Shown: one piece after another, positions 1 to 64,000 of the stretch
How the letters are laid out: each line of letters starts with the position of its first letter
How positions within the stretch are numbered: the stretch's first letter is position 1
Assembly: GCA_037892935.1 (NCBI GenBank)
Contig: JAYXKI010000018.1
Location: 1 to 64,000 of the forward strand
Reading direction: 5' to 3'
DNA length: 64,000 bases
Origin: Phlebopus portentosus
Lineage: Eukaryota; Basidiomycota; Agaricomycetes; Boletales; Boletinellaceae
Translations under genes and position numbers: made by a program
Notes under the pieces: model-generated
Databases searched by the model: none
Seen by the model: the letters and a program-made list of their open reading frames with translations, nothing else
Told to the model about the DNA's origin: nothing

Positions 1-170
1 CTTACCTTCACTGCGACATAGGTATCTACTCTTGTATTATTAGTTTGCTGAATTCTACTTACCTTCACTGCGACATAGCGTGCGTATAGCCCGGCAACTC
101 GCGTTAGCTAGTTGTTTGTTGTTGTGTTGGCTGCCTCGAGATCGACGCCCGTTAGTCTCACCGCCTAACA
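1..170 (+). repeat. Element A 5' LTR, 3' portion (R/U5)
   Basis: This is the terminal part of a family 1 LTR ending in CCTAACA at 170. It contains the two direct copies of the CTTACCTTCACTGCGACATAG motif. The start of the LTR lies to the left of the window. Confidence 0.9.
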
Positions 171-171
171 T

Positions 172-182
172 AATAGAAAGAC
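172..182 (+). promoter_or_regulatory. Self-priming primer-binding site of element A
   Basis: AATAGAAAGAC lies one base after the LTR end. It is the exact reverse complement of GTCTTTCTATT, found about 34 nt after the TATATAA box in complete family LTRs. This matches the Tf1/sushi self-priming layout. Confidence 0.6.
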
Positions 183-580
183 CTACTCTCAAACCCGTGG
201 TTTAACCACTCGTTTGTCGCTACTCTACGCAGGAGACACATCGACGGTCAACGACCGCGCCCATCCTGGATTTATCCGAGCAACCCCTATCTTGCCCATC
301 AAGGTCCGACTGACTTTGACGTGTCCCGATAGTTCCCGAAACAATCAATCAATCCTCTAATCGTGGCGCTCCGAATCACTCTTCTGTGGAACTCGCATCA
401 GATGTTCTCTTGGGTGACTCATAGAGTCCAATCATCATCGAGCATCTCGTTCATCATCTACCTCGGTGCCTTCCAACTAGTCATCAATTTCAAAGACGAG
501 CCGGTCATCCGAAGTCAGTCTCATCCGAACACCATCCCGATCCCCATTCCACCTCCGGCCTATCAAGGTGGATCTAACTG
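183..580 (+). other. Element A leader and 5' gag region, partly deleted
   Basis: This stretch follows the primer-binding site and corresponds to the leader of B and J. A lacks about 215 bp near 343-365 that B, H and J keep; they encode the ...RYQTRYQPRRRP... segment. The break is at a CGTGG microhomology. The remaining reading frame 363-581 is open (72 codons), ends at the same place in A, B and J, and may belong to an intron or a frameshift region of gag. No ATG suitable for gag is seen here. Confidence 0.6.
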
Positions 581-2019
581 ACGATCAGCGGGCGGCTCTC
601 CCGACAAACACTAGGTGGAGCACGTCGTGAGGACAGTATATCATCAAGTCGGGCGATCAAACCTTCATTGCTTGGTGGGACGAGGCTGCGAAGAAGTGGT
701 ACTCTACCAGAGGGGACAAGTCCCAATATTGGAGAGTGAAACAAGAGGGTGATGTAGACGATCCCACACCCCCTACCCCCACACGATCAACGGCTTCATT
801 ACCAGGGCCATCAACATCGACAGGTCAGACGTCAGCTCCACCCATAGCACCCTCGTTGTCTTTCACCGAACCACGAGAGCCAGCTCCGCTCGTACCAACA
901 GACGAAGAGGAGGAAGACGAAGAAGAAGAACAAGAGATGTCATTGTTGAAAGAGTCAATAACGGACCTTGCTACGGTGATCGTGCTAGCACTCCAAGCGG
1001 CAGGAGAAGGAACGAGTAAAGGATCGAAGACGAACAAGGTTCATGTTGCCAAGCCCCGAGACTTCGACGGTGAACACGGATATGTCCACTTCAAACGAGA
1101 GTTGCGCCTGTATGTTTATGCGTCGGAGTCAGAATTTAGGACAAGCAAAGCAAAGATCATGTTCGCTCTGTCGTATATGAAGAGCGGTGCTGCTGCGAGC
1201 TGGGTGGAAAGCTACACGAGTGGCGCAATTGACGAACAGGGTAGGATAGCATTCAAGGACACTTGGGATGCTTTCCTAAAGAAACTTGACACCTCGTTTG
1301 ATGATCCGGCTCGTTCCCAGAAGGCCTTCGAAAGGCTCGACGCGATGTACCAAGGGGACCTCAACGCCAACGAGTTCTTCAATAAGTTTGACATTTGTCG
1401 AGTTGATGCTGGACTGGCCACCGAGGCTCATGACGAATGGCTGATGAGTCGCTTGAAACGAGCACTAAACCCGAAGGTGGTTGAAGGTATCATGCGCCTA
1501 CCCAATGAGCTGACAACGTATGAGGAATTCAAGAAGGCTGCGGTCAAGGTCGACAGGGTCGAGCGTCAGATCAGGGATCTAATGGCCGAGCGTAGAAGGA
1601 AGATGGTTGGCTCAACAGTGATGAAACCAGCGCCACCGCCACTAAGATGTCCAGTGCCGCCTCAACAAGCGACTCGCCCTTTCATCCCTCCCACCCAAGA
1701 TCGTCGTGATGCAACTGGAGTAACATACGGAGGCCTAGGTCAGCCGATAGAGGTGATGATGAATCAGGCGCGTCGCGCGTGCGCTTGCTATAAATGTGGT
1801 CAAGTGGGCCACTACATTCGGGAGTGCCCCCGAGGCCGTGAAGTGATACGTGCAATCATTGCGGCCTTTGTTCCAGCAGACAGAAAGGCGCTCTTCGAGG
1901 AACTCGGCCAAGTGAAGGAATCCTCCTTCGAAGAGGTCGACAACATCGATGTGCGAGCAGTGCCGACTAAACTGGAAGAACTCGTGGACGGCGAGGGTTT
2001 TCCGGAAGACCAGACATAG
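581..2019 (+). pseudogene. gag: Element A gag polyprotein (CCHC nucleocapsid), with one upstream nonsense codon
   Basis: The frame is open from about 629 to 2019; from 736 it gives 427 codons. The conserved part begins with an acidic Glu/Asp run followed by MSLLKES (first in-frame ATG at 936). A capsid-like region follows, then a C-terminal zinc knuckle of the C-X2-C-X4-H-X4-C type (CYKCGQVGHYIREC) at about 1787-1830. A TGA at about 628 interrupts the upstream conserved segment where I reads CGA and B/J read Lys. The protein would coat retrotransposon RNA in cytoplasmic particles. The conserved coding upstream of the first ATG leaves the true start unresolved. Confidence 0.75.
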
Positions 2020-2063
2020 ACGTCGGAACGACTGGTCGATCACCTAAAGGATTCTTTTCGTCG

Positions 2064-2434
2064 GACTCGTTAAAATATAATCGTCCTGTTGTACAATACC
2101 AAGATGCGAATATCAGTGATGGTTTCACCCTTCGAAAACTCCTTACCGACGTAATACCTGACGAACCTGAAGCGGATGACGATGACTTCGACGTCTACAC
2201 AGATTTGTTGGTTAGAAAAGTGAATGCTCAAGCAGGCGATTCAAACGAGCTTAGTGTGGAAGAGCGGAATCAAACCGCTATAAAAGATGAGGTTGAGGCG
2301 GAAGCACCTTACTGCGAGAACATTGTTGCTCAGGCGAACGATACTAAAGCAGTATGGGATGTGGTTGGCAGATGCGCGGCTGAGGTATGGCGTGAGGGCA
2401 TAGTGGACGCAGATCAATTCGTCAGGAGGGCGGG
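2064..2434 (+). pseudogene. pol: Element A pol, N-terminal fragment, cut by insertion of B
   Basis: The frame encodes the start of the family polyprotein (motif [18 protein letters not shown]) up to the ...DADQFVRRAG... segment. It stops at the insertion point of element B. The reading continues at 20801 after the GCGGG duplication. Together with I, this copy has the YTDLLVRKV...GDSNEL variant of the spacer, whereas B, H and J have YEDL; that marks an A/I subfamily. Confidence 0.8.
2430..2434 (+). repeat. Target-site duplication of element B, left copy (GCGGG)
   Basis: GCGGG precedes the B 5' LTR and is repeated at 20801-20805 just after the B 3' LTR. Deleting the intervening DNA restores pol of element A. 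Confidence 0.95.
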
Positions 2435-2891
2435 TGTAAGGACTCGAACATTTTCTTTTATTTTCTCATATCATCTTTCGCTTTATTTTATTTCACCTTT
2501 CTTTTACATTACTAATCCTCATTTACTAATTCCGTTCTCTCCGTCGTGGCTTATTCATCCTCAGTCATCAGCCATGACTAAATCCACTCCTTCCGACCAT
2601 GACGCTCACTAATCACTCCACTCTCTTATCATGTGACTCCTTATTAGAGTAGACCTTTCCCATGCTCAAAGTCTATATAAGTAGATAGTTTGACTCTTTC
2701 GTTCCTTGTCTTTCTATTCTACTTACCTTCACTGCGACATAGGTATCTACTCTTGTATTATTAGTTTGCTGAATTCTACTTACCTTCACTGCGACATAGC
2801 GTGCGTATAGCCCGGCAACTCGCGTTAGCCAGTTGTTTGTTGTTATGTTGGCCACCTCGAGATCGACGCCCGTTAGTCTCGCCGCCTAACA
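2435..2891 (+). repeat. Element B 5' LTR (457 bp)
   Basis: Starts TGTAAGGACTCG and ends CCTAACA. It holds a TATATAA box at 2674-2680 and the predicted transcript start GTCTTTCTATT at 2708-2718. Two direct copies of CTTACCTTCACTGCGACATAG lie in R/U5. Confidence 0.95.
2674..2718 (+). promoter_or_regulatory. LTR core promoter: TATA box and predicted transcript 5' end
   Basis: TATATAA at 2674-2680 is followed 34 nt later by GTCTTTCTATT (2708-2718). The second motif is exactly complementary to the 11 nt just after the LTR (2893-2903). In Tf1-like elements the first 11 nt of the mRNA prime reverse transcription, so the start site is inferred to be at 2708. Confidence 0.55.
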
Positions 2892-2892
2892 T

Positions 2893-2903
2893 AATAGAAA
2901 GAC
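2893..2903 (+). promoter_or_regulatory. Self-priming primer-binding site of element B
   Basis: AATAGAAAGAC sits one base downstream of the 5' LTR and pairs over 11 nt with the predicted transcript start. No tRNA-type TGG site lies directly at the LTR edge. Confidence 0.6.
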
Positions 2904-3420
2904 CTACTCTCGAACCCGTGGTTAACCACTCGTTCGTCGCTACTCCACGCAGGAGACACATCGACGGTTGACGACCGCGCCCATCCCGGTGAAACTCCTG
3001 TGCACTGTCTGATAGCTGAGGAGTGTCACAGTTCTTGGGGGCTGTTCGGTAAGATTAAAACGAGTGGGAAAGAGAAGGGTGATCTTTGGGGGGAAAACTA
3101 GAGAAGGGCTGATGCGTCGATCTGGGTTCCGGAGCAGTTCCGGAAGGGATGGAGGAGAAATGGGATTGAAGGCTGCTGGATGTATGCGAGGGGGGGGGAT
3201 TGGATTAAGGGAGATAGGCGAAGAAGCAAGGCGGGAGAAGTCGAAGCAAGGGGGGATCGGCGGTGGCGGTGCGAAGGTAATCGATGTCCTCACAGGTAAT
3301 CCCTCGATGGATTCGAACCCTGAAGGCGGAAGACGATGAGACGAAGCTTAGAGAAGGACTTCCCCTGAGCGCTGACGATTCGAAGGTGATCCTTTCGAGG
3401 ATCCGACACGATATAACGGG

Positions 3421-3500
3421 TTACGACGAGTTACGACGGGTTTCGGTGGGTTACGAAGCGAAACGGAGCGATACGACGCGGAACGAAGCGATACGCAAGG
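3421..3500. repeat. Eight-unit 10-bp phased repeat in the C LTR
   Basis: Eight consecutive 10-mers share the pattern xxACGAxGxG; for example TTACGACGAG, TTACGACGGG, TTACGAAGCG, ATACGACGCG and GAACGAAGCG. The period equals one DNA helical turn, and CGA/CGG triplets recur on one face. An identical array is in the other LTR (13561-13640). Confidence 0.8.
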
Positions 3501-3713
3501 GACTCAAGTGAGACCTCGCGTAGAGGCGTAGGGAGGAGAGATGAGGGTCTCCGACTTCAACACGGGTTGAACTGATCACACTGGGCTCGTGTACGACTGC
3601 AGAGCAGGAGACTCGAGGCGTATGAGACAGAACTATCGTGTATTTGTGGGAGATAGAGTCGAGGAGAGTACAGGAAGAGTCGAATTGGTCTCGACTGTAG
3701 CTAAAGTGGGTTC

Positions 3714-3758
3714 AAGCCCGAGCTAAACTGTTTCCTGCTAAAACTCTCGGGCTAAAAC
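3714..3758. repeat. Inverted repeat (possible hairpin) in the C LTR
   Basis: AGCCCGAG and CTCGGGCT form an 8-bp stem around a loop of about 24 nt. It lies just upstream, on the + strand, of the minus-strand TATA box, so it would be within the R/U5 transcript. The same structure is in the right LTR. Confidence 0.5.
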
Positions 3759-4283
3759 TGGGCTCCTACTACAAGTTGCTCGCCTATTTATAACTTTGTC
3801 CGAACCTGAGCCATCGGAGCGTCAGGGAGCATAACGAAAGGAAATCGGAAGTGAAAATCATAAGGGAACACACGGGAACAAAGTACGAGGCGAGCATATC
3901 TGGAAGGTGGCGAGATAATGACCATAGAGCATAATACGAAATGTGAGCGCACACGGAATAATGAGCATAAGAATCATAAGGAACAAAACAAAATATGAAC
4001 GCATATGGGACTCAAAAGGGGAAAAGCCGGAGTGCGTCGCGTCGGGTCGAAACTTGGGAGGTGTCGGGGGCCGATTGCGGATCCTTCAATTTACCTCTCG
4101 TGCCTGGGTTTAGTAAGACGAGCTAGCTAAGTCAGCCTTTGTAAGTTTTCGACTGGGTGGCTCGAGCGTCCGAAGGTTCTTCCTACGCAGCGGTCGAGTG
4201 CGAGAGGCTACAGTAGTCCGTTCCACTTCGAATCGAATCGATCCGCACCGAGTTCCGCTGTTACGATGCGGATCACCGCGGAA

Positions 4284-4296
4284 CACGTGTCACGTG
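4284..4296. promoter_or_regulatory. Tandem CACGTG boxes in the C LTR
   Basis: Two palindromic CACGTG hexamers are separated by a single T. In the element's direction they fall in U3, upstream of the TATA box; on the other strand they are about 170 bp upstream of the antisense ORF. CACGTG is a typical bHLH site. They are also present at 14424-14436. Confidence 0.45.
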
Positions 4297-4466
4297 CGCG
4301 ATCTCGGACCTAGCGTGTCGATGCTTCTTACATCTCCCGGTTTCTTGAAATCGTGACTGTCCGCAGTCACACTCCCAATAGGGTTAGACTCGGCGTCTCT
4401 AGATTCTTGACGCGTAAAACGCGGTTCGCGACGCGTTCCGTTCATCTATCCTCTCTTCTCTCCGTC

Positions 4467-6387
4467 ATGTCCCAACAACAGCAACAACAACAGCGACAAC
4501 AGCAACAACCGCAACAGCAGCAACAACAGCCGCTGTTCGACGAGATCCCTGTCTCAGCGGAGGGCTTCGTGTTCAGCGATACGTGGCTTTACGGTGTCGG
4601 AAACCAGGTCCAGGTCATCGAGCGTTTGCACGAGGACGTGGATCAGAGACGGTTCGTGAGGATGACCGTTGCGCAGTCCGTTGAGAGGGCGGAGGAAATG
4701 CGTGAGATCCAGGTGCGCTTTCTTTTCTGTCTTCATCTATTCTCTTCGTTCCGTTCCGACTTCCTGAACTTCATAGACTGCGAGAAAGAGACTCGAGGAC
4801 CTTCGGCCCGAGTGGGTGCCCATCGATTTGATGTGGCCGCCGTATGCCGCGCGTTTCTGGGCGGAAAGCGTGGTTGCGCTTGCGGATCGTTGCGCAACCC
4901 TCAACATCAACTGCGACCAGCTCGATGCGCTCAAGGCTTCGTACCTCGAGGACGAAAAGCGTTCGAAGCCGGACACCGAAGTCTACGTTCAGCAATGGCG
5001 CGCGGGTTTGACCGGTCTAGAAGGGGCGATCGGTCGTCACCGCGATCTGCTACGGCCACTGGTTGGCCATTTCGACGAAAGGAAGGACGAGCTGGAGAAC
5101 ACGGTCATGAAGATCGATCTGGACCAGGTGAGTGCTCATTCTCGCTTCTTCTTCAAATCTTGCTAACTGTTGAACTTCTAGCTATGGCGGATGTTTTGGG
5201 TCGGTCGTCGTCCTCCCGGCACGGAGATTGACGACGTCTGGACCGAATTCGGGTGGCTCGCTTGGGCGGAGATCCGGGGAATCCTCCTCTCAGCGCCGCT
5301 GAAGAGTCACGTCCACGAGGCCCTGCGGTGCTGGACTGCGTATGAGGAGAAGTGCTGCCCGTGCTCGGTCAAAGCCGCAGACGCCCTCGTTGCGCTGCGT
5401 TCCGACGCGCATCTCGGTGGATCGGGCCCCTTTTCGTCGGGTATATCCGAATTGACCGAGTCTGCCCTCAGGACGCTGCTGGGTCGTCAAGACTTGAGTC
5501 AGGTGGAGCGGGAGTCCGTCATCAGCGAGCTGGAAGATCGTGCGGACCGAGTTTCGTACTTGAGCGAGCTGGAGAAGATGGCAAGCGCGGTCAGGGTTCC
5601 GTCGCCGTCTTCGGATCGCGAGAGAGATGAGAGGCCCACGAAGCGGCCTCGGATTGTCGATTATTCGAGCGACGAGGAGTCGGTAGAGGGGAACTGCAAC
5701 AACAGCAGCAGCAACATTCCTTCTGCTGCCAACGGTTTCTCTTCTGGGGGTCCGGCCGGAGATGACGACTTTGGGGCTTTTGACGAAGCGCCCCTCTTTC
5801 TTCCGGACGGTGCTGTCAGCGAGAGCAACAGCAGCAACAGCAATCCTCCGGCTGCGAGCGAGTCTCCGAGTGCAGAACGAATGGAAGAGGATGAGGGAAG
5901 CCAAGGCGATGGCGGGGACGGCAGCAGCAGTAGCAGCAGCAGCAGCAATTCGTCTGCTGGTGGCTGGGTCGTGCATGATGAGGGGTGTGAGAGGTGCGCG
6001 AGGACAGGCCGGGTCTGTGAGGGTTTCCCTGGGCAGGCCTGTGATTACTGCCGCACGAAGGCCAGGCGGCGATGCGAGCTGGCTACGCACGGGAGGGCTG
6101 CGCGTCGCCTGCGGAACGAGCAGGTGGAACGCGAGACGCGCGAAGCTCGTCAGCGCGCAACGGCGCAGGTGCTGAGGATGCCGGTTGCGCCTGTCCTCGA
6201 GGTGAGTGACATCGAGGAGTTGGTCGCCGGGACGGACGAGAGCGCCGTCCATTTCCGGATGGCGGCCTTGGAGAGGCGCGCGCGCGTGTTGTTCCGCGCT
6301 GCGGATCAACTGCGCAACCTAGCGGAGGAGATGCTGGCCGAGACCAGTGCGCTAGGAAGGGTGGTAAGGGGTGAGGAGGAAGAGTAA
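4467..6387 (+). CDS. Antisense accessory gene of element C: polyQ, Zn2Cys6-type nuclear protein, two introns
   Basis: The gene runs opposite to gag-pol, between the end of pol and the 3' LTR. Predicted exons are 4467-4712, 4777-5127 and 5182-6387. The introns are 64 and 54 bp with GT-AG ends and, in the second, a TGCTAAC branch site; splicing keeps one frame of about 600 codons. The N terminus is a glutamine run (residues about 3-23). A Trp-rich middle part carries WPPYAARFW. Next come a Ser/Asp-rich acidic stretch and a basic KRPR motif. A cysteine array spaced C-X2-C-X6-C-X7-C-X2-C-X7-C (encoded about 5991-6080) fits the fungal Zn(II)2Cys6 binuclear cluster, and a charged, coiled-coil-prone C terminus follows. 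DNA binding or transcription control is inferred from that motif. A regulator of the element, or a captured host gene, are both possible. Confidence 0.8.
4713..4776 (+). other. Predicted intron 1 of the antisense gene
   Basis: GTGCGC...TTCATAG, 64 bp. Removing it joins exon 1 (82 codons) to exon 2 in frame. Confidence 0.7.
5128..5181 (+). other. Predicted intron 2 of the antisense gene
   Basis: GTGAGT...TTCTAG, 54 bp, with a TGCTAAC branch site 13 nt before the acceptor region. Typical of short basidiomycete introns. Confidence 0.8.
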
Positions 6388-6961
6388 GGAGTAAGAGGAG
6401 TGAGGAGAGGGGGTAGAGTGCGTCAAAAACGACGCTTTTCGTCTAGTGTCCCCTCATGGGACGAATAAAAACAAAGAAAAAGAAGAAAAAGAAAAAAATA
6501 ATTTGAACTTTTGTATATATAGTTTTTGTGCGTTTTTGAATGTTATGAATTTTTGTTTGCGGTTTTGACGTTTGGGGTGAAGGTAAATGAGGCGAGGTCG
6601 AAGAATAATGGAAGAATGAGGATTGAGATATGAGAAAATGAGAGATTAGAGAAAATAAGCGGTGATTATTGAGTCGAAAGGACTGAGAGAAAAATAAGCT
6701 AGTTGCGCTGTTTTGCGCAGCGCTACGCCGGGTTGCGATTCGCAACTGAGCGCATGAAGGTGAACACGCGGTTGAACGCGTATCTCGGTTTGCGCGAACA
6801 CTTTTCCGAGGGTCTAAATGCGGTTGAGCGCGAATAATTCGAAGGAAGGAAAAATTGAGAGGAAAATCGGGAGAGGAATGAAATGAAACGAATAATCGAA
6901 GGGATCTAATAGAAGAAGAATGTCAGTGGTTTGCATGGAAGGTATCAGAACTGAATGGTGT
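6388..6961. other. Convergent 3' region between the antisense gene and pol of C
   Basis: No coding is seen. AATAAA at 6464-6469, 77 bp after the antisense stop codon and followed by an A-rich stretch, is a plausible polyadenylation signal for that gene. The transcripts of pol and of the antisense gene would overlap here. Confidence 0.5.
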
Positions 6962-9900
6962 TTATAAGTTGAGGTTTTGAGATTCCGACTGGGCGTCGGA
7001 AACGTCGTCTTCTTCTGGTTCGATTGGGGGGTTGGCGTCGTCCTCGAGTTCGTCATCTGCTGCGTTTACGAGTTTAGTAACGGGTACAGAGAGATTCGAA
7101 CGAGGAAAGTAAGGAATCAGGCGAAACGCAGCTACTCGGATCTTCGAGACTGATCCGTCGAGTTCTGCAATGACATATGAACCGGCCTTTGTTTTGCGTA
7201 CTACCACGTAGGGTCCTAGGTATCGGGGCTTCGTCTTGCGATTAAGTTCCATTTTGATGCGCGTATTTCGCAACAATACGAGTCGTCCTGGCTGGAAATC
7301 GTAGTCTTTGATTTTGGCCTTGTTGATCTCTTCGAATTGCCGCGCGTATGCATGCCGGGCATCGGAAACTAATCTGGCGATTTGATCCAGTTCCTCAGGA
7401 CGCTTCTGGAGCTGCTTCGCGCGAGTTGCGATGAGTTCCGCAGTCGGAACAGGCGTATCGACCGGGGGGGCTAAGTACGTGGCTTCGGCGAGGTCGAAAG
7501 GTAGAATAGGCTCTACTCCGTGTACCATGTAATACGGGGACATTCCGGTCGCCTTCTGGATGGTGATTCTTTCTGCCCAAAATACTGAGTAAGCTTGGTC
7601 GCTCCATCGTTTGTCATTACCGTCTACAGCCTTTATCAGGGCTTCCTGCACATCGTAGTGGCGTCTTTCTACAATTCCATTAGCGCGAGAGTTGTATGCT
7701 GAGATGCGTATGTGATTGATGTGATATCGATTCTTGAGGTAATCGAGTGCTGCGATGAACGGTTTCCCATTATCTGTTACGAGCTCGGGACAAGCGCCGT
7801 ATCTGCAAAGGAGGTCTTGGAAAATGAACTGGGCTATCGCTTTGCCGGTTTCTTCGCGCAAGAGTCGAAATTCGGGGTAACCGGATAAAGCGCATCGGGC
7901 TTGTACGATGTACCAGTATCCTCCAGACTTCGGCATTACCTTGGTGTCGATGTGTATGCACTGGAAAATCGATGGTATTGTTGGTACGACCGGGGGAATT
8001 AGAATGTTCTTCGTCTGGCGAACTTGGCACTCATGACAGGTGCGCACGTAGTATTTGACGTCTGGACCGAGGGTAGGCCACCAAAATCGTTCCAGGAGTC
8101 GAATTCGAACAGAGTATACTCCCTTGTGGCCTAGATCGTCATGCGCTTGCTTTACGAGGTTCCATCTGCGTTCCGGTTCGATTACGACCTGGTGTCGTCC
8201 GTTCCGCACCTTCTTCCACAAACGTCCGTCTCTAGCGAAGAAATTTGCCGCGTACCTGATCAGCGCTGCATAGCCACGATCGTCTAACTGATCCGGTCGC
8301 TTCTGGCCGATCAAGAAGCTCTTGACGTGATCCAAGCGAGCATCTTTCGGGTTAGCTCTCTCGGAGCTGGGAAACAAGGTCAACGCGATGTCAGTCATCT
8401 TCGGGAAGTCAGAGCTGCCGTTTCCCTTCCGGCGTTTACTGTTCGAGCCCTCGAGGTATCCTACTGATCCGAGAGTTGCTTGCGCATTTCCAGGGCCCGA
8501 TGGGAGTCGTTTCGCTTGGTTGCGCGCACGTAAGTCTGCGCAATACGTCGTAACTGGGTTTTCGATGTAGAATCCATACGTGTCGTCTATCCACTCTTCG
8601 TATCCTTTGTCCGGAGGTGGATCTTCGGGTGCCGGGGGTCGTCGAGAAAGTCCGTCGGTGCATTTGAAGTTTGCCGCCGGGATGTGGCGAATCTCGAAGT
8701 CGAATAGAAGTATCCCGGCGATCCAGCGGTTGATCGTAGCGTTTGGTTGTAAGTCCGGGTTGTTAATCATGCCTTTGATGTATGCTGCGTCCATTTCTAC
8801 GACAAGCTTGCGCACTCCGATGAGATATAGTCGCATGGCGTGTAACGTACGAAATAGTCCGTAAAGTTCGATTTTCGGTTGGGAGTATGTTGCTTGCGTG
8901 GCATTCCAGTTTATGGAACCGAAGCGATTAATCCTTCTTCGTCCATCTACGTGTTCTTGACCCAAATACCATCCTACTCCGATAATCGACGAATCCACCG
9001 CAAGTACAACTTCGAGTTCCGATTGATAGTCTATTGCGCATAGAGCTGGACACCTAATGACCGCTTCTTTCAACTCGTTCATTGATTCCTGTTCTTCGTC
9101 TGTCCAATCGAAAATGTTGTTCTTCCGAGTGAGTCGATTGAGGGGGCGTGCTATCTTGGCGAAATCCTTAATGAAAATTCGCAGGACTCCCACTGTTCCG
9201 AGGAATCCTTTGACTTCGGTTACGGATCGGCATGGCGGCCAGTCACTGACCTTCTGGACTTTCGATTCGTCTGGCTCTCGTCCATAATATGTCAGTTTGT
9301 GTCCGAGAAATACGATTGACTCAACGCCGATCTCCATTTTCTTTCCTGAGTACGTCCCTCCCACTGCCTTGACTCGCTGCAAAATTCGATTTACGTCGCA
9401 TATATGCTCGTAAATAAATCGCCTAATCCCTGGATTCTCTGGCAGGGTTTCGTAAGAGCCATCCGGGAGTTCGTAGCGCGTTTTGGGACCTAATCCGGGC
9501 GAATCGTCTGCATACGGATCGGTACAGTGCGGAATCTCGTCTTGTAGGATGAAAGCGACGTCATTGTGCATAATCTGAAGGGAATTCGTGTATCCCATCG
9601 GGAGAACCGTCATTCTGAACGTTCCCAAGGGAGTCTGAAATGTCGTGAGATCTCGAGAGCGTTCGTCTAGAACTCGCTGGTCAAAAGCCACATAGAAATC
9701 GAGGCTCGAATAACAACTTCGTCCGCCGCAACGCTCCGCAATGGTCTCTATATTCGGCGGAACGGCTGAGTCTCGGACGGAAACGCCATTCATGTCTTGC
9801 AGGTCGAGTATAAATCGAAGGGAGACTCCATCTTTCTTGACTAGGCAAAACCATCGTGATCGGTACGAGGAGTTAGACGGTTCAATGGCTCCATTCTTGA

Positions 9901-10402
9901 TTTTCTCGCGAATCAGGTTGATGGTACGCTCGAGAATACCCGGAGGAATAGGTATGTTCTTGTGTACCCACGGTACATGCGGTACCGTCGGGATGCGAAT
10001 CGGATCGAAGTATTGCGCATCGAAACTACCCCGTTCCGCTTCCGTCCACGCTAGTGCTCCTTCCTGCAGCATAAGTAGGTTAGCCACTAGCAGCCTTTCT
10101 TCGGGCCATAAGAACTGATTCTCGTCAATCCTGAGGGCTTCAAACCGCTCCTTCGTAAGTCTGCCTATGGGCGTAAACGGTTTCGGTTTCTTTGGTATTT
10201 CGGACAGTCCTTCGAGCGGGTTCGGATGCCTCCTTCGAACGATCCGAAATTCTTCTGGTAGTACCCCGGGGACGGGCCGTACTTTCTGAGCGACGCGTTT
10301 GTACATGAGTACCGCCGGGTCGTCGTCGTCCGGGGTCTCTAGAATACATGATCTATAAGGTCGATTTGAATAGTCAGTAGCGAAACGCATTGGGTCTTTC
10401 AT
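6962..10402 (-). CDS. pol: Element C pol: reverse transcriptase, RNase H, integrase (1146 aa)
   Basis: An uninterrupted frame from ATG at 10402. RT: first catalytic Asp in the YSSLDFYVAFDQ motif (about residue 235) and the YADD box (297-300). RNase H: LAVDSS (about 470), an ELYGL glutamate and a MDAAYIKG aspartate. Integrase: an HHCC zinc site (DDLGHKG...CHEC), then a D,D,E triad in HIDTK, VTDNG and GIVERRH. There is no chromodomain; the tail is acidic. The frame is -1 relative to gag, with a 125-bp gap between the gag stop and this ATG, so re-initiation or another bypass is needed. The protein would copy the RNA in particles and insert the DNA. All catalytic residues are present, so C may be autonomous. 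Confidence 0.93.
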   Translation of the reverse strand: MKDPMRFATDYSNRPYRSCILETPDDDDPAVLMYKRVAQKVRPVPGVLPEEFRIVRRRHPNPLEGLSEIPKKPKPFTPIGRLTKERFEALRIDENQFLWPEERLLVANLLMLQEGALAWTEAERGSFDAQYFDPIRIPTVPHVPWVHKNIPIPPGILERTINLIREKIKNGAIEPSNSSYRSRWFCLVKKDGVSLRFILDLQDMNGVSVRDSAVPPNIETIAERCGGRSCYSSLDFYVAFDQRVLDERSRDLTTFQTPLGTFRMTVLPMGYTNSLQIMHNDVAFILQDEIPHCTDPYADDSPGLGPKTRYELPDGSYETLPENPGIRRFIYEHICDVNRILQRVKAVGGTYSGKKMEIGVESIVFLGHKLTYYGREPDESKVQKVSDWPPCRSVTEVKGFLGTVGVLRIFIKDFAKIARPLNRLTRKNNIFDWTDEEQESMNELKEAVIRCPALCAIDYQSELEVVLAVDSSIIGVGWYLGQEHVDGRRRINRFGSINWNATQATYSQPKIELYGLFRTLHAMRLYLIGVRKLVVEMDAAYIKGMINNPDLQPNATINRWIAGILLFDFEIRHIPAANFKCTDGLSRRPPAPEDPPPDKGYEEWIDDTYGFYIENPVTTYCADLRARNQAKRLPSGPGNAQATLGSVGYLEGSNSKRRKGNGSSDFPKMTDIALTLFPSSERANPKDARLDHVKSFLIGQKRPDQLDDRGYAALIRYAANFFARDGRLWKKVRNGRHQVVIEPERRWNLVKQAHDDLGHKGVYSVRIRLLERFWWPTLGPDVKYYVRTCHECQVRQTKNILIPPVVPTIPSIFQCIHIDTKVMPKSGGYWYIVQARCALSGYPEFRLLREETGKAIAQFIFQDLLCRYGACPELVTDNGKPFIAALDYLKNRYHINHIRISAYNSRANGIVERRHYDVQEALIKAVDGNDKRWSDQAYSVFWAERITIQKATGMSPYYMVHGVEPILPFDLAEATYLAPPVDTPVPTAELIATRAKQLQKRPEELDQIARLVSDARHAYARQFEEINKAKIKDYDFQPGRLVLLRNTRIKMELNRKTKPRYLGPYVVVRKTKAGSYVIAELDGSVSKIRVAAFRLIPYFPRSNLSVPVTKLVNAADDELEDDANPPIEPEEDDVSDAQSESQNLNL

Positions 10403-10527
10403 CAGCTTCCGAAGCTGGTTACTAAATAGAGAGGTGAAAGCGTCGGAAACATCAATAGAATAGATAGAAAACGTATTGTTGAGGCTTGAACATGAATAAT
10501 CGCCTACGTCTCGCTGACGTCTTAGTA
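10403..10527 (-). other. Gag-pol spacer of element C
   Basis: Short stretch between the gag stop and the pol ATG. No clear intron or slippery heptamer is recognised. The pol frame is open for at least nine codons upstream of its ATG. Confidence 0.4.
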
Positions 10528-13131
10528 TCAGTTCCTCGACGTCTGCTGAAAACCCTGTTGCGCAACGTTGCGCAACACGTTCCGAATTCCAGTCGCGACC
10601 TTGCTATGTCGATTCCTGTCGTTGGGGTCTGATAGCGTTATATGCTGGTCTCCCGAGGTATAATCCTTGGTTTCGCATTCGGTTACTGCGAAGAAGGGTC
10701 GTCCGAGTAGCGCCTGAAACGGCGCCTGACGAACGACATGCACTTGCAGGGAAAGATCGATCCCGGCTATCGTAAACTTGGCGTTCGGGATTAGTCCTAC
10801 GGTGGCCGACTTCGCTGTGTCCGCCATCTCGATGGTCGTGCTCTGGTCCGGTGATAGGGGCACTTGAAGTTTTTCCCAAACGTCTTCCCTAATCAGACAC
10901 ACTGCTGCGCCTTGATCGAGTACGCACTCCACTTCCATCGCGTCCTCCACTACGGCTGTAATCGTACGAAGGGGGAGAGTTGCTTCCGCGGTCACTCCCG
11001 ACGTTCCGATGGACAGAATCGAGTCCTCAGGTTGTTGCGATGCGGTTCCGCACAGTTGCATGGCGTAACTCGGCGATTCGACGAGATTCACATCGGCAGC
11101 GTTATATCTCTTTGCGGTAGTGAGTTCCTTTAGTTGCTTTCGTAGTTCGGGGGCGATCGATAACAGTTCCCTTTGGCTAAGCGTAATGCTCGTGTCGAGC
11201 GTCCGAGTGAGCACGTTAGAGACAGCGTTAGAATCTTCAACGGGGACTACGTAGCGGTATTGGGGTTGGGGGTTCGAGGGTTTTCTAATATCATCCCGCT
11301 GCGGTGACAAACGTGAAACCGCCGGGGACTTAGGAATAGGGGGTGGCGACTGCTGCGCCTTCGAAGCCCCTCTTCCCGGCGGTCCCACTTTTGTCGGAAT
11401 GACTACTCCGTCGAACTTCTGCCTTTTACCAGTCGCCGCTTTCTTCTTTGCCTCGTTGAGCAAGATTTCTAAACGTTCTACTTCGTAATCGGTCTCTTCT
11501 GTCTGATCCTCGCCGATTTCCTGGAGCATAGCTGATGCTATCGGCTCGGCCGGGGTTTCCGGGTGCTCGGCGACTTCGATGATGTTGACTGGATGTGACG
11601 GGTTCGGCTTTAGCAAGTTGTCAATTCGCTCCATCAGGTTCCGGCCCGAAACCCTACTTGATACGAAGGCTCCGTTTGGCATGACTACTCGTCCGTTCGA
11701 GTCACGTAGACACTTTCCGGCCTGGATATACTCGAGTACCTTCGGGCACGACCTTATAAAGTGGCCGGGATCGCTGCAGAACGCACATCCGGGCGTGCGA
11801 GCCAATGGGGCCGGTTGCGGACCTGTTGCGATTCGAGGGCCCTGGCCTCTAGTGAGCGATTCCAGTGTTACCTGAAAACCCTTCAGCGTTTCCCAAACTT
11901 TACTCAAGTCCGTTTCTTCCTTCTTGACGGTCATTCCATGTCCTCCCGACGACGCGCTCATCGTTGCGCTCGTTCCGCCGCTCATCGGGTCGGATCCGAT
12001 CTGATCGACTGCGGATCCCGAAAGAATGTACATAGCTGCGTTTGCTACTTTCTCGATGTCGTAGGGGTCGCCCCTCTCGTGGTCCGGGTCCTTGATTTCG
12101 AGCCTTTGCAGGATATCCTTCCTAGTCTGGCCCGAAATGCCTCGAAGAAACGCGAATTTCGAGTCGTTCTCGGTAAGTTTGTTGCTGGTAACTAGATACC
12201 TGGCTCTGCGTAGGAACTCGCGATGATAAGTGCCGAATTCATCCCTGGTGTGAATACCTTTTTCGGCCCATTCGGCGATGAACTGCTCCAATTCGCCCCT
12301 AGAGTATCTCTTGCCGTCTGCCAAACTTGGATAAAGCTTCTTGACGGCCGTTTTGAAATCTCCGACGCTCGCAGGGGCGGCAGAAACTTCGGGGAGGGTC
12401 TCCCATACTTCTGCAACGTCAGTCTTCGCATAGTACAGGTACCCACGTCTGATGGTAGTCGACGCATCCCAGTTGGAATCTATTGCGATCGCATCCACGT
12501 CGTCGAAGAAGCGGAACAGTTCCTTCGGATCGGAACCGTCGAATACTGGTGCTCTCTTGTCACCTCGAAGAGGTGGTCTAACTGCAGCCATCTGGTTCGA
12601 TATTCGCTGCAACTGCTGATAATTGGTCTGAAGTTGGTTAAGGATCTGCAGGTTACTTCCCAGTCCTTGGAGGTGGTGAGCGAGAGTTAATCCGCTTGGT
12701 TGCGACTGTTGCGCAAGCGGATCGACTTGGATCGCTTGATTGGAGGTTTGAGGCTGTCTGAGCCTAGCGGGGTCTGGGTAATCGAGTCGAACAGTGATAT
12801 CCTCAGGCGACGAGGATTCTTGCTCGGAGAATTCGGTAGGTAGATCGGTTTCTTGGAAACTAAAAGGAGACGATTCGGCCGACGGCTCGAACGATGGTAG
12901 GGTACTGGACTCGGTCAGAGGTGAAGGTTGAATTACTGAAGCACTTAGCGACGATGCTGTGGTGCTTCTAGCGCTTGCCCTCTGCCTAGGTGTCCGAGGT
13001 GTGACTTGGGGTAAGGCTTGGTGAACTACGGGGATACGGGCTGATTGGCTTCGGGTAGTCCGAGTACTACCTGGAGTTTGGTTACTCGTTTTGGACGAAC
13101 AGTGAATTTCCCCCCTCGCCGGGGGCTCCAC
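10528..13131 (-). CDS. gag: Element C gag-protease (up to 867 aa)
   Basis: The frame is open from inside the primer-binding site (GTG at 13131) and even from within the LTR, but the first ATG is at 12591 (residue 181 of the longest frame). The N-terminal 180 residues are Ser/Pro/Gln-rich. The capsid-like core starts at RGDKRAPVFDGSD, a motif shared with D and E. A zinc knuckle C-X2-C-X4-H-X4-C lies at 449-462. The C-terminal part is a retropepsin-like domain with DQG at about 739-741, where DSG or DTG is usual, and a LLGRPFF motif near 807. So the protease is fused to gag, not to pol, as also in D and E. The real start is uncertain. Confidence 0.88.
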   Translation of the reverse strand: MEPPARGEIHCSSKTSNQTPGSTRTTRSQSARIPVVHQALPQVTPRTPRQRASARSTTASSLSASVIQPSPLTESSTLPSFEPSAESSPFSFQETDLPTEFSEQESSSPEDITVRLDYPDPARLRQPQTSNQAIQVDPLAQQSQPSGLTLAHHLQGLGSNLQILNQLQTNYQQLQRISNQMAAVRPPLRGDKRAPVFDGSDPKELFRFFDDVDAIAIDSNWDASTTIRRGYLYYAKTDVAEVWETLPEVSAAPASVGDFKTAVKKLYPSLADGKRYSRGELEQFIAEWAEKGIHTRDEFGTYHREFLRRARYLVTSNKLTENDSKFAFLRGISGQTRKDILQRLEIKDPDHERGDPYDIEKVANAAMYILSGSAVDQIGSDPMSGGTSATMSASSGGHGMTVKKEETDLSKVWETLKGFQVTLESLTRGQGPRIATGPQPAPLARTPGCAFCSDPGHFIRSCPKVLEYIQAGKCLRDSNGRVVMPNGAFVSSRVSGRNLMERIDNLLKPNPSHPVNIIEVAEHPETPAEPIASAMLQEIGEDQTEETDYEVERLEILLNEAKKKAATGKRQKFDGVVIPTKVGPPGRGASKAQQSPPPIPKSPAVSRLSPQRDDIRKPSNPQPQYRYVVPVEDSNAVSNVLTRTLDTSITLSQRELLSIAPELRKQLKELTTAKRYNAADVNLVESPSYAMQLCGTASQQPEDSILSIGTSGVTAEATLPLRTITAVVEDAMEVECVLDQGAAVCLIREDVWEKLQVPLSPDQSTTIEMADTAKSATVGLIPNAKFTIAGIDLSLQVHVVRQAPFQALLGRPFFAVTECETKDYTSGDQHITLSDPNDRNRHSKVATGIRNVLRNVAQQGFQQTSRN
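13113..13130 (-). promoter_or_regulatory. Primer-binding site of element C
   Basis: On the minus strand TGGAGCCCCCGGCGAGGG starts two bases after the LTR end. Elements E (TGGAGCCCACCAGCGAGGG) and D (TAGAGCCCACAGCGAGGG) have nearly the same sequence at the same place. The TGG start fits tRNA CCA pairing; the tRNA is not identified. Confidence 0.65.
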
Positions 13132-13132
13132 T

Positions 13133-14472
13133 TGAAACTCCTGTGCACTGTCTGATAGCTGAGGAGTGTCACAGTTCTTGGGGGCTGTTCGGTAAGATTA
13201 AAACGAGTGGGAAAGAGAAGGGTGATCTTTGGGGGAAAACTAGAGAAGGGCTGATGCGTCGATCTGGGTTCCGGAGCAGTTCCGGAAGGGATGGAGGAGA
13301 AATGGGATTGAAGGCTGCTGGATGTATGCGAGGGGGGGGATTGGATTAAGGGAGATAGGCGAAGAAGCAAGGCGGGAGAAGTCGAAGCAAGGGGGGATCG
13401 GCGGTGGCGGTGCGAAGGTAATCGATGTCCTCACAGGTAATCCCTCGATGGATTCGAACCCTGAAGGCGGAAGACGATGAGACGAAGCTTAGAGAAGGAC
13501 TTCCCTGAGCGCTGACGATTCGAAGGTGATCCTTTCGAGGATCCGACACGATATAACGGGTTACGACGAGTTACGACGGGTTTCGGTGGGTTACGAAGCG
13601 AAACGGAGCGATACGACGCGGAACGAAGCGATACGCAAGGGACTCAAGTGAGACCTCGCGTAGAGGCGTAGGGAGGAGAGATGAGGGTCTCCGACTTCAA
13701 CACGGGTTGAACTGATCACACTGGGCTCGTGTACGACTGCAGAGCAGGAGACTCGAGGCGTATGAGACAGAACTATCGTGTATTTGTGGGAGATAGAGTC
13801 GAGGAGAGTACAGGAAGAGTCGAATTGGTCTCGACTGTAGCTAAAGTGGGTTCAAGCCCGAGCTAAACTGTTTCCTGCTAAAACTCTCGGGCTAAAACTG
13901 GGCTCCTACTACAAGTTGCTCGCCTATTTATAACTTTGTCCGAACCTGAGCCATCGGAGCGTCAGGGAGCATAACGAAAGGAAATCGGAAGTGAAAATCA
14001 TAAGGGAACACACGGGAACAAAGTACGAGGCGAGCATATCTGGAAGGTGGCGAGATAATGACCATAGAGCATAATACGAAATGTGAGCGCACACGGAATA
14101 ATGAGCATAAGAATCATAAGGAACAAAACAAAATATGAACGCATATGGGACTCAAAAGGGGAAAAGCCGGAGTGCGTCGCGTCGGGTCGAAACTTGGGAG
14201 GTGTCGGGGGCCGATTGCGGATCCTTCAATTTACCTCTCGTGCCTGGGTTTAGTAAGACGAGCTAGCTAAGTCAGCCTTTGTAAGTTTTCGACTGGGTGG
14301 CTCGAGCGTCCGAAGGTTCTTCCTACGCAGCGGTCGAGTGCGAGAGGCTACAGTAGTCCGTTCTACTTCGAATCGAATCGATCCGCACCGAGTTCCGCTG
14401 TTACGATGCGGATCACCGCGGAACACGTGTCACGTGCGCGATCTCGGACCTAGCGTGTCGATGCTTCTTACA
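13133..14472 (-). repeat. Element C LTR, right copy (5' LTR of C)
   Basis: Near-identical to 2990-4332, with one C/T difference (near 4223/14364) and three homopolymer-length differences. The minus-strand TATA box is at about 13925-13932, with the 10-bp repeat array at 13561-13640 and the paired CACGTG at 14424-14436. Confidence 0.95.
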
Positions 14473-14476
14473 CCGG
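14473..14476 (+). repeat. Target-site duplication of element C, right copy (CCGG)
   Basis: CCGG matches 2986-2989. Removing C and one copy gives the leader sequence found intact in A. Confidence 0.9.
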
Positions 14477-14997
14477 ATTTATCCGAGCAACCCCTATCTT
14501 GCCCGTCAAGGTCCGACCGACTTTGACGTGTCCTGATACTTTCCGAAACAATTATATCACCGTGGCTCCAATTCGCTACCAGACTCGTTATCAACCCCGC
14601 CGACGACCTTACATAAAGCCAAAGAGGTTTGTCGTACCTTGGACAGACGTTCAAGACCAGATCAGCCTAGGTAACATCGATCCGAACGACATAGTCTTTG
14701 GTCGAAACAAGGAAGGCTGTCTAGTCCCTGTTCGTATCGACGGTCCAGTCCCAGACCCCTACCCGCACTATCGTCAACGTGGTGCTCAGAATCACCCTCC
14801 TTTGGAACCAACATCAGACGTTCTCGTGGGTGACGCATAGAGTCCAATCCTCATCAAGTATTTCATTTATCATCTACCTCGGTGCCTTTCGACTAGTCGT
14901 CAATTTCAAAGACGAGCCGATCATCCGAAATTGGTCCCGTTCGAACACCATCCCGATCCCCGTTCCACCCCCAGCCTATCAAAGTGGAGCTAACTGA
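14477..14997 (+). other. Element B leader and 5' gag region with overlapping open frames
   Basis: Two overlapping frames are open here: one ending at 14840 (motif RYQTRYQPRRRPYIKPKRF, also in J) and one at 14779-14997 (72 codons, with the same ends in A and J). Main gag coding starts near 14987 (VELTDEQ). Neither upstream frame has an ATG start. They could be a 5' exon of gag followed by an intron, or reading-frame changes; the sequence alone does not decide. Confidence 0.5.
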
Positions 14998-16377
14998 CGA
15001 GCAACAAGCAGCACTTCCGACAAACTCTAGGTGGAGCGCGTCAAAGAAGCAGTACATCGTCAGGTTGGGGGTCAAAACTTCACTGCTTGGTGGGACAAAA
15101 CTGCGAAGAAGTGGTATTCTACCAGAGGGGACAAATCCCAATATTGGAGAGTGAAAGAAGAAGGTGATGAAGACGATCCCGCGCCCCCTACCCCTACACG
15201 ATCAACAGCTCCACTACCAGAGCCATCAACATCAAAGACAACAACATCAGCCCCTCCAACAGCACCCCCTCTATCGTTCACCGAACCACGCGAACCAGCT
15301 CCGCTCATACCAAGCGAAGAAGAAGAAGAAGAAGAAGAGGAAGAACACGAGATGTCATTGTCAAAGGAAACAATGACTGATCTCGCGATGGCGGTCGCAC
15401 TAGCGCTCCAAGCTGCAGGCGAAGGCGCGAACCAAGGCTCAAAGACATCGAAAAAGGTCCACGTCGCCAAACCCAGAGATTTCGATGGCGAACATGATTA
15501 CATAGACTTCAAACGAGAACTACGTCTGTACATCTATGCATCTGAACATGAATTCAGGACGAACAAGAGCAAAATTATGTTCGCCCTGTCGTACATGAAG
15601 AGTGGTGCAGCAGCTTGCTGGGCGGAAAGCTATACCAGCAGCGCAATCGATGCAGATGGCGACTTGAAGTTTACGGACAGCTGGGAAGCCTTCTTAAAGA
15701 AGCTGGACACGTTGTTCGATGACCCCGCCAGGTCTCAAAAGGCTTTCGAACGACTTGATGCGATGTACCAAGGAGACCTGAACGCTAATGAATTCTTCAA
15801 TAAATTCGACATCTGTCGAGTGGATGCTGGTCTAGCGACGGAAGCACATGACGAATGGTTGATGAGCCGCCTGAAGAGGGCTCTAAACCCCAAAGTTGTC
15901 GAAGGCGTCATGAGATTGCCTCAGGAACCGACGTCGTATGAAGAGTTCAAGAGGGCTGCCGTCAAAGTCGACAGGGTCGAGCGTCAAATCAGGGACCTGA
16001 TGGCCAAACGTCGACGAAAGACAATAAGCTCGACGGAAACAAGGCCAGCTCCTCCGCCACCACCGAGACGGCCGGTACCAATCCAACAAGCGGCTCGTCC
16101 CTACGTGCCTCCCCCCCAAGATCGTCGTGACGTGACAGGGATAACGTATGGAGGCCTAGGTCAGCCGATGGACCTAATGATGAACCAGGCACGTCGTACA
16201 CGTGCTTGTTACAAGTGTGGCCAGGTAGGCCACTACATCAGGGAATGCCCACAAGGCCGTGAAGCAATACGCGCCATCATTGCGGCTTTTGTTCCAGCAG
16301 ACAGGAAGGTGCTCTTCGAAGAGCTCGGCCAAGCGAAGGAATCCTCCTTCGAAGAGGATGATGAGGTCGACGTGTGA
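14987..16377 (+). pseudogene. gag: Element B gag (CCHC), frameshifted near its start
   Basis: Long frame 15031-16377 (448 codons). The conserved segment WW(D)...KKWYSTRGDKSQYWR is followed by a Pro/Thr-rich and acidic stretch, then MSLSKE (ATG at 15351), a capsid-like region and the zinc knuckle CYKCGQVGHYIREC (about 16210-16250). Compared with J, one base is missing near 15067, so the upstream VELTDEQ part is out of frame. A TGA at 16374 replaces the CGA present in A and removes about 20 C-terminal codons; the normal stop would be at 16440. The protein would form the particle shell. Confidence 0.8.
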
Positions 16378-16481
16378 GCAGTACCCACTGAACTAGAAGA
16401 ACTCGTGGACAGCAAGGGTTTTCCAGAAGACCAGGCGTAGACGTCAGAACGACTGGTCGGTCTCCTAAAGGACTCTTTTCG

Positions 16482-16705
16482 TTGGACTCGTTAAAATATA
16501 ATCGTCCTGTTGTACAATACCAAGATGCGAATATCAGTGACGGTTTCACCCTTCGAAAGATCCTTACCGACGTGCTGCCAGATGAATCTGAAGATGACAA
16601 CGATGACTTCGAGGTCTATGAAGATTTATTTGTCAGAAGAGCAGATACGCAAGCAGGCAAATTAAGAGAGGAAGAGCGGAATCAAACCACTATAAAAAAG
16701 AGGTT
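16482..16705 (+). pseudogene. pol: Element B pol, N-terminal segment before a frameshift
   Basis: This encodes [20 protein letters not shown] and a following acidic spacer. In J the same segment is in frame with the protease. Here a base is missing in the A-run near 16690-16697, so this frame ends at 16778 and the main pol frame takes over. Pol is in the -1 frame relative to gag, as in J. Confidence 0.75.
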
Positions 16706-19700
16706 GTGGCGGAAGCACCTTACCGCGAGAACGTTGTTGCTCAGGCGAACGTTACTGAAGCAGTGTGGGATGTGGTAGGCAGACGCGCGGCTGAGGTATG
16801 GCACGAGGGTATTGTGGACGCGGACCAGTTCGTGCGACGAGCGGGAGGAAAAGAGTTGGACGCCTTAGTTAGCATCGTACACCCAAAGGTAGCAGGAGAT
16901 GACGAAGTAGACTTGTCGAACCCCCTACTCGAAGAGGAAAACTTCATTGATGCTCATGCACTGATCGACTCAGGATGCACGGGCTCATGCATCGACGAAG
17001 ATTTTGTCAAACGATACGGTTTCCCCACCCAAAGGTACATTCGGCCTAGACCAGTCTTCAACGCTGACGGAACAAGCAACGAAGCGGGGTTGATCAAGGA
17101 ATATGTAGTCGTGTGGATGTTCTTCGGGAAACATGAGGAGGAGATTCGACTGGCGGTGACATCCTTGGCATCGAGCAACATCTTCCTCGGACATGACTGG
17201 TTGACGAAGCACAATCCTGAGATCGATTGGAGGTTAGGAACAGTCAAGTTCACACATTGCCCTGACGAATGTGAGTCATTGCTATCGAGCGAGGAGATAG
17301 ACGAGGAGTTTGTGAGGAATGTGCGGATGAAGGAAGCGGCGAAGTGGCCGCCTTACCTGGAGGAATACGCTGACGTCTTTAGTGAGGAATCGTTCGAACG
17401 CTTACCAAACCACCGAACGTGGGACCATGCTATCGACTTGAAGCCAGATTTTAAGCCCAGCAATTGCAAGGTTTATCCATTGTCGCCGAAAGAACAAGAG
17501 GCGATGAAGGAGTTCATCGAAGAGAACCTAGCATCTGGACGCATCCGACAGTCGAAATCCCTGATGGCGTCTCCATTCTTCTTTATCAAGAAGGAAGATG
17601 GGAGCTTACGAGCAATCCAAGACTATCGAAAGCTTAACGAAGGAACGGTTAAGAACAAATACCCGTTGCCATTAATAAATGAGCTCATCGATAAGGTCAA
17701 GGATGCGAAATACATCACGAAGCTCGATGTTCGCTGGGGGTATTACAACATTCGGATTCGCGAAGGCGATGAATGGAAGGCGGCATTTAGGACGAACTTA
17801 GGCTTATTCGAACCCACGGTCATGTTCTTCGGCTTGTGTAATGCGCCAGCGATGTTCCAAGGCTTTATGAACGACATTTTTCGGGAGCTAATTCATGAGG
17901 GTATCGTCATCATTTACCTCGACGACATCCTCATTTTCTCGAATGATTTGGAGGAACATCGCCAATGCACCAAACGAGTCTTTGAGATTCTATGTCAAAA
18001 CGGACTTTTCCTGAAGCCACAGAAATGTGAATTCGAGGTTGATACAGTTAAGTATCTTGGACACATCATCGGTAATGGCGAGGTTCGAATGGACCCAAAA
18101 AAGACAACAGCGGTTCAAGAGTGGCCAATCCCGCGAAACGTTCACGAACTGCAACAATTCCTGGGACTAGGGAATTGGTTGCGACGATTCGTAAAGGACT
18201 ATAGCTCTGTCGTTAAACGACTGACGACACTGACGGGTAAGGTGGAATGGAAGTGGGGCGAGGATGAACAAACGGCGTTCGAGGAGCTGAAGGGTCGGTT
18301 GAGTAGTCCCCCGGTTCTAGCCATCCCGAACAAGGAGGGTCCGTTCCGAGTCGAAGCAGATGCGTCGGACTTTGCATCTGGAGGAGTGCTCCTTCAGAAA
18401 CAAGATGACAAGTGGAAGGTGATAGCCTATCGATCGTCGACTTTCTTGGAGGCCGAACGAAATTACGAGATCTATGACAAAGAGATGCTTGCAATCATTC
18501 AAGCTCTTAAAGAATGGCGACAATACCTCCAAGGAGCCAGGAAACCCTTCGAAGTATGGACCGATCACGCAAACTTAACGTATTTCCGATCGCCTCAAAA
18601 GTTGAATCGTCGACAAGCTCGTTGGCGACTCGATTTAGCTGAATTTGACTTCACGTTAGTACACAAGCCAGGGAAGACGTTGGGCAAGGCTGACATATTG
18701 TCGCGACGGGCGGACTACAACAAGGGCGAACGGGATAATGAGGACGTCACGTTCATCAGAGACGAATGGCTGGTCAGGGGAGCGGTGGAGACATCAAGAG
18801 ACGTGCTGGGTGAAAAGATTCGAAAGGCACAAATGGAGTTGAATGAGGAAGAGAGACCGACGAACTTAGTGTTCGTAGATGGGTTGTGGAAAAAAGAGGT
18901 GATGGTTAAGCTCTCGAGGACGAAGACGAAGAAGTTTCAAAACGTTTTCGTACCGACGAGCGTGAGGGAGGAAGTGATGAGGGAGTGTCACGACTCGACG
19001 TTAGCAGGCCACCCAGGAGCAAACAAGACTGTTGCACTAGCAAGCCAAGGTTTCTGGTGGCCTAATATGTACGTCGATGTCAGGAATTACATGCGAGGAT
19101 GCAATCGTTGTCAGCAGACAAAGGCCCTCAGAACAACAAGGGCAAAGGTTTTGCACCCTAACGAGGTGCCGGAGGTGCCATGGCAAGTTGTCACGGTCGA
19201 CCTGATCGGAGAGTTGCCGGAGTCAAATGGATTTAATGCGATTTGTATGGTAGTCGACCGCTTCAGCAAACAAATCTATGCGATACCAACGACGACGAAA
19301 TTGATGGCAGAAGGGATGGCCAGGATTTATAGGGACCATGTCTTCCGATTGCACGGCTTACCTCGAAAGATCATCCACGACCGAGGGGTACAGTTTGATG
19401 CGAAGATGATGAGGGAGTTGTACAAACTCCTTCATATTGAAGGTAATCCGTCAACGGCATATCACCCTCAAACAGATAGACAGACGGAACGAGTTAATCA
19501 AGAACTCGAACAGTACCTTCGACTATACGTCAATCCTCAGCAGTCGGACTGGGCGGACTGGTTAGCTCTTGCAGAGTTTGCGCACAACAATCGCGAACAT
19601 TCAGCGACCAAACTATCACCCTTCTTCGTCAACACGGGACAACACCCTTCAGGCTTTACGGACGTTGAAATGACTTCGTCCAATCTATCAGCAGAAGAGT

Positions 19701-20521
19701 TTGCTAAACATGTCAAGGGAATACACAAACTCACTCAGGCCAATCTAACCCAGGCCAATGAAGACATGAAACACTTTTACGATCGTCATGCCGGAAAGTC
19801 GGTAGTATATGAGATGGGACAAAAGGTCTTCTTGGATGGTCGAAACATTAAGACGATCAGACCGACGAAGAAGATGGACGACAAATGGTTTGGCCCATTC
19901 GAGGTAATGGAAAAGGTGGGCGCGAGCACGTATAAGCTAAAGATCCCAAAGACATGGAAACACATTCATCCCATCTTTAACGAGATCCTGCTCAAACCGG
20001 CCATTCAACCGTCTTTCGAATCACAAAAGAAGCCGCCTCCACCCCCGCCAGTGATCATTGACGAACAGGAAGAGTACGAGGTTGAAGAAATACTCGACTC
20101 ACGTCTACATCGAGGAAAGCTCCAATTCTTGGTCAAGTGGGTTGGATATGAGGAAGCGACATGGCAGCCGGAATCCGACATCAAGGATAATGCACAGGAA
20201 TCAATTCAAGAATTCTATCGCAAACATCCTGGAGCTCCACGAAAGTTGACAATACCTCGACAAAGCATGCGAGCACTGTATAGGTTCACGTCATCAGAAG
20301 GATTATGTGGTTGGTCGGGACGCCCAACCTTGAGAGGGGGTGATGTAAGGACTCGAACATTTTCTTTTATTTTCTCATATCATCTTTCGCTTTATTTTAT
20401 TTCACCTTTCTTTTACATTACTAATCCTCATTTACTAATTCCGTTCTCTCCGTCGTGGCTTATTCATCTTCAGTCATCAGCCATGACTAAATCCGCTCCT
20501 TCCGGCCATGACGCTCACTAA
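16706..20521 (+). CDS. pol: Element B pol: protease, RT, RNase H, integrase, chromodomain
   Basis: An uninterrupted frame of 1271 codons. Protease: LIDSGCTGS at about residue 85-92. [13 protein letters not shown] and the YLDD box at about 403. RNase H: VEADASDF, YDKEMLAII, WTDHANL and the terminal GKADILSRR. Integrase: HHCC zinc site (CHDSTLAGHPG...CNRC), then D,D,E in TVDLIG (about 830), IHDRGVQF and RQTERVNQEL. A GPFEV module follows, then a chromodomain at about 1125-1180 (YEVEEILDSR...FLVKWVGYEEATWQPE), which in chromoviruses directs insertion to marked chromatin. The frame runs 59 codons past the LTR start (20344) and ends in U3 at 20521. It is out of frame with its own N-terminal segment. 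Confidence 0.92.
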   Translation: MAEAPYRENVVAQANVTEAVWDVVGRRAAEVWHEGIVDADQFVRRAGGKELDALVSIVHPKVAGDDEVDLSNPLLEEENFIDAHALIDSGCTGSCIDEDFVKRYGFPTQRYIRPRPVFNADGTSNEAGLIKEYVVVWMFFGKHEEEIRLAVTSLASSNIFLGHDWLTKHNPEIDWRLGTVKFTHCPDECESLLSSEEIDEEFVRNVRMKEAAKWPPYLEEYADVFSEESFERLPNHRTWDHAIDLKPDFKPSNCKVYPLSPKEQEAMKEFIEENLASGRIRQSKSLMASPFFFIKKEDGSLRAIQDYRKLNEGTVKNKYPLPLINELIDKVKDAKYITKLDVRWGYYNIRIREGDEWKAAFRTNLGLFEPTVMFFGLCNAPAMFQGFMNDIFRELIHEGIVIIYLDDILIFSNDLEEHRQCTKRVFEILCQNGLFLKPQKCEFEVDTVKYLGHIIGNGEVRMDPKKTTAVQEWPIPRNVHELQQFLGLGNWLRRFVKDYSSVVKRLTTLTGKVEWKWGEDEQTAFEELKGRLSSPPVLAIPNKEGPFRVEADASDFASGGVLLQKQDDKWKVIAYRSSTFLEAERNYEIYDKEMLAIIQALKEWRQYLQGARKPFEVWTDHANLTYFRSPQKLNRRQARWRLDLAEFDFTLVHKPGKTLGKADILSRRADYNKGERDNEDVTFIRDEWLVRGAVETSRDVLGEKIRKAQMELNEEERPTNLVFVDGLWKKEVMVKLSRTKTKKFQNVFVPTSVREEVMRECHDSTLAGHPGANKTVALASQGFWWPNMYVDVRNYMRGCNRCQQTKALRTTRAKVLHPNEVPEVPWQVVTVDLIGELPESNGFNAICMVVDRFSKQIYAIPTTTKLMAEGMARIYRDHVFRLHGLPRKIIHDRGVQFDAKMMRELYKLLHIEGNPSTAYHPQTDRQTERVNQELEQYLRLYVNPQQSDWADWLALAEFAHNNREHSATKLSPFFVNTGQHPSGFTDVEMTSSNLSAEEFAKHVKGIHKLTQANLTQANEDMKHFYDRHAGKSVVYEMGQKVFLDGRNIKTIRPTKKMDDKWFGPFEVMEKVGASTYKLKIPKTWKHIHPIFNEILLKPAIQPSFESQKKPPPPPPVIIDEQEEYEVEEILDSRLHRGKLQFLVKWVGYEEATWQPESDIKDNAQESIQEFYRKHPGAPRKLTIPRQSMRALYRFTSSEGLCGWSGRPTLRGGDVRTRTFSFIFSYHLSLYFISPFFYITNPHLLIPFSPSWLIHLQSSAMTKSAPSGHDAH
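20330..20343 (+). promoter_or_regulatory. Polypurine tract of element B
   Basis: TGAGAGGGGGTGA lies directly before the 3' LTR start (TGTAAGG). The same tract precedes the 3' LTRs of A, F, G and, on the other strand, I and J. It would prime plus-strand DNA synthesis. Confidence 0.75.
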
Positions 20522-20800
20522 TCACTCCACTCTCTTATCATGTGACTCCTTATTAGAGTAGACCTTTCCCATGCTCAAAGTCTATATAAGTAGATAGTTT
20601 GACTCTTTCGTTCCTTGTCTTTCTATTCTACTTACCTTCACTGCGACATAGGTATCTACTCTTGTATTATTAGTTTGCTGAATTCTACTTACCTTCACTG
20701 CGACATAGCGTGCGTATAGCCCGGCAACTCGCGTTAGCCAGTTGTTTGTTGTTGTGTTGGCCGCCTCGAGATCGATGCCCGTTAGTCTCGCCGCCTAACA
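20344..20800 (+). repeat. Element B 3' LTR (457 bp)
   Basis: Same length as the 5' LTR with six substitutions, several of them CpG transitions. It ends CCTAACA, followed by the GCGGG duplication. Confidence 0.95.
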
Positions 20801-20805
20801 GCGGG
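20801..20805 (+). repeat. Target-site duplication of element B, right copy (GCGGG)
   Basis: Matches 2430-2434. Confidence 0.95.
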
Positions 20806-23800
20806 AGGAAAAGAGTTGGATGCCTTCGTTAGCATCGTACACCCAAAGATAGCGGGCGATGATGAAGTAGATTTGTCAAACCCTCTACTCGAAGAGGAAA
20901 ACTTCATCGATGCTCATGCGCTAATCGACTCAGGATGCACGGGTTCATGTATCGACGAGGGTTTTGTCAAACGATACGGTTTCCCCACCCAAAGGTACAT
21001 TCGGCCTAGACCAGTCTTCAATGCTGACGGAACAAGCAATGAGGCAGGATTGATCAAGGAATATGTAGTCGTACGAATGTTCTTTGGGAAACATGAAGAG
21101 GAGATACGACTGGCGGTGACATCCTTAGCATCGAGCAACATCTTCCTCGGACATGACTGGTTGATGAAGCACAATCCTGAGATCGACTGGAGGTCGGGAA
21201 CAGTCAAGTTCACATGTTGCCCTGACGAATGTGAGTTGTCACTACCGAACGAGGAGATAGACGAAGAATTTGTGAGGAATGTGCGAATGAAGGAGGCAGC
21301 AAAGTGGCCACCTTATCTGGAAGAATACGCGGATGTTTTTAGTGAAGAATCATTTGAACGCCTACCAAACCATCGAACATGGGACCATGCTATCGACTTG
21401 AAACCAGATTTTAAGCCTAGCGATTGCAAGGTTTACCCATTGTCGCCGAAAGAACAAGAGGCAATGAAGGAATTCATTGAAGAGAACCTAGCATCTGGAC
21501 ACATCCGACAGTCGAAATCCCCGATGGCATCTCCGTTCTTCTTTATTAAGAAGGAAGATGGGAGCTTACGAGCAATCCAAGACTATCGAAAGCTTAACGA
21601 AGGAACAGTTAAGAACAAATACCCGTTGCCATTGATAAATGAGCTCATCGATAAGGTCAAGGATGCGAAATACATCACGAAGCTCGACGTTCGCTGGGGA
21701 TATTACAACATTCGGATTCGCGAGGGTGATGAATGGAAGGTGGTGTTTAGGACAAATTTGGGCTTATTCGAACCAACGGTCATGTTTTTCGGATTATGCA
21801 ATGCGCCGGCGACATTCTAAGGTTTCATGAATGATATCTTTCGAGAAATGATCCATGAGGGTATCGTCATCATTTACCTTGATGACATCCTCATTTTCTT
21901 GAATGATTTGGAGGAACATCGCCAACGCACCAAATGAGTCTTTGAAATCCTGTGTCAAAACGGACTTTTCCTGAAGCCGCAGAAATGTGAGTTCGAGGTT
22001 GATACAGTTAAGTATCTCGGACACATCATCGGTAATGGCGAGGTTCGAATGGACCCAAAAAAGACAACAGCGGTTCAGGAGTGGCCAATCCCGCGAAATG
22101 TTCACGAACTGCAACAATTCCTGGGACTAGGTGGAATGGAAGTGGGGAGAGGAGGAACAACGAGCATTCGAAGAGTTGAAGGGTCGGTTGAGTAGTCCCC
22201 TGGTTCTAGCCATCCCGAACGAGGAGGGTCCTTTCCGGGTCGAAGCAGATGCGTCGGACTTTGCGTCTGGAGGAGTGCTCCTTTAGAAACAAGATGACAA
22301 ATGGAAGGTGATAGCCTATCGATCGTCGACCTTCTTGGAGGCCGAATGAAATTACGAGATCTATGACAAAGAGATGCTCGCAATCGTTCAAGCTCTTAAG
22401 GAATGGTGACAATACCTCCAAGGAGCCAAGAGACCTTTCGAAGTATGGACCGATCACGCAAACTTGACGTATTTCCGATCGCCTCAAAAGTTGAATCGTC
22501 GACAAGCTCGTTGGCGACTCGATTTAGCCGAATTCGACTTCACGTTAGTACACAAGCCAGGGAAGACGTTGGGCAAGGCTGACATATTGTCGTGTCGGGC
22601 GGACTACAACAAGGGCGAACGGGATAATGAGGATGTCACGTTCATCAGAGACAAATGGCTGGTCAGAGGAGCGGTAGAGATGTCAAGAGACGTGTTGATC
22701 GAGAAGATTCGAAAAGCACAAACGGAGTTGAATGAGGAAGAGAGACCGATGAACTTAGTGTTCGTAGATGAGTTGTGGAAAAAAGAGGTGACGGTTAAGC
22801 TCTCAATGACGAAGACGAAGAAGTTTCAAAATGTTTTCGTACCAACGGGCATGAAGGAGGAAGTGATGAGGGAGTGTCACGACTCGACATTGGCAGGCCA
22901 CCCAGGAGTGAACAAGACCGTTGCACTAGCGAACAGAAGTTTCTGGTGGCCTAACATGTACGTCGATGTCAGGAATTACGTGCGGGGATGCGATCGTTGT
23001 CAGTGAACGAAGGCCCTCAGAACAACAAGGGCAAAGGTTTTGCACCCTAACGAGGTACCGGAGGCACCATGGCAAGTTGTCACGGTCGACCTGATCGGAG
23101 AGTTGCCAGAGTCAAATGGATTTAACACGATTTGTGTGGTAGTCGATCGCTTTAGCAAACAAATCCATGCGATACCAACAACGACAAAATTGACGGCAGA
23201 AGGAATGGCCAGGATTTACAGAGACCATGTCTTCCGGTTGCACGGCTTACCTCGAAAGATCATCCATGACCGAGGAGTACAGTTCGATGCAAAGATGATG
23301 AGGGAGTTGTACAAACTCCTTCACATCAAAGGCAATCCGTCGACGGCATATCACCCTCAAACAGATGGGCAGACGGAACGAGTTAATCAAGAACTCGAAC
23401 AGTACCTTCGACTATACGTCAATCATCGACAATCAGACTGGGCGGACTGGTTAGCTCTTGCAGAGTTTGCGCACAACAATCGCAAACATTCAGTGACCAA
23501 ACTATCACCCTTCTTCGTCAACACGGGACAACACCCTTCAGGCTTTACAGGCGTTGGAATGACTTCATCCAATCTATCAGCAGAAGAGTTTGCTAAACAT
23601 GTCAAGAGAATACACGAACTCGCTCAGGCCAATCTGACCCAGGCCAATGAAGACATGAAGCGCTTTTACGATCGTCATGCTGGAAAGTCGATAGTATATG
23701 AGATGGGACAAAAGGTCTTCTTGGATGGTCGAAACATTAAGACAATCCGACTGATGAAGAAGATGGACGACAAATGGTTTGGCCCATTCGAGGTAATGGA

Positions 23801-24233
23801 AAAGGTGGGCGCAAGTGCATATAAGCTAAAGATCCCAAAGACATGGAAACACGTTCATCTTGTCTTTAACGAGATCCTGCTCAAACCGGCCGTTCAACCA
23901 TTTTTCAAATCACAAAAGAAGCCGCCTCCACCCCCGCCAGTGATCATTGACGAACAGGAAGAGTACGAGGTTGAAGAAATACTCGACTCACGTCTACATC
24001 GAGGAAGGCTCCAGTTCTTGGTCAAGTGGGTTGGATATGAGGAAGCGACATGGCAGCCGGAATCCGACATCAAGGATAATGCACAGGAATCAATTCAAGA
24101 ATTCTATCGCAAACATCCTGGAGCTCCGCGAAAGTTAACAATACCTCGACAAAGCATGCGAGCACTATATAGGTTCACGTCGTCAGAAGGATTATGTGGT
24201 TGGTCAGGACGCCCAACCTTGAGAGGGGGGTGA
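20801..24233 (+). pseudogene. pol: Element A pol, main part, decayed
   Basis: Same domain order as B: protease (LIDSGCTGS), RT, RNase H, integrase, chromodomain (about 23965-24120). Open pieces are 20816-21820, 22464-23006 and 23040-24233. Lesions include CAA-to-TAA at 21818, CGA-to-TGA at about 21937, 22347 and 22408, CAG-to-TAG at 22286, a TGA after CDRCQ at 23005, and a loss of about 88 bp at 22130 between a CTAG and GGTGGAATGG. Most nonsense codons are C-to-T changes. The copy is inactive. Confidence 0.9.
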
Positions 24234-24423
24234 TGTAAGGACTCGAACATTTTCCTTTTCTTTTCTTATGTCATCATTCATTTTAATATTCTTTTTCCTT
24301 TTCTTTTATTTTTCTTATGCGCTTATTCATCCAATTACTGGAACATTCCACAACGTTCTATCACGCTCACTAATCATCTCATTCCTTGTCATGTGACTTC
24401 CTATTAGAGTAGACCTTTCCCGC
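24234..24423 (+). repeat. Element A 3' LTR, left part (U3), interrupted by D
   Basis: Starts TGTAAGGACTCGAACATTTTCC and stops at TTTCCCGC, where D begins. The LTR continues at 32798. Confidence 0.92.
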
Positions 24424-26276
24424 TGTAGACTATCAGACTCTCCTATATAGGGACAAAGGCGGCGGCGGCAGCATTCGACCACAGGGAGGCGATGCCAAAG
24501 GTGTCGAGAGGAAAAAGGGGAGGTCCTACCAGACCTACAGACTACCTACAGGCTTTCAGAAGCGACACTCAGCTCAGATGCACAAGGATCTGGCCGTTAG
24601 GCAGATCCGCCGCGCCTTTGAATAACTCGCCGCGGCGATCCGGGCCTCGACGGCTGTATAGGGATCGCCGAGTCCGACTGAACCGGCGAAGGGGTCGCAG
24701 CGGCAGACTGCGTGCAGTGGACTGGGTGCGGCGCCGGCGGAGGTTCGCACCAGCGCAATTCCGCCTGGTGGTCAGGGAGATGACGTCGGAACGACCCAGA
24801 GAAGATGCGGGAGAGGGAGCGTCGACACCACTTGAAAGGGGAGTAGTGTCGGCGGTGGAACGACGTGGAGGCGGCAGAGGCGGCGAGAAGTGGGAGACTG
24901 GATTCAGTCGAAAAGGGGTGCCGGCGCCGACGGTAGCGGCGAACACAAGAAGAGTGACAGCTGCGTCGAGACATCGAGGAAGTATAACAGATGCCTAGAA
25001 GAGTGACGGCTGCGTCGAGGCGTTGAGGAAGAATCACAAACGATCTGAACCGAGCGGCGGCGGCGAAAGACAAAAGGGGCCTCAGGCGCAGGGAGAAATC
25101 GAAGACCGCGGGATTGATTACTAGAGGAGTGACGGCTGCGTCGGGACGTGGAGGAGGAATCCCGAATGCTCAGGACCGAGCGGCGGCGGAGGCTAGAGAG
25201 AGAGGGACGGCGATGCAGATATAAGTGGGAAGTCCTCGGAGCGATTACTAGACGAGTGACAGCTGCGCAGAAGGGAGATGACCAGGGCGGCGAATGAGCC
25301 CAGCGGCTTCTATCCTGTGAGATCGGGGCCGACGCCGTCAGGACAGGATCGGCGAGGGCACGTGACCGGGAGTTCGCCCGATCGGGCTGTCTGGTTCTCT
25401 GTCTATACTGGTTTCTTGAAGGCGGCTTCTTTACTTGTGGTTGGTCTCTGGTAACTGCGTTCTAGAGTGTATATCTGCTGCTTTTTAGGATAGATACATG
25501 CTCTCTATATATACTATGAGTCCTTGATAAGAAATATCACTTAAAGCGGCGGGCGGCGAGGCGTGACAGGCACGCCGCGACGGCGGGGGCCGCCGCCGAG
25601 ATGCACCGCCAAGCCACCAAGACCTAGGGGCGCCCCAATCGGAACGGCGGAGTGCTGGTACGTCGTGTCGAACGTCGGGGCCGTTCGGATCGGTCAGGGC
25701 GCGCTCTATATGGTTCTGAAATGCCAAGGGTTCGAATAAAACTAAAAGGGGGAATATACGGACGGCCGCCGGGCGCGCTACCACGCTCGGCGTACAATGT
25801 GGGATGATAAGAATATGAAACAATCAACGAAATGGACCTGAGATTGGCTATCGTTCACCCAGCCGGCGCGGCGGCGGGCATACACATCCGCGATGGCGCG
25901 ATATACATCCGCCGCAGCGTGTCCAGCCGCCGTGCAAGCATTTCCGAAGCCCAGAGTCACCGGATTCGGCGGAACCATTCTTGAGAGAGGCTGGAGAAGG
26001 GGAACTAGGATTTGGTCGAAGGGGGGACAAGGTGATCATAAGATAGGAGTGGAGGCGTCGCCGCCGGTTCGTATGGACGGCGGCGGCGGCGGTGTGGGTG
26101 CTGTTCCTAGGCCGCCGAAGGTCCGGCGGCCGCTGAGCAGGCTGTATTATGGGTAACGGCGGCGAAGGCTGGTTTGCTGACAATAGTACGCGGGGTGTCC
26201 TGGGTATGGCATAGGGGAGTACCGCCCTTACAGGCCTGTGCCGCTGGACCGGTACAGGTTAGTGCGGCGCACTACA
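24424..26276 (-). repeat. Element D LTR, left copy (3' LTR of D)
   Basis: A GC-rich LTR of 1853 bp. In the element's direction it begins TGTAGTGCGCCGCAC, and a minus-strand TATA-like run (TATATATAG) lies near 25505-25515. No convincing coding inside; several open frames are by-products of GC richness. Confidence 0.92.
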
Positions 26277-27703
26277 CCGGCCGTACCTAAGAATGCCCGA
26301 ACATCGTGGATATCCCGCGGCAGCGGCCAATCCATTATCGTCTTGACCCTGGATGCATCTGGGACTCGGCCGGCGTAATTACAGGTGTGTCCTACAATGA
26401 CTGCCTCTGGTGCGGCGATGATGAGTTTCTTACCCGAGACAGTGGCGCCGACTACTTTGAGGCGTTGGAGGACGCGGTTGACGTCGTTGAGGTGTTCCCA
26501 GATGAAGCGGTGGATGTTCGGGTTCCCCAGAATGCTTTCGTACTTTCCGGTGGTGAGCTTGTATCGGGATTTAGGGCCTTTTACAGGAATATCGTCGATG
26601 TATGGGATACAGACATGGGGTATCTCATCTTTGAGGATGAAGGTAACGTCGGCGTGCATAATTTGTTGCGAGTTGGTGTATCCCATAGGAATCGAGGTGA
26701 GGTGAAATGCGCCGAGAGGTGTTTGGAATGTTGTGAGGTCGCGGGATCGTACGTCGAGCTTTCTCTGGTCGAAGGTGACGAATAGGTCGAGTGTGGTGTA
26801 GCAGGCATGGCCGCCGAAGGTCTCGGCGATGTGTTCTGTGGGGTAAGGGACGGAGGGGTCGCGTATGGAGACTTTGTTGAGTGGCTGGAGATCGTGTACA
26901 AGCTGAAGGGATTTTCCATCCTTTTTAACGACGCAGAACCATCAGGAGCGGTAAGAGGAATTGGATGGCTTGTAGACGCCGGAGTTAATTTTGTCTTTGA
27001 TTATGCGAACCACTTCGTTGAAGATGCCCGGCGGAATAGGGATGTTTTTCATTACCCACGGCGTATGGTCGACAGTAGGAATTAGAACCGGCGCGAAGTA
27101 TTGATAGTCGAGGGAGCCCTTTTCTGTTTCGTCCCAAGCTAGGCCGTCTTCATGTTGTAGAAGGGTCCAGTAGGCGAGGTTCTTTTCTTCCTCACTGAGG
27201 AAGCCTGTTGGGTCGATGTCTAGGGCGTCGAAGCGCTCTTGTGTAAAGCGGCGTCCTGGAATGAACTCCGGCGGATTGATAGGGAGCTTCGGTAGATCTG
27301 TGAGCGGCTGCGGGTGTGATTTGCGTATGATGTGGTAGTCCTCTGGAAGGGTCGCCGATATAGGTTTGGTTTGTTGGGCGACCTTTTTGTACTTGTAGGC
27401 GTGCCCGGCCGGTTGAGCGGCCTTGGTATTAAGAGTGCTGTTGGAGCGGGGTATTCGGTTGCGTACGGGAAGTGATTCATCATCAAAAATAGAGTTAATG
27501 AAGAAGGCTGGATGTTTTTGGGCTTTGTTCTGAGCTGTGAAACCCTTTTCGGTGGATAGATCAGAAAATGAGGTGGAGATATCTATGGTGCAGGGATTGA
27601 AGGCAATATTTACAGTCGCCGGGCCATGATGGAGCACATATGCGTCGGGTATGGTTGGGGGTATACGCCGCATATGTTCCGGCGGACGCCGCTGGGACGT
27701 CAT
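26228..27703 (-). pseudogene. pol: Element D pol: reverse transcriptase only, one TGA, truncated at the LTR
   Basis: ATG at 27703 overlaps the protease stop as ATGA, suggesting termination-reinitiation. The N-terminal part aligns with C pol (PIPPGI.NE, PSNSSYRS). A TGA at about 26939-26941 stands where C has Arg in SYRSRW, consistent with CGA-to-TGA. The rest carries the YIDD box (CIPYIDDIPVKGPKSRY) and ends in AFLGTAG, where the LTR begins; the last codons are LTR sequence. RNase H and integrase are absent. The element would need enzymes from another copy. Confidence 0.88.
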
Positions 27704-28395
27704 TGTCTAGGGGGGCGCTGTTTTTCTGTCCCGGCGCCGCACTGAATCATTGGGATCGACATGGTTTCGTTCGTATCGGGATGAGTAAGGTATAGCGTCT
27801 GTTCGCCGTCGGCCTCGTCTATGACTTGCGCCCTGGTGTGTACGAAAAACGGCCAGCCTAATAGTAACTGAAAGGGGGCCTTTTCGACGACCTGGACTTG
27901 GACAACAATAGAGAAGGTGCCTATGGTGAGTCTGACACGAGGGATGAGTCCCACCGAGCGTGAGGTTTGTCTGTTGGCGGTTTCTACTGTGATTGCTTGG
28001 CTCATTATCGTCGGGGAGCCGAGGTCCTTCCATACCTCTTTTGGCATGGCGATAAATGTCGACCCCGAGTTGAGCAAAGCCTTTACTTCGAATTTATCAT
28101 TGAGCCAGACCTCGATTTCGCGGAGGGGAATGTTCGGCGGGGCGACGGATGGATCTTCATCGCCGAAGTTAACTGGCGAGGTGGGCCTCGGGATTGAGGC
28201 GTACATTGCCATCTCGTGATCAGGATTTTCCCTAATTAGTTCTCGGTGCCCCGTGACGAATTCTTTACACTTCTTTCTGATTTCGGGAGAGGCGGCGAGC
28301 AGGCTTCGGATTGGCAGGGTGACTTCCGAGTCCAGAATCTTGTCGAAAACGTTTGATACCGCGGCGTCATCATATGCTGGTACGGTGGTTCGGTA
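27700..28395 (-). pseudogene. Element D protease domain, in frame with gag after a stop codon
   Basis: The frame continues from gag past a TAA at 28396 with residues homologous to C (VSNVFDKILDSEVTLPIRSL), through ATG 28212, to a TGA at 27700. The retropepsin motif reads LLNSGST: the catalytic Asp is replaced by Asn (AAC for GAC), a change at a CpG. LLGWPFF matches the LLGRPFF motif of C and E. The protease is therefore predicted to be inactive. Confidence 0.8.
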
Positions 28396-30159
28396 TTATA
28401 GCTTCGGATCCGCCGCGTCGTCTCTGTGCAGTGCCGAGGGCATTGGCAGTGGGGCCGGGCGTTGTCCGGGTGGTTTCCCTTTCTTGCTGTTATCTCCCCA
28501 TTTCAGGTTGGGGTCTCGAGGCGGCTTTCTGGTGGGGATTTTGATTCTGTCGAAAACTTCTCTGGGGCCTGGCCATCTTCCGGCGGCAGCGAAGGCATTC
28601 TGCGGTTGTTCGGTGGATTCTTCTTGTTCAAAAAGGAGCACAACTCCGTCGCAGGCATCGTCGTCTGGGGGGTCTTCTGGGGTGATAGCCTCGAAGTAGT
28701 TCGATTCCTGGATTCGTGGCGGCAGGCCGTTCGGCGGATTGGTATTGTAGGCTAAGGGAGGCGGTGCCCGGTTGAGGCCCTGGTACATAGATTCCTGTGA
28801 TGGAGGGTGTGACTGATACATGGATTGTTGAGTTGGTGGTTGTCCCTGATATGTAGGATCCTGTCTCGGCGGAGCGATCCTTGGCGGCGTGTCGGATACG
28901 GGCTGAATGGGGAGCTGGACGCCAACTGGTGCGTAGTTTGGATTCTCTATGAAGAGCTTATTAATCCTGTCCAGTACTGACATCCCTGGTTCTCCCTGAG
29001 GAAGTCGGCCATTGGAGGGGTATAAGTACCCTTTGGCGTCGGCGAGCATGATTCCCCTCTGGATTAGGGAGATCTTGGTGGGACAGTCGCGGGTAGAGTG
29101 CGTTACACTGGCGCATACGGTGCATTTTCCGTTAAATCTGGCTTGTCGGGGCTGCGGCGGGGCTCCTGCGGTTGGCGGCGGAGCGCGGTGGTTTGACTTC
29201 TCGGTGGCTTCACGGAGGGCGCGCATTTCCTGGATTAGGAGGGACACCCACAGTTCTTCTTGCTTGACCTGGGGTTGGTTGATGACTCCATATGCCGGAG
29301 TGCCGGGTTGCGGCGGCGGCGTGTACATTGTAACTTGTGTATAGGTGGGCATGGCCGCTGTCGCCGCATACATCAGGGGTTGGTCAGCGGTTGTGAGGCG
29401 GCCGCCGGTTAGGATGCGTTCTAGTTCTCTTACAACTGTGTCGATGTCCCAGGGCACGCCGGTAGGGTGGTCGTGCTTGACAAACTGCAAATTAAGATCC
29501 AGCTCTCTGTTTAGCGTCGGGTGGAGGCCTTCTCTGAACATGCGCTTCTGTTCGAACTCTGATAGCATGCCGGCGTCGATAAGATACGAGGAGACAGTGA
29601 TAAAGTTCCTATGGTATTCGCCGAGGGCAGCGGTGTTCAGCATAATTTGGTTGCGGCTTATGTTAATAAGGTTGTGGAGGTCGCCGAGTGTGTACTGGGT
29701 CGTAGTGTTTGGGTAGTACTTTAGGATAGCGTCTTTGAATGCCATAAAGTCGTTTCCTCTCGTTTTGGGCCTTTTGCACCATAGCTGATCGTCTTTAGCG
29801 TCAGCGTAGCATCTTGCCCAAGCGATCATTTGTGCATCTGTTAGGCCGGCGCTTCGTCCAAATAGCCAGACTCTGTTAAAGAAAATGGGGATTTCCGCGG
29901 GGTCGCCGGAGGCGTTGAACTTCGGTGCGCGGCGGTCTCCCGGGTAGGGCATTGTAGCTCCTGGCACTGGTGGGTTGGGACCACTTAATGGATGGGTATC
30001 TGGGTCACTGAGGTCTGGAAGAGGGGGAAAGGTGCCTGTGGGGGGTGGTGCTGGTGCGGCATAGGCTGGTGCGGCAGGGGACGGCTGTTGGGGGGGCGGC
30101 GGGGTCGATCCTGAGGCTGCAGGGGGCGCGGCAGGAATGCCGGTATGGGTGCTGGTCAT
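28396..30159 (-). CDS. gag: Element D gag (587 aa)
   Basis: Starts at a real ATG. Pro/Ala-rich N terminus, then the core MPYPGDRRAPKFNASGDP, as in E and C. A C-X2-C-X4-H-X4-C zinc knuckle (CTVCASVTHSTRDC) lies at about residues 345-358. Gln/Pro-rich repeats (PPSQ/TQQSMYQ) follow. It ends in PKL followed by TAA, where C and E read straight into protease, so the stop looks like a CAA-to-TAA change. It could still make the shell protein alone. Confidence 0.85.
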   Translation of the reverse strand: MTSTHTGIPAAPPAASGSTPPPPQQPSPAAPAYAAPAPPPTGTFPPLPDLSDPDTHPLSGPNPPVPGATMPYPGDRRAPKFNASGDPAEIPIFFNRVWLFGRSAGLTDAQMIAWARCYADAKDDQLWCKRPKTRGNDFMAFKDAILKYYPNTTTQYTLGDLHNLINISRNQIMLNTAALGEYHRNFITVSSYLIDAGMLSEFEQKRMFREGLHPTLNRELDLNLQFVKHDHPTGVPWDIDTVVRELERILTGGRLTTADQPLMYAATAAMPTYTQVTMYTPPPQPGTPAYGVINQPQVKQEELWVSLLIQEMRALREATEKSNHRAPPPTAGAPPQPRQARFNGKCTVCASVTHSTRDCPTKISLIQRGIMLADAKGYLYPSNGRLPQGEPGMSVLDRINKLFIENPNYAPVGVQLPIQPVSDTPPRIAPPRQDPTYQGQPPTQQSMYQSHPPSQESMYQGLNRAPPPLAYNTNPPNGLPPRIQESNYFEAITPEDPPDDDACDGVVLLFEQEESTEQPQNAFAAAGRWPGPREVFDRIKIPTRKPPRDPNLKWGDNSKKGKPPGQRPAPLPMPSALHRDDAADPKL

Positions 30160-30957
30160 TGTTGGTATCGAGGCTGTCTTAGGAGGTGTACTGGGGGTGG
30201 GTGGTTGGGCGTTGTCAATTGGGGAGAGCCGCGGCCTCTGAGCTGGGGTCAGCGGCGTAAGAGGGGGGGGTGGGGAGAGCCTCGCTGATCGCTCTTCTTC
30301 GACGGGGGATAGTGGAGAGTCGGGGGTGATTGCGTGGCTGTGTACGAGGGAGTCGGGGACGTAAAGGTCATCGTCCTCCTGTTCTTCTGCGGTGGAATAT
30401 AACTGTAGGCCGGTGCAGCGGTGGATATCTGGGGGGTTATCTATGTTGGAGAAGAGGTCTGTTTCGATGGGGCCGGTGGCTGGAGGTTCCTGGAGGGATA
30501 TTGACAGTCCTCGATGTCGCCGGGGACACGAACATGAGTACTGGGGCGAATTTCGGATTTGCGGAGGTCTTTAGAAATGTGGATGAAGCGAGGGGGAATT
30601 ATAGGCGATATAGGGCATGCGGCGGCGGTGCTTACGCTTTCGCCAGGCGGTGGGTTACGTGTAAAAGGAGTGATAGATGCTCTTCTGGGACACCGGGTGG
30701 GTGGGTCGTCTGCGGCGATGGATGCGCGTCGACAGTTCGGCGCAGACGGAGATCTGGGTGCGGTGGGACAGGGTTCTTCTGTTCGGCCTCTTGTAAAGAG
30801 TGTAGAATAATGGTATGGTTGTCCGGCGGTTGTGGCTGAGGCTGTTTGACTGTTTTCTGCCCTTCTCTGCAGCCTTAGTGAGTATTGCGTGCCCTTGGAA
30901 GGGCCTGAGATCGGTTGGAATGACACCTTTTTACCTCCCTCGCTGTGGGCTCTAAAA
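30160..30957 (-). other. Element D leader
   Basis: About 0.8 kb between the 5' LTR and the gag ATG. The primer-binding site (TAGAGCCCACAGCGAGGG on the minus strand) is at about 30937-30954. Open frames here have no recognisable motif and I do not call genes. Confidence 0.5.
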
Positions 30958-32797
30958 TGTAGACTATCAGACTCTCCTATATAGGGACAAAGGCGGTGGC
31001 GGCGGTGTTCGACCACAGGGAGGCGATGTCAAAGGTGTCGAGAGGAAAAAGGGGAGTTCCTACCAGATCTACAGACTACCTACAGGCTTTCAGAAGCGAC
31101 ACTCAGCTCAGATGCACAAGGATCTGGCCATTAGGCAGATCCGCCGTGCCTTCGAATAGCTCGCTGCGGCGATACGGGCCTCGACGGCTGAATAGGGATT
31201 GCTGAGTCCAACTGAACCGGCGAAGGGGTCACAGCGGCGGACTGGGTGCGGTGCCGCCGGAGGTTCGCACCAGTGCGATTCTGCCCAGTAGTCGGGGAGA
31301 TGACATCGGAATGACACAGAGAAGGCAGGGGTGAGAGAGAGTTGACACCACTTGAAAGGGTAGTAGTGTCGGCGGTGGAATGACATGGAGGCGGCGGAGG
31401 CAGCGAGAAGCGGGAGACTGGATTCAGATGGAAAGGGACGCCGGCGCTGGCAGTAGCAGCCAACACAAGAAGAGTGACAGCTGCGTCGAGACGTCGAGGA
31501 AGTATGACAGATGCCTAGAAGAGTGACAGCTGTGTCGAGGCGTTGAGGAAGAATCACAAACGATCTGAACCGAGCGGCGGTGAGGAAACACAAAAGGGGG
31601 CCTCAGGCATGGGGAGAAATCGAAGATCGCGGGATTGATTACTAGAGGAGTGACGGCTGCGTCGGGACGTGGAGGAGGAATCCCAAATGCTCAGGACCGA
31701 GCAGTGGCGGAGGATCAAGAGAGAGGGACGGCGATGCAGATATAAGTGGGAAATCCCTGGCGCGATTACTAGAAGAGCGACAGCTGCGCAGAAGGGAGAT
31801 GTCCAGGGCGGCGAATGAGCTCGGCGGCTTCTATCCTGTGAGATCCAGGGCCATGCCGTCAGGACGCGATCGGCGAGGGCACGTGACCAGATGTTCGCCC
31901 GATCCGGCTGTCAGGTTCTCTGTATATACTGGTTTCTTGAAAGAGGCTTTTTTACTTGTGGTTGGTCTCTGGTAGCTGTGTTCTAGAGTGTATATCTGCT
32001 GCTTTTTAGGATAGATACATGCTCTATATATATACTATGAGTCCTTGATAAGAAATATCACTTAAAGCGGCGGGCGGTGAGGCGTGACAGGCACGCCGCG
32101 ATGGCGGGGGCTGCCGCCGAGATGCGCCGCCAAGCCACCAAGACCTAGGGGCACCCCAATCAGAATGGCGGAATGCTGGTACGTCGTGTCAAATGTCGGG
32201 GCCATTCAGATCGGTCAGGATGTGCTCTATATGGATCTGAAATGCCAAGGGGTCGAATAAAACTAAAAGGGGGAATATACGGATGGCCGCCGGGCGCGCT
32301 ACCGTGCTCGGCGTACAATGTAGGATGATAAGAATATGAAACAATCAACGAAATGGACCTGAGATTGGCTATCGTTCACCCAGCTGGCGCGGCGGCGGGC
32401 ATACACCTCCGCGATGGTGCGATATACATCCGCCGCAGCGTGTCCGGCCGCCATGCGAGGATTTCCGAAGCCCGGAGTCGCCGGATTCGGTGGAACCGTT
32501 CTTGAGAGAGGCCGGAGAAGGGGAACTAGGATTTGGTCGAAGGGGGAACAAGGTGATCATAAGATAGGAGTGGAGGCGTCGCTGCCAGTTCATATGATCA
32601 GTGGCGGCGGCGGCGTGGGTGCTGTTCCTAGGCCGCCGAAGGTCCGGCGGCCGCTGACCAGGCTGTATTATGGGTAACGGCGGCGAAGGCTGGTTTGCTG
32701 ACAATAGTACACGGGGTGTCCTGGGTATGGCATAGGGGAGTACAGCCCTTACAGGCCTGTGCCGCTGGACCGGTACAGGTTAGTGCGGCGCACTACA
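30958..32797 (-). repeat. Element D LTR, right copy (5' LTR of D)
   Basis: 1840 bp, clearly diverged from the left copy with many transitions. It ends at 32797, followed by the CCGC duplication. Confidence 0.92.
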
Positions 32798-33029
32798 CCG
32801 CGCTCAAAGTCTATATAAGTAGATAGTTTGACTCTTTCGTTCCTTGTCTTTCTATTCTACTTACCTTCACTGCGACATAGGTATCTACTCTTGTATTATT
32901 AGTTTGCTGAATTCTACTTACCTTCACTGTGACATAGCGTGCGTATAGCCCAGCAACTCGCGTTAGCCAGTTGTTTGTTGTTGTGTTGGCCACCTCGAGA
33001 TCGACACCCGCTAGTCTCGCTGCCTAACA
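32798..33029 (+). repeat. Element A 3' LTR, right part (TATA, R, U5)
   Basis: It resumes with CCGC (target duplication of D) and GCTCAAAGTCTATATAAG, and ends CCTAACA at 33029. Joined to 24234-24423 it gives a 418-bp LTR with no gap relative to other copies. Confidence 0.92.
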
Positions 33030-35370
33030 CGCACCAAACGAGTCTTTGAGATCCTTCGCTAAAACGGACTTTTCCTAAAGCCGCAGAAGTGCGAGTTCGA
33101 AGTTGACACAGTCAAGTACCTCGGACACATCATTGGCAATGGCAAAGTTCGAATGGATCCCAAGAAGACGGCAGCAGTACAGGACTGGCCAGTTCCAAGG
33201 AATGTCCACAAACTGCAACAATTCCTGGGATTAGGAAATTGGTTGCGACATTTTGTTAAGGATTACAGTTCGGTCGTCAAACCCTTGACTACCCTGATGG
33301 GTAAGGTGGAATGGAAATGGGGTGAAGATGAGCAGGCAGCGTTCGAGGAATTAAAGCGTCATTTGAGTAGTCCTCCCATGTTAGCGATACCCAACAATGA
33401 GGACCCTTTCCATGTAGAAGCAGATGCATCGGACTTTGTGACTGGTGGAGTCCTTCTCCAGAAACAAGACAGCAAATGGAAGGTGATCGCTTATCGGTCG
33501 TCAACATTCCTAGAGGCAGAGCAAAATTATGAGATTTACAACAAGAAAATGCTCACCATCGTTCAAGCCCTAAAGGAATGGCGACAATATCTGCAGGGAG
33601 CTAACCAACCTTTTGAGGTATGGACAGACTATGCAAATCTAACGTACTTCCGATCACCGCAGAAGTTAAATCGTCGACAAGCTCGTTGGCGACTCGATTT
33701 AGCTGAGTTCGATTTCACGCTAGTCCATAAACCCGGAAAGACGTTGGGAAAAGCCGATCTGTTGTCACGCCGGGCTGATTATGACAAGGGCAAGCGCGAT
33801 AATGAGAATGTGACTTTCATCAAGAAGGAATGGCTGGTTAGAGGAACGGTTCAGATGTCAAGAGAGGTACTCGTCGAAAAGGTCGTGGAAGCGCAGAGAC
33901 AAGAGGATGAGGGAGTGAGGCCAAAGGACGTCGAGAAGAGAGGGGACATGTGGAGAAAGGGCCATCGGCTATACATACCAGCGAGCATCAGAGAGAACAT
34001 CATGAAGGAACACCATGACTCGACCCTGGCAGGACATCCAGGAGCAACGAAGATGATCCAGCTGATAGCACACAGGTACTGGTGGCTGAGGATGAGTGCA
34101 GATGTGCGGGTGTATGTGCGGGGGTGTGATCATTGTCAGCGGACGAAGGCTCTAAGGACAATGAGAGCAAAGGTTTTGCACCCTAACGAGGTGCCGGAGG
34201 CACCATGGCAGATTGTCACGGTCGACCTAATCGGAGAGTTACCAGAATCGAATGGGTTCAATGCAATTTGCGTAGTAGTCGATCGCTTTAGCAAACAAAT
34301 CCATGCAATTCCAATGACGACAAAGTTAACAGCTGAAGGCATAGCTAGGATCTACAGAGACCACGTCTTCCGATTACACGGACTACCACAGAAGATCATT
34401 CATGACCAAGGGGTGCAATTTGATGTGAAGATGATGAAGGAGTTGTACAAGCTCCTCCACATTGAAGGCAACCCGTCGACAGCGTATCACCCACAAACTG
34501 ACGGACAGACAGAGCAGGTTAATCAGGAACTGGAACAATACCTGCGGCTATACATCAACCATCAGCAGTCGGACTGGGCGGACTGGCTGGCTCTCGCAGA
34601 ATTCGCATACAACAACCACGAACATTCAGCGATAAAGCTATCTCCCTTCTTCATCAATACGGGAATGCACCTCTTAGACTTCACAGGGGTTGGAATGGCA
34701 TCATTGAACCTGTCAGCAGAAGAATTTGCCAAGCATGTCAAGGAGGTGCACGAACTCACCCAAGGTAACCTAACCCAAGCAAATGAAGACATGAAGTGTT
34801 TCTACGACCGCCATGCTGGGCAGTCTATTACCTATGAGGCAGGGCAGAAGGTCTTCTTAGATGGATGAAATATCAAGACGATCCGACCGACGAAGAAGAT
34901 GGATGATAAATGGTTCGGTCCCTTTGAGGTAGTGGAAAAGGTTGGTGCAAGCACATACAGACTCAAACTACCAAAGACCTGGAAGAAGGTCCATTCAGTT
35001 TTCAATGAGATCTTGCTCAAACCAGCCATCCAACCGTCCTTTGAATCTCAGAAGAAACTACCTCCACCACCACCAGTGATCATTGATGAGCAGGAAGAGT
35101 ACGAGGTTGAAGAAATACTCGACTCGCATCTGCATCGAGGCAAGCTCCAATTCTTGGTCAAGTGGGTTGGATATGAGGAAGCGACATGGCAGCCAGAATC
35201 CGACGTCAAGGATAATGCGCAGGAATCAATTCAAGAATTCTATCGCAAACATCCTGGAGCTCCGAGGAAGTTAACGATACCTCCACAAAGCCTGCGAGCG
35301 CTGTACAAGTTCACATCCTCGGAAGGCTTATGTGGTTGGTCGGGATGCCCAACCTTGAAGGGGGGGGTGA
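33030..35370 (+). pseudogene. pol: Element F pol, 3' part: RT end, RNase H, integrase, chromodomain
   Basis: It begins within RT at CACCAAACGAGTC, where A inserted, with an early TAA (33060) and then a long frame 33153-34868 (RNase H, integrase). TGA at 34866 replaces CGA of DGRNIK; the frame then continues 34869-35375 with GPFEV and the chromodomain (about 35097-35260). The integrase N-terminal part (EKVVEAQRQEDEGVRP...TKMIQLIAHRYWW) differs strongly from A/B/J but matches H, marking a second subfamily. The 5' half of F is left of the window. Confidence 0.88.
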
Positions 35371-35837
35371 TGTAAGGACTCGAACATTTTCCTTTTCTTT
35401 TCTTACATCATCATTCATTTTAATATTCTTTTTCCTTTTCCTTTATTTTTCTTATTTTTCTTATGCGCTTATTCATCCACTTGCCAGAACATTCCACAAT
35501 GTTCTATCATGCTCACTAATCATTCCATTCCTTGTCATGTGACTTTCCATTAGAGTATACCTTTCCCATGCTCAAAGTTTATATAAGTAGATAGTTTGAC
35601 TCTTTTGTTCCTTGTCTTTCTATTCTACTTACCTTCACTGCGACATAGGTATCTACTCTTGTATTATTAGTTTGCTGAATTCTACTTACCTTCACTGCAA
35701 CATAGCGTTCGACGGTCTGGACTTAAGCCTCGTCTTAGCTGTCTTGACCTGAGCGACGTGTTTGGGATTATCTCATTCATGCTTGTTGTTGCTGTGTTGG
35801 CCCGCCTCGACTCAGTCCTTGAGCCGTCCGCCTAACA
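35371..35837 (+). repeat. Element F 3' LTR with a divergent U5
   Basis: 467 bp. U3, the TATA box and the first repeat block match the family, but after GACATAGCGT the U5 (GGTCTGGACTTAAGCC...CCGCCTCGACTCAG) differs from all other LTRs in the window before the CCTAACA end. This is a distinct LTR subtype or a recombinant. Confidence 0.88.
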
Positions 35838-36277
35838 CCAACCTTGAGAGGGGGTGATGTAAGGACTTGAACATTTTCCTTTTCTTTTCTTATGTCATCA
35901 TTCATTTTAATATTCTTTTTCCTTTTCTTTTATTTTTCTTATGCACTTATTCATCCATTTGCCGGAACATTCCACAATGTTCTATCACGCTCACTAATCA
36001 TCTCATTCCTTGTCATGTGACTTCCTATTAGAGTAGACCTTTCCCATGCTCAAAGTCTATATATAAGTAGATAGTTTGACTCTTTTGTTCCTTGTCTTTC
36101 TATTCTACTTACCTTTACTGCGACATAGATATCTACTCTTGTATTATTAGTTTGCTGAATTCTACTTACCTTCACTGTGACATAGTGTGCGTATAGCCCA
36201 GCAACTTGTGTTAGCCAGTTGTTTGTTGTTGTATTGGCCGCCTCGAGATCGATGCCCATTAGTCTTGCTGCCTAACA
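35838..36277 (+). mobile_element. Element G: 3' end only (20 bp internal plus 3' LTR)
   Basis: CCAACCTTGAGAGGGGGTGA is the end of pol plus polypurine tract, followed by an LTR (35858-36277, 420 bp). The sequence after it lacks the self-priming site, so this LTR is G's 3' end, not the 5' LTR of H. The rest of G lies left of the window. Confidence 0.8.
35858..36277 (+). repeat. Element G 3' LTR
   Basis: Family 1 LTR from TGTAAGGACTTG to CCTAACA, with many C-to-T changes relative to B. Confidence 0.9.
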
Positions 36278-37233
36278 TTGAGCACTCACCTGTGATGTGT
36301 CCCCTGAAGTATATCTTCGAAGGACAACGCTGAATGAAACCCAGTTTCTACTATATAGACAACAAACCCCTATCTTGCCCGTCGAAGTCCAATTGACTCC
36401 AACATGTTCCAATAGTACCTGAAGTACCATCCAACAATACCACTGTGGCTCCTACTCATTACCAAGCCCAGTACCAACCCCACTGTTGATCTTACAAAAA
36501 GCCAAAGAGGTTTGTTGTACCCTGGGCAGACATTCAAGAACAAATCTGCTTAGGCAACATTGACCCAAACAACATAGTCTTTGGTTGAAACAAAGAAGGC
36601 TGTTTAGTTCCTGTCTGTATCAATGGTCCTGTCCCACAACCTTACCCCCATTATTGAATGACAAGGTAGCACTCCAAATCATGCTCCTTTGGAACCAACA
36701 TCAGACGTTCTCATAGGTGACACATAGAGTCCAGTCATCAACCAGCATCTTGTTCATCATCTACCTTGGGGCCTTTTGTTTAATTATCAATTTCAAAGAT
36801 GAGCCAATCATCCAAAGTCGGTCCCGTCTGAACAACTTCCTGATCCCTGTTCCACCTCCGGCCTATCAAGGTGGAGCTAACTGACAACCAACGAGTGGCC
36901 CTTCTGACAAACACTAGGTGGAGCGCGTCATGAGGACACTACATCATCAAGTCAGGTGATCAAATCCATACTGCCTGGTGGGACAAAACTGTGAAGAAGT
37001 GATACTTGGATAGAGGAGGGAAATCCTTCTATTGGAGAGCAAAATGAAAAGACAATATAGACGATCTGACACCCCCTTCACCCACACCAATGACCACCCC
37101 TTTACCAGGAGCATCAACGTCAACAGCTCCAGTGTCAGCTCCCCTAGTAGCACCTTCTCTATTGTCCAATAAACCCCGGGATCCACCCCCACTCATACTA
37201 AGCAAAGAAGAAGAAGAAGATGAGGAATAGGAG
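36278..37233 (+). pseudogene. gag: Element H leader and decayed 5' gag
   Basis: The first about 95 bp match no other leader here. From CAACAAACCCCTATCTTG it follows the B/J leader, including the RYQ...RRRP segment in broken form. The conserved upstream gag coding contains TGA at about 36931 (SR-to-S-stop, as in A) and others. Confidence 0.65.
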
Positions 37234-38308
37234 ATGTCATTGTTGAAGGAAGCAGTGACCGATCTTGCAACAGCTATTGCACTGGCACTCCAAGCAGCAG
37301 GTGAAGGCGCTAACCAAGGCTCGAAGGCATCAAAGAAGGTTCATGTCACCAAACCACAAGACTTCGATGGCGAACACAATTATGTGAACTTCAAGCGAGA
37401 GCTATACCTCTACATCTATGCATCCAAATCGGAGTTCAGGATGAACAAGAGCAAAATCATGTTTGCCTTGTCATACATGAAGAGCGGTGCTGCTGCAAGC
37501 TGGGCAGAGAGTTACACCAGCAGGGCAGTTGACAAGAACAGCCAATTGACATTTAAGAACAATTGGGACATTTTTCTGAAGAAGCTCAACACATTGTTCA
37601 ATGATCCCACCAGATCTCAGAAAGCTTTTGAATGACTAGATGCAATGTACCAAGGAGACCTCAACGCTGACGAGTTCTTTAATAAATTTGACATCTGCCA
37701 AGTGGACACTGGACTAGTGACGGAGGTGCATGATGAATGGTTGATGAGTTGTCTCAAGAAGGCGCTGAACCCAAAGGTCGTCAAAGGCATCATGCGGTTG
37801 CCCAATGAACCGACAATGTACGAAGAGTTCAAGAAGGCTGCTGTTAAAGTAGACAGAGTCGAGCATCAAATCAGGGACCTAATGGCCGAATGTCGAAGGA
37901 AGACAGTAAGCTCAACAATGCTGAAGCCAACTCTGGCGCCACTGCTAAGATGTCCTATGCAGCCTCAACAAGTAGCTTGTCCCTATGCACCACCCTCCTA
38001 GGATCATCATGATGCAACGGGAGTAACATATAGAGGATTAGGCCAGCCAATGGACGTCATGATGAACTAGGAATGATGAACACGTGCTTGCTACAAGTGT
38101 AGCCAAGTGGGCCACTACATCAGAGAATGCCCACGAGGTCGTAAAGCGATATGTGCAATTATCATGGCCTTCATTCCAGAAGACAGAGAAGCGCTTCTTG
38201 TAGAGCTCAGCCAAGTGAAGGAATCCTCCTTTGAAGAGGTCAATGTGCAAGCAGTGCCCACTGAGCTGGAAGAACTAGTGGGAGGCGAGTGTTTTCTGGA
38301 AGACTAGG
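37234..38308 (+). pseudogene. gag: Element H gag, decayed
   Basis: ATG at 37234 (MSLLKEAVTDLATAI). Open pieces are 37234-37635, 37645-38001 and 38107-38307. TGA at 37633 replaces the Arg codon of FERLDAM, the same codon as in I and J. The zinc knuckle is damaged (CYKCSQVGHYIREC, preceded by TAG and TGA). Confidence 0.85.
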
Positions 38309-38339
38309 TGTAGACATTGGGACAACTGATCAGATTTCT

Positions 38340-41300
38340 AAAGGACTCTTTTTGTCGGACTTGTTAAAATATAATTGTCCTGTTGTACAACACCAGGATG
38401 CAAATATCAGTGACAGTTTTACTCTTCGAAAAATCCTTACTGACATGCTTCCAGATGAATCCAAAGATGATGATGACTTCAAAGTCTATGAGGATTTATT
38501 TGTCAGAAGAGATAGATGATGAGTATGTGAGGAATGTGAGGATGAAGGAAGCAGTGAAGTGGCCGCCTTACCTGGAAGAATATGCTAACATCTTTAGTAA
38601 GGAATTGTTCGAATATTTACCAAACCACTGAACGTGGGACCATGCTATTGACCTAAAGCTGGATTTCAAACCTAGCGATTGCAAGGTTTACCCATTGTCA
38701 CCAAAAGAACAAGAGGTGATGAAGGAGTTCATTGAAGAAAACCTAGCATCAGGTCGTATCCGACAGTTGAAATCTCCGATGGCATCACCATTCTTTTTTA
38801 TCAAGAAAGAGGATGGGAGCTTGCAAGCAATCTAAGACTACCGAAAGCTCAATGAAGGAACGGTCAAGAATAAGTACCCGTTGCCGCTGATAAATGAGCT
38901 CATTGATAAGGTCAAGGATGTGAAATACATCATGAAGCTCGATGTTCGATGGGGATACTACAACATCCAGATTTGTGAGGGGGACGAGTGGAAGGCAGCA
39001 TTTAGGACAAAGTTAGGCTTATTCAAACTGACAGTCATGTTCTTTGGGCTGTGCAATGCGCCAGCAACCTTCCAAGGTTTTATGAATGACATCTTTTGAG
39101 AATTGATCTATGAAGGTATTGTTATCATTTACCTTGATGATATCCTTATCTTCTTGAATGATCTGGAAGAACATTGAAGGTGGACCAAATGAGTTTTTGA
39201 GATCCTATGCCAAAATGGACTCTTCCTGAAGCCACAGAAATGTGAGTTTGAGGTTGATACAGTCAAATACCTCGAACACATCATTGGCAATGGCAAAGTT
39301 CAAATGGATCCTAAGAAAACGGCAGCAGTATAAGACTGGCCGATTCCAAAGAACGTCCACAAACTGCAACAATTCCTGGGACTAGGAAATTGGTTGCAGT
39401 GTTTCGTCAAGGATTACAGTTTGGTCATCAAACTATTGACTACGCTGGCAGGTAAGGTGGAATAGAAGTGGGGTGAAGAGGAGCAGGCAGCGTTCGAAGA
39501 GTTAAAGTACCATTTGAGCAGTCCTCTCATACTAGCAATACCCAACAACAAAGACCCTTTTTGTGTGGAAGCTGATGCGTCAGACTTTGCGACTGGTGGA
39601 GTGCTTCTCCAGAAACAAGACAGCAAGTGGAAAGTAATTGCTTATCGGTTATCCATCTTCTTAGAGGTGGAATGTAACTATGAGATCTACGATAAGGAAA
39701 TGCTCACCATCATTCAAGCCCTCAAAGAATGGTGACAATACCTCCAGAGAGCTGACAAACCTTTTGAAGTATAGACAGACCACGCAAACCTAATGTACTT
39801 CCAATTGCCACAGAAACTAAATCATCGACAGGCTCATTGGCAACTCGACTTAGCCAAATTCAATTTCACACTAGTTCACAAGCCAGTTTGGATGGATCCC
39901 AAGAAGACAGCAGTGGTACAAGACTGGCCAGTCCCAAAAAATGTTCACAAACTGCAATAATTCCTGGGACTAGGAAACTGGTTGCAACATTTTGTTAAGG
40001 ACTACAGTTTCATCATCAAGCCACTGACTACACTGATGGGTAAGGTGGAATGGAAGTGGGGTGAGGAGGAACAACAAGTGTTCGAGGAGTTGAAGGGTCG
40101 ACTAAGCAGTCCCCCTGTCCTGGTAATACCTAACAATGAGGACCTTTTCCATGTTGAAGCTGATGTGTCAGACTTTACATCTGGAGGAGTACTCCTCCAG
40201 AAACAAGATGACAAGTGGAAGGTAATCACCTATTGATCGTTGACCTTCTTGGAGGCTGAGCATAACTATGAGATTTACGAGAAAGAGATGCTCGCTATCG
40301 TCCAAGCCCTCAAAGAATGGCAACAATACCTCCAAGGAGCCAACAAACCTTTTGAGGTATGGACAGACCATATAAACTTGATGTACTTCTGATCACCACA
40401 AAAGTTGAATCATCGACAGGCTCGATGGCAACTAGACTTAGCCGAATTTGATTTCATGCTAGTCTATAAGCCAGGAAAGACGTTAGGCAAGGCCAACCTG
40501 TTGTCATGCCAGGCAGACTATGATAAGGGCAAATGGGACAACGAGGACGTAACCTTTGTCAAGAAGGAATGGCTAGTCAGAGGGACAGTTCAAACATCAA
40601 GGGACATACTCATCAATAAGATTAGAGAAGCACAGAGGGAGGAAGATGAGAAGGAGAGACCAAAGAGCATTGAGTGGAGAGAAGAAGCATGGAGGAAAGG
40701 CAGATGGCTGTATGTACTGGCAAGCATTAAGGAAATTGTTATGAAGAAACACTATGACTTGACCCTGGCAGAACATCCAGGAGCAACAAAGATAATTCAG
40801 TTAATAGCATGAAGATACTGGTGGCCAGGGCTAAGTGGAGACATGTGGGTGTACATGCAGGGGTGTGATCATTGTCAGTAGACAAAGGCTCTAAGGACAA
40901 CGAGAGCAAAGGTTTTGCACTCTAATGAGGTGCTGGAGGTGCTATGGCAGATTGTCACAGTTGACCTGATCGGAGAATTGCCAGAGTCAAATAGGTTTAA
41001 TGCAGTTTTGCATTGTAGTCAACCATTTCAGCAAACAAATCCATGCGATCCTGACAATAACAAAATTGATGGCTGAAGGTATGGTGAAGGTTTACAGAGA
41101 CCACATCTTCCAGTTACACAGCCTGCCTCAAAAGATCATTTATGACCAAGGAGTGCAGTTCAACATGAAGATGATGAAAGAGTTGTACAAGCTCCTTCAT
41201 ATCAAAGGCAATCCATCGACAGTGTACCACACACAAACAGATGGACAGACGGAGTGAGTTAATCAAGAACTTGAACAATACCTCTGATTGTACATCAATT

Positions 41301-41797
41301 ATCGACAGTTGGATTGGGCGAACTGGTTAGCTCTCGCTGAATTTGCATACAACAACTGTGAACACTCAGCAATGAAGTTGTCTCCTTTCTTTGTTAATAC
41401 AGGAATACACCCCTTAGACTTTACAGGTGTTGGAACGGCATCATCTAACCTGTCAGCAGAAGAATTTGCCAAGCATGTCAAAGAGGTACACAAACTCACC
41501 TAAGCTAACCTAGTCTAGGCAAACAAGGACATGAAACACTTCTATGACCATCATGCAGGGGAGTCTGTCAGTTATGAGGCAAGACAGAAAGTTTTCTTAG
41601 ATGGATGGAACATCAAAACAATCTGGCCAACAAAGAAAATGGATGACAAGTAGTTTGGTCCCTTTGAGGTCATAGAGAAGGTTGGTGCAAGTGCATACAG
41701 GCTCAAACTGCCAAAGACGTGGAAGAAACTGCATCCGGTCTTCAATAAAATCTTGCTCAAACCAGCCGTCCAACCATTGTTCGAATTGTAAAAGAAG
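38340..41797 (+). pseudogene. pol: Element H pol, decayed, no protease, with a duplicated RT/RNase H segment
   Basis: The N-terminal segment runs to about 38510 and then joins directly to the region just before RT ([14 protein letters not shown]). About 660 bp containing the protease is missing, with AGAAGA/GAGATA at the joint. The RT piece 38881-39099 keeps [11 protein letters not shown], and YLDD is near 39130. The segment 39299-39886 (RT end to RNase H end) is repeated as 39887-40474. Integrase (about 40585-41500) carries many TGA/TAG codons. E interrupts the linker before the chromodomain at 41801. Confidence 0.85.
39299..40474 (+). repeat. 588-bp tandem duplication in pol of H
   Basis: Both halves run from the KMDPKKTA segment through RNase H to LV.KP(G). 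The second starts right after CACAAGCCAG of the first. The halves have diverged at many positions, so the event is old or involved a different donor copy. Confidence 0.8.
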
Positions 41798-41801
41798 CCG
41801 C
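41798..41801 (+). repeat. Target-site duplication of element E, left copy (CCGC)
   Basis: CCGC is repeated at 49100-49103. Rejoining gives the GAAGCCGCCTCCACC found in A and B. Confidence 0.92.
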
Positions 41802-43763
41802 TGTAGTGCCCTGGCCAGTCCTGTGCCAGGACACTCATACTATGGCTCTCCCCTACTTCAGATACCATATCCCTTCGCTGCCTACACCTCAGAGGACCAG
41901 GGCATACTCATACCACACTCTAGAGGCCATACGAGCACATATCTATAGATTCTAGCCTACACTTCCCCCTGCGGCGCCCTCCAAGAGCCCAGACGAGTCC
42001 GCCGCTGGCTCCCTGGCACCCATACACATCCGCTGAAGGCTCCTACCCAGCACCAGACACCATAGGAGATGTCCCCCAATCATTATAGGCCTTCGTTATT
42101 ACGATTCCTCATACGTACAGGCTCGAGGCGGATTTGGACACCCCTGCGGCGGCCCCCCAAGCCTCAGATCGGTCCGGCGGCCACTCAGGCGTCCTCAGGT
42201 GCCCTCGCCAAGGCCTCCTACAACTTACCAGGCAGTCCCCCAAGGCCTATGGATTTATCTAGTATCATCCCTGCTCATATGCCACTAAAGGCCGCAGTTT
42301 TACGAATCCGCCGCCGATCGAGCGGCGACTTGCAGATCCGCCGCTCCGGCGCCCTCCTTAGTTACCATGGATCGCCTACACTCTATATTGAGTGCGGCAG
42401 CGGCCTTGGGCGGCCCAGAGACCCTGACTGATGCGCCCTCGATCTCATATACGCGATATCGGCCTCCGAACATCGGCCCCGACGTTTCCCGACTTCCCCC
42501 CAAGCGGCGGGCGACTCTAGACCATATATGGCAGTCAGGCATGTGGTACAGCGGCGTGCCAAGCCACCGACCGCCGCTGCCAAGCCAGACTCCGCCGGCG
42601 CCCGTTTTATTGCAGATACACGATATATCATACTATTGGATAGCCCTCTCACGTTGGCGCTGCCGTACGCCTCCTAGATGCTCCGGCGGCGGCCCTTGGC
42701 GAGCCCAGTGACTCAGGAGATGTTGTCAGACAGTAGGACTCATCGGCGAGAGCAGTAGAGTATATATAGAGTGTATATTCATCAGTATACGAGAGATAGA
42801 CGGGATAGAGAGCATATACAGCACCCAAGGGCCAGGGTTCGAGATTCCCTCACTCTGAGCTCCCCCTCATGTACTGAGCTCCCCCATTGACTATATACTA
42901 CCCTTGACTCGTCGTTCTATTCTCCTTCGGCGCCTCTGACATTTAGTGTGTGAGTTAGGACTGGGAACCTACCCCCAAACGTCCACCGCACTCCATTGTA
43001 CCTGTCGGGCGGCCTCTATTCGACCTCGGCGGCCCTCCGGCGACACAGGCCTTCTGTCCTACACCCCTGCGGCGTCTTTTCCAGTTACTCGCCGCACGTT
43101 GTCCCTTATATTCATCATATACGGCCCCTACCTTTCATTTATCCAGTTTACGCTACCGCGGCGGATTTGTACACACTCCCTCGTCCCCGGCGGCCCCCTA
43201 TTCGACCTCGGCGGCCCTCCGGCGACACAGGCCTTCCATTGTATTCCCCCTCGGCGTCTTTTTCACCTACTCGCCGCACGTTACGCCTCGTATCCGTCGT
43301 ATACGGTCCCTACCTTTCATTTATCCAGTTTACGCTACTGCGGCGGATTTGTACACACTCCCTCGTCCCCGGCGGCCCCCTATTCGACCTCGGCGGCCCT
43401 CCGGCGACACAGGCCTTCCATTGTATTCCCCCTCGGCGTCTTTTTCACCTACTCGCCGCACGTTACGCCTCATATTCGTCATATACAGTTCCTAGCTTCC
43501 TCCTACTGAGATTGCGCTACTCCGGCGGACTCCTGTGACCTCCCCTTCTGTCCGGCGGACCTACTACTCCATTCCTTTCATACCTCGGCGTCCATAGGCC
43601 ACTCCCCGACGTCTCTGACGGTTTTGGCACCTGCCAGGTGGTTAGTGGTTAGAGTCTGATAGCTCGAGGCTTCGTTTCTGGAGGTTTCTTCACACATTCA
43701 GCTCCCTTAGTAGGACGGACATCTGTAGCGCCTTCAGATAGAGAGACCACTCACTATACCACA
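41802..43763 (+). repeat. Element E 5' LTR (1962 bp)
   Basis: Starts TGTAGTGCCCTGG and ends ATACCACA. TATATATA at 42761-42768 is the likely core promoter. Three copies of a 182-bp tandem repeat lie at about 43016-43500. Confidence 0.95.
43016..43500 (+). repeat. 182-bp tandem repeats in the E LTR
   Basis: TTCGACCTCGGCGGCCC recurs at 43019, 43201 and 43383, followed by near-identical sequence; the third unit is partial. The same array is at about 48352-48836. Open frames of 180-187 codons over it are by-products of a stop-poor repeat. Confidence 0.88.
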
Positions 43764-43766
43764 TCT

Positions 43767-43785
43767 TGGAGCCCACCAGCGAGGG
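43767..43785 (+). promoter_or_regulatory. Primer-binding site of element E
   Basis: TGGAGCCCACCAGCGAGGG begins three bases after the LTR and matches the sites of C and D. Confidence 0.65.
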
Positions 43786-43880
43786 AGCTGTTTGTTTTTG
43801 AAGACCCTTCCCTCCCACCCTTATTTTCGCCGTTTTTCAACTTTTCAATACTCCGGCGGACTGCCAAGGCCTTCGGCGCC

Positions 43881-46262
43881 ATGACACTCCCTCAATTCAT
43901 CGATCCTGATGATCTCCCATTCGCCGGACCCTCTCCTACCATCTCAGGCTTCACTATGCCACTCCCTGGCGACAAATCTATCCCCAAAATCGACGTTTCT
44001 GGCTCCCCAACCTCTATACCTAGGTTTTTTGACACTGTCTACCTCCTTGGACGAACCGCCGGCCTCTCAGACTGCCATATCATCGCCTGGGCTCGCTTCT
44101 ATGCACCGGCGAAAGAACAACCTCTCTGGAGGCACTGCGCCGAAGTGGCAGGCGATAACTATTCTGCCTTCCGAGACGCCGCACTCAAGATGTACCCACA
44201 TTCCCGACCGGTTTACACCCTCCAAGACCTCCGGCGCCTCATTTTATCGACTCAGGCACTCCCCGGCTTCACCCTAGAGTCCTACGGCGGATTTCTGCAA
44301 GACTTCCACAGAGTTTCTGGGTACTTACTGCGAAATGGCGAAATTTCGACGTTTGAAGAACAACGAATGTTTATGGAAGGAATCCCCGCCGCCTATCACA
44401 GGGAACTCAACTTCTCCCTTCGCCTGACTGACCCAGAACACGCCGCCGGCATTCCCTGGCCAGTAGAAGCAGTGACAGACGAAATCCAGCGAATTGTCAA
44501 GGTACAACAGGTTTTAGCATATACCGAGTCCCCAGCACCCCTAGTCGAGGCCTACTATGCCAGCACAAGTCCCCCGGCCATCAGTCACATCCAGAACACC
44601 CTCGGCATCGACGCCCATGCCAAAAACAAGCCGCCGATGCCTGCAGCACCAGCAGCCAATGGTCTATACGCCTTGCCGGTGAATGTATGGCCTCCTCAGC
44701 CAAAACTGAGCCCCTCGCTGATGCCTACCAATGCCCTGATCACTTCGCCGGCCCCATGGCATGTCCAGCGGCCTACTCTAGCCTTGCCCTCGACATTTTC
44801 GCCAGTTGCACACCAGGCCCAGCCCACACACTTTCTGGACATGCAAAAGTGTTCTTCAGCCCCCAATGCATTCGCCGCTGACTTTCCTGCTCCGCCGCTG
44901 CCACCCCCTGCCAAATGCAAAGCCTCGGCAGATGATTCTAGCCTACAGAACATCACTACCATCCCTCTGGCGTACCCCCCAGCCCTAGCGGCCTCATGTA
45001 ATGCCCTAGACCAATGGCCCATACCTGGTGTCTCTCTCATTCCGGCGACTCATGAACAGTTCTATCGGCGGCCAGACCCCGGCACCCCTGCTCCCTATTT
45101 GGCCTCGGCGAACCTCAGGCAACCTTCCAAGCATCCCCCTGAAGGTTCCCAAGCCCCGCCGGCGGCTCAGGCCTGCAGTATTTGTGGTTTTACGACACAC
45201 CGAACAGCGAAATGCCCTACACGAAGCTTCCTACTCAATTCTGGCATTACTGTAGCTGACATGCGCGGCCGCCTCATGCAACCTGATGGCAGGCCTTTCA
45301 CTGGCAATCACTCTGGAGGCCGCATCTTAGATCAGCTGAATCATTACTTTACTCGGAACGTGAACATGATACCTCTCGGACTGCAAATACCTATTCTACC
45401 GCTTCCAGATGACCTAGGCCTCGCTTCGGCGCCCCAGGAACTGCCTTCCAACCGCCGCCGCAAGCCTCCTAGACAATGGGGCGTCCCCCAGGACACTCCA
45501 GGCGCCAGCCACACGCCTCAGGCGAAGTTACAGGGCCAGACGCCGCCAAACAACACCTGCGGCGCCTCTATGGTACTTGAACAGCTCCCAGACATGTCCC
45601 CCAGCCCGGCCACTGCTCCCCAAGTCAGGAAAGTACCCTCACCCTTCGGCACCATCCTCCCCAAGCCCACGGCGGCGATTCCAGATGACCCAGACGAGCC
45701 AATTAATCCGCCGATCCAACACAGCAAAGCGTACATGAAGGCCTACTCACGTCAAGCATCCCTCACCAATGCCGCAGACACGCCGCCGCCCTGGAAACCA
45801 CCGGCCGGCTTCCCTAAGGTCCTAGACAAGCCCCTAGCACCAGCAGTCGTCCCCTTGCATGAGATCAACGTCCGCCTGAATGATACATTACAGGTTAATG
45901 GTGTCCTCGACTCTGGAAGTTCATTTATTGGTATTCCCCGACGTATATGGCGACAAATAAAATCGCCGGCCTGCATTTCCAACCCCACACACATCCAGAC
46001 AGCCTCGCTGAACCCCAGCCAGAGCTCCCACATCATCCCCTGTGTCAAAATTTCACTCCCTGGGTTCTCTATGCATGCGCCGGTCTACATACTCGAAAAT
46101 GCGCCGTTTGACCTCCTCCTTGGCCGGCCCTTCTTTGCACACACTCATGCTGTCACTGCAGACCTCGACGAACACTTCCAGACCCTCTACATCACAGATC
46201 CAGTCACCGGCGAAGTTTTCTGCTTGCCTACAAGCCCCAGAACGCCTCCGCCGGTGCCCTAA
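43881..46262 (+). CDS. gag: Element E gag-protease (793 aa)
   Basis: Real ATG and one uninterrupted frame. The core near the N terminus (MPLPGDKSIPKIDVSGSP) matches D (MPYPGDRRAPKFNASGDP), as do LGRTAGLSDCHIIAWARFYA-like residues further on. A zinc knuckle CSICGFTTHRTAKC is at about 432-445. A Pro-rich linker follows, then a retropepsin domain with intact DSGSS (Asp about 677) and LLGRPFF. So gag and protease are one protein in this family, as in C. The predicted role is particle assembly and self-cleavage. Reverse transcription and integration must be supplied by another element. Its intact frame next to near-identical LTRs suggests recent activity. Confidence 0.92.
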   Translation: MTLPQFIDPDDLPFAGPSPTISGFTMPLPGDKSIPKIDVSGSPTSIPRFFDTVYLLGRTAGLSDCHIIAWARFYAPAKEQPLWRHCAEVAGDNYSAFRDAALKMYPHSRPVYTLQDLRRLILSTQALPGFTLESYGGFLQDFHRVSGYLLRNGEISTFEEQRMFMEGIPAAYHRELNFSLRLTDPEHAAGIPWPVEAVTDEIQRIVKVQQVLAYTESPAPLVEAYYASTSPPAISHIQNTLGIDAHAKNKPPMPAAPAANGLYALPVNVWPPQPKLSPSLMPTNALITSPAPWHVQRPTLALPSTFSPVAHQAQPTHFLDMQKCSSAPNAFAADFPAPPLPPPAKCKASADDSSLQNITTIPLAYPPALAASCNALDQWPIPGVSLIPATHEQFYRRPDPGTPAPYLASANLRQPSKHPPEGSQAPPAAQACSICGFTTHRTAKCPTRSFLLNSGITVADMRGRLMQPDGRPFTGNHSGGRILDQLNHYFTRNVNMIPLGLQIPILPLPDDLGLASAPQELPSNRRRKPPRQWGVPQDTPGASHTPQAKLQGQTPPNNTCGASMVLEQLPDMSPSPATAPQVRKVPSPFGTILPKPTAAIPDDPDEPINPPIQHSKAYMKAYSRQASLTNAADTPPPWKPPAGFPKVLDKPLAPAVVPLHEINVRLNDTLQVNGVLDSGSSFIGIPRRIWRQIKSPACISNPTHIQTASLNPSQSSHIIPCVKISLPGFSMHAPVYILENAPFDLLLGRPFFAHTHAVTADLDEHFQTLYITDPVTGEVFCLPTSPRTPPPVP

Positions 46263-47137
46263 CAAAGGCCTAACTGATGTAGCACACTGCAGCGAACCCC
46301 CCCAGCACCGGTACTCGAATCAGGACACCCTTTAATCACTATCTCATGCCCAACACCATCCCTCACCATCCTGCCTTAGCTCCCAGGCAACCTCATCGCT
46401 GGTACAGCCCCGGCAATCAAAGAAATCTACGCCTCGGCGACATTTTCAATGTCTACAAGCTCCCCCGCCCCAGAATTCTCATGGCCGGCCCCTGCGGCGG
46501 CCAGAGACGCCTCCCTACACTACAATACCCCCCAGACGCCGCCGAAGCCTGCGGCGCCTCCTCCGAGTGATGCCCACTCCTCCTACACATTTTCGGCGAA
46601 ATGCCCCCCCAAGCCCCCCTCAGTGCAATACAGCCAACCCCTGGCCACGCCGCCAGCCCGGCCATGCACAAACACATCCCCTCAGGCTGAATGAAGCCCT
46701 CCCAGACGCCGCCGATGCCTGCGGCGCCTCCTCCGAGTGATGCCCACTCCTCCTACACATTTTCGGCGAAATGCCCCCCCAAGCCCCCCTCAGCACAATA
46801 CAGCCAATTCCTGGCCTCGGCGCCACTCCGGCCACACACAGACATATCCCCTTAGGCCAAGAGACGCCTCCCCATGCATCTACGCCGCCGCCGAACACTG
46901 GCACACACTGGAACAAACACCTGCGGCGACACCAGCCCTCCGAAGCGGCCAATACTTGAGATTTCACAAATCCATCCACCGCCAACCCGGCCCCTTCGTC
47001 CCATACCCTCCAAATTCACTCCTCTATCACCCCCTTCTATCGGCGACCAGCCACACCACCATACAGCCCTTATTTTAACTTCGGCCCACTGTATACAGCC
47101 TTTTTTTTAATGATTTTTTTATATAGTAACCTGGAGA
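46263..47137 (+). other. Element E 3' non-coding region with a duplicated segment
   Basis: No coding is seen. A segment of about 160 bp (about 46532-46693) is repeated at about 46694-46855, with the shared core GCCTGCGGCGCCTCCTCC. The region ends in a T-rich stretch and CCTGGAGA next to the LTR, comparable to CCGGGAGA in C. Confidence 0.75.
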
Positions 47138-49099
47138 TGTAGTGCCCTGGCCAGTCCTGTGCCAGGACACTCATACTATGGCTCTCCCCTACTTCAGATA
47201 CCATATCCCTTCGCTGCCTACACCTCAGAGGACCAGGGCATACTCATACCACACTCTAGAGGCCATACGAGCACATATCTATAGATTCTAGCCTACACTT
47301 CCCCCTGCGGCGCCCTCCAAGAGCCCAGACGAGTCCGCCGCTGGCTCCCTGGCACCCATACACATCCGCTGAAGGCTCCTACCCAGCACCAGACACCATA
47401 GGAGATGTCCCCCAATCATTATAGGCCTTCGTTATTACGATTCCTCATACGTACAGGCTCGAGGCGGATTTGGACACCCCTGCGGCGGCCCCCCAAGCCT
47501 CAGATCGGTCCGGCGGCCACTCAGGCGTCCTCAGGTGCCCTCGCCAAGGCCTCCTACAACTTACCAGGCAGTCCCCCAAGGCCTATGGATTTATCTAGTA
47601 TCATCCCTGCTCATATGCCACTAAAGGCCGCAGTTTTACGAATCCGCCGCCGATCGAGCGGCGACTTGCAGATCCGCCGCTCCGGCGCCCTCCTTAGTTA
47701 CCATGGATCGCCTACACTCTATATTGAGTGCGGCGGCGGCCTTGGGCGGCCCAGAGACCCTGACTGATGCGCCCTCGATCTCATATACGCGATATCGGCC
47801 TCCGAACATTGGCCCCGACGTTTCCCGACTTCCCCCCAAGCGGCGGGCGACTCTAGACCATATATGGCAGTCAGGCATGTGGTACAGCGGCGTGCCAAGC
47901 CACCGACCGCCGCTGCCAAGCCAGACTCCGCCGGCGCCCGTTTTATTGCAGATACACGATATATCATACTATTGGATAGCCCTCTCACGTTGGCGCTGCC
48001 GTACGCCTCCTAGATGCTCCGGCGGCGGCCCTTGGCGAGCCCAGTGACTCAGGAGATGTTGTCAGACAGTAGGACTCATCGGCGAGAGCAGTAGAGTATA
48101 TATAGAGTGTATATTCATCAGTATACGAGAGATAGACGGGATAGAGAGCATATACAGCACCCAAGGGCCAGGGTTCGAGATTCCCTCACTCTGAGCTCCC
48201 CCTCATGTACTGAGCTCCCCCATTGACTATATACTACCCTTGACTCGTCGTTCTATTCTCCTTCGGCGCCTCTGACATTTAGTGTGTGAGTTAGGACTGG
48301 GAACCTACCCCCAAACGTCCACCGCACTCCATTGTACCTGTCGGGCGGCCTCTATTCGACCTCGGCGGCCCTCCGGCGACACAGGCCTTCTGTCCTACAC
48401 CCCTGCGGCGTCTTTTCCAGTTACTCGCCGCACGTTGTCCCTTATATTCATCATATACGGCCCCTACCTTTCATTTATCCAGTTTACGCTACCGCGGCGG
48501 ATTTGTACACACTCCCTCGTCCCCGGCGGCCCCCTATTCGACCTCGGCGGCCCTCCGGCGACACAGGCCTTCCATTGTATTCCCCCTCGGCGTCTTTTTC
48601 ACCTACTCGCCGCACGTTACGCCTCGTATCCGTCGTATACGGTCCCTACCTTTCATTTATCCAGTTTACGCTACTGCGGCGGATTTGTACACACTCCCTC
48701 GTCCCCGGCGGCCCCCTATTCGACCTCGGCGGCCCTCCGGCGACACAGGCCTTCCATTGTATTCCCCCTCGGCGTCTTTTTCACCTACTCGCCGCACGTT
48801 ACGCCTCATATTCGTCATATACAGTTCCTAGCTTCCTCCTACTGAGATTGCGCTACTCCGGCGGACTCCTGTGACCTCCCCTTCTGTCCGGCGGACCTAC
48901 TACTCCATTCCTTTCATACCTCGGCGTCCATAGGCCACTCCCCGACGTCTCTGACGGTTTTGGCACCTGCCAGGTGGTTAGTGGTTAGAGTCTGATAGCT
49001 CGAGGCTTCGTTTCTGGAGGTTTCTTCACACATTCAGCTCCCTTAGTAGGACGGACATCTGTAGCGCCTTCAGATAGAGAGACCATTCACTATACCACA
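47138..49099 (+). repeat. Element E 3' LTR (1962 bp)
   Basis: Same length as the 5' LTR. Differences seen: A/G in the GCGGC(A/G)GCGG run, C/T in AACAT(C/T)GG and C/T near the end (GACCA(C/T)TCAC). Confidence 0.95.
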
Positions 49100-49410
49100 C
49101 CGCCTCCACCCTCGCCAGTGATCATTGATGAACAGGAAGAATACGAGGTTGAAGAAATACTTGATTTGCATTTACATCAAGGAAAGCTTCAGTTCCTGGT
49201 CAAGTGGGTTGGGTACAAAGAAGTGACATGGCAACCAGAGTCTGATGTCAAGGATAATGCAAAGGAATCGATTCAGGAATTCTATCGCAAATATCCTGGG
49301 GCTCTAAGAAAGCTAGCTATACCTCGACGAAACCTGTGAGCACTGTACAGATTCATGTCATTGGAAGGACTATGTGGTTGGTTGGGACACCCAACCTTGA
49401 AGGGGGGAGT
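49100..49410 (+). pseudogene. pol: Element H pol, C-terminal chromodomain fragment
   Basis: It resumes after E with CCGCCTCCACC and encodes YEVEEILDLHLHQGKLQ...VKWVGYKEVTWQPE (49139-49290), then ends at a TGA near 49337 and the CCAACCTTGAAGGGGGG end. No TGTAAGG LTR follows. Confidence 0.85.
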
Positions 49411-49916
49411 AAAAAATTTAGCTAAGCATCTCGTTAAGGATGAAATTTAAAATCTCTTTGTTAGGATCTCGATGTGTCCGAAATCCTACACGAGATGCTA
49501 AATCTCGTTGGATACAAGATTTAAAATTTAATTGCCACATCTCATAAACACCGAGATTTTGACGCACTCATCGCGCGATTAACGCGCGATTGGAGCGCGA
49601 CCGTTGCACGACCACTGTGCGACCAGCACGCAATGAATGATTTTCTTTGTTTTCATCCTCGATTTCCTACTTTTAAGGTGATCATCTTACTTGTATGCGA
49701 TTTACTGTCTGTGATAGACCTAATCTCTGTTCTTAAAGTGCCTTTCAACAATCCATCCATACTGAAGAAATGCATCCGCACACTTATTGTATCAAAAGAT
49801 CTATACGGTCCTGGTATCTTAAATCACATATCATGCTCCAGGGTATTCTCTCGGTCCATTCTGCAAAAGCTCTTGTAAGTATGTGATGTTATACGGAGTC
49901 ACTTTTAAATCACGTG
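49411..49916. other. Unassigned AT-rich DNA between H and I
   Basis: About 500 bp without a supportable gene. It starts with an imperfect inverted repeat (arms 49418-49440 and 49484-49502) and contains an 11-bp-period array at about 49570-49634. It may be the remnant of a different LTR or the sequence that H inserted into. Confidence 0.5.
49570..49634. repeat. Degenerate 11-bp-period tandem repeat
   Basis: Successive 11-mers ATCGCGCGATT, AACGCGCGATT, GGAGCGCGACC, GTTGCACGACC, ACTGTGCGACC. The decay is mostly CG to CA/TG. Confidence 0.6.
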
Positions 49917-50276
49917 TGTTAGGCGGCGAGACTAACAGGCGTCGATCTCGAGGCGGCCAACACAACAACAAACAACTGGCTAATGCAAGTTGCCGGGCTA
50001 TACGCACACTATGTCGCAGTGAAGGTAAGTAGAATAGAAAGACAAGGAACGAAAGAGTCAAACTATCTACTTATATAGACTTCGAGCATGGGAAAGGTCT
50101 ACTCTAATGGGAAGCCACATGACAAGGAATGGGATGATTAGTGAGCATGATAGAACGTTGTGGAATGTTCCAGCAAATGGATGAATACACGACAAGAAAA
50201 ATAAAAGAAAAGGAAAAAGAATATTAAAATAAATGATGATGTAAGAAAAGAAAAGGAAAATGTTCGAGTCCTTACA
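49917..50276 (-). repeat. Element I LTR, left copy (3' LTR)
   Basis: From TGTTAGGCGG to CCTTACA. Only one copy of the CTATGTCGCAGTGAAGGTAAG block remains, where other LTRs have two. Confidence 0.9.
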
Positions 50277-53200
50277 TCACCCCCTCTCAAGGTTGGGCGT
50301 CCCGACCAACCACATAAGCCTTCTGAGGACGTGAACTTGTACAGTGCTTGCAGGCTTTGTCGAGGTATCATTAACTTTCTTGGAGCTCCAGGATGTTTGC
50401 GATAGAATTCTTGAGTTGATTCCTGCGCATTATCCTTGACGTCGGATTCTGGCTGCCATGTCGCTTCCTCATATCCAACCTACTTGACCAAGAATTGGAG
50501 CCTGCCTCGATGTAGATGTGAGTCGAGTATTTCTTCAACCTCGCACTCTTCCTGTTCATCAATGATCACTGGTGGGGGTGGAGGCAGCTTCTTTTGTGAT
50601 TTGAAAGACGGTTGAATGGCCGGTTTGAGCAGGATCTCGTTAAAGACGGGATGAACATGTTTCCATGTCTTCGGGATCTTTAGCTTATATGCACTTGCGC
50701 CCACCTTTTCCATAACCTCAAACAGGCCAAACCATTTGTCGTCCATCTTCTTTGTCGGTCGGATCGTCTTAATGTTTCGACCATCCAAGAAGACCTTTTG
50801 TCCCATCTCATAGACTACCGACTTTCCAGTGTGACGATCGTAAAAGCGCTTCATGTCTTTATTGGCCTGGATCAGATTGGCCTGAGCAAGTTTGTGTATT
50901 TCCTTGACATGTTTGGCAAACTCTTCTGCCGATAGATTAGACGATGTCGTTCCAACACCGGTAAAGCCTGAAGGGTGTTGTCCTGTGTTGACTAAGAAAG
51001 GTGATAGTTTGATTGCTGAATGTTCGTGATTGTTGTGCGCAAACTCTGCAAGAGCTAACCAGTCCGCCCAGTCCGATTGTTGATGATTGATGTATAGTCG
51101 AAGGTACTGTTCGAGTTCTTGATTAACTCATTCTATCTGCCCATCTGTTTGAGGGTGGTACGCCGTTGATGGATTGCCTTTGATGTGAAGGAGTTTGTAC
51201 AACTCCCTCATCATCTTTGCATCGAATTGTACTCCTCGATCATGAATGATCTTTCAAGGTAACCCGTGCAACCAGAAGATATGGTCCCTGTAAATCCTCG
51301 CCATTCCTTCTGCCATCAGTTTCGTCATCGTTGGTATCACATGAATTTGTTTGCTGAAGCGGTCGACTACAACACAGATTGCATTAAACCCATTTGACTC
51401 TGGCAATTCTCCGATCAGGTCGACCGTGACAACTTGCCATGGCGCCTCCGGCACCTCATTCGAGTGCAAAACCTTTGCCCTTGTTGTCCTGAGGGCCTTT
51501 GTTCACTAACAATGATCACATCCCCGCACGTAGCTCCTGACATCGACGTACATGTTAGGCCACCAGAAACTTCTGTTTGCCAGTGCAACTATCTTGTTCA
51601 CTCCTGGGTGGCCTGCCAATGTCGAGTCGTGGCACTCTCTCATTACTTCCTCCCTCACGCTCATCGGTATGAAAAAGTTTTGGAATTTCTTGGTCTTCGT
51701 CATCGAGAGCTTAACCGTCACTTCCTTCTTCCACAACCCGTCCACAAACACTAAGTTCGCCGGTCTCTCTTCCTCACTCAACTCCATTTGTGCCTTTTGA
51801 GTCTTCTTGATCAGCACGTCTCTTGACGTCTCTACCACCCCTCTGACCAGCCATTCGTCTCTGATGAACGTGACGTCCTCATTATCCTATTCACCCTTGT
51901 TGTAGTCAGCCCGACGTGACAATATGTCAGCCTTGCCCAACATCTTCCCTGGCTTGTGTACTAACGTGAAGTCGAATTCGGCTAAGTCAAGTTGCCAACG
52001 AGCTTGTTGACAATTCAACTTTTGAGGCGATCAGAAATACGTCAAGTTTGCATGATCGGTCCACACTTCAAAGGGTCTCTTGGCTCCTTGGAGGTATTGT
52101 CGCCATTCCTTAAGAGCTTGAACGATTGTGAGCATCTCTTTGTCATAGATCTCATAATTTTGTTCGGCCTCCAAGAAGGTCGACGATTGATAGGCTATCA
52201 CCTTCCACTTGTCGTCTTGTTTCTAAAGGAGCACTCCTCCAGACGCAAAGTCCGACGCATCTGCTTCGACCCGGAAAGGACCCTCCTCATTCGGTATGGC
52301 TAGAACTGGAGGACTACTCAACTGACCCTTCAACTCTTCGAATGCTCGTTGTTCCTCCTCTCCCCACTTCCATTCCACCTTTCCTGTCAGCACCATCAGT
52401 GGTTTAACGACAGAGCTATAGTCCTTTATGAATCGTCACAACCAATTCCCTAGTCCCAGGAATTGTTGCAGTTTGTGAACGTTCCATGGGATCGGCCACT
52501 CTTGAACTGCTGCCGTCTTTTTCGGATCCATTCGAACCTCACCATTACCGATGATGTGTCTGAGATACTTAACTGTATCGACCTCAAACTCACATTTCTG
52601 CAGTTTCAGGAAAAGTCTGTTTTGGTGAAGGATCTCAAAGACTCGTTTGGTGTGCTTGCAATGTTCCTCCAGATTGTTCAAGAAAATGAGGATGTCGTCG
52701 AGGTAAATGATAACAATACCCTCATAGATTAGTTCTCAAAAGATATCGTTCATGAATCCTTGGAAAGTCGCTGGTGCGTTGCACAACCCGAAAAACATGA
52801 CTGTTGGTTCAAATAACCTAAGTTTGTCCTGAATGCTGCCTTCCATTCATCGCCTTCGCGGATCCGAATGTTATAGTATCCCCAATGAACGTTGAGCTTC
52901 ATGATATACTTCGCATCTTTGACCTTATTGATGAGCTCATTTATCAGTAGCAACGGGTACTTATTCTTGACCGTTCCTTCATTGAGCTTTCGATAGTCTT
53001 GGATCGCTCATAAGCTCCCATCTTCCTTCTTGATAAAGAAGAATGGAGATGCCATTAGGGATTTTGACTGTCGGATACGTCCTGATGCTAGGTTTTCCTC
53101 TATGAACTCCTTCATCGCCTCTTGTTACTTCGGCGACAATGGATAAACCTTGCAATCGCTGGGCTTGAAATCCGGCTTCACGTCTATAGCATAGTCCCAC

Positions 53201-54180
53201 ATTCAGTGATTCGGCAGATGTTCAAACGATTCCTCACTAAAGACGTCCACATACTCTTCCAGGTAAGGTGGCCACTTTGCTGCTTCCTTCATCCGCACAT
53301 TTCTCACAAACTCTTCGTCTATCTCCTCACTCAAGGATGATGAGTCGCATTTGTCAGGGCAATGTGTGAACTTAACTGTCCCCGCTCTCCAATTGATTTC
53401 AGGATTGTGCTTTGTCAACCAGTCATGTCCGAGGAAGATGTTGCTCGATGCTAAGGATGTTACCGCCAATCGAATCTCTTCCTCATGTTTCCCAAAGAAC
53501 ATCTGTACAATCACGTATTCCTTGATCAATCCACCCTCGTTGCTTGTCCCATCCGCATTAAAGACCAGTCTGGGTCGAATGTACCTTTGAGTGGGGAAGC
53601 CGTACCATTTGACAAAGCCTTCATTGATACATGAGCCCGTGCATCCCGAGTCGATTAGCGCATGAGCATCAATGAAGTTTTCCTCTTCAAGTAGAGGGTT
53701 TGACAAGTCTACTTCGTCATCACCCGCTACCTTTGGATTTACGATGCTAATGAAGGCGTCCAACTCTTTTCCTCCCACCCTCTGGATGAATTGATCTGCA
53801 TCCACTATGCCCTCGCGCTATACCTCAGCTGCGCATCTGCCAACCACATCCCACACTGCTTCAGTATTGTTCGCCTGAGCAACAACGTTCTCGCGGTAAG
53901 GTGCTTCCGCCTCAACCTCATTTTTTATAGCGGTTTGATTCCGCTCTTCCACTCTAAGCTCATTTGAATCACCTGCTTGCACATTCACTTTTCTAACCAA
54001 CAAATCTGTGTAGATGTCGAAGTCATCGTTGTCCACTTCAGGTTTATCAGGTATCACATCGGTAAGGAGTTCTCGAAGGGTAAAACTGTCACTGATATTC
54101 ACATCTTGGTATTGTACAACAGGACAATTATATTTTAACGAGTCCAACAAAAAGAGTCCTTTAGGGAACCAACCAGTCAT
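50277..54180 (-). pseudogene. pol: Element I pol, decayed
   Basis: Open pieces: 54180-53818 (N-terminal), 53805-53203 (protease LIDSGCTGS), 52953-52750 (RT start), 52681-52436, 51838-51506 (integrase zinc site), 51469-51254 (TVDLIG) and 50854-50480 plus downstream (chromodomain). YLDD is near 52700. Stops include TGG-to-TAG at about 53815, CGA-to-TGA in NHRTW near 53201 and in QTERVNQ near 51128. Not functional. Confidence 0.87.
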
Positions 54181-54188
54181 CCCGACGT

Positions 54189-55631
54189 CTACACCTGGTC
54201 CTCCGGAAAACCCTCACCGTCTATGAGTTCTTCCAGCTCAGTCGGCACTGCTCGCACATCGACATTGCTGAAGGAAGATTCCTTTGCTTGGCCGAGCTCT
54301 TCGAGTAGTGCTTTCCTGTCTTCTGGCACAAATGCCGCAATGATTGCACGTATCACTTCGCAACCTCGTGGGCATTCCCGGATGTAGTGGCCCACTTGAC
54401 CACACTTATAGCAAGCACACGTGCGATGTGCCTGGTTCATCATCACGTCCATCGGCTGACCTAGGCCCCCGTATGTTACTCCAGTCACATCACGATGATC
54501 TTGGGCGGGAGGGACGAAAGGATGAGTTGCTTGTTGAGGTGGCGCTGGACATTTCACTGGTGGCGGTGCTGGTTTCATAATTGTCAAGCTGATCGTCTTC
54601 CTCCAGTGTTTGGCTATCAGATCCCTAATCTGGCGCTCGACTCTGTTAACCTTGACTGCGGCCTTCTTGAATTCCTCATACGTTGTTGGTTCGTTGGGTA
54701 GGTGCATAATACCTTCAACTACTTTCGGGTTTAATGCTCGTTTCAAACGACTCATCAGCCATTCATCATGAGCTTCTGTAGCCAGTCCAGCATCTACTCG
54801 ACAAATGTCGAACTTGTTGAAGAATTTGTTGGCATTGAGGTCGCCCTGATACATTGCATCGAGTCATTCAAAGGCTTTCTGAGAGCGGGCCGGGTCATCG
54901 AACGAGGTATCGAGTTTCTTTAGGAAAGCATCCCAAGTGTCCTTGAATGCCATTCTACCATGTTCATCGATTGTGCCACTTATGTAGCTTTCTGCCCAGC
55001 TTGCTGCAGCACCGCTCTTCATGTATGATAGAGCAAACATAATCTTCGCCTTGCTCATCCTGAACTCCGACTCCGATGCATAAACATATAGGCACAGCTC
55101 TTGTTTGAAGTCAACATATCTGTGCTCACCATCAAAGTCTCAGGGCTTGGCGACATGAACCTTGTTCGACTTTGATCCTTGGCTCGTTCCTTCTCCTGCC
55201 ACTTGGAGCACTAGCACGATTGCCATAGCAAGGTCCGTTACTGATTCTTTCGATAGTGACATCTCTTGTTCTTCTTCTTCATCCTCCTCTTCTTTGTCTG
55301 TTGGTACGAGCGGAGCAGGCTCTCGTGGTTCGGTGAAAGACAACAAAGGTGCTATGGGTGGAGCTGACGTCTGACCTGTCAATGTTGATAGCCCTGGTAA
55401 TGGAGCCATTGATCGTGTGGGGGTAGGGGGTGTGAGGTCATCTACATCGCCCTCTTGTTTTGCTCTCCAATATTGGGACTTGTCCCCCCTGGTGGAGTAC
55501 CACTTCTTTGCAGTCTCATCCCACCAAGCAGTGAAGGTTTGATCGCCCGACTTGACGATGTACTGTCCTCGCGACACGCTCCACCTAGTGTTTGTTGGGA
55601 GGGCTGCCTGCTGATCGTCAGTTAGATCCAC
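54189..55631 (-). pseudogene. gag: Element I gag, decayed
   Basis: Pieces 55631-55140, 55058-54864 and 54854-54189. The first has MDLTDDQQAALPTNTRWS, WWDETAKKWYSTRGDKSQYW and an acidic run. A TGA near 55139 interrupts DFDGEH, and TGA at 54864-54866 stands at the FE(R)LDAM codon. The zinc knuckle CYKCGQVGHYIREC is intact at about 54360-54415. Confidence 0.85.
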
Positions 55632-56024
55632 CTTGATAGGCTGGGGGTAGAACGGGGATCGGGATGGTGTTCAGATAGGACTGACTTCGGATGATCGGCT
55701 CATCTTTGAAATTGATGACTAGCCGGAAGGCCCCGAGGTAGATGATGAATGAGATACTTGATGATGATTGGACTCTGTGAGTCACCTAAGAGAACGTCTG
55801 ATGCGAGTTCCACAGAAGGGTGATTCGGAGTGCCACGGTTGGAGGATTGGTTGTTTCGGAAACTATTGGGACACGTCAAAGTCAATCAGACCTTGATGGG
55901 CAAGATAGGGGTTGCTCGGATAAATCTGGGATGGGCGCGGTCGTTGACTGTCGATGTGTCTCCTGCGTGGAGTAGCGATGAACAAGTGGTTAAACTACGG
56001 GTCCAAGAGTAGGTCTTTCTATTA
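55632..56024 (-). other. Element I leader
   Basis: Primer-binding site AATAGAAAGAC (minus strand) at 56013-56023. As in A, the RYQTRYQ segment is missing at the CGTGG microhomology near 55840. No gene is called. Confidence 0.6.
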
Positions 56025-56443
56025 TGTTAGGCGGCGAGACTAACGAGTGTTGATCTCGAGGCGGCCAACACAAACAACAAACAACTGGCTAAATGCGAGT
56101 TGCCGGGCTATACACACGCTATGTCGCAGTGAAGGTAAGTAGAATACAGTAAACTAATAATACAAGAGTAGATACCTATGTCGCAGTGAAGGTAAGTAGA
56201 ATAGAAAGACAAGGAACGAAAGAGTCAAACTATCTACTTATATAGACTTCAAGCGTGGGAAAGGTCTACTCTAATGGGAAGTCACATGACAAGGAATGGG
56301 ATGATTAGTGAGCATGATAGAACGTTGTGGAATGTTCCAGCAAATGGATGAATACACAACAAGAAAAATAAAAGAAAAGGAAAAAGAATATTAAAATAAA
56401 TGATGACATAAGAAAAGAAAAGGAAAATGTTTGAGTCCTTACA
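56025..56443 (-). repeat. Element I LTR, right copy (5' LTR)
   Basis: 419 bp, TGTTAGGCGG to CCTTACA on the + strand, with both internal direct repeats present. Confidence 0.9.
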
Positions 56444-56775
56444 GCTTGTACGAATTCCACAACATAAAATGGGCATACAGAGTAAATGTGATGATCAATG
56501 CAATGCGAATGTAAACAGCAAATAGAAGAGAAGACAGCATAGAACAAAGGAAACAACTAGCACTAAAATTACCAGCAATGAAAGAAGTTGAGATGAGATT
56601 ATATGTAATAAATTTCTTTCTGCCCGTTCATCGCCCGCCACATTGATCACCCAGTGATCACCCACAGATCACCTGCAGATCACCCACTTAATGTCCTGCT
56701 GATCGCCCACTGAATGCAGTGAATGGCCCACTGATCACCCGCTGATCGCCCACTGATCGCCCACCCGGTGGTGAA
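56444..56775. other. Unassigned DNA between I and J
   Basis: AT-rich at first, then an 11-bp-period minisatellite (56644-56766). No gene. It is the left flank of J's target; the right flank resumes at 63747. Confidence 0.6.
56644..56766. repeat. 11-bp minisatellite (TGATCGCCCAC unit)
   Basis: About ten units such as TGATCACCCAG, TGATCACCCAC, AGATCACCCAC and TGATCGCCCAC, with a few irregular spacers. Confidence 0.8.
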
Positions 56776-56780
56776 ATTAC
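56776..56780. repeat. Target-site duplication of element J, left copy (ATTAC)
   Basis: ATTAC is repeated at 63742-63746, directly outside the other LTR. Confidence 0.92.
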
Positions 56781-57274
56781 TGTTAGGCGGCGAGACTAAC
56801 GGGCGTCGGTCTCGAGGCAGCCAACACAACAACAAACAACTGGCTAACGCGAGTTGCCGGGCTATACGCACGCTATGTCGAAGTGAAGGTAAGTAGAATT
56901 TCAATAAACTATTAATACAAGAGTAGATACCTATGTCGAAGTGAAGGTAAGTAGAATAGAAAGACAAGGAAACGAAAGAGTCAAACTATCTACTTATATA
57001 GACTTCGAGCGCGTGAAGGATCTACTCTAATAGGAAAGTCACATGTCAAATAGTGGAGTGATTAGTGAGCGTTATGGTCGGAAGGAGCGGATTTAGTCAT
57101 GGCTGATGACTGAGGATGAATAAGCCACGACGGAGAGAACGGAATTAGTAAATGAGGATTAGTAATGTAAAAGAAGGGTGGAGTAAATTAAAATAAAGCG
57201 AGAGATGATATAAGAAAATAAAAGAAAATGAAAGAAAATGAAAGAAAATGAAAGAAAATGTTCGAGTCCTTACA
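56781..57274 (-). repeat. Element J LTR, left copy (3' LTR)
   Basis: 494 bp, TGTTAGGCGG to CCTTACA on the + strand. It includes a short tandem GAAAATGAAA run near its outer U3 end. Confidence 0.95.
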
Positions 57275-60200
57275 TCACCCCCTCTCAAGGTTGGGCGTCC
57301 CGACCAACCACGTAATCCTTCCGACGACGTGAACCTATACAATGCTCGCATGCTTTGTTGAGGTATTGTTAGCTTTCGTGGAGCTCCAGGATGTTTGCGA
57401 TAAAACTCTTGGATTGATTCCTGCGCATTATCCTTAACGTCGGATTCCGGTTGCCATGTCGCTTCCTCATATCCTACCCACTTGACTAAGAATTGGAGCC
57501 TTCCTCTATGTAGATGTGAGTTGAGTATTTCTTCAACCTCATACTCTTCGTGTTCATCAATGATCACTGGTGGGGGTGGAGACGGCTTCTTTTGTGATTC
57601 GAAGGACGGTTGAATGGCCGGTTTGAGCAGAATCTCGTTAAAGACGGGGTGAACGTGTTTCCATGTCTTTGGAATTCTCAACTTGTATGCGCTCGCTCCC
57701 ACCTTTTCCACAACCTCGAATGGCCCAAACCATTTGTCATCCATCTTCTTCGTCGGTCGGATCGTCTTAATGTTCCGGCCATCTAAGAAGACCTTTTGTC
57801 CCACCTCATAGGCTACCGACTTTCCCGCATGATGATCGTAGAAACGCTTCATGTCTTCATTGGCCTGGGTCAGGTTGCCTTGGGCGAGTTCGTGCACCTC
57901 CTTGACATGCTTGGCAAACTCTTCTGCTGACAGGTTCGATGATGTTGTTTCAATCCCCTTGAAGTCTAAGGGGTGTCTTCCTGTATTGACGAAGAAGGGA
58001 GATAGCTTCATCGCGGAATGTTCACGGTTATTGTATGCGAATTCTGCAAGAGCCAGCCAGTCCGCCCAGTCTGATTGTCGATGATTGACGTACAGATGAA
58101 GGTACTGTTCGAGTTCTTGATTAACTCATTCTGTTTGTCCGTCCGTTTGAGGATGGTACGCTGTTGACGGATTGCCTTCGATGTGAAGGAGTTTGTACAG
58201 CTCCCTCATCATCTTTGCATCGAATTGTACTCCTCGGTCGTGGATAATCTTTCGAGGTAAACTGTGCAACCGGAAGACGTGGTCCCTATAAATCCTGGCC
58301 ATCCCTTCTGCTGTCAATTTCGTCGTTGTTGGTATCGCATGGATTTGTTTGCTGAAGCGGTCGACTACCACGCAAATTGCGTTAAATCCATTTGACTCCG
58401 GCAACTCTCCGATTAGGTCGACTGTGACAATTTGCCATGGCGCCTCCGGCACCTCGTTAGGGTGCAAAACCTTTGCTCTCATTGTCCTTAGAGCCTTCGT
58501 CCGTTGACAACGATCACATCCTCGTACGTAATTCCTGACATCGACGTACATGTTAGGCCACCAAAAACCTCTGTTTGCTAGTGCAACGGTCTTGTTTGCT
58601 CCTGGGTGACCTGCCAACGTCGAGTCGTGACACTCCCTCATCACTTCCTCCCTTACGCTCGTTGGCACGAAAACGTTTTGAAACTTCTTTGTCTTCGTCC
58701 TTGAGAGCTTGACCGTCATCTCCCTTTTCCACAACCCATCTACGAACACTAAGTTCGTCGGTCTCTCTTCCTCTTTCAACTCTGCTTGTGCCTTTCGAAT
58801 CTTTTCGATTAGCACGTCTCTCAAGGTTTCCACCACTCCCCTGACCAGCCATTCGTCCCTGATGAACGTGACGCCCTCATTATCTCGTTCGCCCTTGTTG
58901 TAGTCCGCCCGACGCGACAATAAGTCAGCCTTGCCCAACGTCTTCCCTGGTTTATGTACTAATGTGAAGTCGAATTCAGCTAAATCAAGTCGCCAACGAG
59001 CTTGTCGACAATTTAACTTCTGCGGCGATCGGAAGTACGTTAGATTCGCATGGTCCGTCCATACCTCAAAGGGTTGGTTGGCTCCTTGGAGATATTGTCG
59101 CCATTCCTTTAGGGCTTGAACGATGGCGAGCATTTCCTTGTCGTAAATCTCATAATTTTGTTCTGCCTCTAGGAATGTTGACGACCGATAAGCGATCACC
59201 TTCCATTTGCCGTCTTGTTTCTGTAGAAGGACTCCACCAGTCGCAAAATCCGACGCATCCGCTTCTACACGGAAAGGATCCTCGTTGTTGGGTATCGCTA
59301 ACACGGGAGGACTACTCAAACGACACTTCAACTCCTCAAACGCCGCCTGCTCATCTTTGCCCCACTTCCATTCCACCTTACCTGTTAGCGTCATCAGGGG
59401 TTTAACGAGCGCGCTATAGTCCTTTACGAATCGTCGCAACCAATTCCCTAGTCCCAGGAATTGTTGCAGTTCGTGGACGTTTCGCGGGATTGGCCACTCC
59501 TGAACCGCTGTCGTCTTCTTCGGATCCATCCGAACCTCGCCTTTACCGATGATGTGTCCAAGATATTTGACCGTATCAACTTCGAACTCACATTTCTGTG
59601 GCTTCAGGAAAAGTCCGTTTTGACGCAGAATCTCAAAGACTCATTTGGTGCATTGGCGATGTTCTTCCAGATCATTCGAGAAAATGAGGATGTCATCGAG
59701 GTAAATGATGACGACACCCTCATGAATTAGCTCCCGAAAGATATCGTTCATAAAGCCTTGGAACGTCGCTGGCGCATTACACAAGCCGAAGAACATGACC
59801 GTGGGTTCGAATAGGCCTAAGTTTGTCCGAAACGCTGCCTTCCATTCGTCTCCCTCGCGGATCCGGATGTTGTAGTACCCCCAGCGAACGTCGAGCTTCG
59901 TAATGTATTTTGCATCCTTGACCTTATCGATGAGCTCATTTATCAACGGCAACGGGTATTTGTTCTTAATCGTCCCTTCGTTGAGCTTTCGATAGTATTG
60001 GATTGCTCGTAAGCTCCCATCTTCCTTTTTGATAAAGAAGAATGGGGACGCCATCGGGGATTTTGACTGTCGGATACGTCCAGATGCTAGGTTCTCCTCT
60101 ATGAACTCTTTCATCGCCTCTTGTTCCTTCGGCGACAACGGGTAAACCTTGCAATCGCTGGGTTTGAAGTCCGGTTTCAAGTCAATAGCGTGGTCCCACG

Positions 60201-61137
60201 TTCGGTGGTTTGGTAAGCGTTCGAACGATTCCTCACTAAAGACGTCAGCGTATTCCTCCAGGTAAGGTGGCCATTTTGCCGCTTCCTTCATCCGCACATT
60301 CCTCACTACCTCTTCGTCTATTTCCTCGCTTGATGGTGACGACTCACATTCATTGGGACAACAGGTGAAATTAACTGTTCCCATCCTCCAATCAATTTCA
60401 GGGTTATGCCTCGTCAACCAGTCATGTCCGAGGAAGATGTTACTTGACGCTAAGGATGTCACTGCCAATCGAATCTCCTCCTCATGTTTCCCAAAGAACA
60501 TTCGTACAGTTACGTATTCCTTGATCAATCCAGCCTCGTTGCTCGTTCCGTCAGCATTGAAGACCGGTCTAGGCCGAATGTACCTTTGGGTGGGGAAACC
60601 GTATCGCTTGACAAAGCCTTCGTCGATGCATGAGCCTGTACATCCCGAGTTGATTAGCGCATGAGCGTCAATGAAGTTTTCCTCTTTGAGTAGAGGGTTT
60701 GACAAATCCACTTCATCATCGCCTGCTACCTTTGGGTGTACAATGCTAACAAAGGCGTCCAACTCTTTTCCTCCCGCCCTCCGGATGAATTGGTCCGCGT
60801 CTACAATCCCCTCGTGCCATACCTCAGCCGCGCGTCTGCCTACCACATCCCACACTGCTTCAGTAACGTTCGCCTGAGCAACAACGTTCCCGCGGTAAGG
60901 TACTTCCGCCACAACCTCATTTTTTATAGCGGTTTGATTCCGCTCCTCCTCTCTCATTTTGCCTACTTGCGCATCTGTTCTTCTGCCAATTAGATCTTCA
61001 TAGACTTTGAAGTCATCGTCGTCATCTTCAGATTCATCTGGCAGTACGTCGGTAAGGATTTTTCGAAGGGTGAAACCGTCACTGATATTCGCATCTTGAT
61101 ATTGTACAACAGGACGATTATATTTTAACAAATCCAA
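57145..61137 (-). pseudogene. pol: Element J pol with two TGA codons and a protease D-to-N change
   Basis: First frame 61137-59641: N-terminal segment, protease LINSGCTGS (Asn at about 60649-60651 in place of the catalytic Asp), and RT including [11 protein letters not shown] and YLDD. It stops at TGA 59641-59643 (Arg codon of TKRVFE in B). The frame continues 59640-58126 with the rest of RT, RNase H (VEADASDF, GKADLLSRR) and integrase (HHCC; TVDLIG; IHDRGVQF), to TGA at 58126 in QTERVNQ. The last part, 58125-57145, has GPFEV and the chromodomain (about 57400-57560) and runs 130 bp into the LTR. Otherwise the coding is clean, so the damage is recent or inherited from the source copy. Confidence 0.9.
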
Positions 61138-61178
61138 CGAAAAGAGTCCTTTGGGAGATCGACCAGTCGTTCCGACGT

Positions 61179-62720
61179 CTACGCCTGGTCTTCCGGAAAA
61201 CCCTCGCCATCTACTAGTTCCTCCAGTTCAGCGGGCACTGCCCGCACGTCGACCTCGTCATCCTCTTTGAAGGAGGATTCCTTTGCTTGGCCAAGTTCTT
61301 CGAAGAGCGCCCTTCTGTCTGCTGGAACAAAGGCTGCGATGATGGCCCGTATCGCCTCACGGCCTCGCGGGCATTCCCTGATGTAATGGCCTACTTGACC
61401 ACATTTGTAACAAGCACGTGTACGACATGCCTGGTTCATCATCAGGTCCATCGGCTGACCCATGCCTCCATACGTTATTCCTGTCGCGTCACGACGATCT
61501 TGGGGCGGGGGTACGTAGGGGCGAGCCGGTTGTTGAAAAGGCACGGGACGTCTCGGTGGCGGAGGAGCCGGCCTTGTTGCTGTTGCGGTTATTGTCTTTC
61601 GTTGACGCTCAGCCATCAGGTCCCTGATCTGACGCTCGACCCTGTCGACTTTGACGGCTGCCTTCTTGAACTCCTCGTACGACGTCGGTTCAATAGGTAA
61701 TCTCATGACTCCTTCGACGACCTTGGGGTTTAGGGCCCTCTTCAGGCGACTCATCAGCCATTCGTCATGCGCCTCCATTGCTAGACCCGCATCTACTCGA
61801 CAGATGTCGAACTTGTTGAAGAACTCATCGGCGTTGAGGTCTCCTTGGTACATCGCGTCAAGTCATTCGAAGGCCTTCTGGGATCTGGTGGGGTCATCGA
61901 ACGACATGTCCAGCTTTTTTAAGAAAGTGTCCCAGCCGTCAGTGAACTTCAAGTCGCCATCGGCGTCGACTGCTCCACTGGTGTAGCTTTCCGCCCAGCG
62001 GGCTGCAGCACCACTCTTCATGTACGACAGGGCGAACATAATTTTACTCTTGTTCGTCCTGAACTCCGATTCCGATGAGTAGATGTAGAGACGCAACTCT
62101 CGTTTGAAGTCAACGTAGTCGTGTTCGCCATCGAAGTCTCGTGGTTTGGCGACGTGGACCTTCTTTGATGCTTTTGATCCTTGGTTCGCCCCTTCGCCTG
62201 AAGTTTGGAGCGCTAGTGCGATCGCCGTAGCAAGATCCGTTACCGACTCTTTCGTCAGCGACATCTCTTGTACTTCTTCTTCGTCTTCTTCCTCTTCGTC
62301 TGTTGGTATGAGTGGAGCCGGTTCTCGTGGTTCGGAAAAAGATAACGGAGGTGCTGTGGGAGGAGCCGACATTTGACTTGTCGATGCCGACAGTCCTGGT
62401 AATGAAGTCGTTGATCGCGTGGGAGTAGGGGGTGCAGGATCGTCTTCGTCACCTTCTTCTTTCGCTCTCCAGTACTGGGACTTGTCCCCTCTGGTAGAAT
62501 ACCACTTCTTTGCGGTTTCGTCCCACCAGGCGATGAAGTTTTGACCACCCGACCTGACGACGTACTGTCCTTTTGACGCACTCCACCTCGAGTTTGTCGG
62601 GAGAGCCGCCCGCTGTTCGTCAGTTAGTTCCACCTTGATAGGCTGGGGGCGGAACTGGGATTGGGATGACGTTCGGACGGGACCGACTTCGGATAATCGG
62701 CTCGTCTTTGAAATTGACAA
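61179..62720 (-). pseudogene. gag: Element J gag with one TGA
   Basis: Frame 62720-61863 covers VELTDEQRAALPTNSRWS, WWDETAKKWYSTRGDKSQYW, the acidic run, MSLTKES and the capsid region up to FE, then TGA (61863-61865). Frame 61853-61179 continues with LDAMYQGDLNADEFFNKFD and the zinc knuckle CYKCGQVGHYIREC (about 61370-61411), ending at EDQA. The same TGA occurs in H and I. The start is unclear: no ATG lies upstream of MSLTKES in this frame. Confidence 0.88.
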
Positions 62721-63235
62721 TCAGGCGAAAGGCCCCGAGATAGATGATAAAGGAGATGCTAGTTGACGACTGGACTCTATGCGTCACCCACGAGAACATC
62801 TGATGAGAGTTCCAGAGAAGGGTGATTCTGAGCGCCACGTTGACGATAGTGGGGATAGGGGTCTGGGACTGGACCGTCGATGCGAACAGGAACTAGACAG
62901 CCTTCTTTGTTTCGACCAAAGACTATGTCGTTCGGGTCGATGTTACCCAAGCGGATCTGTTCTTGGACGTCTGTCCAGGGTACGACAAACTTCTTCGACT
63001 TCACGTAAGGTCGTCGACGGGGTTGGTAGCGAGTCTGGTAGCAAGTCGGAGCCACGGTGATGTGATTTGTTGATACTTTGGATACTATCGGGTCACGTCG
63101 GAGTCGATCGGACTTCGACGGGCAAGATAGGGGTTGCTCGGATAAATCTGGGATGGGCGCGGTCGTCGACTGTCGAAGTGTCTCCTTGCATGGAGTAGCG
63201 ACGAATGAGTGGTTAAACCACGGGTCCTAGAGTAG
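62721..63235 (-). other. Element J leader and 5' overlapping frames
   Basis: It holds the segment encoding RYQTRYQPRRRPYVKSKKF (63055-62777) and an overlapping 72-codon frame (62838-62620). Both have counterparts in B; neither begins with ATG. Confidence 0.5.
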
Positions 63236-63246
63236 GTCTTTCTATT
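63236..63246 (-). promoter_or_regulatory. Self-priming primer-binding site of element J
   Basis: On the minus strand AATAGAAAGAC, one base from the LTR. It is complementary to the predicted transcript start in the 5' LTR at 63422-63432, about 30 nt after the minus-strand TATA box at 63461-63467. Confidence 0.6.
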
Positions 63247-63247
63247 A

Positions 63248-63741
63248 TGTTAGGCGGCGAGACTAACGGGCGTCGGTCTCGAGGCGGCCAACACAACAAC
63301 AAACAACTGGCTAACACGAGTTGCCGGGCTATACGCACGCTATGTCGAAGTGAAGGTAAGTAGAATTTCAATAAACTATTAATACAAGAGTAGATACCTA
63401 TGTCGAAGTGAAGGTAAGTAGAATAGAAAGACAAGGAAACGAAAGAGTCAAACTATCTACTTATATAGACTTCGAGCGCGTGAAGGATCTACTCTAATAG
63501 AAAAGTCACATGTCAAATAGTGGAGTGATTAGTGAGCGTCATGGTCGGAAGGAGCGGATTTAGTCATGGCTGATGACTGAGGATGAATAAGCCACGACGG
63601 AGAGAACGGAATTAGTAAATGAGGATTAGTAATGTAAAAGAAGGGTGGAGTAAATTAAAATAAAGCGAGAGATGATATAAGAAAATAAAAGAAAATGAAA
63701 GAAAATGAAAGAAAATGAAAGAAAATGTTCGAGTCCTTACA
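63248..63741 (-). repeat. Element J LTR, right copy (5' LTR)
   Basis: 494 bp. The four differences from the left copy include two CG/CA transitions. Confidence 0.95.
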
Positions 63742-64000
63742 ATTACAAATCGCGTCAAGTGTGACATTTGAAATCTCACAAAAGGGGAAATCGTGAGTGA
63801 CTTAATAAATTGCCACCGTGATGCAACTTCAAATTTCCCTTTCTGTGGCAAACACGTTGCAATTTATAATCTCGGATAAGTTGAAACCCCTTTTGCAATC
63901 AATTATACAATTTATTGTCTCAACAAAGCCGACAGGCACGTTGCATTAATAATTATAAGTCACAACCCTGCTGCAATCATGGGCGCAATTATTAATTTCA
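63742..64000. other. Right flank of J, unassigned AT-rich DNA
   Basis: ATTAC (63742-63746) is the second target-duplication copy. The rest has no coding potential. Phrases such as TTGCAATTTATAATCTC and AACTTCAAATTTCCC recall the AT-rich DNA at 49411-49560 but do not align convincingly. Confidence 0.5.

What the first reader, a model, noticed from the sequence alone, without database searches (positions are those of the whole stretch)
4467..6387. A Ty3/gypsy element carries an antisense, spliced Zn2Cys6 polyQ gene
Seen: an intact frame of about 600 codons in three exons, opposite to gag-pol, inside the LTRs of a very young element. Its cysteines are spaced C-X2-C-X6-C-X7-C-X2-C-X7-C. It also has a glutamine run, a KRPR basic motif, an acidic Ser-rich region and its own AATAAA. 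Known: that spacing is the fungal Zn(II)2Cys6 DNA-binding cluster; standard gypsy elements encode only gag and pol. Inference: the gene is either an element-encoded regulator, for example of LTR transcription or silencing, or a captured host gene now dispersed by the element.
Basis: partly seen in the sequence, partly recalled or inferred. Interest (0 to 1): 0.88.

Follow-up and report, generated by a model that had tools for sequence, protein, structure and literature searches.

The report
Jumping gene carries reversed regulator gene
A family of fungal jumping genes carries, on its opposite strand, a split gene for a probable DNA-binding protein, and two related families in the same genome carry a matching gene in the same place, so this looks like a long-kept part of the jumping gene and not a stray host gene.

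Summary
Between pol and the 3' LTR of a young Ty3/gypsy element (LTRs 99.7% identical), on the opposite strand, lies an intact three-exon gene for a 600-aa protein with a C-X2-C-X6-C-X7-C-X2-C-X7-C cluster. It is not peculiar to this copy. In the same genome (probably Sanghuangporus) families B (pol 71% identical) and C (reverse transcriptase 58%) carry a relative in the same antisense place; the gene models read have phase-0 introns and a C-terminal six-cysteine cluster. A match lies antisense downstream of 23 of 25 A, 47 of 55 B and 22 of 23 C pol rows. Changes shared between copies favour synonymous sites (A, P=0.015; B, 0 of 2,000 simulations); copy-private changes look neutral, so selection acts on the transposing lineage. 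Best reading: an element-encoded nuclear DNA-binding regulator of the element's own transcription. Candidate sites, bound by nothing yet shown: 10-bp-phased CGNAAC arrays in A and B LTRs, and a palindrome near the start codon. Recent host-gene capture is unlikely. Antisense extra genes in gypsy elements are a known kind (Grande, Retand, Boty); introns plus a Zn2Cys6-like cluster in three families make a new variant. Pfam Zn_clus does not match. Expression and function are untested.

The parts
4467..6387 (+). Antisense gene, three exons (4467-4712, 4777-5127, 5182-6387 with stop), 600 aa
4713..4776 (+). Intron 1, 64 nt, GTGCGC..CATAG, phase 0
5128..5181 (+). Intron 2, 54 nt, GTGAGT..CTAG, phase 0, CTAAC branch-like motif (motif recalled)
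4473..4529 (+). Glutamine run (CAA/CAG), residues 3-21; one edge of internal deletions seen in other copies
5641..5652 (+). KRPR basic motif (candidate nuclear localisation signal)
5986..6075 (+). Six-cysteine cluster C-x2-C-x6-C-x7-C-x2-C-x7-C, Zn2Cys6-like
   Evidence: Pfam PF00172 not matched
6076..6384 (+). Region after the cluster, predicted as long helices (candidate coiled coil)
   Evidence: single-sequence model, mean pLDDT 71, pTM 0.38
6464..6469 (+). AATAAA after the antisense gene
4333..4466 (+). 134-bp leader between 3' LTR and ATG: purine tract on the sense strand, palindrome, CT-rich stretch; presumed promoter/5'UTR
4353..4370 (.). Palindrome GTGACTGTCCGCAGTCAC; family B has GTGACCGTCCGCGGTCAC; also an RNA hairpin beside the purine tract
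2990..4332 (-). 3' LTR of the element
3416..3498 (.). 10-bp-phased array of CGNAAC-type units in the LTR (candidate binding-site array)
13133..14472 (-). 5' LTR of the element (same array at about 13556-13638)
6962..10603 (-). pol frame (RT, RNase H, integrase zinc-binding domain)
   Evidence: RVT_1 scores just below its cut-off
10528..13197 (-). gag-protease frame (DUF4100, aspartyl protease; zinc knuckle only below cut-off)

Best explanation
The gene is a permanent accessory gene of this Ty3/gypsy lineage. SHOWN: it lies antisense downstream of pol in three element families (inside the LTRs in A and B; LTR limits not determined in C), its gene models have phase-0 introns, it ends in a six-cysteine cluster followed in A by a predicted helical region, and it is under purifying selection at the level of the transposing lineage (A and B; not tested in C). 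INFERRED: it is transcribed from its own promoter in the roughly 130-bp leader beside the 3' LTR. Its introns survive retrotransposition because they are antisense in the genomic RNA. The protein enters the nucleus (KRPR/KRAKR motifs), dimerises through the C-terminal helices and binds element DNA through the zinc cluster. There it tunes LTR transcription and perhaps its own promoter, acting in trans on all copies, including copies whose own gene is broken. Candidate sites are the 10-bp-phased CGNAAC arrays in the A and B LTRs and the leader palindrome. Whether it activates or represses is not known; I lean to autorepression/tuning because the palindrome sits at its own 5' end.
For: A match on the opposite strand downstream of pol: 23 of 25 long A pol copies (18 with full exon 3, 5 partial), 47 of all 55 B rows and 22 of all 23 C rows. 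Gene models: A 3 exons, B 3 exons, 723-731 aa, C 5 exons, 478 aa, one copy read. C-terminal homology A-B 30% over 119 aa, E=8e-11; A-C E=2e-4 and B-C E=5e-4 as single comparisons. Full frame in 13 of 21 A copies (window plus the 20 best matches) and in 4 of 7 fully covered B copies. Context-matched selection: A shared sites 32 S: 30 N: 1 stop against 23.1 S expected, P=0.015, private sites as expected (57 S against 56.7); pol tail shared sites 16 S against 9.4, P=0.006; B shared sites 31 S: 20 N: 2 stops against 18.0 S expected, 0 of 2,000 simulations. Database proteins from three Sanghuangporus species are homologous, and S. weigelae P0002 shows the same exon joins as B. Ten-bp phasing: 6 motif pairs each in A and B LTRs, against at most 1 (A) and 0 (B) in 200 random sequences, and 0 in 49.5 kb of the rest of the window. 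Palindrome: all 63 exact genome sites lie at 5' ends of this gene, 62 at 108-141 bp from an ATG and one at a deletion derivative.
Against: No RNA or protein evidence. Within A the cluster and C-terminus alone show no purifying selection (shared 8 N: 3 S), and exon 3 alone is not significant (15 S against 13.3, P=0.34), no better than its +1-frame control (15 S against 11.8, P=0.16); the A signal comes from exons 1-2. PF00172 is not matched and the residues equivalent to Gal4 K17/K18 are T-G (A) and R-G (B, C), so CGG recognition cannot be assumed. The array motif was chosen after seeing the arrays; one 10-bp pair also occurs in the B gene. Neither array nor palindrome was found in the C stretch examined, and the array is not more conserved than the rest of the LTR after insertion. 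CGGAAC is frequent all over the A element, so composition may contribute. Copies with a deleted gene also moved, so the gene is not needed in cis. N-terminal halves of A and B are not detectably homologous. Other database gene models differ at the 5' end: P0001 and P0003 skip part of exon 1, P0005 and P0006 start inside exon 2.
Confidence: 0.5

Rival explanations
1. Nuclear accessory factor for the integration complex: the zinc cluster and helices bind element cDNA, integrase or chromatin and help import or target-site choice, with no role in transcription.
For: NLS-like motifs and a cluster plus predicted helices fit a tether; nuclear localisation is reported for Grande GENE23, and an accessory role in retrotransposition has been proposed (read). 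It would act in trans, which fits mobile deletion derivatives.
Against: Phased arrays in the LTRs and the leader palindrome would be unexplained.
Confidence: 0.18
2. Counter-defence: the protein binds nucleic acid or host silencing factors and protects the element from RNA silencing or heterochromatin, which overlapping sense/antisense transcripts would provoke.
For: The gene lies inside the stretch that the sense genomic RNA must cover; the unalignable N-terminal halves of A and B would fit an arms race.
Against: Between Sanghuangporus species the cluster and helices are the most conserved parts (S. baumii against B: 30/31 and 90/101, exon 2 79/125), which fits DNA binding better. No known silencing-suppressor family appeared among the Pfam matches.
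Confidence: 0.13
3. Antisense RNA, not protein, is what matters: the transcript regulates sense RNA and the frame is incidental.
For: Antisense RNA regulation is discussed for other elements.
Against: Selection for synonymous change in the spliced frame, intact frames with in-frame length variation in B, cysteines kept across families.
Confidence: 0.06
4. A host gene captured recently by one element and now dispersed as a passenger.
For: Host loci L063 (C3) and L068 (C19) encode a similar cysteine cluster, so the domain type exists in the host.
Against: Three families with pol 71% (B) and RT 58% (C) identical carry it in the same place; in the matches seen only the cluster region resembles the host genes.
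Confidence: 0.03

Closest known systems
[quoted passage not shown]
   Same: Position, orientation, presence in most copies, suspected nuclear or DNA-binding role (PMC7264820, parts 1 and 2 of 3 read; PMC11963269, passages).
   Different: No TRP28 or other Pfam match above cut-off here; multi-exon with phase-0 introns; six-cysteine cluster; fungal host.
brtn, antisense gene of Boty elements of Botrytis cinerea
   Same: Antisense extra gene in a fungal gypsy element (title in a reference list and a passage of PMC8365987; named in PMC7264820).
Zn(II)2Cys6 binuclear cluster regulators (Gal4, Pho7, RhaR)
   Same: Cysteine spacing, proline between cysteines 3 and 4 (A, B and C), following helices (predicted for A only). 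Reference features from passages of PMC5559640 and PMC4245848.
   Different: Cluster lies towards the C-terminus, PF00172 does not match, Lys17/Lys18 equivalents absent; encoded by a retroelement.
HBZ of HTLV-1
   Same: Antisense-encoded nuclear protein of a retrovirus, mentioned for comparison in PMC11963269 (passage).
   Different: Analogy only; no homology was tested or expected.

Membership tests
Antisense additional ORF (aORF-3R) | Lies between pol and 3' LTR, inside the LTRs | tested here: met
   A; B: LTR copies on both sides of pol and gene in one element. For C the LTR limits were not determined.
Antisense additional ORF (aORF-3R) | Opposite strand to gag-pol | tested here: met
   Opposite-strand match for 23/25 A, 47/55 B, 22/23 C pol rows; same-strand match within 5 kb for 0, 2 and 0
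Antisense additional ORF (aORF-3R) | Present in most copies and conserved like other element proteins | tested here: met
   conservation not tested in C
Antisense additional ORF (aORF-3R) | Transcribed from its own promoter | not testable with these tools
   No RNA data held.
Zn(II)2Cys6 cluster | Cysteine spacing C-x2-C-x6-C-x5-12-C-x2-C-x6-8-C (range recalled) | tested here: met
   Variable loops 7 and 7 residues in A, 7 and 6 in B, 8 and 6 in C
Zn(II)2Cys6 cluster | Match to Pfam PF00172 | tested here: not met
   No match at E up to 10 for A or B; none of the 60 places in the genome scan is an A, B or C locus
Zn(II)2Cys6 cluster | Lysines between cysteines 2 and 3 that contact CGG (Gal4 K17/K18) | tested here: not met
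   A: T-G, B: R-G, C: R-G, read from the sequences with the position in Gal4 recalled; role described in PMC4245848 (passage)
Zn(II)2Cys6 cluster | Linker and coiled-coil dimerisation helix after the cluster | tested here: inconclusive
   Helices predicted for A, but most of the cluster itself is below pLDDT 60
Zn(II)2Cys6 cluster | Binds two zinc ions and DNA | not testable with these tools
   Needs protein
Retand TRP28 antisense proteins | TRP28 domain (PF04195) | tested here: not met
   Not among Pfam matches of A or B at E up to 10; C not scanned
Boty brtn | Sequence homology to BRTN | not tested
   Sequence not held; the protein searches listed only Sanghuangporus proteins, but only about 8,000 candidates were scored in each
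Ty3/gypsy LTR element | LTRs; protease, RT, RNase H, integrase in this order | tested here: met
   RVT_1 is just below its cut-off (27.2 against 29.6 bits)

The most novel reading that the evidence does not exclude
A lineage of fungal gypsy retrotransposons has kept, since before its families A, B and C split, its own antisense, intron-bearing zinc-cluster transcription factor, with matching operator arrays in the LTRs of at least two families: a self-contained regulatory circuit like the antisense regulators of complex retroviruses, evolved independently.
Probability: 0.35. Interest if true: 0.82.

Novelty: new variant of a known kind. Interest (0 to 1): 0.64.

Why it matters
The review read says that the function of antisense genes of plant gypsy elements is not known. 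Here one has a recognisable DNA-binding-type cluster, intact copies, three divergent families to compare and concrete candidate sites in the element's own DNA, so the question can be tested in one-hybrid, DNA-binding and reporter assays. It would also show that introns, kept because they are antisense in the genomic RNA, can be a stable part of a retrotransposon gene.

Tried and rejected
Naive pairwise dN/dS against the window (0 to 0.48) was set aside as overstated, because CpG context makes synonymous sites more mutable; the context-matched test replaced it. Wrong-frame controls on exon 3 gave no significant synonymous excess, but neither did the coding frame of exon 3 alone. Host capture was tested by searching the genome with A, B and a host cluster: no full-length host orthologue among the listed matches. 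A-B homology of N-terminal halves: none by BLASTP or profile comparison (one search was set up poorly). PDB sequence searches of the cluster region found nothing useful. Rfam found nothing in the element. The bacterial promoter scan was not used. The 10-bp array was sought in family C and not found there. A 127-aa search of plasmid records found nothing.

Rows dropped: L027 and L028 from the selection test (old, badly aligned); L017 also from the pol tail; L024 and L027 from the LTR comparison; B copy L061 is partial. One search failed. One search stopped on a division by zero and one search repeated it; one search also stopped early, so only its printed rows were used and the planned check of cysteines in old subfamilies was not run. 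In some searches only about 8,000 candidates were scored, so distant relatives in other fungi may be missed. Genome searches score only the best candidates (105 of 499), so copy numbers are lower bounds. 'No earlier report of a zinc-cluster or intron-bearing antisense retrotransposon gene' rests only, seen as lists of the top 10-20 papers from an open-access library.

Full report
What is there. The window holds a Ty3/gypsy element on the - strand: LTRs 13133-14472 and 2990-4332, differing by one substitution and three single-base gaps, with CCGG on both flanks. gag-protease and pol frames carry the expected domains, RVT_1 just under its cut-off and the zinc knuckle below it. Between the end of pol (6962) and the 3' LTR, on the + strand, is a gene at 4467-6387. 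Removing two GT..AG introns of 64 and 54 nt gives an open 600-aa frame; both introns are phase 0. The protein has a glutamine run, a 320-aa middle part without Pfam match, a KRPR motif, an acidic/Ser-rich linker, the six-cysteine cluster at 468-497 and a C-terminal part predicted to be helical. The cluster pattern occurs once in the six frames of the window and never in five first-order random sequences.

Host. The genome is held as G000, 38.4 Mb in 23 contigs. The protein database returns only Sanghuangporus proteins (S. sanghuang, S. weigelae, S. baumii), so the host is probably a Sanghuangporus (Hymenochaetales). That is inference. In these searches only about 8,000 candidates each were scored.

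Family A. A DNA search with exon 3 listed 41 places, the window's included. I fetched the 20 best others with flanks. In 13 of these 21 copies the whole spliced frame is intact; 6 have a frameshift or stop; 2 are old and badly aligned. Both introns keep GT..AG in 20 of 21. Of 25 pol copies of at least 3.5 kb, 18 have a full-length exon 3 match, 5 have a C-terminal part and 2 have none; the 23 lie on the opposite strand 559-607 bp beyond pol, and no pol row has a same-strand match within 5 kb. Copies L051, L052, L053, L054 and L057 have internal deletions between the glutamine-run repeats and the Asn/Ser repeats; L051, L052 and L057 have nearly the same breakpoints although they differ in sequence. 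Elements without a complete gene have therefore probably moved, so the product is either helpful in trans or dispensable.

Families B and C. A protein search found distant matches in long open frames. These belong to family B, whose pol is 71% identical. B has the gene in the same place with three exons, two phase-0 introns, 723-731 aa, a glutamine run, an acidic linker and CDQCQKRGRDCVGLPQRTCAPCLKQAKGC. The C-terminal parts of A and B are 30% identical over 119 aa, E=8e-11; the N-terminal halves do not align. The leader between LTR edge and ATG is 134 bp in A and about 128 bp in B. B-type proteins are listed for three Sanghuangporus species. The S. weigelae model has the same exon joins as mine and the S. 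baumii model has one extra residue at the first join; S. sanghuang P0003 and the A-type P0001 skip part of exon 1, and P0005 and P0006 start inside exon 2. In S. baumii the cluster (30/31) and the following helices (90/101) are more conserved against B than exon 2 (79/125). A third family C, with reverse transcriptase 58% identical, came from the pol search. The one copy read carries an antisense gene of five exons with four phase-0 introns, 478 aa, ending in a cluster CERCIGRGEMCTRRLPALLCQACRVSHHRC and a short tail. Search matches to other C copies break at the same exon limits. An opposite-strand match lies within 5 kb downstream in 47 of 55 B and 22 of 23 C pol rows; a same-strand match in 2 and 0. 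For C the LTR limits were not determined and selection was not tested.

Selection. In 19 A sequences (window and L009-L026), changes seen in more than one copy are 32 synonymous, 30 replacement and 1 stop, against 23.1 synonymous expected when the same changes are moved to sites of the same base and CpG context (P=0.015). Changes private to one copy fit neutrality (57 against 56.7). The pol tail shows the same split (shared 16 S against 9.4, P=0.006). In 8 B sequences, one of them partial, shared changes are 31 S: 20 N: 2 stops against 18.0 S expected, 0 of 2,000 simulations, and private ones are near neutral (59 against 53.4). This is what a gene needed by the transposing lineage, not by the host, should look like. 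Against this: in A the signal sits in exons 1 and 2; exon 3 alone is not significant (P=0.34) and is no better than its +1-frame control (P=0.16), and cluster plus C-terminus show nothing (8 N: 3 S). In B that part does (6 S: 4 N, P=0.035). Old A subfamilies give dN/dS of 0.28 to 0.49 against the window without context correction. For splicing, shared changes in exon 2 favour synonymous sites only in the spliced frame (P=0.034).

Candidate sites. Two cis features are shared by A and B. First, the LTRs hold arrays of CGNAAC-type units at 10-bp steps: 6 pairs at spacing 10 in each LTR, at most 1 (A) and 0 (B) in 200 random sequences; none in A gag-pol, in two other LTRs or in 49.5 kb of the rest of the window, one in the B gene. 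The motif was defined after seeing the arrays. The array is not more conserved than the rest of the LTR after insertion. It was not found in the C stretch read. CGGAAC is common through the whole A element. Second, the leader holds the palindrome GTGACTG-TCCG-CAGTCAC in A and GTGACCG-TCCG-CGGTCAC in B. All 63 exact genome sites lie at 5' ends of this gene, 62 at 108-141 bp from an ATG and one at a deletion derivative. An 18-base string is expected to be rare anyway, and both differences could be CpG changes. It also folds as an RNA hairpin beside the purine tract. Neither feature is shown to be bound by anything.

Interpretation. The gene is a long-standing accessory gene of this element lineage. 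The cluster, basic motifs and predicted helices suggest a nuclear DNA-binding protein, and the phased arrays suggest that its target is the LTR. I give this reading 0.5. Recent host capture is unlikely; host loci L063 and L068 encode similar clusters, so the domain may have come from the host long ago.

Compared with the known. [quoted passage not shown] Retand elements encode antisense proteins with a predicted DNA-binding TRP28 domain (PMC11963269, passages). Boty's gene brtn was seen only as a title and a passage. The cluster has the Zn2Cys6 spacing and proline but not the Pfam match or the CGG-contacting lysines, so I call it Zn2Cys6-like and do not file it in that family. My paper searches listed no antisense retrotransposon gene with a zinc cluster or introns; I saw the top 10-20 rows of each, from open-access text only.

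Changes made on re-checking: the B count is now 47 of all 55 rows (it was 37 of the best 40), the B leader is 128 bp, and the differing database gene models and the failing exon-3 control are stated.

Noticed in passing
window 41802-49099: A gag-protease-only element with LTRs 99.85% identical (41802-43763 and 47138-49099) and no pol frame of 300 aa or more in between; looks like a young non-autonomous element.
   Followed up: no
window 24424-32800: Another LTR-like pair (91.5% identical) around a single gag-like frame (28396-30570, - strand), possibly an older relative of the gag-only type.
   Followed up: no
L063 (C3:2957500-2961500) and L068 (C19:107000-109200): Apparent host genes with a cluster of the same spacing type (CSRCARAGIACAGKEGRACFTCRAHRQGC; CTRCADAGVDC..CQRCARWRRGC), a possible old source of the element's cluster.
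   Followed up: partly
L051, L052, L053, L054, L057: Internal deletions between the CAR-repeat (glutamine run) and AAC/AGC-repeat tracts of the antisense gene; L051, L052 and L057 have nearly the same breakpoints, so a deletion derivative has probably kept moving.
   Followed up: partly
L018-L022 and L025, stretch matching window 6391-6961: A 15-bp gap in the stretch between the two genes is shared by six copies and marks a subgroup of family A.
   Followed up: no
L069:3160-3508: Family C has a 145-bp tandem repeat (2.4 copies) upstream of the antisense gene; the 10-bp array of A and B was not found in this stretch.
   Followed up: no
L050 (C2:1786624-1790454): The N-terminal half of the antisense gene is not recognisable here while the C-terminal part stays open.
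   Followed up: no
window 1-2989 and 14473-64000: Many nested copies of a second gypsy-like family fill the window (chromodomain-type by eye, not tested); the element of interest appears to be inserted in one of them.
   Followed up: no
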